Origin: Closterium sp. NIES-65
Lineage: Eukaryota; Streptophyta; Zygnematophyceae; Desmidiales; Closteriaceae
DNA: 64,000 nt
Direction: 5' to 3'
Assembly (NCBI GenBank): GCA_948144175.1
Contig: CANXME010002192.1
Coordinates: 930,001 to 994,000, forward strand
Part shown: positions 1 to 64,000 of the stretch, piece after piece
Layout: each line of letters opens with the position of its first letter
Position numbering within the stretch: position 1 is the stretch's first letter
The notes under the pieces: generated by a model
Databases searched by the model: none
Seen by the model: the letters and a program-made list of their open reading frames with translations, nothing else
What the model was told of the DNA's origin: nothing
Position numbers and translations under genes: made by a program

Positions 1-2396
1 CACCTCCCCTCGTTCTCTACGAACTTGGTGAGCAACGCTGTCCTCCAGGATGCGGGTGTTGACACCTTCACCCCTGGCCGACAGCGTGTGGCGATCTGCA
101 CGTTCTCCCAGACCGGCCGCCACTTGGCCACGTTCACCTGTGCGCCAGGGTCTAGTCTGTACACCCTCACCACTGAGTCACGCTCCACCCCTTAGTCTCC
201 CCAGCTGCACGCGTCTGCTCAGGTAGCTACCCAGTGTGAGTGTCGCCGGCTGTCTCACGACACCCTCTTGAGGCACCACCGCCTAGGCCACCCCTCCCTG
301 CCTCGCCTTCGTAGCATGCACTCTCGCTTTCTGGTTTCTGGTCTTCCCAGGTCTCTGCCTGCCCTCCCTCCCTCGCCTGCGCCGCCCTGCATTCCTTGCG
401 TCGAGGGGCGGCAGCGCGCCGCTCCTCACTCCTCCTCGTTCCCTCCCACAGAGGCTCCACTGCGGACTCTCCACCTGGACGTGTGCGGCCCAGCCCGCGT
501 CCGTGGACAGGGCCACGAGCGGTACTTCTTGCTGGTTGTCGACGTCTACACGCGCTACACCACGGTCTTCCCTTTGCAGCGCAAGGGGGATGTCCCTGAT
601 GTTTTGATCCCATGGATCCGTGCTACTCGTCTCCAGCTCCGCGAGCGGTTCCAGTCGGACTTTCCTGTCCTGCGTCTGCACTCTGACAGAGGTGGTGAGT
701 TCTCCTCGGACCTCTTGGCCGCCTTCTGTGCGGAGCACGACATCCGCCAGACTTTCACGCTTCCGGCCTCTCCACAGCAGAATAGGGTTGCTGAGCGCCG
801 CATTGGCTTGGTCATGGAGGTCGCTCGTACCTCCATGATCCATGCGGCTGCCCCCCATTTTCTGTAGCCGTTTGCGGTCCGGTACGCCGCGCATCAGCTC
901 AACCTTTGGCCCCGTGTCTCCTTGCCGGAGGCCTCGCCCACCCTGTTGTGGACGGGGAAGGTTGGCGATGCGTCGCGTTTCCGGGTCTGGGGTGCTTGTA
1001 CCTTTGTTCGCGATACCACCGCGGACAAGCTCTCCCCTCGCGCCATTCCTTGCGTCTTCCTTGGCTTTGTCCCTGACGCGCCTAGCTGGCAGTTTTACGA
1101 CCCCGCCTCGCGCAGTGTCTTTGCGTCCCAGGACGTCACCTTTGACGAGTCAGTCCCCTTTTACCGCCTCTTCCCCTACCGCACTGCTCCTCGCCCTCTC
1201 CCGCCGCTCTTTCTTGCCCTAGGTCCTCCCCAGGTAGACCCCCTCCCCGCGCCAGGTCCTGCTCCTTCAGGTGTTTCTCAGGTAGACCCTCCCGTCCCTG
1301 CGCCTGTTGAGGTCACAGGTGACTCAGGTCCTGCTGGTGGTGGTGCTGTCCCTGGGGGTGCGGAGCTTGGGGGTGCGCAGCGTGGGGGTGCTGAATCTGG
1401 GGGCGCTGGGAGTGAGGGGCCTGAGGGTACGGAGGCTGGAGGTGCTGAGTCTGCGCGTGAGGAGCCTGGAGGTCCTGCGTCTGGGGGTGCTGCGTCTGGG
1501 GGTGCTGCGTCTGGGGGTGCTGAGTCTGGGGGTGCTGAGCCTGCGTGTGCAGAGCCTTGGGGTGCTGAGTCTGGGGGTGAGTCGCCTGAGGGTCCTAGGA
1601 CTGCTGTTACACGGTCTCCTTGGAGTAGCCGTCTTCGTCCGCGTGTGCCTCTCACCTCACAGCAGCTGCACGTCTGGTACGGTCGCCGTCGGCGTCGCGT
1701 TTCTGCACCTCAGGGCTCTACTGCTGGGGGTTCTTCTGCTGGCGTCACTGGAGCTGGGAGTGGTGCTGGTCCTTTGCCTGCTGGAGGTGCTGGTGTCGCT
1801 GGTCCCGAAGGTGCTCGTACCAGGAGTACTGGAGGTGCTAGGGCTGGCGTGTCCAAGGGTGCTGCTGCTGGTGGCACTGCGGTTGGAGACCCTGGGACTG
1901 GAGGTGCCGGTTCTGGGGGTGCTGCACCAGGTGGGGCTGGTGATGAGGGTTTTGGAGCTGCTCAGGGTGCTGGGGCTGTTGGAGGTGCTGGAGCTGCTGA
2001 GGGTACTGGAGCTGCTGGAGGAGCTGGAGCTGCTGAGGGTACTGGAGCTGCTGGAGGTGCTGGAGCGGCAAAGGGTGCTGGAGCTGCTGGAGGTGCTGGC
2101 GCTGCTGAGGGTGCTGGAGCTGCTGGTGCTGGTGGCACTGCACAGCCGCGCCTGTTCTTTGCTCCGCCGTCTCCGTCGTCTCTGCCACCGCCTGGCTCCA
2201 TGCTTCGCCAGGTTCTTAGCCTCCCGTCGTCTACTGATCTTCCATTACAGCCTGGCTCACCTCTGCCTGCTCCTTCTCCTTACGCTGAGCAGATAGGGGG
2301 CCTTGCTGAGCGTCATGAGCCTGCGTCGCGTCCTGTCTCACCTATCCGTTCCGGTCGTTCCAGTCGTCGTGTTTCTCGTCAGCGTCAGCCGGCTGT
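1..2396 (+). mobile_element. A1: Ty1/copia remnant, family A, 5' part outside window
   Basis: This is the internal part of a copia element whose 5' end lies before the window. Parts in order are a GAG-pre-integrase zinc region (about 240-420), the integrase core (about 455-900), the integrase C-terminal part with the family motif PCVFLGF (to about 1170), a GGAEP-type repeat linker (about 1330-1620), a Gly/Ala repeat (about 1700-2140) and a Pro/Arg-rich stretch. It stops where the A2 LTR begins. The order integrase before reverse transcriptase is typical of Ty1/copia. Reverse transcriptase and RNase H of this copy are not found on the far side of A2. It is a broken fossil. Confidence 0.85.
240..1170 (+). 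pseudogene. A1 integrase region
   Basis: The zinc-binding HHCC part shows HHRLGHPS followed by the PCIPCVEG cysteine pair. The catalytic core shows the D...D...E pattern, with LHLDVCGP, LHSDRGGEF and AERRIGL at the expected spacing of the Ty1/copia integrase. The integrase of this family would insert the cDNA copy into the host genome. It belongs to a broken element. Confidence 0.8.
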
Positions 2397-2524
2397 TGTC
2401 AAACATTATATATGTTATAGTTCTTTAGGCTATAGTGGATTTAGCCTTAGCGGGTACACAATTCTAGGTTTTTCTACTTGTACTCTCAATCTTCCTAATT
2501 CAATCACTCCTTCTCATTCTAACA
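2397..2524 (+). repeat. LTR, upstream end of A2
   Basis: The repeat starts TGTCAAACAT and ends TCTAACA. The next bases, TGGCATCAGGAGCC, look like a primer site for the plant-type initiator methionine tRNA. The LTR sits inside A1. Confidence 0.7.
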
Positions 2525-2544
2525 TGGCATCAGGAGCCTAGGTT

Positions 2545-3172
2545 AGGAACCTAGGACCACGTGTTACTAAGGGCCTGTCCTTCCGCTAGCGCCCTCGAGC
2601 GCCTTCTCACTTTAGCGCCCTCGCGCGCCTCGCTGCCCGTGCGCCCTCGCGCTCCTCGCTGTCTCATCGCGTAGCCCACTAGAAGCCCGCGTGCGGCCCG
2701 TTTTTTGCCCACGCGTGGCCTCGTTTTTCCCCACGCAGCCCGTTAGCCGCCCTCGCGTGGCCTCCTTCTAGTGCGCGCGACCCCCCCTAGCCGCCCACGC
2801 CGTCGACGTAGCTCGCCCTGGCCTCGCGCGGCCCCTAGAGTAGCTCGCCAGCTGCCCGTCGACCGGCGCGCGCCGCCACCTCGCCCATGCAGGCCGCCGC
2901 CCGTGCGTAGGTCGCCGCCCACGCGTAGGCCACAGCCAGCCCGTAGGCCGCCACCTCGACCCGCGCGCCGGCCCACCCTCTCTGCCGAGCCGCGCCGCGC
3001 AGTCCTGCCCGAGCCGCGCCGCCCGAGTCGCGCCACCCGAGTCGCGCCGCCCTGACCGAGCCGCGCCGCCCCACCTGCAGCAACTGCTATTTCTGTTCTT
3101 GCTGTTACAGCTGTCCTTACTGCTACAGCTGCTCCTGCTACTGCTCTTACTACTACTGCTACTGCTGCCACT
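2545..3172 (+). other. GC-rich untranslated leader of A2
   Basis: No gene is seen. The stretch is rich in short repeats built on GCGCCCTCG, GCCGCCC and CGAGCCGCG, and ends in a CTGCTA/CTGTTA-rich run just before the gag start. The other family A copies carry different arrays at the same place. Confidence 0.6.
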
Positions 3173-4440
3173 ATGGCTACACCCACAGTTCTCTCTTTCG
3201 ATGCTGAGGGCCGTCCGCTCCAGTTTGATGCCTGGCTCGACGATCTCCACCTCTTCCTCCAGATCACTGCTAAGGATGATGTCTCGCTGTATGACCATGC
3301 GTCTGGAACCGCTCTAGCACCTGCTGACACTGCTGACAGTACAGCTCGCTCCCAGTGGCAGACTCGTGACGCCCACGCTCGCCTAGCCATTCGCAGCCAC
3401 CTGCCGTTAGATGAGCGCGCACACTTCGGCCAGCATAAGACTGCTAAGGCACTGTACGATGCAGTCGTCGCTCGCTACTCCTCGCCTGCCTCTGCTACGA
3501 TAGGCCGTCTCTCGCTGCCCTATCTTTTCCCCGACCTCGCCGCCTTTCCAACAGTCGCTGACCTCATTACCCACCTCCGCACTAGTGGCACTCGCTACCG
3601 AGCCGCCCTTCCTGCTGATTTCCTCGCCAAGAACCTCCCCCCCCCCCCCCCCCCGATGTACCTCATTCTCTACCACCTAGTCACTCGTCTCCCTGATTCT
3701 CTTCTCGCAGTCAGGGACCACTTTCTCGCCCTCTGCCCCACCGAGCTCACCATTGACCTCCTCGAGAAGCATCTGCTTGCAGATGAGTCTAGCATAGTTG
3801 CTATAGGTGCCTTTCGTGGCGACCCCCGCACGCCCTTCTTTGACGGGTGTTCCCCTCCCCCCCTTCTCCCCTCGGTTGCCTCTGCTGCCGCTGTCGACTT
3901 CCTTGGTGCTGAGGAAGTCGGGGCTGCGTCTGCTCCTAGCTGGAGGCGCAAGGGCGGCAAGGGCAAGGGGGGCAAGGGTGGTGGTGGTGCTAGCGGGGGG
4001 GGTGGAGGTGGAGGTGGAGGTGGCGGCGGTGGGGGCGGTGGGGGTGGTGGTGGTGGTGGGGGTGGTAGCGGGGCTGGGGGGGTGGGTGGCAGCGGCGGGG
4101 GTGGTGGCGGCAGTGGTGGTGGAGGAGGCCGGGGTGGAGGTGGTGGTGGTGGAGGCAGTGGGCGTGGGGGTGGCGGCTCGGGTGGTGGTCGGGGTGGACC
4201 GGCACAGCGTGGAGGCTCGGGTGGTGTCCAGCGCCAGCAGTAGCGTCTTGGAGAGACCCCGTCGTCCCAGCAGCTTCGTGAGTGGTACTCTCAGCATGGG
4301 GGGTCTGGGGGCGGGGGTACCTGCACGTATGTCATCCGCACAGGTGACCGCGCTGGTCAGACGTGTGGGAGGTTCCACACGCCACAACGCTGCTTCTTCC
4401 GTCTCGACGACGCCTGGCGTGCACAGTTCTCTGAGGCCTT
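3173..4440 (+). pseudogene. A2 gag region with Gly-rich tail and zinc knuckle
   Basis: The region opens with MATPTVLSFDAEG, the family A Gag start, and continues with the copia-type Gag fold (motifs YDAVVARYSSPA and RYRAALPADF). A basic RKGGKGKGGKGG stretch and about 90 residues of nearly pure glycine follow, then a CG-x2-FH-x4-CF knuckle near 4365-4400. Gag would form the virus-like particle and bind the RNA. The element is broken. Confidence 0.75.
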
Positions 4441-4729
4441 TGAGCTGCCCCGGTGGGCTGATCTGCTTAAAAAGAACATTGATGTCTTTGCACTTGACTT
4501 TGATGTTATCCTTGGAGCCATGTATGCATTCACTATTAGTGTTGAGGGTGACTATTACTTGTGTGTGCCACCAGACCCAGGCATTGCGACCAGTGAGGCT
4601 GCCGCTCTAGGTGCCAGTGTGTCTGCTGCCCCAGGTCCTAGTGAGGCTGCTGCTCTAGGTGCAGGTGTGTCTGCTGCTTCAGGTACTTGTGAGTCTGAGC
4701 TTTCAGGTACTGCGTCAACTGAGGCACTG

Positions 4730-6090
4730 CACACCTTCACACTGGACTCTGGTGCTTCTCGCTGTTTCTTTCACGACCACACTGCCCTAGAGCAGCTCCC
4801 TAGGCCGGTTGCTGTCTCCCGGGCTGACCCCTCCGGGGGTCCGGTCCTTGCGACCTCCACCACTGCCCTCCCTTGTTCTGCAGTCCCGTCCGGCACCCTG
4901 TCGGGCCTTTACCTCCCCTCGTTCTCTACGAACTTGGTGGCGGGTTCCGTGCTCCAGGATGCGGGTGTTCACCAGTTCACCCCTGCCTACGAGCGTGTGA
5001 CACACTACACGTGTGCCCACATGGGTCGACACCTGGCTACCTTCACTCGGCAGCCGGGGTCGGACTTGTACACACTGACCACTGAGTCCCCTCAGGTAGC
5101 GGCGTCCGCGTTTGCGTCAGGTCAGTTGTCCGCCCCCTGCTCGTGTCGCACCCTGTCGAACCGGACGGTCCTCTGGCACCACCGCCTTGGGCACCCTTCG
5201 ATGCAGCGCCTTCGTGGCATGCACTCCCGTTACCTTGTCTCTGGTCTCCCCAGGTCACTGCCTCCCCTGCCACCGTCCCCTGCCCCTCCCTGCCTTCCCT
5301 GTGTCGATGGGCAGCAGCGTGCCACCCCTTACTCCTCTGAGTTTCCCCCGACGGAGGCCCCTCTGCAGACCCTCCACATGGACGTATGGGGCCCAGCCCG
5401 CGTCCGTGGAAAGGGTGGAGAGAGCTACTTCCTCCTGGTAGTTGACGACTACACGCGTTACACCACGGTCTTCCCCTTGCGCACCAAGGGAGAGGTCCTT
5501 GCTGTTTTGATCCCTTGGATCCGCGCTACCCGTCTCCAGCTGGAGAGGCGCTTTCGCACGGACCTTCCCGTCCTGCGACTCCACTCTGACAGAGGTGGTG
5601 AGTTTTCCTCCGGTCTCTTGGAGACCTTCTGTCAGGGGGAGGGCATTTGCCACACGTTCACGCTTCCGGCCTCTCCTTAGCAGAATGGGGTTGCTGAGCG
5701 CCGCATTGGCTTGGTCATGGAGGTCGCTTGTACCTCCTTGGTCCATGCGGCTGCCCCCCCATTTTTTGTGGCCGTTTGCGGTCCGCTACGCCGCGCATCA
5801 GCTCAACCTCTGGCCCCGTGTCTCCGTTCCGGAGACCTCGCCGACGCTGCGTTGGACGGGAGAGGTTGGCGATGCGTCTGTGTTTCGGGAATGGAAGGAT
5901 CTCGTGCCTTTGTCCGCGATACGTCCGCGGAAAAGATCTCCGCCCGCGCTGCTCCATGTGTCTTCCTTGGCTTTGTCCCTGACGCGCCTGGCTGGCAGTT
6001 TTACCACCCCACCTCGCGCCGGGTCTTCGCCTCTCAAGATAACACGTTTGACGAGTCGGTCCCCTTCTACCGTCTCTTCCCCTACCGCAC
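4730..6090 (+). pseudogene. A2 protease and integrase region
   Basis: The aspartic protease site reads TLDSGASRCFF near 4740. The GAG-pre-integrase motif HHRLGHPS lies near 5180 and the integrase core (LHMDVWGP, LHSDRGGEF, AERRIGL) at about 5370-5740. It is followed by the VGDAS and PCVFLGF motifs of the integrase C-terminal half. It belongs to a broken element. Confidence 0.8.
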
Positions 6091-6239
6091 TGCCCCGCTC
6101 CCCCCCCCCGCCGCTCTTCCTCACGCCAGGTGCTGCTTTGGTAGACCCCCTGCCTCCCCAGGGTCCAGCTCCCTCAGGTGTTTCCCAGGTAGACCCAGTC
6201 GAGCCTGTCGAGGTAGCTGTCGACTCTGGTCCTCCGCAA

Positions 6240-6900
6240 GGTACTGAGCGTGCTGCGCCTGAGCGTGCTGAGCCTGGTGGTGCTGGGTCTGGGGGTACTA
6301 AGACTGGGGGTGCTGAGCCCGGGGGTGTGGAGACTGGGGGTGCTGTGCCTGGGGGTGCGGAGTCTGGCGGTGCTGAGCCTGGGGGTACGGAGACTGCGGG
6401 TGCTAAGCCTGGGGGTGCAGAGCCTGCGGGTGCTGAGCTTGGGGGTGCAGAGACTGCGGCTGCTGAGCCTGGGGGTGCTGTCCCTGGGGGTGCTGAGTCT
6501 GGAGGTCCTGAGCCTGGGGGTACTGCGCCTGGGGGCGCTCTCTCTTCCCAGCAGCTGCGTGAGTGGTACTCTCGGTACTGTCGCCGCCTCCGTGGTGCTA
6601 CTGGAGCTGGAGCTGAGGGCGCTGTGCCTACTGGAGGTGGTGTTGCTGCTGACCCTGGGGTCGGCACTGGAGGTGCTGGAGCCACTGGTCCTGGAGGTGC
6701 TCGTACTGGCGGTGCTGGAGCTGCTAGGACTGGGGGTGCTGCTGGAGGTGCTGCTGAAGCTGCTGGAGGTACTGGAGCTGTTGGTGCTACTGGAGGTACT
6801 GGAGATCCTGGTGGTGCTGCAAGAGTTGGAGCTGCTGCTGGAGGTTCTGGTGCTGTCTCGACTGGTTCTGGGGGCACTGCACGGCCACGACCGTACTTCG
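6240..6900 (+). repeat. 15-bp repeat array in A2 pol (GGAEP linker)
   Basis: Tandem copies of a 15-bp unit close to GGGGGTGCTGAGCCT encode GGAEP/GGAET-type pentapeptides between integrase and reverse transcriptase. An LSSQQLREWY motif near 6540 splits it from a second array of Gly/Ala/Thr type. Confidence 0.8.
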
Positions 6901-7649
6901 TTCCACTCCTCCAGCAGGTTCTTGGTCAGCCGCCTCCTCGTCCTGCTCCCTCCTTAGAGTGTTCTCCGCCTGTCCAGTTGCAGTCACAGCTACCGCCTGC
7001 CTCGCCACTTCTTGGTCCTTCTCCCTACACTGGTCCGACAGGCGGTCTTACCGAGCGTCGTGAGCCTGAGTCTCGTCCTGTGTCGCCTGAGTCTCATCCT
7101 GTGTCGCCTGAGTCTCGTCCTGTGTCGCGTGTTCGTGCTGCTTGCACTGGTCGCCGTGCTCCGCGTGAGCGTCCTCCACTTGTCCCTGGCACACACTATA
7201 TGACTCTGCGTCCTTCCACTGCTCCACTGCGTGTCCCTCTGCCATCTCCTCCTGCGTCCTCTCTTCTTGTCCTTGCTGACCCGGAGTCTGACCGGGCTCG
7301 TGCTACCAGTCCTACTGTCACGCGTCTCCTGGCCAGTGCTGTCACTGACCCTTCCTTTGAGTCTGCTGCTGCGTCTGCCCTAGTTGCCGAGCTTGTCGAC
7401 TTTGGTGCTCGCTGTCGTCTAGACTACGCCGCAAGTCTTGTTGCTGAGTCTGAGTCTGTCTGTCCTCCGTCCGTCGGGGGTGAGTGTGCTCTAGGCACGA
7501 ACGTCCTTGAGGATAGACAGGAGGACCTTGAGTGTCTTGCAGTCGTTGCGCCTCATCTCGTGTCCATGCTACTTGCCCCTGAGGGAGATCCGGATGCTCC
7601 AGATATCCCGACCCCGCGCTCTTACGCTGAGGCGATCGCGGGTGAGTAC

Positions 7650-9179
7650 TCCTCTCAGTGGCAGTCAGCCATGGACGCAGAGATTGCATCCTGGAAGTCC
7701 ACTGGCACTTACGTCGACGAGGTTACCCCTCCTGGGGCGAACATCATCTGTGGCATGTGGATTTTCAGGGTGAAGCGGCCGCCAGGTTCTCCGCCTGTCT
7801 TTAAGGCTCGTTACGTTGCTCGACGCTTCAGTCAGCGGGAGGGAGTCGACTTCTTCCAGACCTTCTCTCCCACCCCAAAGATGACCACTCTTCGGGTGCT
7901 ACTGCACGTTGCCGCTCAGCGTGACTACGAGCTTCACTCTCTTGACTTCAGCACAGCTTTCTTGCAGGGCAGCTTGCACGAGGAGATCTGGCTGCGCCGC
8001 CCTCCTGGCTTCACTGGGCCGTTTCCCACTGGTACCCAGTGGAGCCTCCGGGGGCTGGTCTAGGGTCTCCGCCAGGCGCCACGTGAGTGGCACAACACAC
8101 TGAGGACTACTCTTGTAGCTCTTGGGTTCGCGCCTTCTACTGCTGACCCGTCGCTGTTTCTGCGCACCGACACGTCGCTGCCGCCGTTCTACATCCTCGT
8201 GTACGTCGACGACTTGGTCTTTGCCACTGATGACACTGATCCTCTCGCCCACGTGAAGTCGGAGCTGCAGAAGAGACACACGTGCACAGACCTGGGTGAA
8301 CTGCGCAGCTACCTTGGCTTGCAGATCACCTGGGACAGAGCACGCCACACCATCACACTGACTCAGTCACACGTGGTGCAGCAGGTCTTTCAGCGCTTCG
8401 GCTTCACCTGGTAATCAGCACAGGCCACTCCTCTGGCTACAGGTCACTCGCTCTCAGCTCTGCCTTCGGACGAGTCCGTAGAGCCGAGTGGTCCTTACCC
8501 AGAGCTAGTTGCCTGCCTCATGTACCTGATGACGTGCACTCGTCCTGACCTAGCATACCCTCTTGGCCTTCTGGCCCACTACGTGGCTCCTGGTAGGCAC
8601 CGAAAGGTGCATTGGGATGCTGCAAAGAGGGTATTGCGCTACTTGTGCAGTACATCGGGCATGGGACTCGTGCTTGGAGGGAGGAGCTCAGTTGTTCTCA
8701 CTGGGCACTCAGACGCTTCTTGGGTTGACGACTAGGCTACTTAGCGGTCGTCACAGGGTTACAGCTTCAGCCTTGGCTCTGGCTCAGTTTCGTGGCGTTC
8801 TACACGTTCGTCTTCAGTTCTCAGCTCCAGTTGTGAGGCTGAGATCTACGCCACAGCCATGGCTGCACAGGAGTTACGCTGGCTCACCTACCTGCTGACC
8901 AACTTGGGAGAGCAGCCTCGTTCTCCTCCAGTTTTGTACGTCGACAACAAGGCCGCCATTGCCTTGTGTCAGGAGCACAGACTAGAGCACAGAATGAAGA
9001 ACATCGCTCTGCGTTACTTCCTTGCTCGAGAGCTGCAGCAGCGTGGCCAGCTTCGTTTTGCTTACGTGGCCACTCGGGCCAACACTGCTGATATATTCAC
9101 CAAGGCGCTTCCGCCTGGTGATCATCAGCGTTTCTGCACCTTGTTAGGCCTTGTGCCCACACTTCCTCATTTGCTGTAG
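7650..9179 (+). pseudogene. A2 reverse transcriptase and RNase H region
   Basis: Copia reverse transcriptase motifs are present: GMWIFRVKRPPGS, LDFSTAFLQG, and the catalytic YVDDLVFA box near 8200. RNase H motifs follow (SCEAEIYA near 8830, VDNKAAIALC near 8940, ANTADIFTKAL near 9080). It belongs to a broken element. Confidence 0.85.
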
Positions 9180-9405
9180 GCTTTGTTTGTACTGTGATCT
9201 ATATGTATACCTGCATGCTTGCTCTTGTAGGTAGATATCACTGTGCGGTTCTTGTTACATATATATCCCTGCATGTGAACTCGCCTTGTGGCCCTTTGCT
9301 TGTGCTCAGACTACGTGGTGACGTTGTGATCCACCCTGAGCTTGCTTTGCACTTCCTGCCTGGCCTTGTGACCCGCTGTTCTCCCCCACTTTGCCTATAG
9401 GGGTG

Positions 9406-9525
9406 TGTCAAACATATGTTTATATGTTTCAGTTTAGGTAGGCTTAGTGGGGTACAACCCCTTAGGCTTTTCCTTGTTGTACCAACTCTCTCGATAGTTC
9501 AATCCACCTTGCCTAAGTCTTAACA
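9406..9525 (+). repeat. LTR, downstream end of A2
   Basis: The repeat starts TGTCAAACATATG and ends CTTAACA. It is preceded by the purine-rich tract ATAGGGGTG, which would prime second-strand synthesis. It abuts a truncated family B LTR. Confidence 0.65.
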
Positions 9526-9578
9526 CGTACTCAGAGTTTAGTCCTGCAAAGATCCTAAGGGCTTTCCTCAGCCCAACA
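9526..9578 (+). repeat. 5' LTR remnant of B1 and primer site
   Basis: Only the last 53 bases of the family B LTR remain, ending in CAGCCCAACA. The primer site TGGTATGAGAGC (9579-9590) follows directly. It resembles the initiator methionine tRNA complement used by many plant copia elements. Confidence 0.75.
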
Positions 9579-9640
9579 TGGTATGAGAGCAATCGGGACA
9601 AATTCAACTACAATCAAGACCCTTACAACATCACAAGGCA

Positions 9641-10560
9641 TGGCAACGCAGAAGAAGAGAAGCTCCTCAAACGGCTCTCCCGGTACTACTCCTACTCCAC
9701 CTCCTGCCTCTGGCCTACGGACAGAGGAGGGCACAATGACAAGACCGGCAGCTGGGTCTACCGAAACTCCCGCAAATCAAGCCGCGGCCTTCGACCCAGA
9801 CATGATGGAGAAATTCTTCTCCTTCATGTCCTTCTACGAACAACACTAGCAAGGGGCACCTGCGCAGTCAAACAACAGCAACAACAACAACGCAACACTG
9901 ATGAGCCTCGACGGTTCATCCTATGCACGAGGAAATCAGCAACAAACTACCTTCGCCCCGTACAAACCTCAGCGCGGATCTGTCAGCTTGATGCCGCGCC
10001 AGCAGCCCTCACATGAGCAAGAGAAGACACTAGATGCATTTCAAGTTCAGTCGCAGTTTGCGCACGTCTTAAAACTGCAGACGACAAGACCATTCGACGA
10101 AAAGAACTTCTTTACCTGGTCATTCGAATTCGAACTAATGATGGAAGGCGCGCAGATTCTTGGCTTCTTCGACGGGTCCCTGCCATATCCAACGCATGGA
10201 ACGCAATACGACAAGCAGCAGTATACGTATCAATCTATGATGGCGTATACAATCCTACTGCGCAACGTCACACCGAACCAGCAGCAGAACATTCGGTCTT
10301 ATCGAGGATACGGAAACTCCGCCGAGCTCGCGTACAACCACCTGAAGAACCTGTATCAGGCAACAGACAGCGTCAATCAGAGTCGGTTAATGGCACAACT
10401 GACAACAGTGGAAATGAAACCGGGCGAAAAAGGGATGGCATATATCAGCCGCTGTCGCGAATTGCGCGACAAGCTCATTCGATGCGGAGGGTCGATATCA
10501 TAATACGCCTTTGTTACAGTCGTCATTGGCGGTCTTGGTCCTCATTGGCGCTCCACTCGC
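9641..10560 (+). pseudogene. B1 gag region
   Basis: The region opens with MATQKKRSSSNGSPG, then Pro/Thr- and Asn/Gln-rich stretches, then the copia Gag domain with FDEKNFFTWSFEFEL, the FDGSLPYP motif, AYNHLKNLYQATDS and a CRELRDKL motif. It matches the B2 Gag almost throughout. It belongs to a broken element. Confidence 0.8.
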
Positions 10561-10939
10561 GCCATACTCCGAGCTCACGGGAAGATCTCCGAAGCAGCAT
10601 TATGCGCCGAAATTTACGCTAAACAGCAAGACATGGACCTGCAAGAGGAGCGGCACAAGAGGAAAACGTCAGTACCTGAATTCGTGTTCCACACTCAACG
10701 GCGCTACAACAACAACAACAACCGGCATCAACCAAAACCTGTACCTCCGTTCTGACATCTTTGCAAGACGTCAGGTCATCCCCGCACACACTGCCCTAAC
10801 CGGCAGCAGTCAGCACCAACGCAACGGCAGTTTCGCCCTTCAAGCAGTCAAGTCGCCTCAACGCAAGCGAATCCGACCACTCAAGTACAAGCTTCAACAA
10901 CATCGACGGGACAATCTGCGCAAGGAACAAGAAACATCG

Positions 10940-12457
10940 TCAGCTGCATGGCACGACTGACCGACTCCTGCATCACAGAGTCACCACCGCATTACTCACC
11001 GAAAGAGCAACTTGACAACAGCACGCCTCGCCGTGAGTCACTTCAACCAAATCCGACGTATGCAGCCATCGCTCAATGCGAGCCGTCCGAGAAAGATACG
11101 TGGTTCTTGGACAGTTGCTGCGGACAGCACATGTGCTCTTCAGGACGCTTTGTTCAACGCGAACACCAACTTCAACGCGAAGTCGTCATCACCGTCGCCA
11201 ACAACCAGAACCTGCGCACACAACGACAAGGTGTGGTGCAACTTCAGTCACGAGAGACAAGCGTAAAACTGCAAATGTCAAAAGTGTTAATTGCGGAGGG
11301 ACTCGGCTACAACTTACTGAGCGTCAGTCAGCTGATGGCGAAAGGCATCCATCTTGAAGCAGACAGCACAACACAGGAGTTCAAGTTATACCACGGAAAG
11401 GGCGGTCTCTACATCAGGAAGGCGGTCCTGAAAAATAACGTCTTCGTCCTCGACTTCGTCCCAGATCTTGGCACCGCTGATAGCGACGGGATCGTCACTT
11501 TCACCTCCTGGACGCACCCACCGGATCTTGATCCCGACTTCAGTCTTGAAGGCTTCTGGTACTCGCACACCATCCCTGAAGCAGAACGAGCAAGAGCATT
11601 AGCAACGATTCAACAATCGGCAGCAGCAGAGACAACACCGGCAGCAGCAGAGACAACACCGGCAGCTGCAGAGACAACATCGGCAGCAGCAGAGACAACA
11701 CCGGTAGCAGCAAAGACAACATCGGCAGCAGCAGAAACAATGGCAGCAGCAGCGGCAACATCGACACCAATAACTGGTCCTTCAACTGCACCGGCTCCAA
11801 TCGACGACGACACTTCACCGACTCCTACGCAGCAGCTTAACCCAACGCCACAAGAAGTACATCGAAGCGCAAACTTCACCGCAAGCTTCTACTCCAACTC
11901 CGACTTGTACCGTCGCTCACCCGGACATCAAGCTGGCGAAGATATCTGGCACGCACGAATGGGACATCCAAGCAATAGGGTGTTAAACAACACAATCAGA
12001 GCAGGATTGCTCGACAAAGATTCACTGCTCCTAACCGACGGAAGCGAACTTCGACGAGCTCGTGGAACGTGCTTTACTTGCCCCGAAGCTGACTTACCAC
12101 ATCGACCATCCGCTTCTCACCACAACCCTAGCGCACCAGCATACGCACCACTTGAGAAAGTGTACAGCGACATCCTTTACAATCGCGAACCTGGACAAGG
12201 AGCTTACAGCTACACCATCACGTTCATCGATGCCGCTACGCGTTATGTTTGGCACCTTAACCTTCCGAGCAAGGACATGGCTTTCGAGGCCTTCGACGCT
12301 TGGCTCCCAGTAGCAGAACGAGAATCGGGCGTGAAGCTAAAAAGCTTCCAGTCAGACGGAGGAGGAGAATACATCTCACAGAGGTTCAAGCAGTACTTGG
12401 CAGAAAGAGGAATCAAGAGACTCATCTCTCTTCCCTACGCTCACTAGCAGCAAGGCG
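10940..12457 (+). pseudogene. B1 protease and integrase, upstream part
   Basis: The protease-like site reads DTWFLDSCCGQHMC near 11097. A low-complexity AAAETTPA repeat lies at about 11620-11760. The GAG-pre-integrase motif DIWHARMGHPS is near 11940 and the integrase core starts near 12150 (VYSDILYN, TFIDAATRYVWHL, SFQSDGGGEY). A3 is inserted directly after the LPYAH motif. Confidence 0.8.
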
Positions 12458-12589
12458 TGTCAGAACATTATAGCTTATGCTTTTGTGTAAGCTGTAGTGG
12501 GGTATCCCATAGGGGGTACGACCCAATTAGGGTTAGTACTTGTACCCACTTCATTCATAGTTCATTCATTTCTCGTTTCAGTTTTCTCA
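12458..12589 (+). repeat. 5' LTR of A3 and primer site
   Basis: The 132-bp LTR starts TGTCAGAACATTATAGC and ends GTTTTCTCA. The primer site TGGTATCGAGCAGGTT follows at 12590-12605, close to the initiator methionine tRNA complement. Confidence 0.9.
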
Positions 12590-12605
12590 TGGTATCGAGC
12601 AGGTT

Positions 12606-13608
12606 CCCTCGTGGGAACTGTGCCTAGGGCCCACCAAGTCGAAAGTTTTTTTTTTTTTTTTTTTACTGCCCGAAGCGCGCTCTGGCCAAATCGCGCTCCC
12701 TTCTCTGACTTCGTCGAGCCGCCCTAGCGGCCAAGTCGCGCCGCCTTAGCGGCCCCTGATTCGTCGCCCTAGCGACCCCGTCGCCCTACCTACAGCCCCG
12801 GCCCCGTCGCCCTACCTGCGCCTCGGCCCCGTCGCCCTACCTGCGCCCCGGCCCCGTCGCCCTACCTGCGACCCCGGCCCCGTCGCTCCCCCTTGCGACC
12901 CTGGCCCCGTCGCCATACCTGCGGCCCCGGCCCTAGCCCCGTCGCCCTACCTGCGCCCCGGCCCCGGCCCCGTCGCCCCGCTTGCGACCCCGGCCCCGTC
13001 GCCCCACCTCCGACCCCGGCCCCGTCGCCCTACCTGCGCCCCGGCCCCGGCCCCGTCGCCCTACCTGCGCACTGGCCCCGTCGCCCTACCGTCGACCCGG
13101 CCCCGTCGCCCTACCTACGGCCCGGCCCCGGCCCCGGCGCCCTGCCTACGGCCCGGCCCCGTCGCCCTACCTTCGACCCGGCCCCGTCGCCCTACCTACG
13201 GCCCGGCCCCGGCCCCGTCGCCCTACCTACGGCCTGGCCCCGTCGCCCTACCTGCGCACCGGCCCCGTCGCCCTACCTTCGACCCCGCCTCGTCGCCCTA
13301 CCTACGGCCCCGCCCGAACCGCCTACGCAGCCGAGCCGCCCGCGCCGCTCAGCAGCCCGAGCCGCCCGTTCCGCCCGAGCCGCCTGAGCCGCCCGAGCCG
13401 CCCGAGCCACCCGAGCCGCCCGAGCCGCCAGAGCCGCCCGAGCCGCCCGAGCCGCCTGAGCAACTGAGGAGCCGAGCCGCGGGTGCCGCCGAGCCGCAGT
13501 TGCTGCCGAGCCGCCCGAGCTGCCCGAACCGCCCTGTCTGGTGAGCGCAGCGCCTCTGTCACTGCACTGCCCCTGCTCTTCAGTTAGTGCTGCTAGTCTA
13601 CTGTTGTC
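12606..13608 (+). other. GC-rich repeat leader of A3
   Basis: No gene is seen. A T-rich run (about 12645-12664) is followed by a tandem array of a roughly 25-bp unit built on CCCCGTCGCCCTACCTGCG (about 12770-13310). A 9-bp CGAGCCGCC array follows (about 13330-13470). Open frames here on either strand are products of the repeats. Confidence 0.7.
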
Positions 13609-14813
13609 ATGGCTACCCTTAGTGTCCTCGCTTTTGACGCCGAGGGTCGAGCCATTGACTTTGACGTCTGGGTAGATGACCTGCAGCTGTTCTTACAGTG
13701 CGATAGGGCAGACGGTCTCTCCCTCTTTGACCTCACCTCTGGTGCCTCTCCTGCTCCTGCTGCTGATGCTGACGCCACTGTTCACTCACAATGGGCCACG
13801 CGCGATGCTGCTGCACGTCTTGCTGTGCGTCGCCACCTCCCTACCTCAGAGCGTGCGCACTTTAGTCAGTACAAGAGTGCTCAGACGTTGTACGACGCTG
13901 TAGTTGCACGCTACTCCTCCCCTGCCACTGCTGCACTGAGCCGTCTCATGCTACCGTACCTCTTCCATGACCTTGCTGCCTTTCCCACAATCGCTGACCT
14001 CATTACGCACCTCCGCACTAGTGACACTCGCTACCGCGCTGCGCTTCCTGCTGACTTCTGCGCCAAGAACCCCCCCCCATGTACATCACTCTCTACTACA
14101 TAGTCACTCGCCTCCCTTACTCCCTTCGCGTAGTCAGGGACCACTTCCTCTTAGTCTGTCCCACCACTCTCACTGTTGACCTCCTCGAGAAGTCCCTCCT
14201 AGCGGCCGAGAAGAGCATAGTCGCTGTAGGGGCCTCTCGTGGTGACCCGCGCACCCCCATCTTTGAGGGGTGTTCCCCCTCCCCCCTTCTGCCCTCTATT
14301 GCCTCTGCTGCTGCGGCCGACCTCCTTGGTCTTGAGTCGGTCGGTGCGGCGTCTGCCCCTAGCGGGAGACGCCGCTCTGGCAAGAGCAAGGGGGGCAGGG
14401 GCACTGGAGGAGCGAGCAGGGGCGGTGGAGGTGGAGGTGGAGGCGGCGGGGGGAGTGGGGGTAGCGGTGGGAGTGGAGGTGGGGGTGGAGGTGTCGGTGG
14501 CGGCAGTGGAGGCGGAGGCGGCGGCGGCGGTGGCGGTGGGAGCGGAGGTGGCGGAGGTGGTGGCGGTGGAGGAGGCGGCGGAGGCGGCGGTAATAGCGGA
14601 GGCGACGGAGGCGGCGGAGGCGGCGGGGGTGGCGGTGGAGCTGGTCGCGGGTCTACGCAGAGGAGTGGCTCCGGTGGTGGTCCGCGCCACCAGCAGCAGC
14701 GTGGTCGTGAGACCCTGTCCCCTCAGCAGCTCCGTGAGTGGTACACTGCACGCGAGCGGGGTGGGGGTTTTGGTCCGTGCACCTACGTCCTGCGCACCGG
14801 CGACCGTGCGGGT
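13609..14813 (+). pseudogene. A3 gag region up to the A4 insertion
   Basis: It starts MATLSVLAFDAEGRA and carries the family A Gag domain, then a basic stretch, a long Gly-rich run and the LSPQQLREWY motif near 14715. It stops at GDRAG, just before the zinc-knuckle cysteine, where A4 is inserted. The continuation lies at 21995. Confidence 0.8.
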
Positions 14814-14947
14814 TGTCAGAACTTTATAGCTTATGCTATTGTGTAGGCTATAGTAGGGTATCCCATAGGGGGTACAACCCAACTAGGGTTTCATATTTGT
14901 ACTCGCTTCATTCATAGTTCACATCATTTCTCGTTCTAATTTTCTCA
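14814..14947 (+). repeat. 5' LTR of A4 and primer site
   Basis: The 134-bp LTR starts TGTCAGAACTTTATAGC and ends AATTTTCTCA. It is followed by the primer site TGGTATCGAGCAGGTT at 14948-14963. Confidence 0.9.
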
Positions 14948-14963
14948 TGGTATCGAGCAGGTT

Positions 14964-16132
14964 CCCCCTTGGGAACTGTGCTTAGGGCCCACCACATCGA
15001 GTTTTTTTTTCCTGCCCAAAGCGCGCTCAGCCCGAGTCGCGCTCCGGGCCCTCACTTCGTCGAGCCGCCCTAGCGGCCCTTCACTGCGGCCCCGCCGCCT
15101 GTCTCAGCGGCCTCGCCGCCCTTTTCTGCGGCCCCATCGCCTCTCTCGTTGCGGCCCCGCCGCCCTTCACGGCGGCCCCGCCACCCGTCTCAGCGGCCCA
15201 GCCGCCCGTCTTCGCAGCCCCGCCGCCTCTCTCGCTGCGGCCCCGCCGCCTCTCACTGCGGCCCCGCCGCCCGTCTCAGCGGCCCCGCCGCCCGTCTTCG
15301 CGGCCCCGCCGCCTCTCTCGCTGCGGCCCCGCCGCCTCTCACTTCGGCCCTGCCGCCCGTCTCCGCGGCCCCGCCGCCTCTCTAGCTGCGGCCCCGCCGC
15401 CTCTCCCTGCGGCCCCGCCGCCCGTCTCAGCGGCCCCGCCGCCCGTCTTCGCGGCCCCGCCGCCCGTCTTCGCGGCCCCGCCGCCTCTCTCGCTGCGGCC
15501 CCGCCGCCTCTCACTGCGGCCCCGCCGCCCGTCTCAGCGGCCCCGCCGCCCGTCTTCGCAGCCCCGCTGCCTCTCACTGCGGCCCCGCCGCCCGTCTCTG
15601 CGGCCCCGCCGCCCGTCTCCGCGGCCCCGCCGCCTCTCTAGCTGTGGCCCCGCCGCCTCTCACTGCGGCCCCGCCACCCGTCTCTGCGGCCCCGCCGCCC
15701 CTCTCGCTGCGGTCCCGAGCCCTACCAGCGGCCCTACGGCCCTACACCGCCCGCGCCACCCGAGCTGCCCGACCCGCCCGAGCCGCCCGAGCCGCCCGAG
15801 CTGCCCGACCTGCCCGAGCCGCCCGAGCCGCCTGAGCTGCTGAGGAGCCGAGCCGCCCGACCCGCCCGAGCCGCCTGAGCCGCCCGAGTCGCCCGAGCCC
15901 CCCTGAGCCGCTGAGGAGCCGAGCCGCCCGACCCGCCCGAGCCGCCCGAGCCGCCTGAGCCGCTGTGGAGCCGAGCCGCCCGAGCCGCCCGAACCGCAGT
16001 TGCTGCTGAGCCGTCCAAGCAGCCGCGTTGCTGTGCTGCTGAGCTGCCCGACCCGCCCTGTCTGGTGAGAGCAGCCCTCCTGTCACTGCACTGCCCCTGT
16101 CCTACAGGAAGTACTGCTAGGCTACTGTCGTC
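14964..16132 (+). other. GC-rich repeat leader of A4
   Basis: No gene is seen. An array of a 21-bp unit close to GCGGCCCCGCCGCCCGTCTC fills about 15080-15720. CGAGCCGCC-type 9-bp repeats fill about 15760-16010. Frames across it on both strands are repeat artefacts. Confidence 0.7.
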
Positions 16133-17480
16133 ATGGCTACCCCTAGTGTCCTCGCTTTTGACGCTGAGGGTCGGGCCATTGACTTTGAGGTCTGGGTAGA
16201 CGACCTGCAGCTGTTCTTACTGTGCGATATGGTAGACGGCCTCTCTCTCTTTGACCTTACCTCTGGCGCTTCCCCTGCCCCTGCTGCTGATGCTGACGCC
16301 ACTGTTTGCTCCCAGTGGGCCACGCGCGACGCTGCTGCACGTCTTGCTGTGCGTCGCCACCTCCCTACCTCCGAGCGTGCGCACTTTAGTCAGTACAAGA
16401 GTGCTCAGACCTTGTACGACGCTGTAGTCGCGCGCTACTCCTCCCCTGCCACTGCTGCACTGAGCCGTCTCAAGCTACCGTATCTCTTCCCTGACCTTGC
16501 TGCCTTTCCCACCGTGGCTGACCTCATTACGCACCTCCGCACTAGTGACACTCGCTACCGCGCTGCACTCCCTGCTGACTTCTGCGCCAAGAACCCCCCC
16601 CCCCCCATGTACATCACTCTGTACTTCCTAGTCACTCGCCTTCCTGACTCCCTTCGTGTAGTCAGGGACCACTTTCTCTCAGTCTGTCCCACCACACTCA
16701 CTGTCGATCTCCTCGAGAAGGCCCTCTTAGCAGCGGAGAAGAGTATAGTCGCTGTAGGAGCCTTTCGAGGTGACCCGCGCACCCCCATCTTTGAGGGGTG
16801 TTCCCCCTCCCCCCCGCTGCCCTCTGTTGCCTCTGCTGCTACGGCCGACCTCCTTGGTCTTGAGTCGGTCGGTGCGGCGTCTGCCCCTAGCGGGAGACGC
16901 CGCCCTGGCAAGGGCAAGGGGGGCAAGGGAGCTGGAGGAGCGGGCGGTGGAGGTGGAGGTGGAGGCGGTGGGGGTAGTGGGGGTGGCGGTGGGAGTGGAG
17001 GTGCGGGTGGGGGGGTCGGTGGCGGCGGTGGAGGCGGAGGCGGCGGCGGCGGTGGCGGTGGGAGCGGAGGTGGCGGAGGAGGCGGCGGTGGAGGCGGCGG
17101 TGGAGGCGGCGGTGGAGGCGGCGGCACTAGCGGAGGCGGCGGAGGCGGTGGGGGTGGCGGTGGAGCTGGTCGCGGGCCTTCCCATAGGAGTGGCTCCGGT
17201 AGTGGGGCGCGCCAGCAGCAGCAGCGTGGTCGTGAGACCCTGTCCCCTCAGCAGCTCCGTGAGTGGTACACTGCACGCCAGCGGGGTGGGGGTTTTGGTC
17301 CGTGCACCTACGTCTTGCGCGCCGGCGACCGTGCGGGTGAGCAGTGTGGGGGTCCGCACCCCACCCAGCGCTGCTTTGGCCGCCTGACGGACGCGTGGCG
17401 TCACCAGTTCCCGGAGGCCTCAGAGACTCCTCGCTGGGGCGAGCTGTCTAGGGCGGGTGTTGCCATCTTTGATCTTGACT
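16133..17480 (+). pseudogene. A4 gag region
   Basis: It opens with MATPSVLAFDAEGRA and is the clearest family A Gag in the window. It shows the Gag domain (about 16133-16830), a GRRRPGKGKGGKGAGG basic stretch, a glycine-dominated run (about 16940-17160), LSPQQLREWY near 17245, and the knuckle CGGPHPTQRCF near 17343-17375 followed by GRLTDAW. It belongs to a broken element. Confidence 0.85.
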
Positions 17481-17869
17481 TTGATGCTATTCTCTCTGCC
17501 ATGTATGCTGTGTCTCTGGCTGACCCCTCCGGGGGTCCTGTACTGTCTCGCTTCTCCACAGTCCTCCCGTGTCCGGCGGCTCCCTCTGGCACCCTGTCTG
17601 GTCTCTACCTCCTCTCGTTCTCGACGAACCTGGTGAGTGGTGCTGACCTACAGGATGGGGGAGTACACCAGTTCACTCCTGCGCGTCAGCGGGTGACGCA
17701 CTGTATAGAGGCTAGCACAGGCCGGCACCTGGCTACGTTTACCCGTCAGCCGGGGTCTGTACACACTGACCACTGCGTCTCCTCCCGTTACTGAGTCTGG
17801 TAGAGTCGCTTCGTCCGGTGAGGTGTTTGCTGCAGCGTCTAGGTCTGGTCCTGAGTCTGCCCCCTGTTC

Positions 17870-18840
17870 GTGTCGTCTCTTGTCTCATGAGACTCTCCTC
17901 TGGCACCACCGTCTTGGTCACCCCTCTCTGCTTCGGCTCAGAGGCATGGCCTCCCGTCTTCTTGTGTCTGGTCTCCCCCGGTCCCTCCCTCCCCTTCCTC
18001 AGGGCCCTGGCCCTGCCTGTGTCCCCTGTGTCGAGGGGCGCCAGCAGGCTGCCCCTCACTCCTCCCAGTTTCCTCCGACAGAGGCCCCGTTGCAGACGCT
18101 TCACATGGACGTGTAGGGCCCGGCCCGCGTCCGTGGTCAGGGTCACGAGCGCTACTTCCTGCTCGTTGTTGACGACTACTCGCGTTACACCACGGTCTTC
18201 CCCTTGCGCAGCAAGGGTGATGTCACTGAGGTGCTGATCGACTGGATCCGCGCGGCTCGTCTCCAGCTCAGGCGGAGCTTTGGCTCGGACTTCCCTGTTC
18301 TGCGTCTGCACTCGGACAGAGGCGGAGAGTTTTCCTCTGGCCTACTGCGAGCCTACTGTCGCGCACGAGGCATCCATCAGACCTTCACGCTTTCGGACTC
18401 ACCGCAGCAAAATGGGATTGCTGAGCGCCGCATTGGCATGGTCATGGACGTCGCTCGTACGTCTATGATGCATGCGGCTGCCCCCCATTTTCTGTGGCCG
18501 TTTGCGGTCAGGTACGCGGCGCATCACATCAACCTCCACCCCAGGGTCTCCAGGCCGGAGACCTCCCCAGCCTTACTGTGGATGGGGAAGGTTGGCGATG
18601 CGTCGGCGTTCCGGGTCTGGGGATCTCGGGCGTTTGTCCGCGACTTGTCTGCGGACAAGTTGTCCCCTCGTGCTGCTCCTTGCGTCTTCCTGGGGTTCCC
18701 CCCTGACGCGCCTGGGTGGCAGTTCTACCACCCCACCTCTTGACGTGTTCTGTCCTCCCAGGACGTCACGTTTGACGAGTCGGTCCCCTACTACCGCCTG
18801 TTCCCCTACCGCACTCCGTCCCTCCCCCCACCCCCGCTCT
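17870..18840 (+). pseudogene. A4 integrase region
   Basis: Motifs include LWHHRLGHPS near 17898, the PCVEG cysteine pair, LHMDV near 18100, LHSDRGGEF near 18310, AERRIGMVMDVARTS near 18425 and PCVFLGF near 18680. It belongs to a broken element. Confidence 0.8.
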
Positions 18841-18949
18841 TCCTTGTACCAGGTCCCCCCCAGGTAGACTCCCTCCCCCCTCAGGGTCCTGCCCCTTCAG
18901 GTGTGTCCCACGTAGACACAGTCGAGCCTGTCGAGGTCACTCGTGACTC

Positions 18950-19510
18950 TGGTGCTGCTGGGGGTGCAGAGCCTAGGGGTGCTGGACCTAGGGGTGCGGA
19001 GTCTGGGGGTGCTGAGCCTGGGGGTACTGCGTCTGGGGGTGCTGAGCCTGGGGGTACTGAGCCTGGGGGTGCTGAGCCTGGGGGTGCTGAGCTTGGGGGT
19101 GCTACGCCTGGGGGTGCTACGCATGGGGGTGCTGAGCCTGGAGGTGCTACGCCTGGGGGTGCTGGGAGTGGAGGTGCTCCGCCTGGAGGTTCTCTGGGTG
19201 CTTCTTCTCGCCGGGAGCCACTCTCTCCACAGGAGCTGCGCGAGTGGTTTGCCCGGCGCTGGCGCCGTACTACAGGTGCTGGAGGTTCTTCGGCTGCTGA
19301 GGGTGCTGCGGTCGCGGGTCCCGGAGGTGCTCGTACTGGGAGTACTGGAGCTGCTGGGCCTACGGGTTCGACTGGAGCTGGTGCTGCTGAGGGTGTTGGC
19401 GCTGAGACTACCGCTTGCGGTCCTACTGGGGGTGCTCCTGGTGCTGCTGGAGGTGCTGCTGGAGCGGGTGCTCCTACTGAGGGTACTGGTGCTGTCCCTG
19501 CTGCTTCTGG
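18950..19510 (+). repeat. 15-bp repeat array in A4 pol (GGAEP linker)
   Basis: Repeats of a 15-bp GGGGGTGCTGAGCCT-like unit encode GGAEP-type pentapeptides. They are followed by LSPQELREWF near 19225 and a Gly/Ala/Thr repeat. Confidence 0.8.
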
Positions 19511-20199
19511 CGTCGTCACGCGGCCTCGACCGTACTTTGTTCCACTCCTGCAGCAGGTTCTTGGTCTTCCTCCTTCTGGTCCTCCTCCTCCCTTAGAGTG
19601 TCCACAGCCTGTCCCGTCACAGTCACAGCTACAGCCTGCCTCCCCTCTGCCTGCTCCTTCTCCCTACGCTGGTCCTACTGGAGGTCTTACTGAGCGTCGT
19701 GAGCCTGCGTCTCGTCCTGCGTCGCCTGTTAGAGCTGCTCGCGCTAGTGGTCGCGGTTCACGCCAGCGTCCTCCTCCTGTCCCTGGCACGCACCGGATGT
19801 CTCTGCGTCCGTCTACTGCTCCTCTGCATGCCCCTTTGCCTTCCCCTCCTGAGTCCTCTCTTCCTGCACTTGCCGACCCTGAGTCGGACTCTCTTCATGC
19901 TGCCAGTCCTACTGTCACGCGTCTCCTTGCTACTGTTGTCACTGACCCTTCTTTCGAGTCTACTGCTGCGTCTGCTCTCGTTACTGAGCTCGTCGACTTT
20001 GCTGCTCGCTGTCGCTTAGACTACGCTGCTAGTCTTGTCGCTGAGTCTGAGTCTGTCTGTCCTCCGTCCGTCGGGGGTGAGTGTGTCCTTGGAACGGACG
20101 TCCTTGAGGACAGGCAGGAGGAGTTCCAGTGTCTGGCAGCTGCTTCACCTCATCTCGTGTCCGTACTGCTTACCCCTGAGGGAGACCCGGATGCACTTG

Positions 20200-21634
20200 A
20201 CATCCCGACTCCGCGCTCTTACGCGGAGGCGATAGAGGGTCCCTACTCCTCTCAGTGGCAGGCAGCTATGGATGCAGAGATGGCTTCCTGGAAGTCCACA
20301 GGCACCTACGTTGACGCTGTCCCCCCTCCTAGGGCGAACATCGTCAGTGGCATGTGGATCTTCAGAGTGAAGCGGCCGCCGGGTTCTCCGCCTGTCTTCA
20401 AGGCGCGTTACGTGGCTCGTGGCTTCAGACAGCGGCAGGGAGTTGACTACTTTCAGACCTTCTCCCCCACCCCGAAGATGACCACTCTTCGGGTACTGCT
20501 ACACATTGCTGCTCACCGTGACTACGAGCTCCACTCTCTCGACTTCAGCATAGCTTTCTTGCAGGGCAGCCTGCACGAGGAGATCTGGCTGCGCCGCCCA
20601 CCTGGCTTCACTGGGTCTTTCCCTCCTGGTACCCAGTGGAGTCTCCGGCGTCCAGTCTACGGTCTCCGCCAGGCGCCACGTGAGTGGCACGACACACTGA
20701 GGACTACGCTTGCGGCTCTTGGGTTTGCTCCTTCTACTGCCGACCCGTCGCTGTTTCTGTGCACCGACACCTCTCTGCCGCCGTTCTACATCCTCGTGTA
20801 CGTCGACGACTTGGTCTTTGCCACAGCTGACACTGCTGGACTCGCCTACGTGAAGTCCGAGCTGCAGAAGCGACACACGTGCACAGACCTGGGTGAACTG
20901 CGCAGCTACCTTGGCTTGCAGATCACCCGGGACAGAGCACGCTGCACCATTACCCTGACTCAGTGACACATGGTGCAGCAGGTCCTTCAGCGCTTCGGCT
21001 TCACGTACTCCTCGCCTCAGGCCACTCCTCTGCCTACTCGCCACTCACTCTCAGCTCTGCCTTGGCTGCAGCGAAGAGGGTGTTGCGCTACTTGTGCAGT
21101 ACGTCGGGCATGGGGCTAGTGCTTGGAGGGCGGAGTCCAGTGGTCCTCACTGGGCACGCGGACGCTTCTTGGGCTGACGACCAGGCTACGTAGTGGTCGT
21201 CACAGGGTTACACCTTCAATCTTGGTTCTGGCTCTGTTTCGTGGCGGGCTACCCGCTCGTCTTCTGTTCTCGGCTCCAGTTGTGAGGCTAAGATCTACGC
21301 CGGGGCTATCGCTGCCCAGGAGCTTTGCTGGCTCACCTACCTGCTTGCCGACCTTGGAGAGCCGCCTCGTTCTCCTCCAGTGCTGTAGGTAGACAACAAG
21401 GCCATGCTGGCCTTGTGTCGAGAGCAGCGACTAGCGCACAGGACAAAGCACATTGCTCTCCGTTACTTTCTTGCTCGTGAGCTACAGCAGCGTGGACAGT
21501 TGCGGCTTGCGTACGTGGCCTCTGAGGCCAACACTGCTGATGTTTTCACCAAGGCACTTGCGCCTTGTGATCATCAGCGCTTCTGCACTCAGCTGGGTCT
21601 TGTGCCTGTCTTGCCTCACTTGCTCACTTCTTGA
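20200..21634 (+). pseudogene. A4 reverse transcriptase and RNase H region
   Basis: Motifs are GMWIFRVKRPPGS near 20350, LDFSIAFLQG near 20540, YVDDLVFA near 20800, and RNase H motifs to ANTADVFTKAL near 21530. It belongs to a broken element. Confidence 0.85.
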
Positions 21635-21855
21635 CCTTGCTTGTACTGTCACATATATATGCTCCTGCTCTTGCTTGCTTAGTCTCGTATATATATATAT
21701 ATATATATATGTGCTCTTGCATGTGAACTGGCCTTTTGGCCTTTGAACTTGTGCTCAGAATGTGTGGTGACTTTGTGATCCACCCTGAGCTTTGCTTTGC
21801 TTTGCTTGACTGGTCTTGTGACCCCTTGTTCTCCCCGACTTTGCCTATGGGGGTG

Positions 21856-21989
21856 TGTCAAAACATTATAGCTTATGCTATTGTGTAGGCTATAGTGGGG
21901 TATCCCATAGGGGGTACAACCCAACTAGGGTTTCATATTTGTACTCGCTTCATTCATAGTTCACATCATTTCTCGTTCTAATTTTCTCA
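21856..21989 (+). repeat. 3' LTR of A4
   Basis: The repeat is 134 bp and starts TGTCAAAACATTATAGC, preceded by the tract CTATGGGGGTG. It is followed directly by the target duplication CGGGT. Confidence 0.9.
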
Positions 21990-21994
21990 CGGGT

Positions 21995-23760
21995 GAGCAG
22001 TGTGGGGGTGCGCACCCCACCCAGCGCTGCTTTGGCCGCCTGACGGACGCGTGGCGTCACCAGTTCCCGGAGGCCACAGAGATCCCTCACTGGGGCGAGC
22101 TGTCTAGGGCGGGAGTTGCCATCTATGATCTTGATTTTAATGCTATCCTTTCTGCCATGTATGCTGTGTCTATTAGTGATGAAGGTGACTGTTACCGGTG
22201 TTTCCCGCCCGATCCGGGCATTGAGACTGCTGCTCTAGGTACTGGTGAGGCTGCTGCCCTAGGTGCTTGCGACGCTGCTGCTCTAGGTGCTAGTGCGTCT
22301 CCGTTCTCAGGTACTGGTGAGTCTGCGCTCTCAGGTACTGCGTCGGCTTCGGCCTCCCTCACCTTCACCCTTGACTCTGGGGCTTCTCGCTCCTTCTTTC
22401 GAGACCGCACCACACTCACGCCACTTAGTCGGCCGGTTGCGGTGTCTCTGGTTGACCCCTCTGGGGGTCCTGTCCTGTCTCACTTCTCCACAGTCCTCCC
22501 GTGTCCGGCGGCTCCCTCTGGCACCCTGTCTGGTCTCTACCTCCCTTCGTTCTCTACAAACTTGGTGAGTGGTGCTGACCTACAGGATGGGGGAGTACAC
22601 TAGTTCACTCCTGCGCGTCAGCGGGTGATGCACTGCACAGAGGCTAGCACAGGCCGACACCTGGCTATGTTTACCCGTCAGCCGGGGTCGAGCCTGTACA
22701 CACTGACCACTGCGTCTCCTCCAGTTGCTGAGTCTGGTAGGGTAGCTACGTCAGGTCAGGTGTTTGCTGCAGCTTCCAGGTCTGGTCCTGAGTCTGCCCC
22801 CTGTTCGTGTCGTCTCCTGTCTCACGAGACTCTCCTCTGGCACCACCGCCTTGGTCACCCCTCTCTGCTTCGGCACAGGGGCATGGCCTCCCGTCTTCTT
22901 GTTTCTGGTCTCCCCCGGTCCCTCCCTCCCCTTCCTCAGGGCCCTGGCCCTACCTGTGTCCCCTGTGTCGAGGGGCGCCAGCGGGCTGCCCCTCACTCCT
23001 CCCAGTTTCCTCCGACAGAGGCCCCGCTGCAGACGCTTCACATGGACGTGTGGGGCACAGCCCGCGTCCGTGGACAGGGTCACGAGCGCTACTTCCTGCT
23101 CGTTGTTGGCGACTACTCGCGTTACACCACAGTCTTCCCCTTACACAGCAAGGGTGATGTCACTGAGGTGCTGATCGCCTGGATCCGCGCAGCTCGTCTC
23201 CAGCTCAGGCAGAGCTTTGGCTCGGACTTTCCTGTTCTGCGTCTGCACTCGGACAGAGGCGGAGAGTTTTCCTCTGGCCTTCTGAGAGCCTACTGTCACA
23301 CACGAGGCATCCGTCAGACCTTCACGCTTCCGCACTCCCCGCAGAAAAATGGGATTGCTGAGCGCCGCATTGGCATGGTCATGGACGTCGCTCGTACGTC
23401 TATGATGCATGCGGCTGCTCCCCACTTTCTGTGGCTGTTTGCGGTGAGGTAAGCGGCGCATCGGATCAACCTACACCCCAGGGTCTCCAGGCCGGAAACC
23501 TCCCCATCCTTGCTGTGGACGGGGAAGGCTGGCGATGCATCGGCGTTCCGGGTCTGGGGATCTCGGGCGTTTGTCCGCGACTTGTCTGCGGACAAGTTGT
23601 CCCCTTGTGCTGCTCCTTGCGTCTTCCTGGGGTTCCCCCCTGACGCGCCTGGGTGGCAGTTCTACCACCCCACCTCTCGCCGTGTTCTGTCCTCCCAGGA
23701 CGTCACGTTTGACGAGTCGGTCCCCTACTACCGCCTCTTCCCCTACCACACTCCGTCCCT
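21995..23760 (+). pseudogene. A3 knuckle, protease and integrase after the A4 insertion
   Basis: The A3 coding region resumes with the second half of the knuckle (CGGAHPTQRCF), FDAIL-like and MYAVSISDEGD motifs, protease site TLDSGASRSFF near 22370, HHRLGHPS near 22845, LHMDVWG near 23035, LHSDRGGEF near 23245 and PCVFLGF near 23615. It belongs to a broken element. Confidence 0.8.
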
Positions 23761-23889
23761 CCCCCCCCACCCTGCTCTTCCTTGTACTCGGTCCCCCCCC
23801 GGTAGACCCCCTCCCCCCTCAGGGTCCTGCCCCTTCAGGTGTGTCCCAGGTAGACGCAGTCGAGCCTGTCAAGGTTACTGGTGACTCTG

Positions 23890-24520
23890 GTGCTGCTGAG
23901 GGTGCTGAGACTGGGGGTGCTGAGCCTGGGAGTGCTGAGCCTGGGGGTGCTGAGCCTGGGGGTCCTGAGACTGGGGGTGCTGAGCCTGGGGGTGCTGGAG
24001 TGGGGGTGCTGAGCCTGGGGGTGCTGAGCTTGGGGGTGCTGTGCCTGGGGGTGCTGAGCTTGGGGATGCTGTGCCTGGGGGTGCTACACCTGGGGGTGCT
24101 GTGCCTGGGAGTGCTACACGTGGGGGTGCTGAGCCTGGGGGTGCTGAGCTTGGAGGTGCTACGCCTGGAGGTTCTCCGGTTGCTTCGTCTCTGCGGGAGC
24201 CACTCTCTCCACAGGAGCTGCGCGAGTGGTTTGCCCGGCGCTGGAGCCGTGCTGCTGGTGCTGGAGGTTCTTCAGCTACTGAGGGTGCTGCTGTCGCGGG
24301 TCCCGGAGGTGCTCGTACTGGGAGTACTGGAGCTGCTGGGCCTGCGGGTTCGACTGGAGCTGGTGCTGCTGAGGGTGTTGGCGCTGAGACTACCAATGGC
24401 GGTCCTGCTGGAGGTACTCCTGGTGCTGCTGGAGGTTTTGGAGCTACTAGAGGTGCTGCTGGAGCGGGTGCTCTCGCTGGGGGTACTGGTGCTGTCCCTG
24501 CTGTGTCTGGCGTCGCCACG
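23890..24520 (+). repeat. 15-bp repeat array in A3 pol (GGAEP linker)
   Basis: Tandem 15-bp GGGGGTGCTGAGCCT-like units occupy about 23900-24170. LSPQELREWF follows near 24205, then a Gly/Ala/Thr repeat to about 24500. Confidence 0.8.
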
Positions 24521-25199
24521 CGGCCTCGACCGTACTTCGTTCCACTCCTGCAGCAGGTTCTTGGTCTTCCACCTTCTACTGGGCCTCCTCCTTCCTTAGA
24601 GTGTCCACAGCCTGTCCCGTCACAGTTACAGTTGCAGCCTACCTCCCCTTTGCCTGCTCCTTCTCCCTACACTGGTCCTACTGGAGGTCTTGCTAAGCGT
24701 CGTGAGCCTGCGTCTCGCCCTACGTCGCCTGTCCGTCCAGCTCGCGCTAGTGGTTGTGGTTCGCGTCAGTGTCCTCCTCCTGTCCCTTGCACGCACCGGA
24801 TGTCTCTGTGTCCGTCCAGTGCTCCTCTGCGTGCCCCTTTGCCTTCTCCTCCTGAGTCCTCTCTTCCTGCTCTTGCCGACCCGGAGTCGGACTCTCTTCG
24901 TGCTGCCAGTCCTACTGTCACGCGTTTCCTGGCTACTGTCGTCACTGACCCTTCTTTCGAGTCCACTGCTGCGTCTGCCCTAGTTGCTGAGCTCGTCGAC
25001 TTTGCTGCTCGCTGTCGCCTAGACTATGCTGCTAGTCTTGGCGCTGAGTCTGAGTCTGTCTGTCCTCCGTCCGTCGGGGGTGAGTGTGCCCTTAGCACGG
25101 ACGTCCTTGAGGACAGGCAAGAGGAATTCCAGTGTCTGGCTGCTGCTTCACCTCATCTCGTGTCCGTACTGCTTACCCTTGAGGGAGACCCGGATGCAC

Positions 25200-25995
25200 T
25201 TGACATCCCGACTCCGCGCTCCTACGCGGAGGCGATAGAGGGTCCCTACTCCTCTCAGTGGCAGGCAGCTATGGACACAGAGATGGCTTCCTGGAAGTCC
25301 ACAGGCACCTACGTTGACGAAGTTCCCCCGCCTGGGGCGAACATCGTCAGTGGCATGTGGATCTTCAGAGTGAAGCGGCCGCCGGGTTCTCCGCCTGTCT
25401 TCAAGGCGCGTTACGTGGCTCGAGGCTTCAGTCAGCGGCAGGGAGTTGACTACTTTCAGACCTTCTCTCCCACCCCGAAGATGACCACTCTTCGGGTACT
25501 GCTGCACGTTGCTGCTCACCGTGACTACGAGCTGCACTCTCTTGACTTCAGCACAGCTTTCTTGCAGGGCAGCCTGCACGAGGAGATCTGGCTGCGCCGC
25601 CCACCTGGCTTCACTGGGTCGTTCCCTCCTAGTACCCAGTGGAGCCTCCGGCGTCCAGTTTACGGTCTCCGCCAGGCGCCACGTGAGTGGCACGACACAC
25701 TGAGGACTACACTTGCGGCTCTTGGGTTTGCTCCTTCTACTGCCGACCCGTCGCTGTTTCTACGCACCGACACCTCTCTGCCGCCGTTCTACATCCTCGT
25801 GTACGTCGACGACTCGGTCTTTGCCACAGCTGACACTGCTGGACTCGCCTGCGTGGACAGTTGCGGCTTGCGTACATGGCCTCTGAGGCCAACACTGCTG
25901 ATGTTTTCACCAAGGCACTTCCGCCTTGTGATCATCAGCGCTTCTGCACTCAGTTGGGTCTTGTCCCTGTCTTGCCTCACTTGCTCACCTCTTGA
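25200..25995 (+). pseudogene. A3 reverse transcriptase and RNase H remnant
   Basis: Reverse transcriptase motifs GMWIFRVKRPPGS, LDFSTAFLQG and a YVDD box near 25805 are present. Only a small RNase H piece is recognised before the 3' untranslated part. It belongs to a broken element. Confidence 0.8.
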
Positions 25996-26208
25996 CCTTG
26001 CTTGTACTGTTACATATATATATACCTGCTCTTGCTTGTCTAGCCTTTTATATATATATGTACTCCTGCATGTGAACTGGCCTTGTTGCCTTGTACTTGT
26101 GCTCGGAATGTGTGGTGATTTTGTGATCCACCCTGAGCTTTGCTTTGTTTTGCTTTGCTTGACTGGTCTTGTGACCCCCTGTTCTCCCCCACTTTGCCTA
26201 TGGGGGTG

Positions 26209-26340
26209 TGTCAGAACATTATAGCTTATGCTTTTGTGTAAGATGTAGTGGGGTATCCCATAGAGGGTACGACCCAATTAGGGTTAGTACTTGTACCCAC
26301 TTCATTCATAGTTCATTCATTTCTCGTTTCAGTTTTCTCA
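26209..26340 (+). repeat. 3' LTR of A3
   Basis: The repeat is 132 bp, starts TGTCAGAACATTATAGC and follows the tract CTATGGGGGTG. It is followed by the target duplication AGGCG at 26341-26345. Confidence 0.9.
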
Positions 26341-28738
26341 AGGCGTAGCAGAAAGAATGAACAGGACTCTCCAGAACCCCATGCGCAAGCTGCTACGAGG
26401 CATGCGACTACCCAACCACCAGTGGCCCAAAGCAATGGACCACGCTGTCATGCTGCACAACTTGCTCTCGTCATCATCGCTCCCGAACAACGGGTCACCG
26501 CACCTGATGTGGACAGGAAAACAGGGCAGCACAAAAATGTTAAGAGTTTTCGGCTGCATGGTACAGTACCGACCCCCATCTGCATGAGCTGGCCGATTTT
26601 CCCAACGCACACAGTGAGGACTACACCTGGGCATCGAAAGAAACTACAACGCAAGGAAAATTTTCGACGTCCACTCCAAGGAAACAGTAGCAGCACGTGA
26701 TGTCATTTTCTACGAATGACTCACCCTTCCGACGTATCTTGCCAACCTGGAAGAAGATCAGGACCCCACAGGTGGCTTCTGTGGTGACCGAGCCTTCGCC
26801 TCGGCAGCAGACGAAGCTGACTGGGACGAGCAGAACGTGGATGAAGCCTCGGAGGAAGCCGGACCTCTCCCTTACTGCTCCGTCGACGTCCCAATGGATG
26901 ACGAAAATCCTTGCGAAAGCGCCAACGCCGAAGTATTTCACCACTTCGCCGACAACGGTTACGTTACACCTGCAGAAGTCAACACCAACGAAGCAGAACG
27001 CATAGGGCCCAACTTCATACCTGACCCAGAAGCAGGTGACGAAGCAGCTTATCCCGCGGACACAACTCTCCCCCGCTACACACAGAGTGGCCTCCAGATA
27101 CTCGGCCTCGTCACTGCGGTCCACGGCACAGATATTCCTAAGGAGCCTGCCACGGTTCAGCAGGCTCTGGTGGGGGAGCATAGGGAAAAATGGCGTGAAG
27201 CCATGGACAGGGAACTGAAAGCACTGGAGGAACGCAACACCTGGAAAGTCGTTCCCATCGGCGTGGCACGAAACAAGACAGTACTCATCGGGAAATGGGT
27301 CTTCCGTGTGAAGACAAAGGCAGACGGCACCATCGACAAGTTTAAGGCGCGCTGGGTCGTACGCGGCTTCGACCAAGAGCACGGACGCGACTTCACCGAG
27401 ACATTCGCCCCGGTCAGCCGACACACCTCACTACGAATTCTCCTCGCGATCGCCGCCATGAAGAAGAAGAAACTGCGGCAAATCGACGTCGCCAACGCAT
27501 TCCTCTACGCACCTGCTGACGCCGAAATCTTTGTCGAACTTCCACACGGCTCCCACGGAGAGCCTAACCAAGTCTGTCAGCTGCTAAAATCCCTGTACGG
27601 CATCAAACAAGCTCCAAGGCTGTGGCAGCAGTATCTGCACGCAAGACTCATTCGCATTGGATTCCGCCAACTACCTCACGACCAGGGCATGTATCGGCTC
27701 ACAAAGGGCACCGACTACATCCTACTGATCGTCTACGTGGACGATTTGCTCTACATCGGCTCGACCGACAACGTCACCACCTAGTTTGAAGGGGAACTAT
27801 AGAAGGATCTCACGCTCACAGTCTCGTCCACTGTCACGCAGTATCTCGACCTCAACATCCAGGAAGAAGAAGGCGCGATCTACCTCAACGCCGCAAAATA
27901 CGCCGACACCATCGCCAAACGCTTCGCACTCACGCCGACCACCATCTCCACGCCATACCGCTACACGGCAGGAAATAACAAGGAAGGATCCGCTCCACTA
28001 AAGCCCGCCGGCATACGCGACTACCAGAGAAAGCTGGGATGCCTCCTCTTCGCATCTGTCACCTGCCGTCCGGACCTATCGTACTCCGCAAGTCAGCTCG
28101 CGACCTACCTCAAGATACCTGAAGCAGAACACATGGCGGAACTCGACCGCGCTCTCCACTACCTCGTCAGCACATCAACCGTCAGTCTAACCTACCACAA
28201 GAACGGGACTACGACACCTAAAATTATCGGCTACGTCGATGCCGATCACGCCGGCGACTCCGACAACAGACGCTCACGCACCGGCTACATCTATCGCCTC
28301 GAGCCTATTGGACCTATCTCCTGGCAATCGAGCAAGCAGGAGTTAATTGCTCTCTCCTCAGCTGAAGCTGAATATATCGCACTCTGCTCAGCCACCAAGG
28401 AAGGACTGTACCTTCGCGAACTTCTGGAGGAGGCGAAGCTGGCTAAGTTACCCAGCTTCTCCCTGTTCTGCGACAACCAGTCGGCAATTCGCATAGCCAA
28501 CAAAAACGGATTCGCGAACAGAACGAAGCATATCGCCCTGCTATATTTCTTCGTAAAGGACGAGATCGAGAAGGGGAGACTTGAGCTGACTTACTGTCCC
28601 ACGTCCGAGATGGCAGCTGGTTACTTGACCAAGAAGCTCGGGAAGCAGAAGTTCGAGTACTGCATGCTGCTGACTGGACAAAGCCACGTCACCAGCAGCG
28701 ACACTCTAGAAGCGAAGGGGAGTGTTGGAAACAATTGA
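26341..28738 (+). pseudogene. B1 integrase end, reverse transcriptase and RNase H
   Basis: B1 resumes with QGVAERMNRTLQNPM (end of the integrase core) and LPNNGSPHLMWTGK. After a spacer come reverse transcriptase motifs WKVVPIGVARNKT, FKARWVVRGF, IDVANAFLYAP and YVDDLLYIG near 27740. RNase H motifs are DADHAGDSDNRRSRTGY near 28240, SSAEAEYIAL near 28355 and CDNQSAIRIANK near 28470. It belongs to a broken element. Confidence 0.85.
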
Positions 28739-29165
28739 TTTAGCGCCTCTGTCGTGTCGAAACACCAAGTCAGAAGCGAAGCGAAACATATCGAAGCATT
28801 GGCGAGTCAACCCTCGGAGGTTGAACAAGTGCTGGAGGTTACGCGAAAGTCAAAGGTCAGCGACCTTTGACCTGACAATTACAGCGTGACAGCAAGGACA
28901 AACAACTGACTCGCTATTGAGCAGTTGCCCGAGTCGTCACTGTATCGAACCGCAACAGCAACAGTAAAACGGTTATTAACTGTATCTCTTCGTATTCCTT
29001 GTACTCTTATAAAAGCTTGTATCTCTTTGTTTTAATCAATCGACTTTGCCCTCACATACCAGCGCAAGGTGGTTCACAAACTTCTCATTAAACGCTTCCG
29101 CTATTACATTGTCCTACTCAGAATTTAGTCCTGCAAAGATCCGAAGGGCTTTTCTCAGCCCAACA
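28723..29165 (+). repeat. 3' LTR of B1
   Basis: The repeat is 443 bp, starts TGTTGGAAACAATTG and ends CAGCCCAACA. The purine tract GAAGCGAAGGGGAG lies just before it. A hairpin with arms CAAAGGTC and GACCTTTG lies at about 28851-28870. It is clearly diverged from the B2 LTRs. Confidence 0.85.
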
Positions 29166-30398
29166 GCTTACTCATATCCCCCATGTTCCACGGGAATATT
29201 TTTTCTTGCCCGGGCGATTCGGTTCATACTGTAGATGCGGGATCTGCACGACACGCCTGGTTCCCGATCATTCTCGAATCCCAAGGGAACAGATTTGCAA
29301 AAAACATCGGCGGTGGCGGTGTGCTGCCTAATCAGCGACAAGATTGGTTGCCTGGTTGGTTGGGCAACCGTAACTCCCCACCCCAGGCTTCTGACAAAGC
29401 GACAATAGTATAATTGGAGTAACCGTGTTTGGCTTCAACTCGCGGGAATGCTGAACGAGATGAGCGAAAGCACTGTATGTGGCTTCGCAAACATTGGAGG
29501 AAATGCATTATGGCAGGTTCCTTGTTGGACCAATTGCCGACAAATGGCTTCATTTTCTGACCTTGCGCCGCCAAACTGTGGTATGGGCGCCGCCCACCTC
29601 CCACTCACTGGCGAGAACTAACGAACAAGAGCTCCGTACGAACAAATATTTTTCATCGCTGACGTTGATTTTTCGCGACGTCAACTGTTTTCCCAATCCC
29701 TACCACAATCAGGGCAAGGGAGGCCATGGTCATGCCTTCTTGCGAAACCTTACAGGCGGATTGCGCAGTTTGGAGTTTCCTCATGTTTCAGCAACCCACT
29801 CGCGCGAGTTTGTTCCGTTCCGTTCAAATTACGTCAGCGCATTCCTTCACACCACACACACCAGCACCAGCACAGTCCTTCTGCCCTAAACCCTGAATAC
29901 ATGAGGCTTGTATGCCTCAAGTCAAGACTCCTCCAGGCAATTGTGGCTGCTGAGTTGGGAGAGATTTCTTTCCCTAACTCGAGAGACACTCCCCCGTCCT
30001 CGCCTCCGTGCCACTCTCACAAGACCGCATCGCTTCTGAACGAAGTTACTCCCTAGAGCTAACAGTAACTTGCTATATACTCCAGTAGTGCGTACGCCTT
30101 AGAGATCCGTCTTGAATAATCTCCAAACATACTAAATCTAAAAAGGTTATGTAGATAGTTTTGCTACCGTCGTGACTTTGTGCCTCTACTAGAGTTCCTA
30201 CCTGCGTAAATCGTGCGCAATCTTATCCCCGCGGGTGCCGCTGGCTTTGGCGCTGGCGAGGCGCTCGGCGATCGGCCAAAGCGAGGAAATAAGAGGCGAA
30301 TCGCGAGCTCTCAGCCTCACCACAAGGCTGAGACAGACATTGCCGCGAATCACGGGGAAATTCGATCAGATCGGATTTAAACTAGGAACTTAGGATCG
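29166..30398 (+). other. Upstream region of the PELP1-like gene, no gene recognised
   Basis: This 1.2-kb stretch separates B1 from the host gene. The one fair-sized open frame (29479-29889) shows no domain I recognise and has no visible support, so it is not called. A TATATA stretch lies near 30073 about 320 bp before the start codon, and the last 150 bp are GC-rich. Promoter elements cannot be assigned with confidence. Confidence 0.5.
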
Positions 30399-33300
30399 AT
30401 GCAGTCGTTGCGACCGCAGCAGCCGCACTCGGCGGCGGGAATGGCGGCCAAACCTCTCCTGATGGGCAACGACGTGCTCACCGGCGCGCAGGTGCGTTCA
30501 ACGGTCAGGCGCGTTCGAGCGCCAGGCCCGGAAACCCTAACTGCTGCTTCTTCGCGCGGAAATGGCCTGGCGGCGCGAAAAAGGGATCGTCTTCTCGCTC
30601 AAACCCTAACCCCAGCAGCCTCTATTTGTCGCGCATTTGGTAGCTTCCAGCAAATTCGGTCATTTTAGCTTTCCCCCAACCCTCCTTTCCTGACCTCTCG
30701 CCGTTTTCCATGCACCATCCCTCCCCCCCACTCCACCCGTCCCCCACTCCCTCTTTTGAGGCGCCGCAAAATTCAAGTATGTTGTCCGTGCCCATTTTTG
30801 AGACGCCTCAAAACCTATGCCCATGCACCGTTCCCCCACTCCCCACTGCCCCCGCTCCCACCTTCCCCCCGCAGGATTCCCAAACAGCGCCTGCGGCCGC
30901 CCTGCCCCATTCCATCCCATTCTCCTACCCCCCCACTTCCCCTCCTTTCCCCCAGAGGACCTCCGCCTGCGCCTGCGCGTGCGCCGGCTACAATCCCCCC
31001 TGGCTTCCCCCCTGCCCGCGTCGCCCAAGGACCCCATCCACATGGGCTGAGTGCGCGCCGCTCTGCCCTTTTCTCCTTCACTCCCCCATTCCCCATCCCA
31101 AATCCCGCATGTCCCCACTCCCCCCCTTTCCCCCACAGGACCCCCGTCTGCGCCTGCGCCTGCTGCAGTCCCTGCTCGCCTCCTGCCTGCCTGCCCGCCT
31201 CGCTCAAGGACCCAATCGATATGGGCAGGGTGCGGGCGGCCGTGAGGATGCTGCATCCGCCCTGTCGCATTCGATTTCATCCCACACTCCTCCACTTCCC
31301 ATTCACACCGCACAGGACCCCCGTCTGCGCATGCGCCTCCTCCAGTCCCTCCTGGCGTCCTTCCTGCCAGCCTCGCCCAAAGACCCGATCGACATGGGCA
31401 GGGTGCGAGCAGCAGACACACGTTGGGGTGCTGCAGGAGCAACACGTGCTGGCCGTGGAACCGGACTGGGCCGCCGTGGGGGGTGCTGCTCTGCGTCCAC
31501 CCTGCCCCATTCTCCTTCCTCCCCCCTCCCTCCCCTTCCTCTCCCCCAATTCTCCATTTGCACCGCACAGGACCCCCGCCTGCGCCTGCGCCTGCTGCAG
31601 TCCCTCCTGACCTCCTTCCTGCCCGCGTCACCAAAGGACCCGATCGACATGGGCAGGGTGCGCGCGGCCGTGGCAGTGCTGCGAGATCAACACGTGCTGG
31701 CCGTTGAACCGGACTGGGCGGCCGTTGGGAGTAATAATGACCCCAGGAGGCGGGCTGTAGACGCGTGGTGCAGCAGGGTGTTCGCGTTATTGGCATCTCC
31801 GCTGGTGGGTTCTTTCGTTGTGGTTGGTGGTGAGTGCTTGCATGAGGATTGGTTCCATTAGCAGGTGAGTGAGCACGGCACACAGCTTTCTCTGCGCTTT
31901 GAAGGAAAGCAAGCCAGTTAATCGCACGGCATCTTCGCTGGCGGCATGAAGGGCCGGTGAATTTGAAATTCAGGAAGTGGAGGAAGTGGTCGTGCGAATC
32001 TGAGGGTGTGACTGCCAATTTAATTCAATTTCTGTTAAGAATACTAGATCAAACGTATAAGCTTCCTCGAAAGGTGTTACGTCCTTGCCTCAAATTACCG
32101 CTCCTTCCTTAGCTCCTTGCTTTTCCTTATCTCTCCTTAGATCGAGTTTGAACTCAACCAGCTTTACCCTTCCCCCTCTCGTCTCTCCGGACTCTTCTCC
32201 TCCTCTCGCAGCCGGCGAATAGGTGGGCGGCATGTGTGCTGGCAGGTGCCACGTGTGCAGAGAGCACAGCTCAGCGCGTGATTGACACGTACGCCAAGTG
32301 GTGGGGGCGGCTAGCCGCCCTGCTGAAGGCGAATAAGACAAAAGGAGGCGGTGTGGGAGGCGAGAAGAGCACAAGACAGCAGCAAGAAGGGAAGGAGGAG
32401 GATGGGGAAGAGGAGGGGGAGGAGGGAGAGGAGGGGAAGGAGGGGAGAGGGAATGGGAGGGGAAAGGAGAAGGAGAAGGGGGGTGGGAAGGGCAAGGAGG
32501 CAATAGTACCAGATACCATGTTTGTGCGTGTTGCTGCTGCTGCTGCCCTTGCTGACCTTTTCTCGAGGTATGGTGTGGACCGTTAAGCTAGGTTGCCCGT
32601 GCACACACGCCCTCACGTGCGCAAAAATCCCCTCCCTCCCCCCCACCCCTTCTCCCCCCCTCCATCACATCCCCCACCCCCGCCCTTCCCCCTTCCCCCC
32701 ACGCACTCACATTTGCGCATGCATGTGCGTACACTCTCACGCACCCCACTTCAACCCATCCCATGACATCTATATAAACATAAACATGTGCAAACACACA
32801 CACATACTCACCATGCTAATGCGTGTGCTGCCTTTCCTCTCCCCTCGTGCCAGGCTGGCAACTTTGTCTCATGTGCAGAGCGTGCGCAAGGAGGCTGGCA
32901 CTCTGGCCGGCAAGCTTTGGCCGTTTCTTGCGGAGATGATGGGCAGCACCGAGAGCACACAAGCATGGGTGCGTGGCACACAGGGAATCAAAATAATATC
33001 TCTGCTTATTAAAAAATCACTCAGGATCACTCGATTCTCATTTACATGCATTCAGCCTCTACTCTCTGCCACTGGCAGAATCTGTTTGTTACTCTCTGCC
33101 ACTGGCAGAATCTGTTTGTTACTCTCTGCCAGTGGTTGGTGATGAATCTGATGGTTTTACTCTCACCTCTTTCCAGGCACACTTTTATTCCAAAGTGCTC
33201 TCAGTGCATTTCACCCTAAATTCGTTTTTGTTGCGTCTAGTCTATTGCATTGATCTCAGGAACGCTGTTTGTTTGCTTACATGTCTATGGCATGAGACTA

Positions 33301-36300
33301 CCAATATGTTTCAAGGCCTCTCCTTGCTTCGCCCACCCATTTTCTGCCATTCTCGTTCGCCTATCCATTCTCTGCCACGCCTCTCCGTCCCCTCCCTCCC
33401 TCCTTCCCTCCCTCCCTCCCTCCCTCCCTCCCTCCCTCCTTCCCTCCCTCCCTCCCTCCCTCCCTCCCTCCCTCCCTCCCTCGCACCCTCTCTGCGCGCC
33501 TCCTGTGCCCTCCCTCTCTGCCCTTCCTTCCCCCTCCTGCCAGAGCGTGTGCCTTTCGCTGCTCTCTCTGCTGCTTCGCTCCTTCCCCTCCAGCTTCAAG
33601 CACCATGTGCCAGCGGTATGTAGTCAGCTGGTAGTGCTTTAGGTTGTTAAAATCTTTGTCGCTACAGCCGCAGTATGTTCCCACAAGTTGTTGTTTTTTC
33701 TTCTTCTTCATCATTGATTCAATATCTAAATCCTATTATTGCACCGCTAGTACTTATATTTCTGTTCTCTCCTCTCCCACACACTATCCTCAGATGGAGG
33801 CTCTCCTGGTATCGAAGCTGTGCTCTCCCAATGCGCCCGCATCAATAGTCCATGTGAGTGTGGGCGGTTGTTGCGGGGATACACGATGACCTGTAGAGTC
33901 GACTCGTAGTTCTCAATCCCAATCCTCTGATTTTCCATGTGGGTATGGGTGATGCGCATGCGCGCGTGCGTGTGCATGTGTGTGTGTGTGTGTCGCCTAG
34001 TGCATGCCCCTTCATCCATCGTTCACATGTTGCGGGGACCCAAAATGACTTGCAGTAGTAGACTGTAAGGTCGGCTCATCATTACCCAACTTGTGGTATC
34101 GGACATCCAACTCATTTCAAGCAACATTCCCCCTTCCCCCACCCACTCCCCCACCACACCAGTCCTGCTGCAGCCTGCTCGTGCTGCTCCCCCGTGCCTG
34201 CCTCCGGTGACCCCTCCCTCTCGTCGGCCTTCATGCGCTGCCTGCTGCTGCTGCTGCTTTCTGAGATGCGACTCATATCAACCATCATTCCCGTATCCCT
34301 CGTCCCTGGCCCCCACCACCAATCCCCACCAGTCCTGCTGCAGCCTGCTCGTGCTGCTTCCCCGTGCCTCCGGGGACCCCGCCCTCTGGTCGGCCTTCAT
34401 GCGCCGCCTGCCGCTGCTGTCCCCTGAGATCCAACGCATGTCTACCGTTTCTTTTCTAACCCACCCTTTCCACTCGCCAGTCCTGCTGCAGCCTGCTCGT
34501 GCTGCTTCCCCGTGCCTCCGGGGACCCCGCCCTCTGGTCGGCCTTCATGCGCCGCCTGCTGCTCTCCACGCACGCCGACCTCGATACTCTGCTCTCGGGC
34601 TTCGAGGATGGTAAGCAGCGTGCTGCTGCCCGGTGGGTGAAAGAGTGAGCACCAGTGTTACCATGCATGGCCCACCAGTGTTACCATGCATGGCCCACCA
34701 GTGTTACCATGCATGGCCCACCAGTGTTACCATGCATGGCCCACCAGTGTTACCATGCATGGCCCACCAGTGTTACCATGCATGGCCCACCAGTGTTACC
34801 ATGCATGGCCCACCAGTGTTACCATGCATGGCCCACCAGTGTTACCATGCATGGCCCACCAGTGTTACCATGCATGGCCCACCAGTGTTACCATGCATGG
34901 CCCACCAGTGTTACCATGCATGGCCCACCAGTGACCCTTCGCTCTGGTCCACTTTATGCGCCGCCTGCTGCTCTCCACGCACGCGGACCTTGACACTCTG
35001 CTCTCAGGATTTGAGGATGGTAAGGGGCGTGGATTTGAGGATGGTAAGGGGCGTGGATTTGAGGATGGTAAGGGGCGTGGATTTGAGTGCTGCCACTTGT
35101 GCTGCAAGTGGTGCTTTCAGTTGCTGAGTGAAGCTTGAGCCCTTGCTCTGGTCTCTCTGGTCTCTCTGGTCTCTCTGGTCTCTCTGTTCTCTCTGTTCTC
35201 TCTGGTCTCTCTGGTCTCTCTGGTCTCTCTGGTCTCTCTGGTCTCTACGAGCTGACGAAGGTGTGAGCTGGCATAGGTGTGAGCTGGCATAGGTGTGAGC
35301 TGGCGAAGGTGTGCGAGCTGGTGCATGTGGGTGGGTGCTGCTGCCATGTGTGCTGGTGTTGGTATCTCTCTCCCGCATTCGGTTTGAGTTTCTCCCATGC
35401 CTTCCAAGAACGAGTTACCTGTTGGATCCAGGTCGAAACTGCTTTGCTATGCTGCCATGTGTGCTTTGCTATGCTGCCATGTGTGCTTTGCTATGCTGCC
35501 ATGTGTGCTTTGCTATGCTGCCATGTGTGCTTTGCTATGCTGCCATGTGTGCTTTGCTATGCTGCCATGTGTGCTGGTGTTGGTATCTCTGCTGAGTAAG
35601 GCGTGAGATATATTGGAGTGACTTTTGAGAATTCTCTCCAATATAGGTAAGGCGTGAGATATATTGGAGTGACTTTTGAGAATTCTCTCCAATATAGGTA
35701 AGGCGTGAGGCCCTCCCTCCCTCCCTCCCTCCCTCCCTCCCAACGCTCCTTCGCTCCAGGAATGCAGTGGCCCTGCTGCCGGTGCCAGTGGTTCTTGAGA
35801 AATTTCAACACAATCGTCTCCTCATCACCCCCCCCCGCCTTTCGTCCCTGAATCCACACTGCAGAGCCTGTGCGATCCAAGGCCCTGGCAACTCTCCTGC
35901 ACTCCAAGAGCGCAGCTTTGCCGGTGCCTCTGGTCCCCGAGCATGCACACTGGATCGCTGCTAACTGCTCCAAGGAGGACGAGCAGCAGCAGGAATCAAG
36001 CGGGCAGGGGCAGCAGGGGCGGAGCAAGCAAGGAGGGCAGACGTCAATGTCAAACGCAAATGGCAGCGGGAGCGGCAGCGGCAGCGGCAGCAGCAGCAGC
36101 GGTGGAGATCCCGAGGCGGTGTTCCGGCGGGTGGTGCCACGGCTGCACGCGCTGCTGCTCACGTGCCAGCTGGCGATCTCTCAGGGGTTCTCTGCTCCGG
36201 TGGGTTGGTTAATTCTGAAGGTTCTCGAAAGGGGTTGTAAGTGGTTGGGGGAGTGCAGATGTGGTGGTATGGGTGCCTTGTGCCCATGCACCCTGTGTTC

Positions 36301-39300
36301 CCCTTCCCCTTTTGTTCCCCTTCCCCTTTTGTTCCCCTTCCCCTTTTGTGCCCGTTCCCCTTTTGTTCCCCTTCCCCTTTTGTGCCCCTTCCCCTTTTGT
36401 TCCCCTTCCCCTTTTGTTCCCCTTCCCCTTTTGTGCCCCTTCCCCTTTTGTTCCCCTTCCCCTTTTGTTCCCCTTCCCCTTTTGTGCCCGTTCCCCTTTT
36501 GTTCCCCTTCCCCTTTTGTGCCCCTTCCCCTTTTGTTCCCCTTCCCCTTTTGTTCCCCTTCCCCTTTTGTTCCCCTTCCCCTTTTGTGCCCCTTCCTCTT
36601 TTGTGCTCCATACCATCTTGTTCTCCTGCCACTTGTGCTCGTTGCCTCTACCCTACCTCTCTCCCCTGCCTCTCCTGCGTACCTCTCGCCCCCTCTCCTG
36701 GCCCCTCCCTCCTGCCATGACCCCTCCCTCCTGCCATGACCCCTCCCTCCTGCCATGACCCCTCCCTCCTGCCATGACCCCTCCCTCCTGCCATGGCCCC
36801 TCCATAATCCTCGAGCCTCATCACTTGTTCCGATTCCCCTCCCTCCCTCCCCTTTCCCCCCCTCCTGCCTCCCAGGTCCCAGCGCCCCTCTCCGCCCTGC
36901 TGGCTCTCGCCAACCGCCTTGTATCAGCCGATGCTGTAATTAGACTCACGCAAGTGGAGGGCACAGGGATGGTCATCCCTCTCTCTCTCCTCGCTTCTGG
37001 AGGGAGAGGAGGGAGAGGAGGAGGGGGAGGGGGAGGGGGAGGAGGGGATGGTTTTGATGCGGGGGAAGGTCCGGACGGCATGGACTCGGCGTTTTCTGCC
37101 GCCCGCCAGCTGGCGCTGTGCGTGGAGCTGCCAGCGCTGCAGTGTGCGGGGCTAAGGATGATGCTGGCCGCGCTGCAGGGCGTGAGGAAGTGAGTGTGAA
37201 GGGATGGAGAGAGTGAGAACATGAGTGTGAAGGGTTGAATGGGATGGAGTGAGAAAGTGGGTGTGGTGTGTTGGTTAGAGCTGAAAATTGAGTGCTGATG
37301 AAGTGATAATATGTTGTGCTAAGGAAGTGAGAAAAAACAGTGAATTTTCGAAATTGTACCATGCACCTTATACATTTCCATCCTCTCCCCCTTCCCCTTC
37401 CCCCACTTCCTTCCCCTCGTGCCTCCTTCCTCCGTTTTCCTCCGTTTTTCTCAGCCACATCCTGCCCCATGCAGCCACCATCTCACACACGCTTGTATCA
37501 GCCTTTCGCCGAGCAGCAGCAGCGGGGGACGACGCCACAGCGCTGCCATTCAAGGTGCTGCTCTACCGCACGGCCACACAGTACCTCTATGCGCTGGGCG
37601 CCGGTAAGTCCCATCTAAGGTTATTTTCGTACATGGCAGCTGCAGCAGCAAGGGGGGATGACGCCACAGCACTGCCCTTCAAGGCACTTCTCTATTGCAC
37701 GGCCACGCAATACCTATATGCCCTGGGTGCAGGTAAGCCCTTTCAGGTTTATTTTCTTACATGGCAGCTGCAGGGGGGGAGCAGACGACGCCACAGCACT
37801 GCCCTTCAAGGCGCTGCTCTACCTCACGGCCACACAGTACCTCTATGCGCTGGGCGCGGGTGAGTGTTAAGATGTGTCGGACCTGGGCGCTACTGACTCG
37901 CCTCCTGCAATCAACACTGCCCTTCAAGGCGCTGCTCTACCGCACCACAAGCATGGCCACACAGTGTGTACTTCATGTGCACCATGCGCTGGTGCGTTGC
38001 ATATTTTTTTGAGTCGACTCAAAAAAAGGCGCTGCTCTACCGCACACCACAAGCATGGCCACACAGTGTGTACTTCATGTGCACCATGCGCTGGTGCGTT
38101 GCATATTTTTTTGAGTCGACTCAAAAAAAGGCGCTGCTCTACCGCACACCACAAGCATGGCCACACAGTGTGTCCTTCATGTGCAGCATGCGCTGGTGCG
38201 TTGCATATTTTTTTGAGTCGACTCAAAAAAAGGCGCTGCTCTACCGCACCACAAGCATAGCATGGCCACACAGTGTGTCCCTTATGTGCACCATGCGCTG
38301 GTGCGTTGCTTGCAGTGCCTCTTCTGTCGCACTGCCACCCACCTGTCTGTTTGTACCGTTCCGTACCCCCCAACAGCGCCCTTCTAGGTACTGCCCTACA
38401 GCACGGCCACGCTGCTACAATGTTCCTCTATGCCTGAGCCTCGTCCTTCTAGGTCCTTCCTGATTCGTTGCATCCTGCAGTCAGCTACCCCACCTCGTCC
38501 CATCTCCTCCTTCCCCCTCCCCCCTTCCGCCCGTTACAGGCATGATGACACAGATCGCCCCCATAGTGGTGGGGCGGGGCATCACAGACCTCAAGGAGAC
38601 CGTGGTCACGTCCCCCATACCTATCCCTTTCCCTTGCCCTTTCCTCTCCGCTCTATCCCCTCCCACCTACCACACCCTCCCCCTCCACCAGGCATGATGA
38701 CGCAGATCGCCCCAATAGTGGTGGGGCGGGGCATCACAGACCTCAAGCAGGCCGTGCCGGCACTCTTCTCCCCAACCAACCAGCGTTCGCCAGGTGGCAG
38801 CATGGCATTCGACGCCGCTCCCGGCGCGGCAGCAGGCAGCGGGAAGCTGGGCGGAGCGGGCAGCGGAGGGGGAAGTGCAGGGGGAGGGGCGGGGGGAGGT
38901 GCAACTGGGGCAGGTGTTATCTCGGGCAGTCGGTGCCTGCAAACCGTTGATCTGCAGATCGCCATTCTGGAGGCTCTTGAGGCGCTGCTGGTGGCGGTGA
39001 GTGTGAGGGGAAGGGGAAGAGTGAGAAGGGGTGTGGTGGGGGAGTGTGTGGTGGTGACTTTGTTCGAGGGGGGAGAGTGTGAGGGGGCGTGAGTGGAACA
39101 GGGAAAGTGTGGAGGGGGGGTGTGAGAGTGGGAGAGGGTGTGGGGCTGGGCGGGAGTGTGGGGAGGGGCAGAGTATGTGTGAGAAGGGGTTGAGGTTGCA
39201 GGGGGGATAGAGTGTGCGTGCCTCGATCCGGTGGGTTCAGTTCAGTGTGCGTCCATCCATGCAGCTGCCTCTCCATCCATCCATCCCCCTTTCTCTTTCC

Positions 39301-42006
39301 ACTCTCAGTGTGGCCGCTTGCTACCTTGTGGGTCACTCACATGCACAGAGCTCACTTCTGTACTTCCCGACGTTGCAGGGAGTTTTTGAGAATTCTTTAC
39401 ATAGCTCACATTGCTACCCTGCACAGAGCTCACTTCTGTACTTCCCACTCACTCTCCTCTTTGTCAACTCCCCTGCACTCTCCTCTCAGGGTGGCCCTCT
39501 GTTACCGGAGCACTGGCGCATGGAGGTCGACGCAGCACTCACCTGCATGAAACTCACATGCATTTTGTTCTCCCCTCCCCTCCCTTCCCGTCCCCTCTCC
39601 TCATCTTCCCACCAATCCCAGGGCGGCCCTCTGTTACCGGAGCACTGGCGCATGGAGGTCGACGCAGCACTCACCTGCACCGCTGCCATTGCCCTCGGCA
39701 CCGGCGGTTACGACTCCAATTTCAACTCCACTCACGGTTACAACTCCGGTTACAGCTCCCCCAGCACACACGCGCACATGCCCTGGACGCCTGGGTCGGA
39801 CCGTGCAATCAGATCGCTCCAGCTAGCAGCATCGCGTGCGCTCCTAGCCTCCCTCCTAGCCCCATGCAAATACCGCCCACCGTACCTCGGGCAAGCACTC
39901 AGAATCTTCCGGCAGGGGAGGCAACAGCTGGGGACGGAGGTAGCTGCGCTCTGCTCCTTTGCTCTGCTGGCTCTCGAGCCGGTGTTGCATCCCAGGTGTC
40001 TCCCCCATTCGTCCTCCATCCACCCGCTCTCGTCGCTGCTCGTCCCGTCGCAACCCCCGCCGAACCTGCAGCAGCAGCAGATGCGGCAGCAGGAGCAATT
40101 GCAACAGGAGCATTTACAGCAGCAGCAGATTTTGGGCGGCTCACCCGCCCCTTCTGCCAGCCGGCCGGCCAGTTCCAACAGCCTGCTGCCGCCTGCCGCC
40201 CAGACAACTCTCGCCGCCCCTGCTGCCGCCCAGCTGCCGGTCCCTGGCTCTATGGCCATGAATCTCTCTGCTGCTGTGGGAGGGGGTGCTGCAGGGGGGA
40301 TGGGCGGAGGTATGGTGGGGGCAATGGGTGGGGGCATGGGCGGAGGGATGGGCGGAGGTATGGTGGGGGCAATGGGTGGGGGCATGGGCGGGGGGATGGG
40401 GGATGGAGGAGCAGGGGGAGGAGGTGGAGTGGGGGCGTATGGGGGGATGCTTGGAGCAGCTGGGGGAGGTGGTGGAGGGTTCACAGGGGGAATGGGCGGG
40501 GGGATGGGTGGAGGGATGGGCGGAGGAATGGGCGGGGGGATGGGAAGAGGGATGGGCGGAGGAATGGGTGGGGGGATGGGAGGGGGGATGGAGGGCGGAA
40601 TGGGTGGTGGTGCCACAGGGCTTGGAGTGCTGGGTGGCGATGTTTGGCCGTTAGCGGACCTGTGGACGGAAGTGGACGGGTACGGCACATTCGGGCACGA
40701 CCTGATGGAGATCGGGGGAGGCGCATCTGGTGCAGGTGGAACTGGTGGGGCCGGGGCAGGTGGAACTGGTGCAGGCGTGACTGGCATGGTCACCACAGGG
40801 GGACAGGCAGGTACGGGAGAAGCTGGGGGGGCATCTGGCGGGTTTGGGTCCATGGAGGGACAAGCAGCAGCAGCAGCAGCCATGCCTATGGATACTGATG
40901 GGGCTGCTGGTCCTGTTGCCGCTCCTGCCATGCCCATGGCCCCTCCTCCTGCGCCTCCTCCTCCTGCCCCCAAGGATGTGCGGGCTGCAGCTGCTACGGC
41001 CACTGCTGCTGCTGCTAATACTGCTGCTGCACCACCAGAGGAAGCAGCAGCAGGAGCAGCAGGAGCGGGTGCAGCACCTGCGGTTTCATCACAGAGTGAC
41101 AAAGGAAGTGGGGGGCGAGGGAGAGGAGCGAACCAACGAGGGAAAGGGGCAGCAGCAGGAGCAGGAGGAGGGGGCGGAACAGGGGGAGAAGGTGGAGCAG
41201 AGAAGGGAGGGAAGCGTAGAGATGTGGGGAAGGAGATTTTTATAAAGACGCTCGCGCCGGCTGTGGCCCGATTCCTTAGTGCCAATGACCCCTCCTCCAT
41301 CTCTGCCTCTGCTGGTGCTTCCCCCTCCGTGTCTGCTGCTCCTGCTGGCAGCAGTGGGTCTGCTGGTAAGAGCAGGAGAGGGGCTGCTAAAAACGACCAA
41401 GGCACTGCTGCTGCTGCTGGTGCTGCCGCTGCTGCCAGTGGTGGGGCTGGTGGTGGGTCTACAGGCGGATCAGGGTCAGGGAAGCAGGAGAATGAACAGG
41501 CTCAGACTGGAGGAGGTTCGGCGCTCGCAGGTTCGGCACCTGCAGGTTCGCATGGATACGGGGCAAGGAAGGTGGTAACCACTGTGGAGGAGGCGGATGC
41601 TGCTGGGCTGGAGGCTGCTAGGAGGGCGAGGGAGTCCCGAACCAAGGCTGCTGCCATGGCTCGCATGCTGCAGGAGTCTGGCTACCTGGGGACTGGAGGC
41701 TCGGGAACTCCAGGTTCGGGTGCTGCAGGTCTGGGGACTGCGGGTTCGGGTTTGGGCTCCGGTAAGGTTGGAGGTTCGGGACAAGAAGGGCAAGCTGGTT
41801 CTGCAGCTGGTGTTGGGGGAAATGCTGCTGCTGCTGGTGCTACTGCTGCTGCTGCTTCTGGTAGTGGTGGTGGTTGTGGTGGTGGTGGTGGTGGGAGAGG
41901 GGCATCTGGTGGTGCTGCAACTTCAGTTGCTCCATCAACTGGAGCTGATTCTGACTCTGATGGCCCGTTGCCTGAAATTGTAGTTGAGGATGACCTTGAG
42001 TTCTGA
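30399..42006 (+). CDS. PELP1/RIX1-like 60S ribosome maturation protein (12 exons)
   Basis: Twelve exons with matching phases and GT/AG sites: 30399-30491, 31571-31804, 32212-32567, 32854-32968, 33544-33615, 33794-33853, 34481-34610, 35865-36199, 36876-37189, 37455-37603, 38692-38996, 39622-42006, giving about 1515 residues. The order of conserved segments follows plant PELP1 as I know it: DPRLRLRLLQSLL with VDAW (exon 2), ATCAES and ADLFSR (exon 3), AGKLWPFL (exon 4), LLLRSFPSS (exon 5), SKLCSPNAP (exon 6), LPRASGDPALW (exon 7), CVELPALQCAGLRMM (exon 9), HILPHAA (exon 10), MMTQIAPIVV (exon 11), and the acidic end DSDGPLPEIVVEDDLEF. In known systems PELP1/Rix1 works with TEX10/Ipi1 and WDR18/Ipi3 in ITS2 processing and pre-60S maturation in the nucleolus. 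Exon 3 has a Glu/Lys/Gly tract; exon 12 a Gly/Met- and Ala/Gly-rich tail, longer than usual. Exon 2, 3 and 12 boundaries could shift. Confidence 0.82.
30874..31570 (+). repeat. Tandem upstream copies of PELP1 exon 2 with acceptor sites
   Basis: Units like the start of exon 2 (GACCCCCGCCTGCGCCTG...) begin after an AG at 31316, 31139 and 30958. A poorer piece begins at 30874. The true exon starts at 31571. The units at 31139 and 31316 lie 432 and 255 bases upstream of it, both multiples of three, with the frame open throughout. The unit at 30958 is out of phase. The copies differ in sequence, so they are old duplications, not assembly echoes. Confidence 0.85.
33061..33134 (+). repeat. 30-bp tandem repeat in PELP1 intron 4
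   Basis: Two identical units starting ACTCTCTGCCACTGGCAG (33061-33090 and 33091-33120) and a partial third. The unit holds a short inverted repeat, CTGCCA/TGGCAG. Confidence 0.9.
33386..33483 (+). repeat. (CCCT)n/(CCTT)n microsatellite in PELP1 intron 4
   Basis: About 98 bp of pyrimidine 4-bp repeat lies 60 bp before the exon 5 acceptor. It would serve as a very long polypyrimidine tract. Confidence 0.9.
34163..34480 (+). repeat. Two upstream copies of PELP1 exon 7 start
   Basis: TCCTGCTGCAGCCTGCTCGT begins after a CCAG acceptor at 34163, 34333 and 34481. Only the third runs on to a donor (GAGGATG then GTAAGC at 34611). The first two decay after about 90-100 bp. Their spacing (170 and 148 bp) is not a multiple of three. 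Confidence 0.85.
34651..34926 (+). repeat. 23-bp minisatellite, 12 copies, PELP1 intron 7
   Basis: Twelve head-to-tail, apparently identical copies of a 23-bp unit starting ACCAGTGTTACCATGCATGG. Because 23 is not a multiple of three, all three frames stay open and mimic a repeat protein. It contains the palindrome CCATGCATGG. Confidence 0.95.
34927..35087 (+). repeat. Fourth partial exon 7 copy and 24-bp donor-site repeat
   Basis: After the minisatellite comes a diverged copy of the second half of exon 7 ending TTTGAGGATG at 35019, with a GTAAGG donor. The last 24 bp, GTAAGGGGCG followed by TGGATTTGAGGATG, are repeated at 35020, 35044 and partly at 35068. This gives a ladder of donor sites 24 bp apart. 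Confidence 0.85.
35146..35310 (+). repeat. 9-bp and 16-bp tandem repeats, PELP1 intron 7
   Basis: GGTCTCTCT (9 bp) repeats from about 35146 to 35246, with two variants reading GTTCTCTCT. A 16-bp unit, GTGTGAGCTGGCATAG, repeats at about 35268-35310. Confidence 0.85.
35441..35572 (+). repeat. 22-bp minisatellite, 6 copies, PELP1 intron 7
   Basis: Six apparently identical copies of GCTTTGCTATGCTGCCATGT plus GT, 22 bp each, all on the same strand with no spacers. Confidence 0.95.
35596..35741 (+). repeat. 51-bp direct repeat with hairpin arms, then (CCCT)n
   Basis: Two 51-bp units begin at 35596 and 35647 with GTAAGGCGTGAG, and a partial third begins at 35698. Each unit carries inverted arms TATATTGGAG and CTCCAATATA. 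A CCCT run fills about 35709-35741. Confidence 0.9.
36297..36606 (+). repeat. 17-bp minisatellite, PELP1 intron 8
   Basis: About 18 copies of a 17-bp unit close to CCCCTTCCCCTTTTGTT, with a GTGCC variant mixed in. It is strictly pyrimidine-rich on this strand. Long frames on both strands come from the repeat. Confidence 0.95.
36702..36796 (+). repeat. 19-bp tandem repeat, PELP1 intron 8
   Basis: Five copies of CCCCTCCCTCCTGCCATGA, the last slightly changed, lie shortly before the exon 9 acceptor. Confidence 0.9.
37604..37860 (+). repeat. Two downstream copies of PELP1 exon 10 with donor sites
   Basis: Exon 10 ends at 37603 (GGCGCCG, then GTAAGT). Two near-copies of its last 100 bp follow. 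One ends GGTGCAG with donor GTAAGC at 37733, the other ends with donor GTGAGT at 37860. The first copy ends 129 bp after the normal exon end, a multiple of three, with the frame open. The second is out of phase. Confidence 0.85.
37917..38300 (+). repeat. 102-bp tandem repeat of exon 10 fragment with 24-bp palindrome
   Basis: Four units carry a piece of exon 10 (GGCGCTGCTCTACCGCAC) and ATGCGCTGGTGCGTTGC. Three of the joins hold the perfect palindrome TTTTTTTGAGTCGACTC plus seven A, at 38004, 38106 and 38208, exactly 102 bp apart. Confidence 0.9.
38540..38691 (+). repeat. Upstream copy of PELP1 exon 11 start
   Basis: GCATGATGACACAGATCGCC follows a TTACAG acceptor at 38540 and matches the start of exon 11 (38692) for about 59 bp before diverging. 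The spacing of 152 bp is out of phase, so use of this acceptor would change the frame unless spliced out. Confidence 0.8.
39490..39621 (+). repeat. Upstream copy of PELP1 exon 12 start, in phase
   Basis: The first 60 bases or so of exon 12 (GGPLLPEHWRMEVDAALTC) occur also at 39490 after a CTCTCAG acceptor, almost unchanged. The two starts are 132 bp apart, and the frame is open between them, so either acceptor gives a valid protein. Confidence 0.85.
40278..40610 (+). repeat. Coding GGMGGGM repeat in PELP1 exon 12
   Basis: Imperfect repeats of GGGATGGGCGG-type units encode Gly-Gly-Met-Gly repeats of about 100 residues. Other family members as I know them do not have this, and it is likely a disordered region. 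Confidence 0.85.
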
Positions 42007-42660
42007 GACTTGCTGCTCTTGACGTTTAGCCAGTGATAATATATATTTGGCCAGCTTATATTTGCAGGTGTTCTGTAGCCTCCGTAAGGTCATGCTGATT
42101 CCAGTATGAACTTGCAGGATTCAGCACTCATGATTCAGAATCAAGTGTCCAATACTAGATTATCATATGATACCACACCTACTCGGTCTCCCTTATTGCA
42201 TCCAAGACATACAGTGCATGTTGTGAATATTAGGGAAAAAATGCTCAGCGTATATTCCAATTCGAACGATCACATCAAGACACCAATGGCACTACTACTC
42301 AACTAGTTAGGAGGCACATCAACCATGGCAGAGGGCCAGCAGCATCCTGCACTGGGAGATGGCCAAAAAAATCGCAGCACCTTATGCAGCAAGGCACAGA
42401 TGTCTGCGGTAATACCACTCAATCATAAAGCCTAGAGCAGGCCCTGTACACGTCAACAGTCACCAATCAGGTGCCTGCTAAAGGCGAAAACGGTCAGATT
42501 CGCACAGCATAGCAGAAAATTCCACGCGCGGATGCGGTGACGATGCAACACTCTCGCGAAGCCGCGGTGGACGACGCACGAGCTGCTCGCTGTCTGTTCC
42601 TTATCATCCGCAAGTTATTGCACGTGCGGTAACCAGAATCATTCACACTGCCATGCTGTC
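42007..42660. other. Intergenic region between convergent genes
   Basis: The 654 bp between the PELP1-like stop and the FAF-like stop hold the 3' untranslated regions of two convergent genes. The stretch is AT-richer than its surroundings, with ATAATATATAT near 42037. No other gene is recognised. Confidence 0.5.
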
Positions 42661-43392
42661 TCAGCGAGCGACAGTGACCTGGTCGAAATCTCTCGGAAGA
42701 GTCTGCGACCGCGACAGGTTACGCGGTGCAGTCGTCAGTGTCACAGCAGGAACAGAGCTGCTTCCGCTCACCGCCTTCCTCAGCGAAGGCTCGAACGGAG
42801 ACCTGGATGGACTCGAACACACGCTGCCGTTAACCGATGCATCCAGTGACGCGTACGATCCAGAGAAGCGGCGAGAGCTCGAAGCCGACGATGGAGGGCT
42901 TAACTCTGAATTCGGAGACCGAATAGAGCCGCTGGGCGTGAGTCGTCCCGATGGTGACATCGAGGGTCCGCGGTGGGTCTTTTCCATCATAAGACGGCCG
43001 TTTTGCCGGACGCACCGGATGGCGACGGGGGAAATAGTCCGAATCTCCATTAGGGTTACGTGGCCGTTCTTCCTGACGGGATGGACTGTGACTCCGGACC
43101 GGATGCAAGGGAGCGAACGGAAGGATTGACCATGGTTGCTGTGGCTTTGTTGTTGGCGGCCGGACGATTGTCGGGAAAGGTGGAGTTTTGAGGTCGATGA
43201 TGGTTGCTGGTGTTGGTGGTGGTCGTGGAAGTCAGCGTGTGAAATGGAAGTTTGCGAAGGCGGTGAGAGAGGCTGGGCAGACGCCGCTGCTGAGCAGCTG
43301 TCGATGAAGTCAGGGTATGACGCTTGACGGAAATTCACGGGCTCTGAGGTAAAGTCTTCGCACATGTATGAACTGGTTAAAGCAACAGCCAT
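42661..43392 (-). CDS. FANTASTIC FOUR (FAF)-like protein
   Basis: This is an intronless frame of 243 residues. The start chosen is the first in-frame ATG (MAVALTSSYMCEDF). The N-terminal half is Ser/Gln/His-rich and looks disordered. Residues 91-137 read FRSLPCIRSG, then VTVHPVRKNGHVTLMEIR, then AIRCVRQNGRLMME. This repeats the FAF-domain pattern of a P/L-x-S start, an R-x-[DN]-G-hydrophobic strand and a second R-x-[DN]-GRL strand. The C-terminal part is Ser/Pro/Arg-rich. In Arabidopsis, FAF proteins influence shoot meristem size. A role in this organism cannot be inferred. It converges with the PELP1-like gene. A TATATAC stretch at about 43871 on this strand would imply a 5' leader of some 480 bp, which is weak evidence. 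The domain call rests on remembered pattern only. Confidence 0.55.
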   Translation of the reverse strand: MAVALTSSYMCEDFTSEPVNFRQASYPDFIDSCSAAASAQPLSPPSQTSISHADFHDHHQHQQPSSTSKLHLSRQSSGRQQQSHSNHGQSFRSLPCIRSGVTVHPVRKNGHVTLMEIRTISPVAIRCVRQNGRLMMEKTHRGPSMSPSGRLTPSGSIRSPNSELSPPSSASSSRRFSGSYASLDASVNGSVCSSPSRSPFEPSLRKAVSGSSSVPAVTLTTAPRNLSRSQTLPRDFDQVTVAR

Positions 43393-45265
43393 GGTGGAAG
43401 TCTCTAAAATGGAACTCGTGGAGTTGCTAGAAAAGCGTTGGTTTTGTTGCTCAAGTAGCTAGTTAGAGCAGACAGGGAAGTTGAGCAGGGTTGGTTTTCT
43501 AAGGTCAGGGTTGGTGGAGATTGGGAGGAGGATGAGGGTTTGAGCGAACGGCTGAAACAACCAGCAGAGCAGAAGCAACAAGAACGATTGTGGCTTCAAC
43601 GGCTAAACTGGCGAAACGGTGAACAAATAGTGCAACGCGACGCCCTTGGGATCGTCTGCTTGTGGTTGGAAGGTGGAAAATGCTGCTCCACGCAGGGGAA
43701 ATCTGGGTGTGGTTGGTGCCAGGTGGGAACGCACGGCTCTGAAACAGTGAACTTTCCCCAGCCTCACACCAAAGAAGTGGATAGAATTAATGTCGCGACG
43801 ACAGTCATAACTACACGTAAATTTTCCAGGAGTGTCCCCATTTTGTTTATGATCCATAAGGAAGGTTCTGTATATACCCCAGTTCCTTTTGAGTATGGTC
43901 CAGAATAAATATCGTGGCGGGAGGTTTTGGTGACAAGTGTACTAAGGGTCAGATTTCACCAGGGGCTACTTCTAGATTGAGTAGAACATGATGGAATGTT
44001 TAGTAGAAATGCAGGAGTGGCATATTGCGGTCAAAAAAGGAGTTTACCCCGAAATATTCACAGGAGGTGGCACACGTCCAATCTAACAGCTGTTTCTCCA
44101 AAGTTGTAGTTCTAAGGACGTGATGCAGATCAGGCGATCGATCGCCTCAGATCGTCCGATCGGGTCGGCTCGGATCAGATTGCATGAGATTGCCCCAATT
44201 TTCGGCAGAGATGGTTACCGTTCGCGAATATCGCCAAACCCCGCGATCATCTGTTGATTGCGATAGATCGCAAGCGTCCGATCGCAATCGACAGATTGCC
44301 CCCGATTGCATGCGATTGCCTCAAAATACCTCTGCGGCTTCTTGGAAATGGTAGATTGCCCCAGTCTGACGCCATCGCACTCAGATCGGGCCAATCTGTA
44401 CCGCGTCCTAAACCATCTGTGACGTCACCGAAGTGACCTTCCTAAGTTTAATAGTCTTGATTACTTTTAGTGCATTTGTGCAGGGTGTTCCGGGCTTGAT
44501 TTTAACATCTCTGTTGCTTACTCTGAGGGCTGATGGTGCAATCACACCGATCTAGAAACTCCAATCTAGAACCTCGTCGGGCAACGAGCGCCGCGACTGT
44601 TTATCCGCAACACATGTGGCTGTGATCGGATGAGGAGGTGGAGCTGTTGGAGCGCATTTAACCGCGTCGCGGCTAGCCATATCCATGGCGCTCGTTCCCA
44701 GCTGCCAGCGACAAGCTCCCCTGAAATGCGTCACCACTCCGCGACGTGAGCCATCTCCAAGAAAGCTTGCGTGGCATGAGGGCCTCCAACCCTTGGAAGC
44801 CACGACTCTGCGTTTTATTCACGGGAAAAATGTTCGCTGTTTTGTGGTGGTGGTGATGGTAGGGTGGTCCCGGAGAAGTACTGTAGAATGGGAACATCCA
44901 ATCCCAAAGCTCTAACAACCCCAAAAACAAGGCGGAAAGGCAGGAAACTGCACGGATGCAAAGCCAATGATCGCCTTGGCGTCGCCATCTCATCTCATGA
45001 CAAACTACCACACCACATGCTCCTCCCCCCGCTCCTCAAGACCACAAACTAATGAAGCGATGGCAGATCGCCTCCACGGCGGGAGGGCTATCTTGCGGCC
45101 AAGCGCCGCCGAAGGGATCAGATATTCACCACAAGCAGGTGTGGTGTTCGAGCAAGAGTAAATCCTTCAACAACCGGACGTGACACAAAGGAACGAAATA
45201 CTCCGAAACCACAAAAGATATGTTACTATTATTCGGAATAAATGTTACATGGGGAATTCTAATGT
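43393..45265. other. Intergenic region, no gene recognised
   Basis: It presumably holds the FAF-like promoter and leader in the first 500 bp. About 44120-44420 is rich in GATCG and GATTGC words. No frame on either strand has a recognisable domain. The stretch ends at the LTR of element C. Confidence 0.5.
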
Positions 45266-45840
45266 TGTTATGAGTTGTACGAAAGAAGAGTGCGCAGTAT
45301 TCAATAACACGGAAATGAGATTTTTTGAAAGTGTGAAACACTTTCTAAAAATGTATATTTTGAAAGCGCAGCTGACTGTAGTGAAGCAAGGCAACTGAAA
45401 ATGCATATTCCCGAGTACATAACGAGGGTTGGAGGCCATTTGGCCTCCACCCACGTCTTCATTTCGGAACTTCACAGTTCCGCTCCCCCCCCCCCCACCC
45501 ACCCCTAGTTGATCTCTATGTAATGTTTTAGTTGGACGAGAATGATGTAATTGCCCAATTGAAATGAAGCACGTTGCCTTGCAAGAAACAGAAAGCAAGT
45601 TTTCTCAATGTGATAACAACTACTGAGCAAACAACGAGGCCTAGACATAATATAGCTAAGCTAGCTAGGCCGAGGTCACGGAGTCGCGCGAAGGTCGGGT
45701 GCAGGTTTGGGGTTAGGAAACCCGAAGGCGACGCGGAGGACGTTCGAAAGGCGATGTGATTGGACCGAGCCTGAACTCCGAAAAAATGGACTTGTACGCG
45801 TACGGAGTGCCTCAGTAAGGAATTAGGAAAATTCCTTACA
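45266..45840 (-). repeat. 3' LTR of C, with an internal insertion
   Basis: On the plus strand it starts TGTTATGAG and ends TTCCTTACA. CTACCCCCCCCCTTT (the complement of a polypurine tract) follows. About 290 bp absent from the other LTR sit at 45320-45610, so the native length is about 280 bp. Confidence 0.85.
45320..45610. mobile_element. Unclassified 291-bp insertion in the C LTR
   Basis: The sequence is absent from the partner LTR at 50736. Flanking TGA at 45317-45319 and 45611-45613 could be a 3-bp target duplication. It contains the palindromic GAAAGTGTGAAACACTTTC near its left end, a GGAGGCCATTTGGCCTCC hairpin near 45430, and a C run near 45485. I see no clear terminal inverted repeats and no coding capacity, so the family is unknown. 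Confidence 0.5.
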
Positions 45841-45859
45841 CTACCCCCCCCCTTTAAGA

Positions 45860-46010
45860 AAGGTGGTCAATATCAGGCACGCGTCGGCGGGAAATATAAT
45901 CCCGGAGTACCGAGTGGCTCTATAGTGAGTCAGCCGGGACCCACGTGTCATCGTCGCTTGTGCGATCCACCCATCGCAGGAGGAAATCAACGTGGCATCT
46001 AGCTGGTGTC
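45860..46010 (-). pseudogene. C chromodomain region
   Basis: On the minus strand the sequence reads a chromodomain-like string with VDFLLRWVDRTSDDDTWVP. The tryptophan and acidic pattern are typical. In chromoviruses this module directs insertion to particular chromatin. It belongs to a broken element. Confidence 0.65.
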
Positions 46011-46269
46011 GCACGAATGCGATGATCCAAAATCTTCCAGGGTTGGAGTGTCAGATTTGCGACGGGCCAGACACTTGGCGCAATGTTAGGTCGAGCGACG
46101 TCGGACGGCTACGGAGCCACGTAGTGACGAAGCAAACTGACTTGGAAGGCGTCGTGGATCTTCCAGTCGTCCGGTAGCAAAAGTTTCGCTGTGACCGGGG
46201 TCAGCATCCGAATGATGCAGAAGGGTCCCACGTATCGGGGACGCAGTTTAGCAGGTTGGGCCAGTCAAA

Positions 46270-47750
46270 GATTTTCCGTGTCCAGAAGGACCATCTGCCC
46301 GTCGCGGAAGTGTAAGTTCCGTCGATGTCTGTCAGCATAGCGGCTGGCAACGGTGTTAGCCTTCCAAATAAATTCCGCTGCTTTGTCGCGGGCTTCTTGG
46401 AGTTCCGAAACGAATTGCTGCGACCGTGGTACCGGGTTGTCGGGGGTCGTTGAAGAGGGTAACACGGGGTCTATCCCGTGATTGAGGTAGAACGGCGACT
46501 GATTAGTCGCCGTAGACGGTGCATTGTTGTACGCAAACTCGAGCATGGGGAGTGAATCCTCCCACTTGGTGATGCCGGGGCAGTTCGTGCGAATCAACTG
46601 CTCCATCGTCTGGTTTGTCCTCTCTGTCTGTCCGTCGGTTTGCGGGTGGTATGACGACGAAAACTGCAGGCGGGTTCCGTACTGGGTCCACGTTTCCTGC
46701 CAGAACTTCGACGTGAATTTCGGATCCCGATCGCTGATGATCGCCGAAGGTAACCCGTGTAGGCGTACGACGGTGGAGATGGAGCTTCGCTGTTTCTTTG
46801 GCTGTGATCGTCGTGCGGCATGGTGTGAAGTGCACCATTTTCATTAATCGGTCCACGACGACCAGTACCGAGTCGTTGCCACTTGCGCCAGCTGGCAGCC
46901 CGGTGACGTAGTCTATTGTCACATGTTGCCACGACCGTTCGGGTGGCTCGAGAGGTTGCAGCAATCCAGCTGGTCGTTGGCGTGATGACTTCATTGCCTG
47001 GCAGGTCGGGCAGGCGGACACGTAGTGCTGCACGTCCGACGCCATGTCGAGCCAGTAGTAATTCTGCTGCAGCAGCTTCAATGTTTTGTCGACGCCGAAA
47101 TGCCCGGAAAGATTGGAGTCGTGGACTTCCTGGGTCAGCAATTCTCGTAAGGGTCGGTAGGAAGGTACTCAAACTCGGTTTGTACCGACTTTTAGGTAAT
47201 AGCTCCCATGCGCCGTGGTGACCCGTAGGTGTTGGTTGGTCATGAAAAACCTGTCAGTCCTGTAGCCGTGCTTGAACAGTCCTGCCAATAAAGGGTTAGA
47301 ATGGGCGATCAGTACTGCTGCGGTTTGCAGTGATGGGCGGGTCAGGGCGTCGGCGATGTTGTTGGCGCCCTTTTTGTACGTGATGGTGTAGCTGAAGTTT
47401 GACTCGAGGTAGTCGAGCCACTGGATTTGTCGCGGGTTGAGTTGTGGTTGGCTGCGCATGTACTCTCATGACTTGTGGTCTGTCCTGATCGTGACGTCGG
47501 CTCCCGTGAGATAACAGCGCCAGGTACGAAACGCATGCATGATGGCGAGCATTTCCTTATCGTGTACAGGGTAGTTGCGCTCGGGCGGCTGCATTTTTCT
47601 TGATTCGTACGCGATGGGTTGCAGCCCGTTACCGAAATCCTGTAGGAGGACAGCGCCGACGGCAAAATCGCTGGCGTCCGTCACGACTTCGAACGGCTGA
47701 GATGGATCTTCCAGCCGAAGCACCGGGGGTGAACTCAAAATTTTCTTCAG
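46270..47750 (-). pseudogene. C RNase H and integrase region
   Basis: RNase H motifs are VVTDASDFAVGAVL near 47690 and the TDHKS motif near 47470. The integrase zinc region shows GHFGVDKTL and CPTCQAMK near 47000-47110. The core shows VTIDYVTGLP near 46900 and ends with FAYNNAPSTATNQSPFYL near 46520. It belongs to a broken element. Confidence 0.8.
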
Positions 47751-47759
47751 CTCTTCGAA

Positions 47760-49075
47760 GGCCAGCTGCTCTCTCTCCCCCCAACAAAATTGCACGCCCT
47801 CATGCAGAAGATCGGTTAACGGCCTGGTTACCCCTGCCATATTCGGTACAAAACGGCGGACGTAGTTAACGAAGCCGAGGAAACTCTGCAACTCTGTGAT
47901 GTTCGTGGGCGGCTTCCACCCCGAAATCGCTGCTACTTTGCGAGGGTCAATTTTAATGCCTTCCCCTGAAACCACGTGCCCCAGGAACTTCAGCTCTGAC
48001 TGTAAGAACTCACACTTAGAGCCCTTAGTAATCAGCCGGTTCTGCTCCAAGCGCCGGAACACCTCCTCTAAGTCCTGTAAATGCTGTTCCCGAGTCTTGC
48101 TGTACACCAGGATGTCGTGCAGGTAAACAATAACTTTTTTTGTCCAGCATGTCCTGAAACACCCCATTCATGGTGAGCTGGAAGGTCGAGGGTGCGTTCG
48201 TCAGTCCAAACGGCATCACGGAATATTTGGAACTGCCGTAGCGGGTGCGAAATGCAGTCTTTGGGCAGTCGTCGGCGAACACGCGAATTTGATGGTAGCC
48301 ACCTCGCAAACCGATTTTCGAGAAGAAGCGAGCCCCGCGAAGCTGGTTCAGCAGGTCGTCCGCTCGTGGGATAGGGTAACGCGACTTGATTGTGACCCGA
48401 TTCAATGCTCGATAGTCGATGCACATGCGTAGGCCTCCGTCCTTTTTTGGCGTGAACAGTATCGGGGCGGCGTAGTGTGACGTGCTCAGCCGGATAAAAC
48501 CCTTCGAAAACAGATAGTCCAGCTGTTTCTGCAACTCGTCGAGCTCTGGTTGGTTGAGCCGCCACTATGACCAAACAGTTGGTTTTGCGCCTGGCTCCAG
48601 CTCGATCCTGTGGTCTTCTGGTCGCTGAGGTGGCAGCCCGTCAGGCAGGTCATCCGCGAAAATTTCGGGATACCTCCGAATTATGCTCGCCACGTCGTCT
48701 GGGACAGCAGCGCAGAGCGTGTCAATGTCGGCGATTTTCTCGGACGCCACCACTTCGTACAGCTGTACGGCGTAGCCCTGCGCTCCCGGTTTGATCGCCC
48801 TTTTCATCGTTATTGCGTTGACACGTATTGTCATCGGCTTCGGCTCTGCCCATTTCGGAAGGGTCACGCGCCCCTTGTTGCATAGCACCGTGATCGCCCC
48901 CGTCGTCCAGTCGATCGTCGGATTAAAACGCTGCAGCCAATCTCGTCCCAGCAGCACATCGCAACCGTCCAGCGTCGTCGCCAGCATGCGCATTGAAAAC
49001 CCGAAATCGTCGCCAGACTTCATCCGAATTTGTCGGACCTCGTCCTTGATCGCCAGCGGTGTCCCGTCCACCAGT
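47760..49075 (-). pseudogene. C protease and reverse transcriptase region
   Basis: The protease-like part has LLGRDWLQRFNPTIDW near 48920. Reverse transcriptase motifs are [16 protein letters not shown] near 48440, [12 protein letters not shown] near 48200 and a YLHDILVYS box near 48115. They are ordinary Ty3/gypsy sequences. It belongs to a broken element. Confidence 0.85.
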
Positions 49076-49369
49076 CGCGCGTCAATTTCGGGCAGACACC
49101 TGTCCAGCTTGACTCCGATTCTTTTGGCCGTTGCCGGGTTAACGAGACTGTGGCTCGCCCACTGTCAACGAAAAGATTTTTTTTTTTGCCCGTTAACCCT
49201 ACCCACGACCAGCACAGGGTGATCCACGTGTTCATCCACCTTATTCGTCCGGTTGCGGTCGATAGCCCGTATCGGTACCACTACTCGGTGTGGATGTTGA
49301 TTGCCGGGCGACGGGGTCTCATCAGTAGGTGGCTCGACTGCTACTGACTCGTCTCTTTTTTCGACCCCT

Positions 49370-50681
49370 CTCCGTCGTTCCTGTTTCCCTGTTTCAGCTT
49401 CGGGCAGTCCTTCCTCCAGCGGCCCCGTTGGTTGCAATTGAAGCACGTGTTAGGTCCACGTCTCGGTGCATCCACCCCGTTGATTGTGGGCTGGCGCGGC
49501 GGTCCACGAAATTGAGTGCCCTCCCGGGAACTCATTCTCGCCCATTGCATCAGCGCATCCGTTGATTCAGCCACCTGGACGGCATCGAGGAAATCACGTG
49601 GCCTCGCCCGTCGCACCTCATACTGTACTTCGTACTTGAGGCCTGCGACGTATCGGTCGAGTCGATCCGCATCACTCATGTCGTCCACCTGGTCAGCCAA
49701 ATTGCAGAATGTTGCCGTGTAATCTTGGATCGACGCCACCTGCTTCCGGGTGCGCAGCTTCATGCGAGCAGAATCCGAGGCGGATACATGCTCGAATCTG
49801 GTTCACAGCGCGGCGCCACAATCCGTCCATGTGCGTACCGTGGCCACTCCGAAGATTGAAGTTGCTCGTTGCATGACAGTTGTCCAGGTCCCGTCGTTCG
49901 CACGTGACATCCCTGCCGGAGTCCCCTCTGTCTGAAGAGTCCGCTTCCACCACTCCAACGCCGGCCCTCGTAACAGTGACACTGCAAAGTTAATGGGAGT
50001 AGCATCGTCAGCAATTTGCGCAGCATTGATTAACACCTCCACACCGAACAACCATGCCGACACAGTGACGATTTTGTCGCTGGGGTTGAACGGGGGCGGG
50101 TTCGTCGGCTTTATCTTAACATTTGTTGAGATTGTTGCTGCTGCATGCATCGGGGGCGCCACCGAAGCCATTACCGGGGTTGTCGCTGTTGCCTGTCGTG
50201 GCGTAGTCTGCGACTGTTGCCTCGGTGCCGCTTGTGCCTGTTGCTGCGGTTGTGGCTGTTGCTCCTGCATCCCTCGTGCATGTTGCATCCGTGCCGCCTA
50301 CTCATCTTCAACGTCCAGCGAGTCCTGTAGCTCGCTAAGGGCCTCATCGTTAGGCGCGAAACTGCTACTTGCTTCATCCACGGCGGGCGACTCCTGACGC
50401 GCTTCACCTCGCGTCTGGCGTAGCTCGGCGTTTTCCGCTTTCAGGCGATCCATCTCTGCAGACATGGTCTGCAAGTTGGCTTGCATCGCCCGAAACTGTT
50501 GCATGAACTCGTTGAACTCCGCCTGTTCCATGCTTCGCAAGCTTCTACAAACGGGCAGCGGGTTAACAACGTTTTTTATGGTTTTGATGAAGGCGCAAAC
50601 GCTATTAGTCGGAGCGAGATAATCGTATCTATCTCTCAGCCGACCGCTTTGCAGCCCACCAAACCTATCGCACCCTTGCAC
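49370..50681 (-). pseudogene. C gag region
   Basis: The N-terminal part carries a coiled-coil-like FNEFMQQFRAMQANLQTM string. A Gln/Ala-rich stretch, the capsid-like part (VSAWLFGVEVLINAAQ, ALEWWKRTL) and a CFNCNQRGRWRKDC zinc knuckle near 49440 follow. It belongs to a broken element. Confidence 0.8.
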
Positions 50682-50735
50682 TAAAACTACCCCAGGAAGT
50701 GGAGGGTAACCTAGGAAAGTAGTTCTGATACCAAG

Positions 50736-50876
50736 TGTTATGAGTTATACGAAAGAAGAGTGCGCGGTATTCAATAACGCGGAAGTGATTACAACTACTG
50801 AGCAAACAACGAGCCTTAGGCATAATATAGCAAAGCTAGCTAGGCCGAGGTCGCGGAGTCGCGCGAAGGTCGAGTG
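50736..50876 (-). repeat. 5' LTR of C, first part, with primer site
   Basis: It starts TGTTATGAG on the plus strand and is cut at 50876 by B2. The rest resumes at 63988-64000 (GAGTGCAGGTTTG), matching 45696-45708 of the partner LTR. The primer site, TGGTATCAGAAC on the minus strand, lies at 50722-50733 just inside the element. Confidence 0.85.
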
Positions 50877-51309
50877 TGTTGGGCTGAAGTGCCCTAGGAT
50901 CTTTGTAGAGTTTTAAGTCTGAGTAGAATTGTAGTAGCGGAAGCGTTTGAATGAAAGTACTTGAACCACCTTGCGCTAGTATGTGAGGGCAAAGTAAGTT
51001 GATTAAACAAGCAAATACAAAGGTTTATATAAGAGTACAAGGAATACGAATAGATAAGTTAAAACCGTTTTACTGTTGCGATTCGATACAGTGCGACTCG
51101 GGCAACTGCTCAATGTCGAGTCAGTTGTGTGTCCTTGCTGTCGCGCTGTATTTGTCAAGTCAAAGGTCGCTGACCTTTGACCTTCTCGTAACCTCCAGGC
51201 GGTTACCCTAACCTCCGAGGGTTGACTCGCGATGCTTCGATTCGGACTGCTTCGCTAGTGTACTGAGTTTCGACACGACAGAGGCGCTTAAGACTTATTA
51301 TTCCCAACA
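50877..51309 (-). repeat. 3' LTR of B2
   Basis: The repeat is 433 bp with ends TGTTGGG and CCCAACA. The complement of a purine tract (CTCCCCTTCGCTTC) follows at 51310. It contains hairpins at about 51162-51235. Confidence 0.92.
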
Positions 51310-51961
51310 CTCCCCTTCGCTTCTGGAGTGTCGCAGATGGTGACGTGGCCTTGTCCGGTCAGCATCATGCAGTACTCGAACTTCTGTTTTCCGAGCTTCT
51401 TGGTCAAATAATCGGCTGCAATCTCGGACGTGGGACAGTAGGATAATTCGAGTTTCCTTTTCTCGATCTCGTCCTTCACGAAGAAGTATCGCAGAGCGAT
51501 ATGCTTCGTTCTGTTCGCGAATCCGCTTTTGTTGGCGATGCGAATTGCAGATTGGTTGTCGCAGAATAGGGTGAAGTTGGGTAACTCGGCTGATTTTGCT
51601 TCTTCCAGTACCTCGCAAAAATAGAGTCCTTCCTTGGTGGCTGAACAGAGGGCGATATATTCTGCTTCAGCTGAAGAGAGAGCGATTAGTTCCTGCTTAC
51701 TCGACTGCCAGGAGATAGGTCCGATAGGCTCGAGACGATAGACGTAGCCAGTGCGAGAGCGCCTGTTATCAGAATCGCCGGCATGGTCAGCATCGACGTA
51801 GCCGATTAGTTTCGTCGTCGTAGCTTCACCTTTGTAGTAAGTCAGGCCGATCGTCGGTGTGCTCACGAAGTAGTGTAGTGCGCGATCGAGCTCCGCCAGA
51901 TGCTTTGCTTCGGATTTCTTGAGATAGGTGGCGAGTTGGCTTGCGAAGTAGGATAGATCAG
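51310..51961 (-). pseudogene. B2 RNase H region, separated from the rest by A5
   Basis: On the minus strand it shows DADHAGDSDNRRSRTGY, SSAEAEYIAL, CDNQSAIRIANKSGF and the family B ending PTSEIAADYLTKKLGKQKF. It is the downstream end of the pol gene, cut off by A5 inserted at 51962. Confidence 0.85.
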
Positions 51962-52097
51962 TGTCAGAACATATATGTAGCTTATGCTGTTGTGTAGGCT
52001 ACAGTGGGGTATCCCATAGGGGGTACAACCCAATTAGGGTTTTGCTATTTGTACCCAACTCTTTCATAGTGCATTCATTCTCGTTCTATTTTCCACA
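51962..52097 (+). repeat. 5' LTR of A5 and primer site
   Basis: The repeat is 136 bp, starts TGTCAGAACATATATG and ends ATTTTCCACA. The primer site TGGTATCGAGCAGGTT is at 52098-52113. Confidence 0.95.
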
Positions 52098-52113
52098 TGG
52101 TATCGAGCAGGTT

Positions 52114-53317
52114 CCCCCGTGGGAACTTTGCTTAGGGCCCACCACTTTTAAACTTTTTTTTCTGCCCGGAGCGCGCTCCGGGCCCTCGCTCTCACTCTTT
52201 CGGCCTGCCCTGCGGCCCCCTAGCCGCCCGCGCGCGCCCGTTCAGGCCCCTAGCCGCTCGCGCGCCGCCCGTCCCGGCCCCTAGCCGCTCGCGCGCCGCC
52301 CGTTCAGGCCCCTAGCCGCCCGCGCGCCGCCCGTCCCGGCCCCTAGCCGCTCGCGCGCCGCCCGTTCAGGCCCCTAGCCGCCCGCGCGCCGCCCGTCCCG
52401 GCCCCTAGCCGCTCGCGCGCCGCCCGTTCAGGCCCCTAGCCGCCCGCGCGCCGCCTGTCCCGGCCCCTAGCCGCTCGCGCGCCGCCCGTTCAGGCCCCTA
52501 GCCGCCCGCGCGCTGCCCGTCCCGGCCCCTAACCACCCGCGCGCACCCGTCCCGGCCCCTAGCCACCCGCGCGCGCCCGTCCCGGCCCCTCACCGCCCGC
52601 GCGCCGCCCGACCCGGCCCCAGGCCGCCCTGTGCCGCCCGCCCCGGCCGCGCTCTCCTGTCTCGGCCCCTCGGCGCCAGGACGCCGCCCGTCCTGGCCCC
52701 TCACCCGTCCCGGCCTCACACCGCCCGTGCGCCGCCCGTCCCTGCTGCACGCCGCCGTCCCGGCCCCCCACGCCGCCCGTTAGCCGCCGTGCAGCCTGAG
52801 CCGCCCGAGCCGTCTGCGCAGCTGAGGAGCCGAGCCGCCCGAGCCGCCTGTGCCGCTGACAGCCTCAGCCGCCCGAGCCGCCCGAGCCGCCTCCCCCCCC
52901 CCCCCCCCCCCCCCCTTTTCCCGTCGCCTGTCGAGGCGACCTGAGAGGCCAGCTGAGGGGTGGCAGGTGTGTGGTCTCCCCTGCTTCTCCTCCTCCTTCG
53001 TCTCGAGCTGCCCTGTAGCCGAGCCGCCTCGCCGCCGAGCCGCTCTACACCCGAGCCTCCCAGCAGCCGCGCCGCCCTGCAGCCGAGCCGCTCTACACCC
53101 GAGCCTCCCAGCAGCCGCGCCGCCGGGTCGCCGAGCTGCCGAGCTGCAGTTGCTGCCGAGCCGCCCTGCCGCCGAGCCGCCCGAGTCGCCCGAGCCGCAG
53201 AGCCGCCGTGCTGCCGAGCCGCTGAGTCGCCGAGCCTACTCTACCCACCACTGGTGAGCCCCTGCCCTGCTAGCACGCTGCGCGTCGCCTGCTTGCCTGC
53301 CTGCCTCCCTTTTTGGC
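52114..53317 (+). other. GC-rich repeat leader of A5
   Basis: No gene is called. A 31-bp unit built on CCCCTAGCCGCTCGCGCGCC alternates between a CCCGG and a TCAGG ending, giving a 62-bp higher-order repeat at about 52213-52560, with decayed units to about 52760. A C run lies at about 52891-52914. CGAGCCGCC- and CCGAGCCTCCCAGCAGCCG-type repeats fill about 53000-53235. Confidence 0.75.
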
Positions 53318-56300
53318 TTGCCTGGCTGCCTGCCTTACTGCTGCTACTCCTGCTCCTGCCTCTACTGGTGGAGCCAGATGCAGCCCCATCGACGTCTGCG
53401 TGAGTCCCTCACGCCCCAGCAGCTGCGTGAGTGGTACACTGGTTGGGGCTGTAGGGTTGGTGGCGCTACCACTGCTACCACTCCTGCTGCTTCTACTACT
53501 GGTGGCGGCCAGATGCAGCTCCCGCGACCCCCCCGCGCGTCTCTCACGCCTCAGCAGCTTCGTGAGTGGTACGCTCAGAGTGGAGGGTCTCTCAGTTCTG
53601 TTCGCTGCTCTTACGTGAATCTCACTGGTGCTCAGACTGGTCAGCCTTGTGGGACACCTAGTCATACACAGTCCCGCTGCTTCGCCCGTCTGAGCGACGC
53701 CTGGCGTACCGTGTTTGGCGACGAGGCTGAGCTCCCCGACTGGGTGGAGTTGCTTAGGCAGAGGGTAGATATATTTGCTCTTGACTATGATGCTATTCTC
53801 ACTGCCATGTATGCATTGCCTACTAGTGCTGACCGTGCCGGTCACCTGTGCGTCCCGCCTGACCCGGGTATAGGACCTGCTGCTCTAGCTACTGGTGAGG
53901 CTGCTGCTGCTCTGGGTGCTAGTGAGTCTCCTGCTCCAGGTACAGGTGCGGCTGCTGCTCTAGGTGCTAGTGAGTCTGCTTCCTCAGGTGCGGGTGAGGC
54001 TGCGCTCTCAGGTACCGCGTTGGCTTCGGCCTCCCTCACCTTTACACTTGACTCTGGGGCTTCTCGCTCCTTCTTTCGGGACCGCACCACACTCACGCCG
54101 CTTGGTCGGCCGGTTGCAGTCTCCCTGGCTGACCCCTCTGGGGGTCTTGTCCTCGCTCACTTCTCCACTGTCCTCCCGTGTCCGGCTGCCCCCTCGGGCA
54201 CCCTGTCTGGCCTGTACCTCCCCTCGTTCTCGACGAACTTGGTGAGTGGTGCAGACCTGCAGGATGTGGGGGTTCACCAGTTCACTCCTGCGAGTCGGCG
54301 GGTGACCCACTGCACGGACGCACGCACAGGCCGGCACCAAGCCACGTTCTCGCGTCGGCCGGGGTCGAGCCTCTACACCCTGACCACTGAGTCTCCTCCT
54401 GTCCCTGCGTCCGGTCAGGTAGCTGCGTCAGGTCAGGTGTTTGCTGCTGCGTCCAGGTCTGGTCCTGAGTCTGCCCCCTGTTCGTGTCGCCTCCTGTCTC
54501 ACGAGACTCTCCTGTGGCACCACCGTCTTGGCCACCCCTCCTTGCCCCGCCTTCGGGGCATGGCTTCCCGTGTCCTTGTCTCTGGCCTTCCCCAGTCTCT
54601 CCCTCCCCTTCCTTCGGGACCAGGACCTTCCTGTGTCCCCTGTGTCGAGGGGCGCCTCAGGGCTGCTCCTCACTCCTCCCAGTTTCCCCCGACAGAGGCT
54701 CCTCTGCAGACACTTCACATGGACGTGTGGGGCCCGGCCCCCGTCCGTGGGCAGGGTCACGAGCGCTACTTCCTGTTGGTGGTTGACGACTACTCGCGTT
54801 ACACCACAGTCTTCCCCTTGCGCAGCAAGGGTGCTGTCACTGAGGTGCTGATCGACTGGATCCGCGAGGCTCGTCTCCAGCTCAGGAGGAGCTTCGGCTC
54901 GGACTTTCCTGTTCTGCGTCTGCACTCTGACCGAGGTGGGGAGTTCTCCTCTCGCCTTCTGCGAGACTACTGTCGTGCACAGGGGATCCGCCAGACCTTT
55001 ACGCTTCCGGACTCTCCACAGCAAAATGGGATTGCTGAGCGCCGCATTGGCATGGTCATGGATGTCGCTCGTACGTCCATGATGCATGCGGCTGCCCCCC
55101 ATTTTCTGTGGCCGTTTGCGGTTCGGTACGCGGCGCATCAGCTCAACCTTCACCCCAGGGTCTCTCGGCCCGATATGTCCCCAGTGTTACTGTGGACGGG
55201 GAAGGTCGGCGATGCGTCTGCGTTCCGTGTCTGGGGATCTCGGGCGTTTGTCCGCGACTTGTCTGCGGACAAGCTGTCCCCCCGTGCTGCTCCCTGTGTC
55301 TTCCTTGGCTTCCCCCCTGACGCTCCAGGGTGGCAGTTCTACCACCCCTCCTCTCGTCGTGTTCTGTCCTCCCAGGACGTCACGTTCGACGAGTCAGTCC
55401 CCTTCTACCGCCTCTTCCCCTACCGTACTCCTTCCCTCCCCCCCCCACCGGACTTCCTGGTGCCAGTTCCCCCCCCGGTAGACCCCCTCCCCGCTCAGGT
55501 TCCTGCCCCTTCAGGTGTGTCCCAGGTAGACACAGTCGAGCCAGTCGAGGTTGCTGCTGAGTCTGGTCCTGTTGCGGGTGCAGAGTCTGGGGGTGCTACG
55601 CCTGCGGGTGCTGAGCTTGGGGGTGCTGCTGCTGGGGGCGCTGAGCCTGGGGGTGCGAGGCCGGGGGGTGCTGAGCTTGGGGGTGCTGCTGCTGGGGGTA
55701 CTGAGCCGGGGGGTGCTACGTCAGGAGCTGCTGAGCCTGGGGGTGCTGAGCCTGGAGGTGCGGAGCCTGCGACTGCTGGACCTGGGGGCTCTCCGGTTGC
55801 TCTGTCTCGGCGGGAGCCGCTCTCTCCACAGGAGCTGCGCGAGTGGTTTGCTCGCCGCTGGAGGCGTACTGCTGGAGCTGGAGCTCCTTCGACTGCTGAG
55901 GGTGCTGGTGCTGCCGGTCCCGGAGCTGCTGGGCCTGCGGGTCCTACTGGAGCTGGAGCTGCTGAGCCTGGGGGTGCTGAGTCTGGAGCTGCTGAGCCTG
56001 GGGGTGCTGAGTCTGGAGCTGCTGAGCCCGGGGGTGCTACGTCTGGAGCTGCTGAGCCTGGGGGTGCTACGTCTGGAGCCGCTGAGCCTGGGGTTTCTCC
56101 TGGTGCTGCGTCTCGGCGGGAGCCCCTCTCTCCACAGGAGCTGCGCGAGTGGTTTGCTCGCCGCTGGAGGCGTACTGCTGGAGCTGGAGCTTCTTCGACC
56201 GTCGAGGGTGCTGGTGCCGCCGGTCCCGGAGGTGCTACGCCTGCGGGTCCTACTGGAGCTGGGGCTGCTGAGGGCGTTGGTGCTGAGTCTGCTGCTGTCT

Positions 56301-58666
56301 GTCCTGACGGTGGTTCTGCTGCTGGTGCTGCTGGAGGTACTGCCGCTGGAGGTGTTGGTGGCGCTGGTGCTGCCGCTGAGGGTGCTGGTGCTGTCCCTGC
56401 TGAGTCTGGAGCTGCCGCGCGGCCTCGGCCGTACTTCGTTCCGCTTCTGCAGCAGGTTCTTGGTCTTTCTCCTCCGGTAGAGTGTCCACAGCCTGTCCAG
56501 TCGCAGTCACTGTTGGAGCCTACCTCCCCACTGCCTGCTCCCTCTCCTTACACTGGTCCTACTGGAGGTCTTACTGAGCGTCGTGAGCCTGCGTCTCGTC
56601 CCGCGTCGCCTGTTCGTGCTGCCCGCGCTAGTGGTCGTGGTTCGCGTCCGCGTCCTCCTCCTGTCCCTGGCACGCACCGGATGTCTCTACAACCGTCCAC
56701 TGCTCCTCTGCGTGCCCTTTTGCCTTCTCCTCCTGAGTCCTCCCTTCCTGTGCTTACCGACCCAGAGTCGGACTCCCTTCGTGCTGCCAGTCCTACTGTC
56801 ACGCGTCTGCTTGCTACTGTCGTCACTGACCCCTCTTTTGAGTCCGCTGCTGCGTCTGCTTTTGTCGCTAAGCTCGTCGACTTTGCTGCTCGCTGTCGTC
56901 TAGACTACGCTGCTAGTCTTGTTGCTGAGTCTGCGTCTGTCTGTCCTCCGTCCGTCGGGGGTGAGTGTGCTCTTGGCACGGACGTCCTAGAGGACAGGCA
57001 GGAGGAGTTCCAGTGTCTGGCTGCTGCTTCACCTCATCTCGCGTCTGTACTGCTTGCTCCTGAGGGAGACCCGGATGCACTAGACATCCCGACTCCGCGC
57101 TCTTACGCGGAGGCCGTAGAGGGTCCCTACTCCTCTCAGTGGCAGGCAGCTATGGATGCAGAGATGGCTTCCTGGAAGTCCACAGGCACCTATTTTGACA
57201 CGGTTCCCCCTCCTGGGGCGAACATCGTCAGTGGCATGTGGATCTTCAGGGTGAAGCGGCCGCCGGGCTCTCCACCTGTCTTCAAGGCGCGGTACGTCGC
57301 TCGTGGCTTCAGTCAACGGCAGGGAGTTGACTACTTTCAGACCTTCTCTCCCACCAAGAAGATGACCACTCTTCGGGTGCTGCTGCACATAGCCACTCAG
57401 TGCGACTACGAGCTTCACTCTCTCGACTTCAGTACTGCGTTCTTGCAGGGGAGCCTGCACGAGGAGATCTGGCTGCGCCGTCCACCTGGCTTCACTGGGA
57501 CTTTCCCTCCTGGCACCCAGTGGAGCCTCCGACGGCCAGTCTACGGTCTCCGCCAGGCACCACGTGAGTGGCACGACACACTGAGGACTACGCTTGCGGC
57601 CCTTGGGTTTGCTCCTTCTACTGCTGACCCGTCGCTGTTTCTGCGCACCGACACTTCACTGCCGGCGTTCTACATCCTCGTGTACGTCGACGACTTGGTC
57701 TTTGCCACAGCGGACACTGCTGGACTCGCCTACGTGAAGTCCGAGCTGCTGAAGAGACACACGTGCACAGACCTGGGTGAACTGCGCAGCTACCTTGGCT
57801 TGCAGATCACTCGGGACAGAGCACGCCGCACCATTACCTTGACTCAGTCACACATGGTGCAGCAGGTCCTTCAGCGCTTCGGCTTCACGTACTCCTCGCC
57901 TCAGGCCACTCCTCTGTCTACTCGTCACTCGCTCTCAGCTCTGCCTTCGGATGAGTCCGTAGAGTCGAGTGGCCCGTACCCAGAGCTTGTTGGCTGCGTC
58001 ATGTACCTGATGACCTGCACACGACCTGACCTTGCATACCCTCTTAGCATTCTTGCACACTATGTTGCTCCTGGGAGACACCGACCAGAGCACATGGCTG
58101 CAGCGAAGAGGGTATTGCGCTACCTGTGCAGTACGTCGGGCATGGGGCTAGTGCTTGGAGGGCGGAGTCCAGTGGTACTTACAGGTCACGCGGACGCTTC
58201 TTGGGCTGACGACCAGGCTACGCAGCGGTCGTCACAGGGTTACACCTTCAGCCTTGGCTCCGGCTCTGTCTCGTGGCGGGCTACTCGCTCGTCTTCGGTT
58301 CTCAGCTCGAGTTGTGAGGCTGAGATCTACGCAGGGGCCATGGCTGCACAGGAGCTTCGCTGGCTCACCTACCTGCTGACTGACCTTGGAGAGCCGCCTC
58401 GTTCTCCTCCAGTGCTGTACGTAGACAACAAGGCCATGCTGGCCTTGTGTCGAGAGCAGCGTCTGGAGCACAGAACGAAGCACATTGCTCTTCGCTACTT
58501 CCTTGCTCGTGAGCTACAGCAGCGTGGACAGTTGCGGCTTGCGTACGTGGCCTCTGAGGCCAACACTGCTGATGTGTTCACCAAGGCACTCGCGCCTTGT
58601 GACCATCAGCGCTTCTGCACCCAGCTGGGTCTTGTGCCTGTCTTGCCTCACTTGCTCTCCTCTTGA
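53318..58666 (+). CDS. A5 copia polyprotein (zinc knuckle, protease, integrase, RT, RNase H)
   Basis: This is one open frame of 1782 residues. A duplicated LTPQQLREWY segment (residues about 31-40 and 76-85) precedes a knuckle C-x13-C-x4-H-x4-C (97-121). The protease site is TLDSGASRSFF (about 247). GAG-pre-integrase HHRLGHPS lies near 400. The integrase core shows LHMDVWGP, LHSDRGGEF (about 533) and AERRIGMVMDV. The linker has GGAEP-type repeats and two copies of LSPQELREWFARRWRR (about 840 and 945). Reverse transcriptase shows GMWIFRVKRPPGS, LDFSTAFLQG and YVDDLVFA (about 1455). RNase H shows SCEAEIYAGAMA and ANTADVFTKAL. The start codon is simply the first ATG of the frame and is uncertain. 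Confidence 0.85.
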   Translation: MPGCLPYCCYSCSCLYWWSQMQPHRRLRESLTPQQLREWYTGWGCRVGGATTATTPAASTTGGGQMQLPRPPRASLTPQQLREWYAQSGGSLSSVRCSYVNLTGAQTGQPCGTPSHTQSRCFARLSDAWRTVFGDEAELPDWVELLRQRVDIFALDYDAILTAMYALPTSADRAGHLCVPPDPGIGPAALATGEAAAALGASESPAPGTGAAAALGASESASSGAGEAALSGTALASASLTFTLDSGASRSFFRDRTTLTPLGRPVAVSLADPSGGLVLAHFSTVLPCPAAPSGTLSGLYLPSFSTNLVSGADLQDVGVHQFTPASRRVTHCTDARTGRHQATFSRRPGSSLYTLTTESPPVPASGQVAASGQVFAAASRSGPESAPCSCRLLSHETLLWHHRLGHPSLPRLRGMASRVLVSGLPQSLPPLPSGPGPSCVPCVEGRLRAAPHSSQFPPTEAPLQTLHMDVWGPAPVRGQGHERYFLLVVDDYSRYTTVFPLRSKGAVTEVLIDWIREARLQLRRSFGSDFPVLRLHSDRGGEFSSRLLRDYCRAQGIRQTFTLPDSPQQNGIAERRIGMVMDVARTSMMHAAAPHFLWPFAVRYAAHQLNLHPRVSRPDMSPVLLWTGKVGDASAFRVWGSRAFVRDLSADKLSPRAAPCVFLGFPPDAPGWQFYHPSSRRVLSSQDVTFDESVPFYRLFPYRTPSLPPPPDFLVPVPPPVDPLPAQVPAPSGVSQVDTVEPVEVAAESGPVAGAESGGATPAGAELGGAAAGGAEPGGARPGGAELGGAAAGGTEPGGATSGAAEPGGAEPGGAEPATAGPGGSPVALSRREPLSPQELREWFARRWRRTAGAGAPSTAEGAGAAGPGAAGPAGPTGAGAAEPGGAESGAAEPGGAESGAAEPGGATSGAAEPGGATSGAAEPGVSPGAASRREPLSPQELREWFARRWRRTAGAGASSTVEGAGAAGPGGATPAGPTGAGAAEGVGAESAAVCPDGGSAAGAAGGTAAGGVGGAGAAAEGAGAVPAESGAAARPRPYFVPLLQQVLGLSPPVECPQPVQSQSLLEPTSPLPAPSPYTGPTGGLTERREPASRPASPVRAARASGRGSRPRPPPVPGTHRMSLQPSTAPLRALLPSPPESSLPVLTDPESDSLRAASPTVTRLLATVVTDPSFESAAASAFVAKLVDFAARCRLDYAASLVAESASVCPPSVGGECALGTDVLEDRQEEFQCLAAASPHLASVLLAPEGDPDALDIPTPRSYAEAVEGPYSSQWQAAMDAEMASWKSTGTYFDTVPPPGANIVSGMWIFRVKRPPGSPPVFKARYVARGFSQRQGVDYFQTFSPTKKMTTLRVLLHIATQCDYELHSLDFSTAFLQGSLHEEIWLRRPPGFTGTFPPGTQWSLRRPVYGLRQAPREWHDTLRTTLAALGFAPSTADPSLFLRTDTSLPAFYILVYVDDLVFATADTAGLAYVKSELLKRHTCTDLGELRSYLGLQITRDRARRTITLTQSHMVQQVLQRFGFTYSSPQATPLSTRHSLSALPSDESVESSGPYPELVGCVMYLMTCTRPDLAYPLSILAHYVAPGRHRPEHMAAAKRVLRYLCSTSGMGLVLGGRSPVVLTGHADASWADDQATQRSSQGYTFSLGSGSVSWRATRSSSVLSSSCEAEIYAGAMAAQELRWLTYLLTDLGEPPRSPPVLYVDNKAMLALCREQRLEHRTKHIALRYFLARELQQRGQLRLAYVASEANTADVFTKALAPCDHQRFCTQLGLVPVLPHLLSS
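55560..56410 (+). repeat. A5 pol linker: 15-bp arrays and duplicated LREWF block
   Basis: GGGGGTGCTGAGCCT-like 15-bp units (GGAEP, GGATS) occur at about 55570-55790 and 55965-56090. Each is followed by a block encoding REPLSPQELREWFARRWRR and a Gly/Ala stretch. The two blocks begin near 55815 and 56130, so a segment of roughly 315 bp has been duplicated in frame. Confidence 0.85.
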
Positions 58667-58874
58667 CTTTACTTGTACTGTCACATATATATACCTGCTC
58701 TTGCTTGTCTAGCTTTATATATATATGTGTGTACTACTGCATGTGAACTGGCCTTGTGGCCTTGCTCTTGTGCTCGGACTGTGTGGTGACTTTGTGATCC
58801 ACCCTGAGCTTTGCTTTGCTTTGCTTGACTGGTCTTGTGACCCCTTGTTCTCCCCCACTTTGCCTATGGGGGTG

Positions 58875-59010
58875 TGTCAGAACATATATGTAGCTTATGC
58901 TGTTGTGTAGGCTACAGTGGGGTATCCCATAGGGGGTACAACCCAATTAGGGTTTTGCTATTTGTACCCAACTCTTTCATAGTGCATTCATTCTCGTTCT
59001 ATTTTCCACA
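58875..59010 (+). repeat. 3' LTR of A5
   Basis: The repeat is 136 bp and identical by eye to 51962-52097. It is preceded by the tract CTATGGGGGTG and followed by B2 sequence. Confidence 0.95.
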
Positions 59011-62000
59011 ATCCGGGCGACAGGTGACAGCTGTGAAGAGAAGGCAGCCCAGTTTCCTTTGGTAGTCTCGTATTCCGACAGCTTTGAGTGGAGCGGAATT
59101 TCCCTTGTCGTTTCCTGCCGTGTAGCGGTATGGTGTGGCGATGGCGGTAGGTGTGAGTGAAAAACGTTTGGCGATGGTGTCGGCGTATTTCTCGGCGCTT
59201 AGGTAGATCGCATTTTCTTCTTCGCGGATGTTGAGCCCAAGGTACTGGGTCACGGTAGAAGAGACCGTGAGCGTGAGGTCTTTCTGCAGCTCCCCTTCGA
59301 ACCAGGTGGTGACGTCGTCGGTGGAGCCGATGTAGAGCAATTCGTCGACATAGACGATCAGTAGGATGTAGTCTGCGCCTTTGGTGAGGCGGTACATTCC
59401 TTGGTCGTGAGGCAGTTGGCGGAATCCGATGCGAGTGAGGCGGGTGTGTAGGTGCTGTTGCCACAGTCGCGGGGCTTGTTTGATTCCGTAGAGCGATTTC
59501 AGTAGTTGGCAGATCTGATTAGGATTTCCGTGAGTGCCGTGTGGGAGTTCGACGAAGATTTCGGCGTCGACGGGTGCGTAGAGGAATACGTTGGCAACAT
59601 CAATTTGTCGCAGCTTCTTCTTCTTCATGGCGGCGACGGCGAGAAGGATTCGGAGAGAGGTATGTCGACTGACTGGGGCGAATGTTTCGGTGAAGTCTCG
59701 TCCTTGCTCCTGGCCGAATCCACGCACGACCCAGCGTGCTTTGAACTTCTCGATTGTGCCGTCAGCTTTCGTCTTGATGCGGAAGACCCATTTCCCGGTG
59801 AGAATGGTCTTGTTCCGTGCCATGCTTGCGGGAACGACCTTCCAGGTGTTGCGTTCCTCTAATGCTTTTAATTCCCTGTCCATGGCTTCACGCCATTTTT
59901 CCCTGTGTTCCCCCCCCAGAGCCTGCTGAACCGTCGCAGGCTCTTTAGGAAGCGTGCTACCTGTGTTCCCGTGGACTGCGGTGACGAGACCAAGGATTTG
60001 CAGCCCAGTCTGTGAGTATCGGGGGAGTGTTGTATCCTCTGGATAAGCTGCTTCGTCTCCTGCTTCTGGATCGGGTATGAAATTTGGCCCTATCCTTTCT
60101 GCTTCATTTGTGTTGACTGTCGCAGGTGTTACGTAACCGTTGTCGGCGAAGTGATAGAAGACTTCGGCGTTGTTACTGTCGCGAGGATTTTCTTCGTCCA
60201 TGGGCACGACGACGGAGCAGTACGGGAGAGGTCCGGCTTCTTCCGATGCGTTGTCGACGTTCTGTTCATCCCAGTCTGCTTCGTCCGCTGCTGAGGCGAA
60301 GTCTTGGTCACCACGAAAGCCACCTGTGAGGTCCCGATTCTCGTGCAAGTTGGCGAGGTACGTCTGAAGGGTGAGTCGCTCGTAGAAGATCACATCACGT
60401 GCAGCTACTGTTTCCTTTGTGTGGACGTCGAAGATTTTCCACGCGTTGTGATGTTTCTCGATGCCAAGGTGTAGTCCCCACTGTGCCCATTGTGAAAATC
60501 TTCCCGCTCGTGCTTCTGGGGGTCTGTACTGTACCATGCATCCGAAAACTCGTAACATTCTTGTGCTGCCCAGCTTCCCTGTCCACAGCAGATGCGGTGA
60601 GGCGTTGTTCGGGAGTGACGACGACGACAACAAGTTGTGCAGCATGACAGCATTGTCCATTGCTGCAGGCCACTGGTGGTTGGGTAGCCGCATGCCACGT
60701 AGCAGTTTGCGCATGCTGTTCTGCAGAGTCCTGTTCATTCTTTCTGCTACACCTTGCTGCTGATGTGCGTAGGGAAGGGAGAGGAGTTGCTTGATCCCTC
60801 TTTCCGCCAGGTACTGCTTGAAGCGCTGAGAGGTGTACTCTCCTCCTCCGTCTGACTGGAAGCTTTTCAGTTGTGTTCCTGATTCCCTCTCTGCTACCGG
60901 TAGCCAAGCGGCTAATGCTGCGAGTGCCATGTCGCGGCTGGGTAGGTTGCGATGCCAGACGTATCGAGTGGCGGCGTCGATGAAGGTGATCGTGTAATTG
61001 TAGGTGACTTGTCCTGGTTCTCGATTGTAGAGGATGTCGCTGTAAACTTTCTCGAGTGGTGCGTATGCAGGTGCGCTCGGGTTGTGGTGAGAGGAAAACG
61101 GTCGATGGGGTAAGTCGGCTTCGGGGCAGATGAGGCAAGTCCCTCGTGCACGTTGAAGTTCTCTGCCGTCGAGTAGTAGTAGCGAATCCTTGTCTAGAAC
61201 TCCTGCTCGTATTGTGTTGTTTAACACCGTGTTGCTTGGATGTCCTGTACGTGCGTGCCAGATGTCTTCAGGAGCGCGATGTCCGGGTGAGCGTTGATAC
61301 GCGTCAGAGTTGGAGTAGAAGTTGGCGACGATGTTTGCGCTTCGGTGGACTTCTCGTTGAGTCGGGTTCAGCTGTTGTGCGGGTGTTGGTGGTGTTTCGA
61401 TGACTGGTGTCGTTGGTCCTGCTGCTTTCGATGATGGTTCTGCTGCTGCCGATGATGGTTCTGCTGCTGCCGATGTTGTCTCTGTTGCTGTCGATGTTGT
61501 CTCTGCTGCTGTCGTTTGTTGAATCGTTGCTAATGCTCGTGTTCGTTCTGCTTCAGGGATGGTGTGCGAGTACCAGAAACCTCCTGGGCTGAAGTCGGGA
61601 TCGAGATCCGGAGGATGAGTCCAGTCGGTGAAGTTGACGATGGCGTCGCTGTCTGCAGTGCCCAGGTCGGGGACGAAATCGAGGACGAAGACGTTATTCT
61701 TCAACACTGCTTTTCCGATGTAGAGGCCGCCCTTCCCGTGGTATAACTTAAACTCCTGGGTGGTGCTGTCGGCTTCCAAGTGGATGCCTTTCGCCATCAA
61801 CTGGCTGACACTCAGTAAGTTGTAGCCTAGTCCCTCCGCGATAAGTACCTTTGACATGTGTAATATGACATTTGTTTCTCGTGACTGAAGCTGTACCGCT
61901 CCTTGTCGTCGTGTGCGCAGGTTCTGATTGTTGGCGACCGTGATGACTACTTCTCGCTGGAGTCGATGTTCGCGTTGAACGAAGCGCCCGGAGGAGCACA

Positions 62001-62080
62001 TGTGTTGTCCGCAGCAACTATCCAAGAACCAAGTATCTTGGCCAGATGGTTCGCTTTGAGCGATGGCGGCGTACGTCGGA
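59011..62080 (-). pseudogene. B2 protease, integrase and reverse transcriptase region
   Basis: On the minus strand the order is protease-like DTWFLDSCCGQHMC (about 62010), an Ala/Thr/Glu repeat (about 61420-61520), DIWHARTGHPS (about 61260), integrase core VYSDILYN, SFQSDGGGEY and GVAERMNRTLQNSM (about 61060-60720), then reverse transcriptase WKVVPASMARNKT, FKARWVVRGF, IDVANVFLYAP and a YVDELLYIG box (about 59350). The frame is open over this whole stretch and ends at A5. Confidence 0.85.
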
Positions 62081-62589
62081 TTCGGCTGGAGTGATTCGCG
62101 GCGAGGCGTCCTGTTGTCGAGCTCTTCTTCCGGTGAGTAGTGGGGTGGTGACTTGGTTGTGCACGAATCGGTTATCTTCACCATGCAATTGACGATGCTT
62201 CTTGTTCCTTGTGCAGGTTGTCCAGTTGAAGTCGTTGTAGCTTGGATTGTGGTCGTCGGACTTGCTTGCGTTGAAGCAACTTGGGAGCTTGAAGGCCGGA
62301 GTTGTCGCTGTGGTGTTGTCTCACGAGACGGGCAGTGCGTGCGAGGATGGCCCGAAGTCTTGCAGATGTGGCAGAATGGAGGTACTGTCTTTACTTGTTG
62401 TTGACGGTTGTTGTTGCCGTTGTATCGTCGCTGAGTGTGAAACGCAAACTCTGGTGCTAATGCTTTCTTCTTGTGTCTTTCTTCTTGCAGGTCCATGTCT
62501 TGCTGCTCAGCATGAATTTCGACGCAGAGTGCCGCTTCGAAAATCCTCCCGTGTGCTCGTAATATGGCGCGAGTGGAGTGCTAGTGGGG

Positions 62590-63492
62590 GCCGAGACCGC
62601 CGATGACCACCGTGACTAAGGCGTCTTCTGAAATCGACCCGCCGCATCGAAGAAGCTTGTCGCGCAGTTCGCGACAGCGGCTGATATAAGCCATGCCTTT
62701 CTCGCCTGGTTTCATTTCAATCGTTGTCAGCTGCGCCATTAACCTGCTTTGATTTACGCTGTCTGTTGCTTGATACAGGTTCTTCAGGTGGTTGTACGCG
62801 AGCTCCGCGGAGTTGCCGTAGCCTCGGTAAGTCCTGATGTTCTGCTGCTGGGTCGGGGTGATGTTCCTCAGCAGTATCGTGTACGCCATCATCGATTGAT
62901 AAGTATATTGCTGCTTCTCATATTGCGTCCCGTTTGTTGGATATGGCAGGGACCCGTCGAAGAAGCCGAGAATCTGTGCTCCTTCCATCATCAGTTCGAA
63001 CTCGAACGACCAGGTGAAGAAATCTTTGCCGTCGAAAGGCTTTGTCGTTTGTAGTTTTAAGACATGCGCGAATTGCGATTGAACTTGTAACGCATCCAAT
63101 GCCCTTTCTTGTCCTGGTGCAGGTTGCGGTTGCGGCATGAAGCTGACGGAGCCACGCTGGGGCTCGTATGGCGCAAAGGTAGGTTGTTGTTGTTGTTGTT
63201 GTTGAATCCCGCGTGCGTAGGATGAGCCATCGAGACTCATAGGCGTCACGTTGTTGTTGTTGTTGCTGTTGTTTGATTGCGCAGGTGCTCCTTGCTGGTG
63301 CTGCCCGTAGAAGGACATGAAGGAGAAGAACTTTTCCATCATGCTTGGATCGAAGCCTGCGGGCGTTTCCGTAGACCCAGCTGCTGGTCTCGTGGTAGTC
63401 CCTTCCTCTGTCTGTAGACCAGAGACAGGAGGTGGAGTAGGAGTAGTGCCTGGAGAGCCGTTGGAGGAGCTCCTCTCCTTCCTTGCAGACAT
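62590..63492 (-). pseudogene. B2 gag region
   Basis: It starts MSARKERSSSNGSPG and shows Pro/Thr-rich and Asn/Gln-rich stretches. The copia Gag domain follows (FDGKDFFTWSFEFEL, FDGSLPYP, AYNHLKNLYQATDS, CRELRDKLLRCGG). A knuckle, CHICKTSGHPRTHC, lies downstream near 62380 in the canonical C-x2-C-x4-H-x4-C form, unlike the family A knuckle. Confidence 0.8.
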
Positions 63493-63554
63493 GTCTTCTT
63501 GTATTGAGTGTTAAAAGGAAAACAACTTTAAAAACTCTAACTGCTCTCATACCA

Positions 63555-63987
63555 TGTTGGGCTGAAGTGCCCTAGGATCTTTGTAGAGTTTTAAGTCTGA
63601 GTAGAATTGTAGTAGCGGAAGCGTTTGAATGAAAGTACTTGAACCACCTTGCGCTAGTATGTGAGGGCAAAGTAAGTTGATTAAACAAGCAAATACAAAG
63701 GTTTATATAAGAGTACAAGGAATACGAATAGATAAGTTAAAACCGTTTTACCGTTGCGATTCGATACAGTGCGACTCGGGCAACTGCTCAATGTCGAGTC
63801 AGTTGTGTGTCCTTGCTGTCGCGCTGTATTTGTCAAGTCAAAGGTCGCTGACCTTTGACCTTCTCGTAACCTCCAGGCGGTTACCCTAACCTCCGAGGGT
63901 TGACTCGCGATGCTTCGATTCGGACTGCTTCGCTAGTGTCCTGAGTTTCGACACGACAGAGGCGCTTAAGACTTATTATTCCCAACA
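63555..63987 (-). repeat. 5' LTR of B2 and primer site
   Basis: The repeat is 433 bp with ends TGTTGGG and CCCAACA. The primer site TGGTATGAGAGC lies on the minus strand at 63543-63554. It is followed by the target duplication GAGTG at 63988-63992. Confidence 0.93.
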
Positions 63988-64000
63988 GAGTGCAGGTTTG
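63988..64000 (-). repeat. 5' LTR of C resumes after B2, cut by window end
   Basis: GAGTGCAGGTTTG continues the C LTR interrupted at 50876, as judged from the matching stretch near 45696 of the partner LTR. Confidence 0.8.

Follow-up and report, generated by a model that had tools for sequence, protein, structure and literature searches.

Why should the exons of a conserved gene be accompanied by extra copies of their own ends, and did the process that made those copies act on the intron-exon borders themselves? The question is raised by a PELP1-like gene of Closterium sp. NIES-65, which lies in a window of 64,000 nucleotides (contig CANXME010002192.1, positions 930,001 to 994,000), the whole stretch of DNA that was analysed. 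An original prediction, made from the letters of the window, had described tandem copies of the starts or ends of exons 2, 7, 10, 11 and 12, each including its splice site, and had read them as the product of a local tandem duplication process acting on intron-exon borders in one conserved single-copy gene, and as a possible source of new exons.

The PELP1-like gene and its exon-edge copies

The gene (30399-42006, plus strand) is composed of 12 exons joined across 11 GT-AG introns into a single open frame of 1515 codons. The first 849 residues of its product match Pfam RIX1 (PF08167; E=4.7e-18), and the score of 66 bits against a curated cut-off of 27.4 places it in the RIX1/PELP1 family. A search of the 874-Mb assembly (874,075,685 bases in 2400 contigs) with the PELP1 protein, from which low-complexity stretches had been removed, returned 19 matches, all 19 at this single locus; no second PELP1 locus was found in the assembly, where the gene is present as one assembled copy only. 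It is also the sole host gene recognised in the window, in which 20 selected open frames were scanned for domains. Seven of these frames match domains of Copia-type elements, and five, one of them below cut-off, match other retrotransposon domains that we take to be Gypsy-type from their make-up; retrotransposon frames flank the gene on both sides (4244-5677, 10756-12444, 23984-27781, 46268-49802 and 53258-63510). The published NIES-65 genome report gives a size of 876 Mb, a mean intron of 485 bp and many duplicated genes in haploid cells. The exons of the PELP1-like gene and the copies found beside them are as follows.

30399-30491, 31571-31804, 32212-32567, 32854-32968, 33544-33615 and 33794-33853, plus strand: exons 1 to 6 of the RIX1/PELP1-like gene
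34481-34610, 35865-36199, 36876-37189, 37455-37603, 38692-38996 and 39622-42006, plus strand: exons 7 to 12 of the RIX1/PELP1-like gene
30958-31061, plus strand: copy of the exon 2 start (alignment 30970-31061, 82.6% identity; in-frame stop TGA)
31139-31244, plus strand: copy of the exon 2 start (84.9% identity; CACAG just before)
31316-31484, plus strand: copy of the exon 2 start (82.2% identity; CACAG just before)
34163-34249, plus strand: copy of the exon 7 start (89.7% identity; intron flank homologous)
34333-34415, plus strand: copy of the exon 7 start (98.8% identity; intron flank homologous)
34925-35019, plus strand: copy of the exon 7 end (83.3% identity; GTAAGG next; flank homology not detectable)
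37642-37730, plus strand: copy of the exon 10 end with donor region (83.1% identity; intron flank homologous)
37764-37857, plus strand: second copy of the exon 10 end (88.3% identity; intron flank homologous)
37917-37945, plus strand: internal fragment of exon 10 without a splice site (93.1% identity over 29 nt)
37943-38248, plus strand: three 102-bp tandem units with a piece of exon 10 and the palindrome TTTTTTTGAGTCGACTCAAAAAAA
38540-38604, plus strand: copy of the exon 11 start (93.8% identity; intron-flank homology not detectable)
39490-39547, plus strand: copy of the exon 12 start (98.3% identity; intron-flank homology not detectable)

Self-comparison of the region revealed direct repeats at all five of the exons named in the prediction, and the exon-edge copies are thereby confirmed. 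Ten extra copies, 82-99% identical to their own exons, reach an exon edge. When the splice context was read directly, all seven start copies were found to follow an AG and all three end copies to precede a GT; for the first exon 2 copy, the start at 30958 and the AG at 30956-30957 lie outside the alignment, which begins at 30970. Exon 2 bears three copies upstream, exon 7 two upstream and one downstream, exon 10 two downstream, and exons 11 and 12 one upstream each. The statement that the duplicated piece always includes the splice site holds for these ten copies and fails for the exon 10 fragment, which reaches no edge and adjoins the 102-bp array, as it does for 21 of the 70 copies in the main survey set described below; no supported copy was found at 30874, where the pattern had been said to begin. 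An assembly artefact is unlikely, since the PELP1 copies are themselves diverged and the repeats of two chaperonin genes are found again in a second contig.

A separate observation concerns a family of short palindromes, TTTTGAG-NNNN-CTCAAAA with a varying centre, which occurs in the window at 30796-30813, at 38004-38027 and in two repeats of the latter; with at most one mismatch allowed, the window holds five matches, compared to none in 100 shuffles. The family is also found at the loci L050, L051, L054, L062 and L066. At L050:1166, L054:2947, L062:893 and L066:2939, a direct repeat, perfect or partial, begins about 29-34 bp before the palindrome and resumes directly behind it. The palindrome TTTTTTGAGAATTCTCAAAAAA at L062:863-945 lies within a spare exon end and has a 30-bp direct repeat on either side, and L061, a near-identical assembled copy of L062, has no TTTTTTGAGAATTCTCAAAAAA and a single 30-bp copy; the L062 palindrome has the appearance of a recent insertion whose target duplication would be unusually long.

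Exon-edge copies in other genes

When the genome was searched for kinesins, chaperonins, tRNA synthetases and phosphorylases, doubled partial matches were also encountered at exon edges. A first survey covered 25 merged regions (95,242 bp) with 63 HMM exon hits, taken from kinesin and chaperonin searches with 135 and 93 matches and limited to one assembled copy per gene; a second added four further regions (27.3 kb) with 27 exon hits from searches with 52 and 71 matches. For genes other than PELP1, a simple score rather than transcripts served to place the splice sites, and four HMM hits in the main set and two in the added set were dropped as being extra copies themselves. In the main set, which is copy-rich, has long introns and comprises 48 exons including the 12 of PELP1, at least one copy accompanies 30 exons (PELP1 contributing 5 of its 12), and the same is true of 11 of the 27 exons in the added set. 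Exons with copies thus number 41 of 75 with PELP1 and 36 of 63 without it, shares that are biased upward because the regions are not random but surround the best family matches; C1673, the extended regions, C431 and C1413 were chosen because doubled hits had already been seen there. The survey of other genes that the original prediction had recommended returned the same pattern in kinesin, chaperonin, phosphorylase and tRNA-synthetase genes, and the pattern is not confined to the PELP1-like gene.

The arrangement of the copies is strikingly regular. With a threshold of at least 45 bits, the 63 HMM exon hits of the first survey yielded 70 rows in direct orientation and, as a chance control, a single inverted one; copies that are direct, head-to-tail and close together bear the mark of local tandem duplication. 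The main set, with PELP1, holds 70 copies: 24, all of them upstream, reach the exon start; 25, all of them downstream, reach the exon end; the other 21 reach neither. In the added set, 10 rows reach a start and 12 an end, again without exception on the side expected, and three rows reach no edge. Every one of the 71 edge-touching rows (49 main and 22 added, 11 of them from one array region) is thus found on the intron side. None of the 95 copy rows of the two sets has both exon edges, and at the level of sequence the suggestion that the copies are a source of new exons does not appear to be borne out.

Nine regions are copy-poor (C1975, C1988, C202, C965, C822, C2092, C1394, C1103 and C326; 23 exon hits), with 0 of 31 edges covered and a single exon with a copy, in C1103. 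These regions were split off post hoc, after splice sites and copies had been seen, and their inclusion brings the total to 42 of 98 exons with copies. The measurable introns between adjoining hits are nine of 75-201 bp in the copy-poor regions compared to 24 of 178-1409 bp among the remaining regions. The mean third-position GC of the copy-poor kinesin and chaperonin genes is 0.70, against 0.81 elsewhere. These short-intron genes possibly represent another gene class or contaminant sequence. At C511:712945-713361 and C1052:556971-557362, pairs of kinesin exon hits that cover the same part of the domain lie on opposite strands within about 100 bp, and represent either head-to-head genes or copies in inverted orientation. 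Literature searches for exon-edge copying or similar patterns listed no account of a genome of this kind, which is not to claim its absence from print.

Origin of the copies and their position at exon borders

By local alignment, the intron flank is homologous in 27 of the 49 edge copies of the main set, falls between classes in three and is not detectably related in 19, a flank being called homologous when it scores better than at least 98% of mismatched controls; in an anchored global alignment, the copy flanks are near the controls. The start-to-start distance is 105-330 bp in 39 of the 49. A kinesin gene with two assembled copies offers a direct view of one such event, with a 138-bp duplication (L018:2044-2181) that is missing from L019. 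This unit, consisting of intron tail, AG and exon start (the exon read by eye), is 99% identical to its neighbour, and the rest of the L018/L019 alignment differs by 0.57%. A chaperonin gene that is likewise present as two assembled copies has otherwise the same repeat structure in each, which makes these repeats older than the gene duplicates and assembly noise an unlikely source of them. The related flanks and the 138-bp difference support the local tandem duplication that had been proposed, and the main cause of the copies is most likely undirected tandem duplication of 0.1-0.3 kb. Exon-limited copying, for example from spliced RNA, was considered on account of the anchored alignment and dropped, as 27 of 49 flanks are homologous locally and the L018 unit holds intron.

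It may still be asked whether duplication is aimed at borders, perhaps because splice sites or co-transcriptional structure make them break or re-replicate. With short-period arrays masked, duplications of all identities cover 37.2% of exon edges and 7.3% of intron bases, a fivefold difference that such targeting would explain. The values are 23.1% and 5.4% at identities of at least 85%, and 15.7% and 4.5% at 90% or above. At 95% or above, however, the excess vanishes, with 4 of 121 edges (3.3%) covered compared to 2.9% of intron bases, although this recent sample is small and the case against targeting rests on those four edge events. Before masking, coverage had been 3 of 84 edges and 7.8% of intron bases for identities of 95% or above, and 49% of edges compared to 34% of intron bases at all identities. 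As the polarity of the copies is also explicable by viability alone, targeted border duplication is improbable and was rejected on the recent events, and the claim that the process acts on intron-exon borders is not supported. The edge excess, which arises only when older copies are admitted, therefore looks like persistence rather than targeting.

The account that we consider probable is one of undirected tandem duplication and a splicing filter, with exchange between functional and spare ends in addition. Long introns would undergo frequent tandem duplication of short stretches, with breakpoints that take no account of splice sites. Within an exon, such a duplication would damage the protein and be lost; within an intron, it would be neutral and soon unrecognisable. 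A duplication across a splice junction would leave the exon intact and place a spare exon end on its intron side, where it would presumably be removed with the intron by splicing and hence tolerated. Such a junction-spanning copy would be noticed longest, its partner being a constrained exon, and its tolerance on the intron side would give rise to the strict order of starts upstream and ends downstream. Functional and spare ends would also have exchanged sequence, by whichever route. That spare ends are spliced out, that selection acts as the filter and that break repair is the source are all points that we infer. A spare exon end can seed an array, as in the phosphorylase exon of C1413, which has 11 copies of its end alongside, nine of them 121 bp apart; this array (L085:6121-7600) is built of the exon end and donor, and the last two of its 11 copies differ in spacing or sequence.

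Plant work with paired nicks has reportedly yielded small tandem duplications. DNA-break repair is a reported source of such duplications (PMC8355091), which can provide head-to-tail copies like those seen here without splice-site targeting; the likeness is one of arrangement.

Three further systems invite comparison. Ma, Lan and Niu (2016; PMC4974935) describe an intron in the potato RdRp gene that was made by tandem duplication over an intron-exon boundary. As here, the intron tail, acceptor and exon start were duplicated at the DNA level and the splice signals were carried along; a cryptic donor in the potato copy then produced a new intron with added coding sequence, as documented by RNA reads in one gene, whereas in Closterium the copies are numerous, spread over many genes and not taken to have made a new intron. 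Intron gain by AGGT duplication similarly involves tandem duplication near splice-like sequence. In that model, however, an exonic AGGT segment is duplicated to give a new intron, whereas existing junctions are duplicated here and the spare end falls in the old intron; with all 71 edge copies on the intron side of existing junctions, the Closterium pattern would not appear to be of the AGGT type. The duplicated exons of Dscam-type genes are whole exons with both splice sites. Although such mutually exclusive exons, as portrayed in PMC3236188, are likewise tandem copies within one gene, the absence of any two-edged row in Closterium sets its copies apart from them.

Divergence of the spare ends and proposed exchange with functional exons

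The copies have a more protein-like appearance than would be expected of dead sequence. Decay of a spare end by itself should leave roughly equal differences at the three codon positions. Across 61 copies, 551 differences from the functional exon are divided among third (365), first (105) and second (81) codon positions; the third-position share is 0.617-0.709 by bootstrap over 14 genes, and the bias is present in 12 of the 14. For changes of the copy's own, the neutral share would be at most 0.41, even with G:C sites mutating five times faster. The observed share is the same by flank class (related flanks 0.65, unrelated 0.69). Flanks could be aligned in 35 of 63 pairs, and there positions 1 and 2 differ by 5.2%, position 3 by 19.4% and the flanks by about 25%, a value that local alignment flatters; under neutral decay, we would expect about 12% or more at positions 1 and 2. 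The codon counts omit the regular repeats of the C1413 array, one pair without differences and C957, which has a stop in the assumed frame. The third-position excess thus renders duplication and decay incomplete without exchange. Extra-specific differences (third 103, first 34, second 28) were not used as proof, since a functional-exon change shared by a younger copy gets miscounted.

Sequence seems to have passed between the functional ends and the spare ones. Third-position differences are clustered, with 433 runs compared to 503.1 under permutation (sd 12.9; 0 of 2000 permutations as low), and four-fold sites alone are also patchy (258 runs against 292.8; p=0.0013); no clear trend was found for an even rise or fall of divergence from the splice junction. 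In one chaperonin exon, a block of synonymous codons is common to three spare ends and missing in the functional exon and one young copy. The functional phosphorylase exon of C1413, beside its 121-bp array, is a mosaic: the first 33 nt of the copied part hold all six differences from the array units, and the last 42 nt and a 46-nt piece of intron are identical to them. A farther-off copy bears the functional version of the 33 nt at most sites.

The spare ends nevertheless look free of constraint at present, yet carry differences made under constraint. Among the SNPs between second assembled copies that fall in spare ends, 6 of 8 are at positions 1 or 2 and 2 of 8 at position 3, a share that differs from the 66% of older differences (about 0.02, hand binomial); SNP density is 0.195% in spare ends and 0.324% in other non-exon bases. 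A net frameshift is found in 18 of 62 copies, and an in-frame TAG was read by eye in the L018 copies. Neutral-looking SNPs, frameshifts and the third-position excess together favour exchange over splicing use or plain decay, and the leading idea is exchange among tandem copies and with functional alleles, whether from the population or from related lineages.

The alternative that survives best, and that we hold as a serious if tentative possibility, is that spare ends derive from diverged functional alleles or lineages brought together in hybrid crosses: an exon break would be repaired from the exon end and some intron of the other version and then end-joined, with the old end remaining. This would account for a third-position divergence close to that of the flanks, for the patchiness at third positions and four-fold sites, for the several versions of one exon end in tandem at C1052 and for copies that look neutral now. 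It would, however, lead one to expect a diverged second gene set, and none was seen, the listed chaperonin hits forming by eye 11 loci of near-identical copies (among 87 of 166 candidates scored); copy identities are also spread rather than peaked. A more speculative reading makes introns both archive and donor of exon ends, with functional tips repeatedly replaced by other versions of the coding sequence, which would come from tandem copies, from diverged alleles or from hybrid partners, and with old tips, which keep their splice sites and flanks, able to return to use by recombination.

Gene conversion between functional exon and spare end could on its own maintain their similarity, and both the C1413 mosaic and the patchy differences speak for it, but conversion alone should, as we reason, give at most about a 2:1 excess at third positions, where about 3.9:1 (365 against a mean of 93) is observed, and we think it unlikely. 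The least likely reading is that spare ends would serve as alternative splice sites or exons kept by protein-level selection, for although the third-position bias, the GT kept in 21 of 21 end copies aligning to the exon end, the AG kept in 18 of 21 start copies aligning to the exon start and an in-frame stop in only 1 of 30 ungapped copies would all suit such use, the frameshifts, the lack of any row with both edges (hence of a cassette exon by its own copied sites), the position and density of the SNPs and the in-frame TAG in L018 argue against it.

Duplication of splice borders is a known route to a new intron, and in Closterium many stages of the process are visible at once: about half of the surveyed exons in long-intron genes have copies (the regions being partly picked), and one copy is present in only one of two gene copies. 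Such a genome makes it possible to measure how often the mutation arises, how splicing filters it and what becomes of the copies later. The spare AG and GT ends next to true exons are also a likely source of false exon calls by gene finders. While the main cause is probably ordinary, the unexplained coding-like signature merits genome-wide study. Should that divergence prove genome-wide, it would need exchange between exons and their intron copies, which lies outside the usual picture of intron evolution; and if introns do act as an archive of exon ends, coding sequence near introns would turn over by exchange, and not only by point mutation, throughout the genome.
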